Shown: positions 1 through 21,021 of the stretch, one piece after another
How the letters are laid out: the number at the start of each line of letters is the position of its first letter
Position numbering within the stretch: the stretch's first letter is position 1
Source of the DNA: Candidatus Helarchaeota archaeon
Lineage (GTDB): Archaea; Asgardarchaeota; Lokiarchaeia; Helarchaeales; HEL-GB-A
DNA: 21,021 nt
NCBI GenBank assembly: GCA_013375455.1
Contig: JABXJT010000083.1
Span: 1 to 21,021, forward strand
Direction: 5' to 3'
Notes under the pieces: generated by a model
Database searches by the model: none
Told to the model about the DNA's origin: nothing
The model's input: only the letters and a program-made list of their open reading frames with translations
Program-made: the position numbers and the translations under genes

Positions 1-35
1 TTTTCATTTCTGGATATTTTCTTGAAAAACGCCAT
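1..35 (-). CDS. Start of a protein running off the left edge (partial)
   Basis: An ATG at 35-33 on the minus strand opens a frame that stays open to the window edge and reads MAFFKKISRNE. Only eleven codons are visible, so no family can be assigned. A weak GGGA lies about 12 nt upstream. It would be the next gene downstream, on the same strand, of the Rag-like GTPase at 477-1412, but 441 bp and a probable terminator separate them, so it probably has its own promoter. The frame is short enough to be chance. Confidence 0.35.
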   Translation of the reverse strand, partial: MAFFKKISRNE

Positions 36-476
36 AAAAAGAATGAATCCCAAATTCTTATTTTTTTATTGTCTTAAACAACTTTATTTTAAGCTCGAAT
101 GATCTCTTTTCTCCTGATTCCATCATTTCTACTTCCGCTTTAAGATAGAATAATAGATAGGTGGTAAACTATCTTATAATTTTTATAAAAAACAAATTTT
201 CAAAAAAAGGAGGGAGAGGGAGAGTAGGCAAAATAATGATTTATTATCCCTTCAAACAATATTTAAACTGACTTCTTTATTGTCTTTAGGTAATCACTGA
301 AAAAAATTAGATAAGACGCTGATATTAAAAAGATTTCGAGAGAGGGATAACTGATATTAATCGACATAAATCAGTTCGAAAAGATACCGCGCTTCAGTTA
401 AATCAATTTCTAGAGTAAAAAGAAGAGAAAAAAATTTGTTATAATTTCTGATTTTTAAAATTTCCTCAGAAATCGA
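36..476. other. AT-rich intergenic region
   Basis: This 441-bp stretch holds no convincing gene. It contains a purine-rich run at about 206-224, a TATA-like AT stretch at about 172-192 that could serve the gene leaving the left edge, a 7-bp inverted repeat (349-355 with 370-376, 14-nt spacer), and a probable terminator near 421-473. The longest small frame on the minus strand (34 codons, 263-367) has no ribosome site and is not called. Confidence 0.5.
421..473 (-). terminator. Probable terminator of the minus-strand GTPase gene
   Basis: Directly after the stop codon of the gene at 477-1412, an 8-bp inverted repeat (444-451 with 466-473, 14-nt loop) can form a hairpin. On the minus strand it is followed by T-rich tracts at about 421-437. 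T-rich tracts are the usual archaeal termination signal; the hairpin may be incidental. Confidence 0.4.
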
Positions 477-1412
477 TCACGTTGATTTTTCAATTTGATC
501 ATCAAAAATATGGACTAATGAATTAAAGATTGTAAAAATTGTATTCATTATATTCGCATCAAATTTTTCTGTACCGATAATTAGCAGGTATAAATTCCAA
601 TCCCTGAATTTTATGTCTAAAAATTTAAATCTCTCTTCTTTATTTTTTAAATTTAAAATATATTCAAAATTTTTGGAAAAATGTTCATCTTCAAGTCGTT
701 GTTCATTGATTCGCATTTGATATACGCTATTGTACACCAGATTTAGACATAATTCCTCACAGACTTCATTACTATAAAATTCCCCAAGGATCATTAGGTT
801 TTCATCGAAAAGAATCGCTCCCTCTAGCTTGAGCTGAACAACAATGGATTCGAGAATCTGCTTAAATGGTTGTATAATTGTTAATAATTGTTGTAGGGTA
901 TCTGAAAAAGCACGTATGATTGATTTTGCATCATAAATAGATGTATTAAAAACCGTTATCTCAAAGGATCTTGAATGGGTAAGGAACAAATCCTTCGCTT
1001 TCCCAATAAGTTCCTGCGTTTTTGGATCGTTACGGATGTTTGGATCGATTTTATGGAGACAAAGAATAACTTTAGGATTAATTCCGAGGCTTTCAAAAAT
1101 AATTAGGACGGATATATAGTATTGAAGAGCTAATTCAAATCTTGCTGGATCATGCATATCAACTACAAAGAACAATGAATCAGTCGCGCCAAATAATCTA
1201 ATATCATTTAAATACTCGTTTCTATATTTTTCTTGCCCTCCAAAATCCCATGCCATTACTGGAATTCCCAAGATCTTTATAATTTCTCTATCAATTCCAG
1301 TCGTGGGTTTGATATCATCTAATAAATTATATTTTTGATTTAAGAATCTAAGGATAGATGTTTTTCCTGCAGAATCTAGCCCTATTAATATTATTTTCTT
1401 AGTTCTGTCCAA
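477..1412 (-). CDS. Rag/Arf-like small GTPase with C-terminal roadblock-like domain (paralogue 2)
   Basis: A 311-residue GTP-binding protein. Visible motifs: P-loop GLDSAGKTS at 11-19, switch I threonine in KPTTGI at 35-40, DFGGQ at 56-60, HKID at 120-123 in place of the usual NKxD, and TSIYD at 157-161. HK(M/I)D and the TSI(W/Y)D segment are hallmarks of Rag/Gtr GTPases, while the P-loop is Arf-like. Residues from about 181 on (containing EGAILFDENLMILGEF) match the position and pattern of the Rag roadblock domain, which mediates dimerisation in eukaryotic Rags. It aligns without gaps to the protein at 4454-5368 for about 230 residues, with 36 of the first 60 identical. The start is TTG, supported by AAGGGA about 10 nt upstream. 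A TATA-like element at about 1478-1488 suggests it can be transcribed separately from the gene upstream. Partners and nucleotide cycle are not shown by the sequence. Confidence 0.92.
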   Translation of the reverse strand: MDRTKKIILIGLDSAGKTSILRFLNQKYNLLDDIKPTTGIDREIIKILGIPVMAWDFGGQEKYRNEYLNDIRLFGATDSLFFVVDMHDPARFELALQYYISVLIIFESLGINPKVILCLHKIDPNIRNDPKTQELIGKAKDLFLTHSRSFEITVFNTSIYDAKSIIRAFSDTLQQLLTIIQPFKQILESIVVQLKLEGAILFDENLMILGEFYSNEVCEELCLNLVYNSVYQMRINEQRLEDEHFSKNFEYILNLKNKEERFKFLDIKFRDWNLYLLIIGTEKFDANIMNTIFTIFNSLVHIFDDQIEKST

Positions 1413-1503
1413 TTAATCCGTTCCCTTGCTTTTTCAGGAAATGCAAAAATCTTGATATGTCATGAGATAATTACACGATTTTAAATATTTTTCTATAAAG
1501 TTC

Positions 1504-2583
1504 TTAAGTCGATACTTCAAAGACTCTCTGAATTAACGTCCAAGTAGGCTTGAAGACATCAATATCTCCGTCCCAGTGTTGTAATATCTCCTTGAAAAAG
1601 GTTTGGAATTCCTCGGCGAAAACTTTTAGTTTATAATCAAGGAAAGTACTTTCCTCCTTAATGATGAGGACAAACATGGCATCAACTCCCTGTTCAAGCA
1701 TGATCTTCACGTTTTGATAGTCAATGAGGTGCAAACTTTCACTGGTTTTCACCATCTCGGAAAGTAACATTTGAATACCAGAAAATCCCACTGCAATCAA
1801 ATCAGAATCGTCTAAGGGAAGGTTTTTCTCAAAAGAATAAGCAAACAGACAGACTCCATTGTTGGAAATCACAAAAATTTCGCTTAATTTTTCCTTCCAC
1901 CTAAGATCGGTAAAGGTCGAAAAAGCCGCAAACCCATATCCAATAAGGGATAACCCAATAATCATTAATATTGAACTTGCTGAATGAATATAGAATCCCA
2001 ACGATTCTATGACAGTATCGTTTCTCCCCAGAAGACCAATTCCAATTAAAAAAAATCCAACAAATGAAATGAGCATTCGACGCCTTAAAAAGCCAGAAGT
2101 CGGCCTTATGAACACGAGATACCATATAGGAGCACAAAGGACGAATAATGGCATTCCAAAAATTAACATGTACAAACTAGATTCTTCCATGCTTCCAAAT
2201 ATCCCCAGAAATATACTTAATATCGTGTATAATACCATGCCCACTAACATGTAGAGAGTTATCACATATTTCGTCTTTTTCAAGGCATATTCCCAAAAAA
2301 ATGTTACAGCTGCAAAACTAGCTAGGTTTAACAAGTTATGAACTTTATATAACTCAATTAAGGTGATGCTATACTCCCACCTATAATAATCGAACCAAGC
2401 GATGATGAAAAAAGAAAAACTTAGAAATATGGCAAGGATGTTCAATCCTATAAAAGGTAAAACTTCTCGCGTTGTCTTTCTTACCCGTAATAACTTATTA
2501 AAAAACAGTAGAAAAAGAAAAAACGCACAAGCAACTAAAATGAATGTTGTTGCAAGTCCAAGCATCTGCCAGAATTCTACCAT
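1504..2583 (-). CDS. Seven-helix membrane protein with C-terminal longin/roadblock-like domain
   Basis: A 359-residue protein. Seven hydrophobic segments lie at about 8-32, 41-65, 78-101, 106-130, 136-159, 169-186 and 194-222. A soluble domain of about 130 residues follows. It begins EIFVISNNGVCLFAYSF and continues as helix (SDLIAVGFSGIQMLLSEM), strands (through MFVLIIKEE) and helix (KLKVFAEEFQTFFKEIL). That strand-helix-strand-strand-helix order and the opening 'xxGxxLFxxxF' strand pair resemble longin/roadblock-type domains found in Asgard and eukaryotic GTPase regulators; this is a pattern match, not a search result. It lies between a four-helix protein and a Rag-like GTPase on the same strand, 91 bp from the latter, so it could be a membrane receptor or dock for the GTPases. 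The ATG is preceded by GAGGAG only 1 nt away, so the ATG at codon 7 is an alternative start. Confidence 0.8.
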   Translation of the reverse strand: MVEFWQMLGLATTFILVACAFFLFLLFFNKLLRVRKTTREVLPFIGLNILAIFLSFSFFIIAWFDYYRWEYSITLIELYKVHNLLNLASFAAVTFFWEYALKKTKYVITLYMLVGMVLYTILSIFLGIFGSMEESSLYMLIFGMPLFVLCAPIWYLVFIRPTSGFLRRRMLISFVGFFLIGIGLLGRNDTVIESLGFYIHSASSILMIIGLSLIGYGFAAFSTFTDLRWKEKLSEIFVISNNGVCLFAYSFEKNLPLDDSDLIAVGFSGIQMLLSEMVKTSESLHLIDYQNVKIMLEQGVDAMFVLIIKEESTFLDYKLKVFAEEFQTFFKEILQHWDGDIDVFKPTWTLIQRVFEVST

Positions 2584-2688
2584 TCTCCTCTACCATGCTG
2601 GATTTAATTTGTAGTAAGTACCAATTATCATCTATTATTAATCATCTCTTTAAGATTTTTGAAAGTGAAGAAAAAAAAGGGAAGAAAT

Positions 2689-3108
2689 TTAGGATTTTCT
2701 GTATTCTCTTTCCAACTTGGCAGCGTAATAGATGTACAAGACCAGCAATGCAACCATTATTGAAATGCTCATTACCAAGTGTCCTATAGACTCAACTGTC
2801 ATTACCGATAGAGCGATCACGGCCCACACATCGAGAATAACGCTGAATAGCAGCCAAGCGATCCCAAAACTCATCCAGACTCTCACTTGCTGGTATTCTG
2901 TCTGTTGCGCGGCTCTCCTGCATCCTGCGGCAATCGCCCATAAGGTTACGCCCAGGGATGGTCCTAAAACCAAGTCTGTTTCAAAGGGCCAGTTAATGAG
3001 ATTCGCATACCATCCATAGAAGAATGTGTAGATGATGCCGAACACCATGGCAACGATAACACTGGCAATGAACGTTATTTTCAAACCTTTTGGTATTTCT
3101 ACAGCCAT
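2689..3108 (-). CDS. Small four-helix membrane protein, unknown function
   Basis: A 139-residue protein with four predicted membrane segments at about 10-33, 45-65, 76-98 and 101-128, and a short charged C-terminus (KLEREYRKS). I recognise no family. GAGGGA about 10 nt before the ATG supports the start. It sits on the minus strand between the longin-Rab gene (112 bp upstream) and the seven-helix gene (105 bp downstream). A TATA-like ATTTATTA stretch near 3160-3172 and a T-rich tract after its stop (around 2670-2685, minus strand) suggest it may be its own transcript rather than a tight operon member. A role in the neighbouring GTPase module is inferred from position only. Confidence 0.78.
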   Translation of the reverse strand: MAVEIPKGLKITFIASVIVAMVFGIIYTFFYGWYANLINWPFETDLVLGPSLGVTLWAIAAGCRRAAQQTEYQQVRVWMSFGIAWLLFSVILDVWAVIALSVMTVESIGHLVMSISIMVALLVLYIYYAAKLEREYRKS

Positions 3109-3220
3109 TTCATCCAGTCCCTCTTGTTTTTAGGTACGGTGAAAAAGGTTTGGTTGAATGGCTTAATAAATGTTTATTTTAGAAACCGAAAACAATTTTT
3201 ATGTATTTTTATGCTATTTT

Positions 3221-4426
3221 TTAAGTTGGTTTCTTATTAGAGGCAGTCCTTTTTCTCTTCTTTGTAGTTCTTTTTCTTTTTTTCTTGGTAGAGGGGGTTT
3301 TTTTCTTGCTGGTAGCTGTTTTTTTCTTTTTTCTAGGAGTTTTTGCTCGCTTCTTTTTGACACCTGGCGCCTTCTTTTTCTTGACAACCGGTGGTTTCGC
3401 TTTTTTGTACAGTAATTCCGCCATTTTTGTAAAAGATTCGTTAACATTTTCTCCTGTTAATGCAGAAGTCTCATAATAGTCGAGACGTAATTTCTTTGTC
3501 AATTTTTCTATCTGATCTTTCTGTACTTCCCTTTGATCGATCAGATCGTTCTTGTTCCCTAAAATCAGACCTCGCAGATTTGTCTTTAGGTAATCTTTGA
3601 TATCTTCATACCAATGGGGAATGTTTTTAAAAGATTCGGGGGCAGTCAAATCAAACACTAAGAGCAACCCGTCAGCCCCTTTGTAGAAATAGCTTCGCAT
3701 TTTCTCAAATTTACTTTGGCCTGCGATATCCCATATGACAAATTTGATGCTGGCATCTTCGTATTCAAGGAATTTCTCACTTAAATTGACCCCTATGGTG
3801 GGGATGTACGTTCTTTTAAATGCATTATCCGTGAATCTTAGAATGGTTGATGTTTTCCCAACCGAGGGGTCCCCACAAACAATTAACTTGTATCTATACC
3901 TTGTTAATTCTGGAGCTTCTTCCTTAACTGTAGGGAACGCAGCAGTTTCTTCATCAGGAATTTCAGTACTCCGTAATTCTGTTAAAGTCTCTTGTATTCT
4001 TCTCTTAAACTTAAGAATTTCCTTGGTAATTTTTTTCGTATCTGGCTTTTTTTCTTCTATTTTGATGATTTTTTTCGCTAAATCCGTAAAAAGGCTTTCA
4101 AAATTCTTAATGTATTTATAGAAAATGACATCGTCTACCTCGTCAAAGAGCAGCGTAATCGAGCTATCAATAGCGCCGCCACGACTTTTCATATCCATAA
4201 TTTCTAAAAATTTTACTAAACCCTTGGAATTAATGGACGGGAACGGAATAATTGCTAATGATTCGGGAACTTTTCCGCCCTCGCCGGCAAGAATTTGAAT
4301 GGTTTTTAAACTAATTAAATCCCTTATTTTAAAAGGTATCTCGGAGGGATCCCACACGATGGCTGTCGGTCCAGCCTTATGTTCAAATTGCGAATAGATA
4401 ATCGCCTTAATGAAGTCCGTACTCAT
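3221..4426 (-). CDS. Rab-like small GTPase with N-terminal longin-like domain and lysine-rich tail
   Basis: A 401-residue, three-part protein. Residues 1-120 form a globular domain opening with IKAIIYSQFEHKAGPTAIVW, a pattern I read as longin-like; a DENN-N-like fold is an alternative. Residues 120-175 are a charged, probably helical linker. Residues 178-340 are a complete Ras/Rab-type G domain: GDPSVGKTS at 185-193, switch I PTIGV at 209-213, DIAGQ at 233-237, NKND at 291-294, ETSAL at 319-323. Residues 341-401 are an extremely basic tail rich in Lys, Arg, Thr and Ser. No C-terminal cysteine is present, so prenylation as in eukaryotic Rabs is not possible at the end; the tail may instead bind acidic lipid or nucleic acid. 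AAAAGGA 7 nt upstream supports the ATG. It starts 27 nt after the Rag-like gene upstream, so the two are probably co-transcribed. Confidence 0.92.
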   Translation of the reverse strand: MSTDFIKAIIYSQFEHKAGPTAIVWDPSEIPFKIRDLISLKTIQILAGEGGKVPESLAIIPFPSINSKGLVKFLEIMDMKSRGGAIDSSITLLFDEVDDVIFYKYIKNFESLFTDLAKKIIKIEEKKPDTKKITKEILKFKRRIQETLTELRSTEIPDEETAAFPTVKEEAPELTRYRYKLIVCGDPSVGKTSTILRFTDNAFKRTYIPTIGVNLSEKFLEYEDASIKFVIWDIAGQSKFEKMRSYFYKGADGLLLVFDLTAPESFKNIPHWYEDIKDYLKTNLRGLILGNKNDLIDQREVQKDQIEKLTKKLRLDYYETSALTGENVNESFTKMAELLYKKAKPPVVKKKKAPGVKKKRAKTPRKKKKTATSKKKTPSTKKKRKRTTKKRKRTASNKKPT

Positions 4427-4453
4427 TTCTAATCCTTTTAAAAATTAATAGCT

Positions 4454-5368
4454 CTATATTTCTATTTGTGCTACCATTGAATTAAATTTGGACTGAATTG
4501 CACCTGTATCGAGCTTCTCATCGCTCACTGTAAGTAAAAATATCTCCCATTCTTTAAATTTAACTTCCATGAAATTAAATCGTTTTTCTTTATTTCTAAG
4601 GTTCAGAATAAACTCAAAATTCTTTGCAAAGTTTGCGGACTTGTCTGCCATTTGAGGATTCGTTTGAGACATATAATAGACGCTATTATATGTCATGTTC
4701 AGACAGGTTTCCTCCATTTCATGATTTCTATAGGCTTCACTCAGAATATAAAGTTGATTATCGAAAAGGATAAGCCCGTCTAAGTTGAGTTGACTCCGAA
4801 GGGATTCAAGCAATTTTCTGAAGGGTTTCAAGGTTACAATGAGTTCTTGAAAATTTTTCGAAAAGGCATCAACAATAGATTTCCTATCATAAATTGATGT
4901 AATGAATGTAGTTACTTCCAAGCCGCTTGATCTTGCCTCGAATATTTGTTTCACGTGGTCAATAATTTCAAGGGTATGTGGGTTATTTCGGATGTTTGGA
5001 TCGATCTTGTGGATGCATAGGACGACTTTGGTTTTCAGATCAAGTTTCTTGAAATTTTCAAGGATATCTGTATAGTATTGAAGGGATTCTTCATATCTAT
5101 CTGGATTAAGCGCGTCAACAACATAAAATAAAGAATCCGTTTCCGCAAAAATCTTGACATCCTTGATATAGCCTTCCCGGAATTTTAGCTGACCTCCCAG
5201 ATCCCAACAAAGGATTGGAATGCCTAGAATTTGAATTTCATCTCGTTCAATTCCTGCCGTAGGCTTGATATTATCCATCATAGTATACTTATTATGTAGA
5301 ATGTTGAGGATGGACGTCTTTCCAGCTTGGTCTAACCCCACAAGTAAAATTTTCCTTCTTTCAGTCAA
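4454..5368 (-). CDS. Rag/Arf-like small GTPase with C-terminal roadblock-like domain (paralogue 1)
   Basis: A 304-residue paralogue of the protein at 477-1412. Motifs: GLDQAGKTS at 11-19, switch I KPTAGI at 35-40, DLGGQ at 56-60, HKID at 120-123, TSIYD at 157-161. The C-terminal half (about 181-300, containing DGLILFDNQLYILSE) is the Rag-type roadblock-like domain. Two in-frame TTG codons are possible starts, at 5374 and 5368. I choose 5368: AAAGGGA abuts the first TTG but stands 6 nt from the second, and the resulting N-terminus aligns residue for residue with the paralogue. It is the first gene of the minus-strand run, 27 nt before the longin-Rab gene, and is divergent from GH31. Eukaryotic Rags work as obligate heterodimers of two paralogues, so these two could pair; this is inference. 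Eukaryotic Rag function in nutrient sensing should not be carried over without test. Confidence 0.92.
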   Translation of the reverse strand: MTERRKILLVGLDQAGKTSILNILHNKYTMMDNIKPTAGIERDEIQILGIPILCWDLGGQLKFREGYIKDVKIFAETDSLFYVVDALNPDRYEESLQYYTDILENFKKLDLKTKVVLCIHKIDPNIRNNPHTLEIIDHVKQIFEARSSGLEVTTFITSIYDRKSIVDAFSKNFQELIVTLKPFRKLLESLRSQLNLDGLILFDNQLYILSEAYRNHEMEETCLNMTYNSVYYMSQTNPQMADKSANFAKNFEFILNLRNKEKRFNFMEVKFKEWEIFLLTVSDEKLDTGAIQSKFNSMVAQIEI

Positions 5369-5412
5369 TTGCAATCCCTTTATCTGTGAGTTTTATCAAA
5401 ATTTATCTCTTA

Positions 5413-5424
5413 CCAATTTATAAC
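5413..5424 (-). promoter_or_regulatory. Candidate TATA box for the Rag-like/longin-Rab operon
   Basis: The minus strand reads GTTATAAATTGG here, about 45-56 nt before the TTG start at 5368. This fits archaeal spacing, with a transcription start about 25 nt downstream and a leader of about 25 nt carrying the AAAGGGA ribosome site. It lies in the 138-bp spacer shared with the divergent GH31 gene. No operator palindrome is obvious. Confidence 0.4.
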
Positions 5425-5455
5425 TCCTCCTATTTGAAAGTTTCAGATAGTCAAT

Positions 5456-5466
5456 GGATTTATTAT
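5456..5466 (+). promoter_or_regulatory. Candidate TATA box for the GH31 operon
   Basis: The plus strand reads GATTTATTATC here, about 50 nt before the GH31 ATG at 5513. That allows a start of transcription near 5490 and a leader holding the GTGAGG ribosome site at 5499-5504. Similar AT-rich words are common in this DNA, so support is moderate to weak. Confidence 0.35.
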
Positions 5467-5512
5467 CGAAAAGCGGAATAATATCCAGTAATCATCTCGT
5501 GAGGAAAGCTTT

Positions 5513-8005
5513 ATGGCAAATATTAGTATTAAGAAGATTTTATGGGTCTATCTTAAAAATCGGTTGAGATATCCCTTTCTTAAAAATAAATTGAGTGATT
5601 TACAACCAAATGTATTCTTCGGTTATACTGATCATCCTTTAGATGTGCAAGGGACCCCCATATCGACGATGTTCAATGCCCTCTCCAAGTTGCGTCGGAA
5701 GAAGTCAAAATTTATTTTTCGTCTTGAATTCAGAAAACGCCAAAATAATTCTTTCATTTTCTTTGCGAAGGCTTACAATATTTTCAAACTTTCTCATTAT
5801 CTCAAACTATCAATAGAATCGATCACCGATTTTAGTGAATATGGTATAAATGACAAAACTAAATTTACCGAATGCACCCTCCAGTTAGATTTCCTCCGAG
5901 AAGAGGTCTATCGGCTTCGTTTATGTGAAGGGCTTGCGGTGCCTGAAAATCAAACCCCAATGATCGCAAAAGACATTCGAGATCTACAGTTACAAGTTCA
6001 ATTTGAAGAAACCGAGGAAAAATTTGTGATTTCTACTACTAAACTCCAGTTGAATATCTATAAAAGGCAATTCCATATTGAGATTTTGGATAGTCAAGGA
6101 CATTTGATCACGGAATCGGGAGGAAAGACGAAGGATGAATTTCCCAATGCCTTGGATGCATATCCACTCGGATTCATTAAAGATAAAAAATATATACACT
6201 GGTTTGGAGTTGAATCGTTCGTCCTCTATCCAGGCGAGGCGATCTACGGTCTAGGGGAGCAATTCGGGCCTTTGAATAAGGTCGGACAAACCATTGGATT
6301 GTGGCACTTTGAAGGATTCGGTAATACCGCTGGACGTGCCTATAAAAACATACCATTTTTCATAAGCACTCGGAAATACGGTATTTTTATTAACGAAAGC
6401 AAGCCCATTACTTTTTGGGTAGGATCGCGAGAATATTGCAAGACTCAAATAGCAATTGAGGGGAATCTCATTGATTATTTCTTCTTTTACGGTTCATTCA
6501 AAGAAATTCTGAATAATTATACTGAATTGACCGGAAAAGCGGCGATTCCACCGAAATTTTCCTTTGGGGTGTGGATGTCCCGCATCACCTACAAAACTCA
6601 GGAGGAGGTTATGGAAGTTGCGAAAAAGTTGCGGGAGATGAAATTCCCATGCGATATAATACACATCGATACTGCTTGGTTTGAAAAAGATTGGATGTGT
6701 AATTGGCAATTTGGAAAGAAAAACTTTCCTGAGCCCCGCGAAATGTTCGAAACCTTGCGAGAAATGGGATTTCGCGTTTCATTATGGCAGGTACCTTATG
6801 TCATTGACGAACTCGACGTGTATAAAGAGGCTAAGAAAAAGAAGATTTTAGGCAAAAACAAAGGTCCTTTTATTTTCCTCCTCAGTTCTCCCGCTCATGC
6901 CATTGACTTTTCGAATCCTGAGGCGGTTACTTGGTATCAAGAGAAATTAAAGAATTTATTCGACTTGGGTGCATCTGTTATTAAGGCAGATTTTGGAGAA
7001 GGAATTGAACCCCCTACTAAATTCCAGAAATATTCTGGACGACAAATGCATAACCTTTTCCCCTTGCTATATAATAAGGCTGCCTTTGAAATTACTGAGA
7101 AAACATTTGGCGAAGGGATAATTTGGGCTCGAAGTGCTTATGCTGGCTCCCAACGTTATCCAGTCCATTGGTCTGGTGATAACTCGTCCAACTTTGAAAA
7201 CATGCTCTGCTCATTACGCGGGGGCCTCAGTCTAGGTCTTTGTGGCTTCACGTTTTGGAGTCAAGATACTGGAGGGTTTGTTGGAACTCCCACCGATGAC
7301 CTTTATATTCGCTGGACTCAACTATCGATTTTCCAATCTCATATTCGTTATCATGGAGAGGGGCCCCGATATCGGGAACCTTGGAATTATGAACCGAAAT
7401 CCCAAGATATAGTGCGGAATTATCTCAACTTCCGCTACCAATTGATCCCCTATCTTTATTCTGAGTCAAAAGTTGCAGCGCGACAAGGACTTCCCCTGCT
7501 ACGCCATCTGGTAATCGAATTTCAAGATGATCCAAATGTTTTTAACATAGAAGACCAATTTCTTTGCGGACAAAACCTGTTAATCGCCCCCATACTCACC
7601 CAAAACAACACTAGGCGGTTATACTTACCTGAGGGCACTTGGTTTAACTACTGGACTGGCGAACAGTTGAATGGTCCCAAATGGATAACTCTAACCTCTG
7701 ATATTGACACCATTCCCCTTTTTGTTCGGGCAGGAATCATACTTCCCCTCGGTCCTGAGGTTCAATGCACTGATGAAATGACGGATGATTGGCTAATGTT
7801 AAGGATATATCCAGATAAGGCCGGTAAAGCCTCCTATAAAATCCTCGATAAGGAAAAAACTGTTCAAATTAATGCCCAATTAGAAGAAAACTCGTTAAAA
7901 GTCGAAATTAAACCAAAACCTGCGCAGGTTCAGGTTGAGCTGCCAAAAAACATAAAAATTTCCTCTCTTTTCGTTAATGGAAAATTAGTGAATTCAGGAA
8001 TTTAA
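5513..8005 (+). CDS. GH31 glycoside hydrolase, alpha-xylosidase type
   Basis: An 830-residue family 31 enzyme, expected to release alpha-linked xylose (or glucose) from non-reducing ends with retention of configuration. The N-terminal half is a beta-rich mutarotase-like domain, including YGLGEQFGPL. The barrel begins near FGVWMSRITY. The nucleophile is Asp493 in KADFGEG; the acid/base is Asp556 in HWSGDNSSN. The KxDFGE form, followed by QMHN and later RGGLSLGLCGFTFWSQDTGG, matches the YicI/XylS alpha-xylosidase group rather than plain alpha-glucosidases. No signal peptide is seen, so it should act on imported oligosaccharides in the cytoplasm. GTGAGG 8 nt upstream supports the ATG. It heads an operon whose next gene was originally about 15-20 nt downstream; a 788-bp insertion now separates them, and the last 150 bp of this gene are duplicated at 8813-8962. 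Confidence 0.92.
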   Translation: MANISIKKILWVYLKNRLRYPFLKNKLSDLQPNVFFGYTDHPLDVQGTPISTMFNALSKLRRKKSKFIFRLEFRKRQNNSFIFFAKAYNIFKLSHYLKLSIESITDFSEYGINDKTKFTECTLQLDFLREEVYRLRLCEGLAVPENQTPMIAKDIRDLQLQVQFEETEEKFVISTTKLQLNIYKRQFHIEILDSQGHLITESGGKTKDEFPNALDAYPLGFIKDKKYIHWFGVESFVLYPGEAIYGLGEQFGPLNKVGQTIGLWHFEGFGNTAGRAYKNIPFFISTRKYGIFINESKPITFWVGSREYCKTQIAIEGNLIDYFFFYGSFKEILNNYTELTGKAAIPPKFSFGVWMSRITYKTQEEVMEVAKKLREMKFPCDIIHIDTAWFEKDWMCNWQFGKKNFPEPREMFETLREMGFRVSLWQVPYVIDELDVYKEAKKKKILGKNKGPFIFLLSSPAHAIDFSNPEAVTWYQEKLKNLFDLGASVIKADFGEGIEPPTKFQKYSGRQMHNLFPLLYNKAAFEITEKTFGEGIIWARSAYAGSQRYPVHWSGDNSSNFENMLCSLRGGLSLGLCGFTFWSQDTGGFVGTPTDDLYIRWTQLSIFQSHIRYHGEGPRYREPWNYEPKSQDIVRNYLNFRYQLIPYLYSESKVAARQGLPLLRHLVIEFQDDPNVFNIEDQFLCGQNLLIAPILTQNNTRRLYLPEGTWFNYWTGEQLNGPKWITLTSDIDTIPLFVRAGIILPLGPEVQCTDEMTDDWLMLRIYPDKAGKASYKILDKEKTVQINAQLEENSLKVEIKPKPAQVQVELPKNIKISSLFVNGKLVNSGI

Positions 8006-8024
8006 TCAAAATTTTGGAGCGTAT
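7856..8024 (+). repeat. Direct repeat, copy 1 (GH31 3' end)
   Basis: These 169 bp cover the last 49 codons of GH31, its stop and 19 nt beyond, ending GGAGCGTAT. They recur at 8813-8980. The first 124 bp are identical. The differences are G/T at 7980 versus 8937, G/A at 7998 versus 8955, and one T missing from the T-run near 8969-8971. This copy keeps the reading frame of the real enzyme. Confidence 0.97.
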
Positions 8025-8079
8025 TTACAATTCCAACAATATGCTGCTTCTCTAAGATTTGAAAAGAGTATTTTTTCAT
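8025..8079 (-). pseudogene. 5' end of a gene cut by the repeat junction
   Basis: An ATG at 8079-8077 lies 4 nt after the stop of the membrane-protein gene at 8084-8605, with an AAAGGTGA ribosome site about 9 nt before it, as expected for a translationally coupled gene. It reads MKKYSFQILEKQHIVGIV and then enters the direct repeat at 8024, where it ends after seven more codons at an in-frame stop. Only 18 native codons remain. I recognise no family. It may be the missing start of the fragment at 8592-8812, because the two join in frame. Confidence 0.5.
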
Positions 8080-8083
8080 TCAA

Positions 8084-8605
8084 TTATTTCACCTTTGTTA
8101 ATATAAATGCGCCAATTAAATAAATAGTACATATAATCAATCCAATTGCCACATCTGCTTCTACACGAAACCATATTTTAAATAATTCAAATAAGCTTCG
8201 CGTTGCGTGATGTCCGTGCAGCCACTTATCAACCCACCAGCAATTCCAATCCTCCAGTGCGCCCATCGTGCCATTTGTCGCCCAAATAAGAAATCCTAGT
8301 TTTATCGTTTTCCACGTGTCAATAGTGCCAGTGAATCGCTTTTGTAGAATGATGTAAAATACCCAAAACGCCACACACAGTGAAGCAAGCGTCACGAACC
8401 ATAAAGTTGCCACATATGGTAAGGATAATTGCGTTTCGGCGCATTCCCAGAACACTGTCATTTCCCAAACGGACACGGACAAGTAAATGAATGAAATAAC
8501 AACAAACGTGAATATGTAAAGCGAATCAATCCGGAATAAGAATAAAATGAAAACACAAATTCCTAAGAAGAGCACGATGCTTCCATATATTTCAAAGTAC
8601 GTCAT
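8084..8605 (-). CDS. Multi-helix membrane protein carried by the inserted block
   Basis: A 173-residue membrane protein with about five hydrophobic segments (near 5-25, 28-50, 63-90, 100-116 and 149-170). Between the fourth and fifth is a polar stretch rich in Trp, Cys and His (EDWNCWWVDKWLHGHH), the most likely functional part. I recognise no family. The ATG at 8605 overlaps the 3' end of the truncated frame upstream by 14 nt, and a further ATG-initiated frame begins 4 nt after its stop, so it was once the middle of a tightly packed unit. It lies antisense to the glycosidase operon and is the only complete gene of the insertion. No clear promoter of its own remains, so expression is uncertain. 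Confidence 0.72.
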   Translation of the reverse strand: MTYFEIYGSIVLFLGICVFILFLFRIDSLYIFTFVVISFIYLSVSVWEMTVFWECAETQLSLPYVATLWFVTLASLCVAFWVFYIILQKRFTGTIDTWKTIKLGFLIWATNGTMGALEDWNCWWVDKWLHGHHATRSLFELFKIWFRVEADVAIGLIICTIYLIGAFILTKVK

Positions 8606-8812
8606 CAGTGTCCAACCACTTTTTTAAATTGTCAGGATAATAGGTTTTATAAAAATCATATTCCTCAGTTTCAGCATTTTGCCGCCAAATTTGCACATCA
8701 AGCATTCTGAAATTTTTATAATCCTTTAAATGTGCTCTAAGTGCCGATTTTTTGAGAAAAATACATCTTATTGCACCTTGATCCCTTTTATCATAATATG
8801 TTATTAATACAT
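8592..8812 (-). pseudogene. 3' fragment of a gene truncated at the repeat junction
   Basis: The minus strand is open from the repeat boundary at 8812 to a TGA at 8594-8592, giving 72 residues that begin VLITYYDKRDQGAIRC and end KKWLDTDDVL. Composition is that of a real soluble protein: mixed charge and aromatic residues, no low complexity. No start codon is present near the upstream end, and just inside the flanking repeat the frame meets a stop, so the 5' part is missing. The first internal ATG is codon 36. The end overlaps the start of the membrane-protein gene by 14 nt, which supports authenticity. Family unknown. Confidence 0.6.
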
Positions 8813-8980
8813 AAAACTGTTCAAATTAATGCCCAATTAGAAGAAAACTCGTTAAAAGTCGAAATTAAACCAAAACCTGCGCAGGTTCAGGTTGAGCTGC
8901 CAAAAAACATAAAAATTTCCTCTCTTTTCGTTAATGTAAAATTAGTGAATTCAGAAATTTAATCAAAATTTGGAGCGTAT
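8813..8980 (+). repeat. Direct repeat, copy 2 (before the CrtC/AttH-type gene)
   Basis: This is a 168-bp copy of 7856-8024. It contains a non-functional duplicate of the last 49 codons of GH31 plus its stop. It ends exactly inside the first ATG (8979-8981) of the following gene and supplies that gene's GGAG ribosome site. Two base changes and one deleted T relative to copy 1 all fall in the last 45 bp; in GH31 terms they would change Gly to Val and Gly to Glu. Confidence 0.97.
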
Positions 8981-8984
8981 GAAT

Positions 8985-9980
8985 ATGAAGGACAAAATTA
9001 TAGCGTACTTAGAAGCAAAAGGCATAAAAATTAATGATAATTTCTCGAAATATCTCGAAGGCAGAGTTGAATTAACGGATCAAGATGAATACATGCACGT
9101 TGTTGAATCCTACCCCCCACATCATAATGAAAGTTGGTACTTTAACTTCATTGATCGTCCGAATAATGTCTTCTTCATCACGAGATTATCGTTTGAAATG
9201 GATAAGAAGAGAGCGTTAATCCTAGTTTTATTAGTAATTGATGGCAAGGCGACTAATTATTTCACCGTAATTCCGGTTGAAAAAATGCCGGATAATTGGG
9301 AATTTGATAAGAAATTGAAATATTATTGCATTAAACCGATGAAACAATGGCGCGTCAAGTATGAAGATAGAAAATTTGCTTTGGACGTCACCTTTGATGC
9401 ACGGTTTCCCGTATTTAATTCGGCTCCTGAAGACCCCGTGGCTGAAATTGAAAAGTATGGTCTTGAGATGCTCGATGTAGCTGCCCAACAACATTATGAA
9501 CAAGCCATGATCGCAACGGGTACGTTGGTTTTGAAGAAAAAAGGTGAAACCCGAAACATTGAATGCTTTAGCCACCGTGACCATAGCTGGGGGACTAGAG
9601 ATTGGGTCAATATAGATGCCTGGAATTGGGTCGATGCTCAATTTGAAGATAAATCGGTTAATTTTGTTAGATCAGACGTTTTAGGGAAAAATCCTCAATT
9701 CGGCGCTCTTTCTACAAAGGATGAAACTATTAAAATCGTAAAAGTTGAAGTCAGTACAAAAACTAAGGATGATGGGAAAACTCCAGTCTCTTCGACGTTT
9801 AATCTGACCGATGAAAATGGAAAAGAAATAACAGTTGTCTCCAAAACCATCTTTTCGGTGCATCTACCTCTCCCCTCTGAAAAAGGGATCACCGAGATTT
9901 TCGAACAAGTTGCGGTATTTACTTGTGAGGGTAAAGAAGGCGATGGGATTTCAGAATATTTGATATCGACACGTCGTTAG
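8985..9980 (+). CDS. CrtC/AttH-superfamily protein (DUF7064/DUF7065-like)
   Basis: A 331-residue, beta-rich, probably cytosolic protein. Near residues 49-52 it has ESWYF-type sequence, and at 197-207 the signature HRDHSWGTRDW, typical of the lipocalin-like double-barrel AttH/CrtC superfamily. Members include hydroxyneurosporene synthase and Diels-Alderases, but most are uncharacterised. A sugar-related role is suggested only by its position between GH31 and GH1. ATGs occur at 8979 and 8985; GGAG at 8972-8975 is 3 nt from the first and 9 nt from the second, so I prefer 8985. A TTG at 8970 is less likely. Its stop codon overlaps the ribosome site of the GH1 gene 8 nt downstream, so the two are translationally coupled. 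The direct repeat upstream preserved its ribosome site when the insertion occurred. Confidence 0.8.
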   Translation: MKDKIIAYLEAKGIKINDNFSKYLEGRVELTDQDEYMHVVESYPPHHNESWYFNFIDRPNNVFFITRLSFEMDKKRALILVLLVIDGKATNYFTVIPVEKMPDNWEFDKKLKYYCIKPMKQWRVKYEDRKFALDVTFDARFPVFNSAPEDPVAEIEKYGLEMLDVAAQQHYEQAMIATGTLVLKKKGETRNIECFSHRDHSWGTRDWVNIDAWNWVDAQFEDKSVNFVRSDVLGKNPQFGALSTKDETIKIVKVEVSTKTKDDGKTPVSSTFNLTDENGKEITVVSKTIFSVHLPLPSEKGITEIFEQVAVFTCEGKEGDGISEYLISTRR

Positions 9981-9988
9981 GTGTTGAA

Positions 9989-11347
9989 ATGGACGTCAAG
10001 TTTCCTGAGGCTTTCATATTTGGCGCCGCAACATCAGCCTATCAAATAGAAGGTGCGCTGAATGAAGATGGAAGAGGCGAAGTTTTCTTCGATCGCATCT
10101 TTCAATTAGCGAATTTTGACGCAGATCCGAATATTGCCTGTGATCACTACCATCGATACAAAGCCGACGTGCAATTGATAAAGGAATTGGGGCTCCAAAG
10201 CTACCGCTTCTCGATCGCTTGGGCACGAATTTTTCCAAAGGGGAGCGGGCAAATTAACGAGAAGGGAATTGAGTTCTACAATAACTTGATTAATGAATTG
10301 CTATCGAATGATATTGAACCTCTTGCGACTCTGCACCATTTTGATATGCCAAGTGCGCTTTACACCAAAGGGTGGCAAAATATCGAAACGATTGCTGCAT
10401 TCAAGCAGTTTGCAGAAATTTGTTTTGAGCGATTTGGAGATCGGGTAACACGGTGGATAACTTTCAACGAGCCATGGGTCGATCAATTCCTCATTCCATT
10501 TTCAATTCAAGAATTTACAAATCCAAAGCCGTCAATCAAACAAGACAAGAAACTTTTTGCGAAATGTTTAAACAATTTACATAGCATGTTCAAAGCTCAT
10601 GCAGACGCCATCAAGGCTTGCCGCGACCTGATTCCAGAAGGAAAAATTGGGATCACCTTAAATTTAGCACCCTGCTATCCCCTAACCGATTCCAAGGAAG
10701 ATAAAGAGGCTGCAGAAAGATGTGATGCTTTCTTAAACGAGTGGCATTTGGGCTTAGCGTTGAAAGGCGAATATCCCGATGATTTATTTAACTATCTTCA
10801 AGAGGCAGTTAATGCGCCAACCATAACGGATGAAGAAATGGCTTTAATTAAGGATAGCAAATCAGACTTCATTGGGGTAAATTTCTACGGTCCCTCCTAT
10901 ATCAAGATGGGACAAAAGCGGTTTCCGCTCAACTATGATGAATACAAGGGAGAGCGATCACGGGAGTGGGCTAATAATGCGAAAGTCGTGCCGGAAGCAC
11001 TTCACGAAATATTAGTTCGAATTGATCGCGATTATAATTCTCCAATAATCTACATAACAGAAAATGGGTGCAGCTTTGGCGATGAACGTTTGAATGATGA
11101 AAAGGACGAATGGCGAATTGATTATCTAAAAGCCCATCTCCGAGAAGTAAAGCGAGCGATGGATGATGGCGTTAAAGTTGAAGGATATTACGCGTGGAGT
11201 CTGATGGATAATTTAGAATGGGCCCAAGGATATGAAGAACGATATGGATTAATTTACATTGATAGAGAACACAATTTAAAACGCTATATAAAAAAGAGTG
11301 GGCATTGGTATTCAGAAGTCATAAGGAATCGTGGATTCAATACTTAG
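9989..11347 (+). CDS. GH1 beta-glycosidase (beta-glucosidase type)
   Basis: A 452-residue family 1 retaining beta-glycosidase, full length for the family. Signatures: N-terminal FIFGAATSAYQIEGA, the substrate-binding HHFDMPSAL segment, acid/base Glu161 in TFNEPW, nucleophile Glu358 in YITENG, and the C-terminal YAWSLMDNLEWAQGY that binds the glycone. No signal peptide is present, so it acts in the cytoplasm, most likely on short beta-glucosides. With the GH31 enzyme it could dismantle xyloglucan-type oligosaccharides: removal of xylose exposes glucose for this enzyme. AGGTG overlapping the preceding stop supports the ATG. Only 15 bp separate its stop from the convergent giant membrane-protein gene, so no room remains for an independent terminator. 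Confidence 0.95.
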   Translation: MDVKFPEAFIFGAATSAYQIEGALNEDGRGEVFFDRIFQLANFDADPNIACDHYHRYKADVQLIKELGLQSYRFSIAWARIFPKGSGQINEKGIEFYNNLINELLSNDIEPLATLHHFDMPSALYTKGWQNIETIAAFKQFAEICFERFGDRVTRWITFNEPWVDQFLIPFSIQEFTNPKPSIKQDKKLFAKCLNNLHSMFKAHADAIKACRDLIPEGKIGITLNLAPCYPLTDSKEDKEAAERCDAFLNEWHLGLALKGEYPDDLFNYLQEAVNAPTITDEEMALIKDSKSDFIGVNFYGPSYIKMGQKRFPLNYDEYKGERSREWANNAKVVPEALHEILVRIDRDYNSPIIYITENGCSFGDERLNDEKDEWRIDYLKAHLREVKRAMDDGVKVEGYYAWSLMDNLEWAQGYEERYGLIYIDREHNLKRYIKKSGHWYSEVIRNRGFNT

Positions 11348-11362
11348 AAAAGAATTTATGAA

Positions 11363-14300
11363 TTAAGCAATATGCACGATGAACATCAAAATAATCAGGA
11401 CCAATGTATCGATGAATCCTCCAACTAGGAGCCCTAGACGCAAGTAGGCATAACTTGGGTTTTGTGCCTCTTTTCTTTTTACGAGTTTGAAGCTCCCGAA
11501 ACACCCGGCTGCGATGGAAATGAGGATAATAAACCAGATTCGCATCATAAAGTCGGCGTCAGGCGCGAAGAAAAAGTAGCTGATAGAACCACCGACAGCC
11601 CCAAGAGCTGCGAGGTAGAGGAGGGTATAATCGGTCCACTGATACGCTCTCGGAAAAATCGGATAAATAAAGACGATGACGGCAACCGCTGCAAATAGAA
11701 CTTTAAGCATTGTTTGGTCCCTGATGAAGGGATGAATATACCCGGTAGCGATAAAAGTGAAAATAGCCATCGTTGCCGCGATACAGACCATTAAGATCTT
11801 GGTATTTTTCGTTAATAATCGAAAAGGCTCATATTCGACCACAAGCGGAACGATAAGCACTAAACCAATCAGGATCGGAACGATAGTATTTAGATAGATG
11901 TCTGGATCCGATTGATATCGAATCACGCCATAGACCCAAAATGTATACATGCTGAGAAATCCGCCAATTATGGGGATGAAAATGTAAATATTCTTCCAAT
12001 ATCGCTTGGGAATCACATCTTTGAGCGATAAGACGAAAATGATTAGGATCCCAACGAGGACAGGTACAAAAACTCCGATAAGCCAATCGACTTTAAGCAC
12101 TTCGATGAGGAGCCAGCCCAAACCAACATTCAATGCTAATGTCATTATTGAAAACATATACTTTCTAAGGTCAAACTCGACGGGGGAAAGTGGTGGTTTA
12201 ATCCATAACACGGAAAAAATCATTAGACCTATCATGATACCTGGTAACAGTGCAGCGAACTCGATCCCTATCCAATAGAACCCGATAAATGCAAAGCAGG
12301 TTGAAATCATTATCCAAATGTATTTATACATTCCCCAATTCATTTCAGGAAAAGCTGCAGATAGAGCAATTAAATTCCCCCAAGCAAACAAACCTAAGAA
12401 AAACGCGTCTGGCCAAGCAGCAACTGCCACTAAGTTGACTAATGAATAATAAATGGTAAAGAAGACTGCAAATGTTAATGCAACATAGAGTATTCTTATG
12501 AGTTTTTTGTGTTTTTGCCAGAATGCTCGCCCCAATGCCAAATTTAATCCAACAGTTAACGCAACTGCGGCATACAAAATGGCATCATCGGGAAGCACCA
12601 CTGCAAACCGTAACATCCAACAATAGAGGGTAAGGGTAAGTGAAACCGTGAAAAAGCTCCAAAGCACATCTGTATATTGCTCATTCTCAATGGATACTAT
12701 AAACAATGGTAATAAAAGCACCGAATAAATTAGGAATCCAAGTGAAATTGATAGCAGATGATCGCCTGTATATAAAATGTTCAGGTTAGCAATGAAAATT
12801 GTTAGAGGAAGGGGCGAGATAGCCCAAAGAAATTCAGGAATTCGCCATTTAATCAAATCACTTTTTTTAAATCCCCAATAAAAACCAAAAGCCAGCAGAA
12901 AAGTGAAATAGGAGATTAACATTATGTCCAGTCCCGGAGCCATGTACATTAGACCGAAGAAGAAAAATCCTAAGATAAATAATGGAAAAATTACATAGGC
13001 ATAAGAGAGATATGGGCCAAGAAAATCCCGAAACCTCTTAGAAAGCAAGAATAAGGCATAACCAATAGTAATGGTTATGATCAGGCTCAACCATAAACTT
13101 TCAATTGCGAGGAGAATGAAGAAGCACCAGAAGAACAGAATGCACGTTGATATGTTAAAAATTCCGAGTATCATCCAGAAGAACGAATTATAAAAGCGAT
13201 CTAGCAATGTTTGGGATTGAATCACATTCTTTAGACTGCTGTAGAAGATTAATATAAGCCCTGAAAAGAGAAAAGCTCCGAAAGCAACAACATAGATAAA
13301 TAATTCAGGTCCAACAAACAAGTAAGAACTGTAATAAGAAAGCCCTAATGTTATCGCTACGGTAAAAATCATGTATGAGATAAACCTTTCATTCACGCTA
13401 AATTTTGATGAAAATGATGGGATACTTAATAGGATCCCAGTCACGATCAATGCATTCATAAATTGTATCACGCCAAATTCCCCTACAACCAAAAAGGTGT
13501 AATACCCGACAAGAAATCCGATGTTGATGGCCATTGAATACCAGACAATCCAAGAGAAGGTCCATTTCTTGCGACTAAAGGTGATGATTAGAGAAATGGA
13601 TAATTCGATCAGGAGGGCGTATGACACCGTAAGAACCATATCGGCGGTGAAAAGATAGATATAATTGAATAAAAGGGCCGTCCCAGCAATGCTTAACGCA
13701 GTCCCGCCTATCCACAACCAATCAGAAGAGTGATCAAAAAGGGGCAGGGACATAATAAATAGCGTGAAAAATCCTATCAATAAAATCCAAGTAACGACTC
13801 CTGATAGGATGGAACTGAGGGGGCCATAGAATAGTATTGATAGCGAACATCCCAACGCCACCCATAGCCCCGCAACGATTTTCTTAGGTACTTTTCGAAG
13901 AGCTGGGAGAATCAAACCTAAGGCAAGGATAGTACATGATATATAGAGCGTGCTGTATGAGAGATCCAATTTGAGATAAGTATCTGAAAGCATCCACACT
14001 CCTACAGCAGTTGGAACAACGATCAATGCCACATATAAAATGTTAGCAATTAACCACCATCCTTTAGTCATGCTGCGAATGAAAACATAAAAGAAATAAA
14101 CAAAACCCGAGATGTATAATGCCCAAGGTTCGATCACTATGAGTAACATCCAGAAAAGGAAGAAGAACAAACCAACGGAGAGAATGATTTCTTGAATACT
14201 TTTTAGGTGTTGTTCTGAAAACCTAGGAGAACGGCGGAAGTACTCTTTTTGAAAACTTAGGAGAATGGCGAAAATAATCAACCCTAATGCAAGGCCTAGG

Positions 14301-17300
14301 TAAATGCTGACGTAAATTGTTCCTATAGTAAAAATAAAGAGTGAAAGACATCCATTCGCACTAAAGAGCAAATAATCAAATAATTTTTCGTAGCTCCGTG
14401 AATAAAACAGGAATAAATAAAGACCGATAGTTAAAGATAGGAGAATCCTTGCAACAATATCAAATCCAATAATTAAGCCCGCCAGTTGATATACAAGTAA
14501 TGTGGCTGAAACAAACGATATAATAGTAAAAATGAATAAATATTTCTTATCGACTCCAAAAGTTTCAAGTCTGCTGCACAAAGCCATCCCTACCAGCATA
14601 GCGATGAATAAAGCTGCCAAAAATTCATCAAATGGTACGGGGAATTCAGGGATGTGAAGAATTCTCAACCCCCATAATATTAGAAAGGCTGAAACAACTG
14701 AAAATCCACTCCACGTAGCAATCCCTATGCGTGTTTTCGTATATTTGGTTACTTTGAGCAAAATGAGAGTGGAGGTAAAATAACAAACTAAGGGGATCAA
14801 AAAGATAGGATAGAGCGTAATATACTCGGATTGAAGTACTGGAAATTCTCCAGCAGGAGTTAAAACAACAAATGAAACAAGAAATCCCAGTAGAATTGAG
14901 GATGTTATCGTGATCGCTTGCCAAAGGACCTTCCAAAATTTAGTGGATGATGGAATGATGAGGAGTTCGAATATGAGAGCGGTTAACAAGAAATTAAAAA
15001 TATTATCTGTAATAAAAAAGACATACACGCCAAACCAAGAGAATAACAATGCGATGGATGCACTCACATACATCCACGAATAGATCCACCAGTTACGTTT
15101 CAATACTTGAAATTTATTCAACACGAGAAGTTCAAACCCTAAGATGATTGAGGATATCGCAGCCGAAATCAAGCTCCTCGCAGTAGCGTCAAACATAAAA
15201 AATGAGTTGAACAACAAGAAATACATAAATATTGGGATGAGAAAACAAGCACCAAATCCAATTATTCGATTTACCCACCTTCTTTCAACCTCAAACAGCA
15301 CGAGTGGATACAGACTGAATAAAAAGATAAGTCCAGCAAATAAAACAGTAATAACCTGATCAAAATTATTCACTAGAGCAAAGAAAATAGCAAGGAAGGT
15401 AATTCCAACTGATACTAAGGGCCAAGATATTCGCCCAATTTTTTTAGGGATGTTTGGAAATGTTGTTATTAAGGTTAATTGGAACCCCACGATGAGTAAG
15501 GAGATGCTAATTAATGATAAAAAATTCCGACCATAACCCGTCAAGAAAAATGCAACCCCATTTCCAATGCTCAACCCTGCCCAAAGCAAAGCGGATACTT
15601 TCCATATTTTTAAGAAATAGACCACAATTGCAAAGGTAAATGTGATTATAACCATTGTAAAAATAGTTGCAACAAAAATTTCCTGAAACCAAAAGAAGAA
15701 CGCCGTAACATACGATAATGGAATCAACTCTGCCCAGACAATAAACCAAGATAATCGGAAATTCTCGCGCCATCGATAAAAAACAATGGGTAGTAGTAAA
15801 ATCGTGAAAAGAGAGATTGCAAGACAAGCTCCAAATACCTGGAACTCCATTCCAAGAGGTTGAAAGCTAAGATAAACCAAAAATGCATTTACGACTGGAA
15901 TTGCAATCCAAGCCTGCCATCCCTTTTCCCAAATCCGTTTCGATAATTCCCAAAAATAACAAGCCAAACACAGGTAGTAAAAAAAGACTCCGAAATCTAT
16001 AGCTAAACCAATACTAATTACTAATTCTACCCCCTGATAGAAGAACAAGCCACTCCAGACTGCTAATGAGCCTGAGATCACAGAAATGCCCAAAAGAATA
16101 ACAACCTGGTTTTCCTGTAAAAGGGAGAATCTTTTCATGAACATTGAAAATATGAAAAAGGAAAGCCCTGCAGAGGTGAAGCAACTTACCATGACGCGAA
16201 TGTAAATCTCTTGCGTCAGAAAGAGCGCATTAAACCCAATTAGAGTAAAGAGTAGGAAGATTCCCACAAAAAAAATGGAAAAAATAGCCCAACCTTGCTT
16301 TTTAAAGTAGAGATATAGCCATAGGTTACTTATTAAAAACCCACTAACCAACCAAGGTAGTACTGATAGGAAAAAAGCTGAGAAAGTTAATATCATTGGG
16401 TTAGCCAAATAATACGCGTTGTAAATTAAAGTTAATAAAATAAAAAAGGTTGTTGCACCAATTAACCCGAATTTTAAGTTTGATTTGAACTTCCACAAAG
16501 TGAGAGACAGGAAAAAATAAAGGCACGTTACAATTGCAAGGCAATCGAACAGAATATAGAGCGAATCAAAATATTGGAAAGTCGCATAAGGGCTAATGAA
16601 ATCAAAAATACTTTTATAAATGATTACACCCAAAACAACAGGAACCCCAATGATGAAGTAATTTCCAAAATATTCACTGGAATAAATGGCTTTCCAGCCA
16701 ATTAAGATTATCAAAATTGCAAGTGCTACTCCTAAAAACAGATTATTTGCATAAATTGTAATGATAGAAGATATGAAAATTCCGAAAGCAGCGCAAGATA
16801 CTGTCAGAAATCTTTTATCTGTAATGATTTTAACTACTAACTTCCTAAAGGCCTCAGAGAAGATGCACGCCATTCCAATAGATACGAACACCACGAAGGT
16901 GATGTTGAATGCTTGATATTCCGGTGTCGTATAATAGGTAGGATTTAAGGTATTCAAAAGGAAGTAAAGGAACACTGAATTCGCAATGACACAGGACCAG
17001 AGAGAGATTTCTAAAATGCGACTTTTTTGTGTCTCAGTCAGGAATTCCTCAATATCACCATGCTTAAAGACAATCCGACTCAGAAGTAGGAACAAATAAA
17101 TTGCGACTATGATCGCTAGCGGTAAAAAAGCTTGAAGCAAGACTCCAACGAGAAAGCTAACGGTAAAACTTAAAGCAATAGAATCCAGGAATATACCCAA
17201 ACTTGCGCTTCGTCGCGAAATTAACTCATACTGTTTATACAGGGAAAGCATTATGAGACCTAAAAACAGATCGATTGATAAAACTAAGAAGACCGTGGCA

Positions 17301-19720
17301 ATAAGGTCGATAACGACAAGAATAATTAGGTTGTAAAGGAAGATAAACAATCCAACAAAGAATAAACAGAAAACAACCATGAAAGGTACATTTCTTTTGT
17401 AATATAGATGAATGGGTGCTGAAAAAAGAGGAAAAACCGTGAAAAATATCCCTACTGCGAGCACCCAATCACTCGCAACTAAAATTGGAATTCCTGCAAG
17501 AATGAGCGCAAGATTTGCTACTAATAAATGTCCAACAAACTCGAGTACTTTGCGATAACGTTGTTCATCCAGAAATTGCGCTCTATAAACAATGTATAAA
17601 TCCGGGATTAGAAGTAAGAAAAACGTAAAAAAGACGAATGTATACTGATAATATACGTCAAACCAGGGGAGACTCCATAAAAAGAAGCAAATAAAAGCGA
17701 CGATAAGACTAAAATTAACGCTTGATAAAGCAAAGTACGATCTCTCGGGGAAAAGATCGCCTTTAAACCCGAAATAATAAGCGGGAAAAAGCATCAATGT
17801 CACTAATATAACTAATAAGAAAACTAATGTCGTGATTTCGATTGAAATTAATACTAAACTTAAGACACTAGTAGAAATTATTGTGAAAAACAGGTACGTC
17901 ACTAAAGTAAAGCGGTAAAGCTGTTGGACAGTTCCGACCTTCAAGCCAAAACTGACTGGAATAATAAGTTGAAATACTATCAACCCTATCCAAATGGCGA
18001 GAAATGAGCTTAGTACTGGTTCCCCAGCGATGTTAACCCAAATAAGTGCTAAAATGATACCAAAAGAAACAGATGCTTGATTTAAGATGATAAACCGCTT
18101 TCCCGCTACAATAGCTAAGAGAGGAATCATCAAGAGGCCAAAAAAGATTAAAAAGCATGCTGAAAATCCCATCCATCCATTGGGATATCGTAATGTAAAT
18201 AATGAAAACACTATCGCGAGTTGCAAGTTAATCAGAGCTGAAATGTAAAGGCTGAATCGATATAATTGCTCTTTCGTTATGAGTTCGCCTGCCTTTGCCC
18301 ACACCAAGCTTACTGAGAAAAGAAATGTCCCAACTAGTAATCCAACAAAAATCCCAATCTCGATGATGGGAATATTCCAACCAAGGAGGAATCCGACTGT
18401 AAAAGATAGAATCATCCAGTTTATCAGGTTTAGCTGGTAATAATCTCTCTTCTCAAGGAATTTCCGTCCTAATCCTAGGAGGAGAATACCTATCAATAGC
18501 GCAGTTATGACTAGCAGCGCCCCAAATATCGCATTAACCAAATCTAGATACCTTAAATATATTGGCGTGGCAATTATGATCCCAAATCCCCAGATTAAGT
18601 TTATTGAGTTGATGTAGTACAAAAACTTCTTCTTTAAGGGGATGTTGAAAATAATCATCAAGAATCCGACGGCGACACCAAACGTGCCTCCCGCTAGGAG
18701 TGGAGTTGCTACATTCAATACCAGTACTGCAAAAAGCGTAGCTAAATCGAGACTGATCCCAAACCCCGCAATGAGCCGCGAAGTACTATATAATTCCTCT
18801 GAAATCAATTCTCCTTTAAATGCAAAATACATGGTCGCAAACGATATAGAGAGAATCCACAGAATTACAATTACGGTCCAAATTAACATATCAAACAATA
18901 GAAAGTTGAAGAAAGAAATTCCGAAAATTGAAACGCACAGAAAATCTAAGATGAAAATTTTGTTCCACACGGTGGTCGAGATGATTTCAGTCGCGGAAGA
19001 GACGATTGCATTTAAACAAAGATGTATCAAGAAGCCAATGGCGCAGGTAAGGAAAAAACTCATCAAGTAATTCATACTAATAAAATAAATGCCCCCATAG
19101 ATCAACAATGCTAAGCCCAAATTGAATACATTCACGGTCAGAAGAATGACAAGTTTCTTCGAGGGAATTAAATTCCTGAAAATTGGTAAAATTGCTCCTA
19201 GAATTATTAATCCAAGTCCGAAGCTCGAAACAAGATTCCCAAACCACCAAAAATAAGAGCTATAGACAATAATGGTCAGGACGTCAAGGAGCAAGACCGT
19301 TGAACCAAGGTTATTCAAATTTTGATGAGTATCTTCAGAAATTTTCTCTCTTGATCCCAAATAACTTATGTTTAATAGAAAAATAATTGCTTCGAGCAGA
19401 ATGGCAAAGAACCAGAGTAGGAGGATGGCAACGGGATCTCCAATGAAAATTGAGAGGATGGTAAAATATTGGATGACAAATGCGATGAAGCCCCCATTGA
19501 TGAGGAGCGCTCCAATTTTGGCTTCCTGCATTAATGTTACAATGGCGCCGGCAAACGAGACAGCCAGCGCTGCACTAATGAACGGATTTGCCTCAGCATG
19601 TGGAATGAAAAAATAGAGCAAGAAGAATATTAAGACCGGAATGATAAATAAAAGCATCCAATATTTCATGCTCTTTTCGAGCCTATCAGCTACCCTCTCT
19701 ACCTTTGAAATTATAATCAC
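11363..19720 (-). CDS. Giant polytopic membrane protein of tandem helical hairpins (2785 residues)
   Basis: A single uninterrupted frame of 2785 residues, almost all hydrophobic helix; only the first 20 residues and short loops are polar. From about residue 184 to 920, polar or basic loops followed by a hydrophobic hairpin recur at about 184, 245, 304, 361, 421, 480, 540, 596, 655, 716, 776, 833 and 893, a period of 56-61. Several loops share a pattern, e.g. LISEELYSTSR, LITKEQLYRFS, GTVQQLYRFT, LFPERSYFALS, FLDEQRYRKVL. Two helices per unit imply roughly 46 hairpins and 80-95 helices. Basic loops on one side predict the same inside orientation for every hairpin. No ATP-binding, catalytic or known transporter motif is visible; I recognise no family, though long bacterial multi-helix proteins such as DUF2339 are a loose analogy. 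The GTG start lies 6 nt after the RING gene and abuts AGGAGG, unusually close; Met18 is an alternative. Confidence 0.9.
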   Translation of the reverse strand: MIIISKVERVADRLEKSMKYWMLLFIIPVLIFFLLYFFIPHAEANPFISAALAVSFAGAIVTLMQEAKIGALLINGGFIAFVIQYFTILSIFIGDPVAILLLWFFAILLEAIIFLLNISYLGSREKISEDTHQNLNNLGSTVLLLDVLTIIVYSSYFWWFGNLVSSFGLGLIILGAILPIFRNLIPSKKLVILLTVNVFNLGLALLIYGGIYFISMNYLMSFFLTCAIGFLIHLCLNAIVSSATEIISTTVWNKIFILDFLCVSIFGISFFNFLLFDMLIWTVIVILWILSISFATMYFAFKGELISEELYSTSRLIAGFGISLDLATLFAVLVLNVATPLLAGGTFGVAVGFLMIIFNIPLKKKFLYYINSINLIWGFGIIIATPIYLRYLDLVNAIFGALLVITALLIGILLLGLGRKFLEKRDYYQLNLINWMILSFTVGFLLGWNIPIIEIGIFVGLLVGTFLFSVSLVWAKAGELITKEQLYRFSLYISALINLQLAIVFSLFTLRYPNGWMGFSACFLIFFGLLMIPLLAIVAGKRFIILNQASVSFGIILALIWVNIAGEPVLSSFLAIWIGLIVFQLIIPVSFGLKVGTVQQLYRFTLVTYLFFTIISTSVLSLVLISIEITTLVFLLVILVTLMLFPAYYFGFKGDLFPERSYFALSSVNFSLIVAFICFFLWSLPWFDVYYQYTFVFFTFFLLLIPDLYIVYRAQFLDEQRYRKVLEFVGHLLVANLALILAGIPILVASDWVLAVGIFFTVFPLFSAPIHLYYKRNVPFMVVFCLFFVGLFIFLYNLIILVVIDLIATVFLVLSIDLFLGLIMLSLYKQYELISRRSASLGIFLDSIALSFTVSFLVGVLLQAFLPLAIIVAIYLFLLLSRIVFKHGDIEEFLTETQKSRILEISLWSCVIANSVFLYFLLNTLNPTYYTTPEYQAFNITFVVFVSIGMACIFSEAFRKLVVKIITDKRFLTVSCAAFGIFISSIITIYANNLFLGVALAILIILIGWKAIYSSEYFGNYFIIGVPVVLGVIIYKSIFDFISPYATFQYFDSLYILFDCLAIVTCLYFFLSLTLWKFKSNLKFGLIGATTFFILLTLIYNAYYLANPMILTFSAFFLSVLPWLVSGFLISNLWLYLYFKKQGWAIFSIFFVGIFLLFTLIGFNALFLTQEIYIRVMVSCFTSAGLSFFIFSMFMKRFSLLQENQVVILLGISVISGSLAVWSGLFFYQGVELVISIGLAIDFGVFFYYLCLACYFWELSKRIWEKGWQAWIAIPVVNAFLVYLSFQPLGMEFQVFGACLAISLFTILLLPIVFYRWRENFRLSWFIVWAELIPLSYVTAFFFWFQEIFVATIFTMVIITFTFAIVVYFLKIWKVSALLWAGLSIGNGVAFFLTGYGRNFLSLISISLLIVGFQLTLITTFPNIPKKIGRISWPLVSVGITFLAIFFALVNNFDQVITVLFAGLIFLFSLYPLVLFEVERRWVNRIIGFGACFLIPIFMYFLLFNSFFMFDATARSLISAAISSIILGFELLVLNKFQVLKRNWWIYSWMYVSASIALLFSWFGVYVFFITDNIFNFLLTALIFELLIIPSSTKFWKVLWQAITITSSILLGFLVSFVVLTPAGEFPVLQSEYITLYPIFLIPLVCYFTSTLILLKVTKYTKTRIGIATWSGFSVVSAFLILWGLRILHIPEFPVPFDEFLAALFIAMLVGMALCSRLETFGVDKKYLFIFTIISFVSATLLVYQLAGLIIGFDIVARILLSLTIGLYLFLFYSRSYEKLFDYLLFSANGCLSLFIFTIGTIYVSIYLGLALGLIIFAILLSFQKEYFRRSPRFSEQHLKSIQEIILSVGLFFFLFWMLLIVIEPWALYISGFVYFFYVFIRSMTKGWWLIANILYVALIVVPTAVGVWMLSDTYLKLDLSYSTLYISCTILALGLILPALRKVPKKIVAGLWVALGCSLSILFYGPLSSILSGVVTWILLIGFFTLFIMSLPLFDHSSDWLWIGGTALSIAGTALLFNYIYLFTADMVLTVSYALLIELSISLIITFSRKKWTFSWIVWYSMAINIGFLVGYYTFLVVGEFGVIQFMNALIVTGILLSIPSFSSKFSVNERFISYMIFTVAITLGLSYYSSYLFVGPELFIYVVAFGAFLFSGLILIFYSSLKNVIQSQTLLDRFYNSFFWMILGIFNISTCILFFWCFFILLAIESLWLSLIITITIGYALFLLSKRFRDFLGPYLSYAYVIFPLFILGFFFFGLMYMAPGLDIMLISYFTFLLAFGFYWGFKKSDLIKWRIPEFLWAISPLPLTIFIANLNILYTGDHLLSISLGFLIYSVLLLPLFIVSIENEQYTDVLWSFFTVSLTLTLYCWMLRFAVVLPDDAILYAAVALTVGLNLALGRAFWQKHKKLIRILYVALTFAVFFTIYYSLVNLVAVAAWPDAFFLGLFAWGNLIALSAAFPEMNWGMYKYIWIMISTCFAFIGFYWIGIEFAALLPGIMIGLMIFSVLWIKPPLSPVEFDLRKYMFSIMTLALNVGLGWLLIEVLKVDWLIGVFVPVLVGILIIFVLSLKDVIPKRYWKNIYIFIPIIGGFLSMYTFWVYGVIRYQSDPDIYLNTIVPILIGLVLIVPLVVEYEPFRLLTKNTKILMVCIAATMAIFTFIATGYIHPFIRDQTMLKVLFAAVAVIVFIYPIFPRAYQWTDYTLLYLAALGAVGGSISYFFFAPDADFMMRIWFIILISIAAGCFGSFKLVKRKEAQNPSYAYLRLGLLVGGFIDTLVLIILMFIVHIA

Positions 19721-19726
19721 CCTCCT

Positions 19727-20605
19727 CTAATTCTCCTCCTTTAACTCCTCTTCGCTAATTTCCTGCTTGCAGTATGGACACGTATTTTTTATCTTCAGCC
19801 ATTCACGTAGGTGATCGCGATGTGCCGGTGAGTTGCAATGCGGGCATGTTAGTATTGATTCCTTATAATTAATGTTCAATAGGCACACGGAACAGGTTTG
19901 TAACAATTTTTGGCAAGTTATACAGTATAACTCTCCTTTTTCTGTTGGAGTCTCAATTGGAGTGCCACATTGATGGCAAGTATCCACCTTTTCCGTTGGA
20001 ATTTCTTTTAATTGTTCTTTTCTAAACTGTTCAAGTGCTTGGTCAATAACATCTCGTTCGAGATTGTCCAACCGCCAATATAACCTCTCAAGTGCGGAGA
20101 CATTGAATGCGAGACTCTTATTCCATACAAAAAATCCCAACACGATGAACGTCACGGCAAACAATCCCACCCCTCCCAGCAGATATCCCAGTGAGAGTAG
20201 ATTTTGCACGTCCATCGCGCCTACACTCACCGTCAATATTGTAAATACTGCGAGAATGCCAACCAGTCCCGCCTTAAAAACCTTTTTATAATAGGGCTTG
20301 AAGTCCAAGTCAAGTTCAATTTTCGTGCTATTTTCCCCCTTCTCTTGTAAATTGATATTAATATTGCAAGAGGGGTCTTCGAGGCTCTTTCCCTCGACCA
20401 AAATTTTATAATTATTCTCTTGCTCTTCTATGATTTGAACAGAACTCTCCCTGAATTTTTCTTCTAGCGCCTTTATAAACCCCTTTACTTCATCCTCACA
20501 AACAGAATGCCGTAACCTATAAGTTTTTTGTTTCGGTACTGTCTTCGCCTTATAAAGGATAATGGTCTCTCGTTCCTCACCTCCATTCTTCGGCAAAGTT
20601 TCCAC
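19727..20605 (-). CDS. Membrane protein with zinc ribbon and prokaryotic-type RING finger
   Basis: A 292-residue protein. Residues 1-108 form a soluble, strand-rich domain of unknown type. Two membrane helices lie at about 111-130 and 137-160. A charged helix (170-205) follows, then a zinc ribbon (Cys210, 213, 228, 231) and a RING-like finger (Cys238, 241, 254, 257, His262, 265, Cys276, 279). The CxxC-x12-CPxC-x4-HxxH arrangement followed by CPYC resembles prokaryotic RING (Prok-RING) families; eukaryotic relatives act as ubiquitin ligases, but no ubiquitin, E1 or E2 gene is in this window. It is the first gene of an operon with the giant membrane protein, 6 nt downstream, so the two probably act together in the membrane. 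Start: GTG at 20605 fits a leaderless transcript from the TATA element at 20627-20634; TTG at 20596, with AGGTG 5 nt before it, is the alternative. Confidence 0.85.
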   Translation of the reverse strand: METLPKNGGEERETIILYKAKTVPKQKTYRLRHSVCEDEVKGFIKALEEKFRESSVQIIEEQENNYKILVEGKSLEDPSCNININLQEKGENSTKIELDLDFKPYYKKVFKAGLVGILAVFTILTVSVGAMDVQNLLSLGYLLGGVGLFAVTFIVLGFFVWNKSLAFNVSALERLYWRLDNLERDVIDQALEQFRKEQLKEIPTEKVDTCHQCGTPIETPTEKGELYCITCQKLLQTCSVCLLNINYKESILTCPHCNSPAHRDHLREWLKIKNTCPYCKQEISEEELKEEN

Positions 20606-20626
20606 CTATAGTTAAAAGGGATAATG

Positions 20627-20634
20627 AAATATAT
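20627..20634 (-). promoter_or_regulatory. Candidate TATA box for the RING/giant-protein operon
   Basis: The minus strand reads ATATATTT here, centred about 25 nt before the GTG at 20605. That is the archaeal TATA-to-start distance, which would place transcription initiation at or next to the GTG and give a leaderless mRNA. The flanking DNA is very AT-rich, so the exact box is uncertain. Confidence 0.4.
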
Positions 20635-20844
20635 TAGATATATCATAATTATTTTCGGCTATATGATGTTTATCTATAATTAGACCAATTTATAAAAATA
20701 ATTGATTTTAGATCTGCCCATACAGCAAATTTACTTGAATAAGATAATCATTGGATAGGAAGGGTTTCAACCAATGAGGGCGAGGATTGCATAAAATGAA
20801 GAGGAATAGGATTAACATATGGTTTATTGCGAGGGATTTTTAAA

Positions 20845-21021
20845 ATGAAAAAAAAATTTTTTAAATATACACTTTTCTTTTCTTTAATCCTCCTTTTTAA
20901 CATCTTCATAACCTCTAATTTAATGAAAAATCCAAAGAGATCACGTGCCCTACCTGAAACACTTGGGATGGGTACTAAGGCGTGGGCCTCGACCGAAGTT
21001 GTTTCCACGGAGAGTACAAGC
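20845..21021 (+). CDS. Secreted or membrane-anchored protein, 5' part only
   Basis: An ATG at 20845 opens a frame that runs 59 codons to the right edge. GAGGGA at 20831-20836, 8 nt upstream, is a good ribosome site. The N-terminus is a textbook signal sequence: basic MKKKFFKYT, a hydrophobic core (LFFSLILLFNIFIT), then a polar segment with possible cleavage after SNLM or SRA. The visible mature part is rich in Thr, Ser and Glu. No family can be assigned from this much. It is divergent from the RING gene across a 239-bp spacer, in which a TATA-like TTTATAAAAA at about 20690-20699 is the best promoter candidate, implying a leader of about 120 nt. Confidence 0.7.
   Translation, partial: MKKKFFKYTLFFSLILLFNIFITSNLMKNPKRSRALPETLGMGTKAWASTEVVSTESTS

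Follow-up and report, generated by a model that had tools for sequence, protein, structure and literature searches.

The described protein closest in design to the one reported here is Arc3A, a member of the massive polytopic bacterial membrane protein family DUF2339 (PF10101), which has 35 predicted helices in P. aeruginosa and limits the accumulation of lysophospholipids under phospholipase attack (PMC8926400; the comparison also cites PMC12663445). Arc3A is further characterized by a predicted N-terminal lipidation, an arrangement that spans the periplasm, and a partner, Arc3B, in all of which it differs from the protein described below. In Hrd1 and Doa10, which represent another point of comparison, a RING finger resides in the same chain as the transmembrane helices, and these are far fewer than in the giant protein. 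Piezo, finally, has a chain of similar length, is built from 4-helix units, and carries a large extracellular cap. Its trimer comprises 114 helices and is termed the one with the most passes of any known membrane protein (PMC9256749), which corresponds to 38 helices per chain (114/3) as compared to the ~95 predicted in one single chain here.

The window, i. e., the whole stretch of 21,021 nucleotides that was analysed (contig JABXJT010000083.1 of a Candidatus Helarchaeota archaeon, assembly GCA_013375455.1), encodes such a giant protein of ~95 helices. This observation is confirmed and surprising, while the functional readings discussed below are predicted only; to our knowledge, no protein that we could name has more helices per chain. 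With Arc3A/DUF2339 it shares the presence of many transmembrane segments without an enzyme domain, but with ~95 instead of 35 predicted helices. The original prediction knew of no described prokaryotic family of this size and simplicity; in Arc3A/DUF2339 (PMC8926400), however, a family of similar simplicity, if smaller, has been described. Similar to Piezo, very many helices occur in arrays of repeated helix bundles; however, the repeating element consists of a 2-helix hairpin, and the predicted extracytoplasmic loops are 14 residues long at most, hence leaving no counterpart of the cap. Neither Piezo domains in Pfam nor Piezo chains in the PDB were matched at E values up to 1, although both libraries contain Piezo entries.

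The Gene and Its Start Codon

The features first relevant here are the following:

11363..19720, minus strand: gene encoding the giant polytopic membrane protein (2785 aa from GTG), ~95 helices, N-terminus predicted to be cytoplasmic
19721..19726, minus strand: AGGAGG, located between the upstream TAG (19727-19729) and the GTG and directly abutting the latter without a spacer
19727..20605, minus strand: gene of a RING-like membrane protein, 292 aa, hydrophobic segments at residues 113-131 and 142-160, CxxC at 210 and 228, finger at ~237-280

The giant gene is a single open frame of 2785 codons that runs from 19720 to 11363 and starts with GTG, in line with the unbroken 8.4-kb frame that had been predicted with no strand named; the plus strand of the same region is stop-rich in the same frame. 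Its GC content is even (0.35-0.40 across 1-kb blocks), as is its codon-position bias (T at 48-52 % of second codon positions in six successive stretches). Given this evenness and relatives that track its length, the frame is coding.

Less clear is the start codon, for which both the GTG (2785 aa) and Met18 (2768 aa) are candidates. The database copy of the protein (P0002) has 2768 aa, consistent with a start at Met18, and an AGGAGG touching the start codon is an unusual spacing. Moreover, the annotated starts of the relatives differ: those of P0004 and P0005 align near residues 2-4 of the giant protein, whereas P0003 is annotated to begin only close to residue 47. For these reasons, the assignment is uncertain.

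A Putative Family of Giant Asgard Membrane Proteins

Relatives were sought across ~5.8 billion proteins by a search that detects only those sharing short exact words and in which proteins below ~985 residues were never candidates, such that shorter or more distant relatives are possible. The window protein (P0001) gave four matches among 4191 candidates, i. e., its own copy P0002 as well as P0003, P0004, and P0005. When a profile built from residues 993-2785 was used, six matches were obtained among 7289 candidates, which added P0006 and P0007. P0007 as query, in turn, retrieved P0008 besides itself, here among those 7994 candidates that had the most words in common with it. P0003 (2549 aa), P0004 (2591 aa), and P0005 (2608 aa) are each encoded by one gene and are collinear with P0001, with the exception of a 189-residue block absent from all three and small gaps; as annotated, P0003 is also devoid of the first ~46 residues. 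Identities to P0001 amount to 50 % (P0003), 46 % (P0004), 45 % (P0005), 48 % (P0006), and 25 % (P0007). P0006 has 1497 aa, lies on a 6157-base contig, and starts within the family, so that truncation and a truly shorter gene are indistinguishable, while P0007 and P0008 are marked as partial in their records. P0003 and P0007 stem from Candidatus Helarchaeota, P0006 from Promethearchaeota, and P0008 from Candidatus Hodarchaeota, all four being Asgard archaea.

A single-gene Asgard family of similar length had been named beforehand as support for the prediction, and it is indeed represented by the collinear P0003 (less ~46 N-terminal residues), P0004, and P0005, with P0006-P0008 being shorter or partial. 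The converse scenario, a fusion of several shorter genes by assembly, was not borne out in view of these three single collinear genes at 45-50 % identity. More generally, it is highly improbable that the frame is an artefact, i. e., a chimeric assembly or functionless: the window comes without a whole genome for comparison and P0006 is shorter, both of which would fit such an origin, but three long collinear relatives on other contigs and the even composition and codon bias speak strongly against it.

For domain searches, Pfam was scanned (hmmscan) with the whole P0001 and P0003-P0005 at E values up to 1, and with P0001 in nine consecutive pieces and one overlapping piece, as well as with P0004-P0008, at E values up to 10, at which HMMER discards most matches above ~0.1. 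No credible match emerged for the scanned family members in Pfam, NCBIfam, or PDB sequences. Enzymatic, ATP-binding, or extracellular domains, which had been predicted to be absent, were likewise not found in these three libraries, and there is no known long membrane family in Pfam or NCBIfam (DUF2339 included) and no credible PDB sequence that covers most of the length. PF10101 in particular was matched neither by P0001 (whole or in pieces) nor by P0003-P0008 at E values up to 1 or 10, and the DUF2339 family occurred in none of five plasmid records searched. The hits to mitoregulin (E 0.54, or 0.037 in one piece), LapA_dom (0.15), GET2 (4), and Arteri_Gl (4) are attributed to chance, and VMA21, a 77-residue PDB chain (E 0.056), was set aside for the same reason. 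Residues 1250-1300 may resemble DUF5684-like motifs, but the piece covering them gave no Pfam match.

PADLOC returned nothing for P0001, P0007, and the RING-like protein (E up to 0.1), and Rfam nothing in the window at gathering scores. A scan of genome contigs with the giant-protein alignment gave 42 pattern-matching stretches, none of which was confirmed. The same holds for 48 stretches obtained with two RagA-like GTPases of the window as query, selected in order to capture Asgard genomes:

477-1412 and 4454-5374, minus strand: two RagA/Arf-like GTPases, mutual identity 52 %

As even these GTPases remained unmatched, the contig scans say little on an absence from Asgard genomes. A scan of viral contigs (179 stretches, none confirmed) and tblastn searches in phages and plasmids (E up to 0.01) were negative, and the family is undescribed by title or abstract in the open-access literature among the matches listed. 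Taken by their sequences, P0001-P0008 represent a separate, new family of very large membrane proteins from Asgard archaea, the general design of which is a variation on giant polytopic proteins like DUF2339.

Topology of the Giant Protein

The mean Kyte-Doolittle hydropathy of the giant protein is +1.21. A greedy count of 19-residue segments yielded 90 hydrophobic segments, and dynamic programming on the hydropathy averaged over homologues yielded 95, 95, and 93 at three thresholds, in agreement with the 80-95 helices expected. However, raw helix counts are weak evidence for a membrane topology, since residue-shuffled sequences already give 81.5 ± 2.6 segments by the same dynamic programming. 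The alternating charge of the loops, in contrast, is not due to chance: 130 Lys/Arg are found at even loops as compared to 13 at odd ones (91 % on one side), whereas across 20 shuffles the larger side holds only 55 ± 4 %. In addition, the Lys/Arg show a 58-residue periodicity. With ~95 predicted helices and this alternation, the notion of a 2785-residue protein that is nearly all transmembrane is confirmed.

The charge rule was kept in all six aligned sequences, with a Lys/Arg split of 129:13 for the homologue-averaged segments of the giant protein and, after transfer of the boundaries via the alignment, of 120:15, 126:15, 129:12, 65:9, and 97:19 in P0003-P0007, respectively. Segmented individually, P0007 has a split of 0.84, and P0003-P0006 show a weak one (0.54-0.63 versus 0.54-0.57 in shuffles), which we ascribe to single missed helices that flip the register.

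The hairpin pitch is 58.4 ± 3.4 residues (46 spacings), resulting in 47 hairpins and one additional helix. Predicted extracytoplasmic loops have a median of 4 and a maximum of 14 residues, predicted cytoplasmic loops a median of 11 and a maximum of 23, and 73 % of all residues lie in predicted helices; accordingly, there is no room for a soluble domain. By parity, the N-terminus is predicted to be inside and the C-terminus outside, whereby one helix more or less would alter the C-terminal side. AlphaFold2 with 4- and 7-sequence inputs gave mean pLDDT values of 42.6 and 43.0, rendering the models unusable for seeking grooves. In their secondary structure, these low-confidence models placed exactly one helix of at least 15 residues on 32 of the 33 segments predicted for residues 1-1000, and likewise on all 40 of those for residues 1116-2315.

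Internal Repeats and Growth

Profile self-comparison with a four-sequence alignment gave scores of up to 49.7, with 111 of 903 pairs above 25, whereas 500 comparisons of reversed segments reached 23.5 at most. The regions concerned, and a module that differs between relatives, are:

18254..19414, minus strand: internal repeat copy 1, residues 103-489, ~6-7 hairpins (profile self-comparison, permutation control)
17015..18352, minus strand: internal repeat copy 2, residues 457-902, offset 354 changing to ~411 (self-comparison, permutation control)
14312..14878, minus strand: six-helix module TM56-61, residues 1615-1803 (189), absent in P0003-P0006, counterpart in P0007

In this clearest match, the offset is first 354 and then ~411 (six, then seven hairpins), as if residues 457-902 were a tandem copy of residues 103-489 to which one hairpin had been added. 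Altogether, eleven match clusters were found, six of which have offsets that deviate by no more than 0.06 from integer multiples of 58.4 (6.06, 7.02, 3.00, 5.99, 1.99, and 33.97), the other five being less close (8.84, 11.63, 17.74, 19.13, and 6.25). Since loop alternation alone favours such offsets, these were not relied on, and permutations within each helix and loop (40 per pair) were used instead. Nine pairs were put to this control, picked after their scores were known and with the clusters at offsets 1117 and 116 left out. One of them (180-390/355-560) is self-overlapping and therefore void; seven of the remaining eight beat all 40 permutations, and the pair 265-430/2250-2405 was equalled or exceeded in one of 40. 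Repeats at the DNA level comprise nine families of 24-36 bases and are short and weak, so that any duplications would be old.

The two largest gaps checked between relatives each correspond to a set of complete helices, namely TM56-61 and TM46-49. The latter is absent from P0007 in an alignment that is less certain at 25 % identity and in which P0007 also has other insertions. Judged from these comparisons, the giant protein appears to have grown via duplication of hairpin blocks.

Such growth, the regular pitch of 58 residues, and the fact that no catalytic signature was found would also fit a scaffold or shaper, in which the hairpins assemble into a rigid ribbon or disc and thereby curve, thicken, or compartmentalize the membrane, with no action on single lipids. 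The membrane protrusions for which Asgard cells are known likewise favour this possibility. However, an array of purely structural function would perhaps have diverged further than the 45-50 % identity and near-constant length seen in three relatives, and altogether we consider a scaffold somewhat unlikely.

Conserved Positions

Helices are slightly more conserved (0.54) than cytoplasmic (0.52) and extracytoplasmic loops (0.47), which argues for selection on the membrane part. The longest highly conserved stretch comprises residues 1201-1620 (mean pairwise identity of 0.60-0.66 per 60-residue block), and this peak suggests a site, counting against a mere scaffold, though weakly so, since the lone blocks 121-180 and 2281-2340 also reach 0.65. 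The conservation moment calculated per helix was not significant (p<0.05 in seven of 86 helices, from five sequences at most and with nine helices excluded for missing columns), and lipid-facing sides could not be located by this means.

The helix cores of P0001 contain only 21 D/E/K/R/H. Among the close members, 19 core positions (D/E/K/R/H/N/Q) are identical, and seven of these carry a charge (D259, D707, R882, K1036, D1242, E1585, and E2039). P0007 covers eight of the 19 and keeps three, D1242, N1278, and N2312. Two of these delimit the region in which a binding site, if there is any, would be placed:

15887..15997, minus strand: candidate functional site, residues 1242-1278, with residues that stay unchanged even in P0007 and P0008, the distant members

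The invariant residues in this candidate site are D1242, Y1249, C1254, Y1255, W1257, S1260, K1261, I1263, W1264, K1266, G1267, W1268, W1271, P1275, and N1278. That charged and polar residues are retained here even in P0007 and P0008, and that seven core charges are invariant in close members, would be explained by a solute or ion transporter that was enlarged by duplication and has its site around D1242, K1261, and N1278; internal repeats are, moreover, common among transporters. On the other hand, no transporter family was matched in Pfam, NCBIfam, or PDB sequences, the size is far above that of usual transporters, and P0007 retains only three of the eight invariant polar or charged core positions that it covers. 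A transporter is therefore an unlikely explanation.

The Upstream RING-Like Gene

The gene of the RING-like membrane protein has the same orientation as the giant gene and ends 6 bases before the GTG of the latter; owing to this short gap the two are probably co-transcribed. Its finger scores 28.2 bits with zf-RING_2, barely above the cut-off of 27.3, and in the PDB the protein matches eukaryotic RING chains (RNF24, E 1.3e-4; synoviolin very weakly, E 0.097). The order of ligands in the finger is unusual (CxxC, CPHC, two histidines, CPYC), and two separate CxxC pairs that are reminiscent of a zinc ribbon precede it. This protein may be a partner or regulator of the giant protein.

As in Hrd1 and Doa10, a RING-type finger is thus associated with a polytopic membrane protein, but the finger resides in a separate adjoining gene and no RING is present within P0001. 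One could envision a split counterpart of Hrd1/Doa10 for membrane-protein quality control, with the RING-like protein as E3-like partner and the giant protein as polytopic platform. The upstream position at 6 bases on the same strand with AGGAGG in between, the matches of the finger to zf-RING_2 and eukaryotic RING chains, and the ubiquitin systems known from Asgard archaea are all compatible with this idea. We nevertheless regard it as quite unlikely, considering that the gene pairing was observed in a single window, that the finger barely passes the cut-off and deviates from the textbook RING-H2 ligand order, and that the giant protein has no similarity to Hrd1 or Doa10 in Pfam or PDB sequences.

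Proposed Role in Lipid Handling

By analogy, the giant protein may work like Arc3A/DUF2339, with a similar design and undetected homology, and its likeliest, if tentative, role would be that of an intramembrane lipid-handling body. Therein, ~47 helical hairpins would follow each other in series from an inner N-terminus with nothing notable beyond the bilayer, and the chain would fold into one large helical assembly. At ~1 square nm of membrane per helix, this assembly would occupy ~100 square nm. With no recognised catalytic or ATP-binding part, it would presumably work passively or via a partner, and lipid molecules might be bound, sorted, or moved in grooves between the helices, as modelled on Arc3A/DUF2339.

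This role is favoured because, apart from Arc3A/DUF2339, we found no characterised protein of comparable design. It is also in accordance with the alternating-charge topology, the lack of soluble parts, the few core charges (21 D/E/K/R/H), the slightly higher conservation of helices, and searches that revealed no enzyme, ATP-binding, or receptor domain. Conversely, no sequence link with DUF2339 emerged, none of the neighbouring genes in the window can be recognised as lipid-related, and the seven invariant core charges would suit transport as well. Neither the helical moment, which did not locate lipid-facing sides, nor the AlphaFold models, too poor for seeking grooves, lend it support, and the weak charge split of individually segmented P0003-P0006 (0.54-0.63) also weighs against it. 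Furthermore, archaeal ether lipids are not substrates of phospholipase A, so that the job of Arc3A cannot be transferred literally.

A more far-reaching and rather doubtful extension of lipid handling is a new class of single-chain intramembrane bodies, which would create a protein-dense, lipid-sorting membrane territory coupled to the RING-like partner and might represent a membrane domain built from protein at an early stage of eukaryote origins, on their archaeal side. If lipid handling holds true, the bacterial Arc3A/DUF2339 class would extend to the archaea nearest to eukaryotes and its mechanism could be tested from one gene. A single chain of ~95 helices also poses a problem of insertion, folding, and protection from aggregation.

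Other Genes in the Window

Further genes of the window are:

5513-8005, plus strand: GH31 glycosidase
8970-9980, plus strand: DUF7065/DUF7064 protein
9989-11347, plus strand: GH1 glycosidase
3221-4426, minus strand: Ras-family GTPase, domain at residues 180-339, long lysine-rich C-terminal tail
1504-2583, 2689-3108, and 8084-8605, minus strand: three hydrophobic proteins without Pfam match

The GH1 gene lies 3' of the giant gene in convergent orientation. Together with GH31 it flanks the DUF7065/DUF7064 gene, the frame of which ends 8 bases ahead of GH1. The hydrophobic protein at 1504-2583 shows six hydrophobic peaks, none of which falls into its C-terminal part, and the first ~180 residues of the Ras-family GTPase gave no Pfam match. 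This GTPase and two membrane proteins are flanked by the pair of RagA/Arf-like GTPases, resulting in a small GTPase cluster, and the presence of RagA-like and Ras-like GTPases would be consistent with an Asgard genome.
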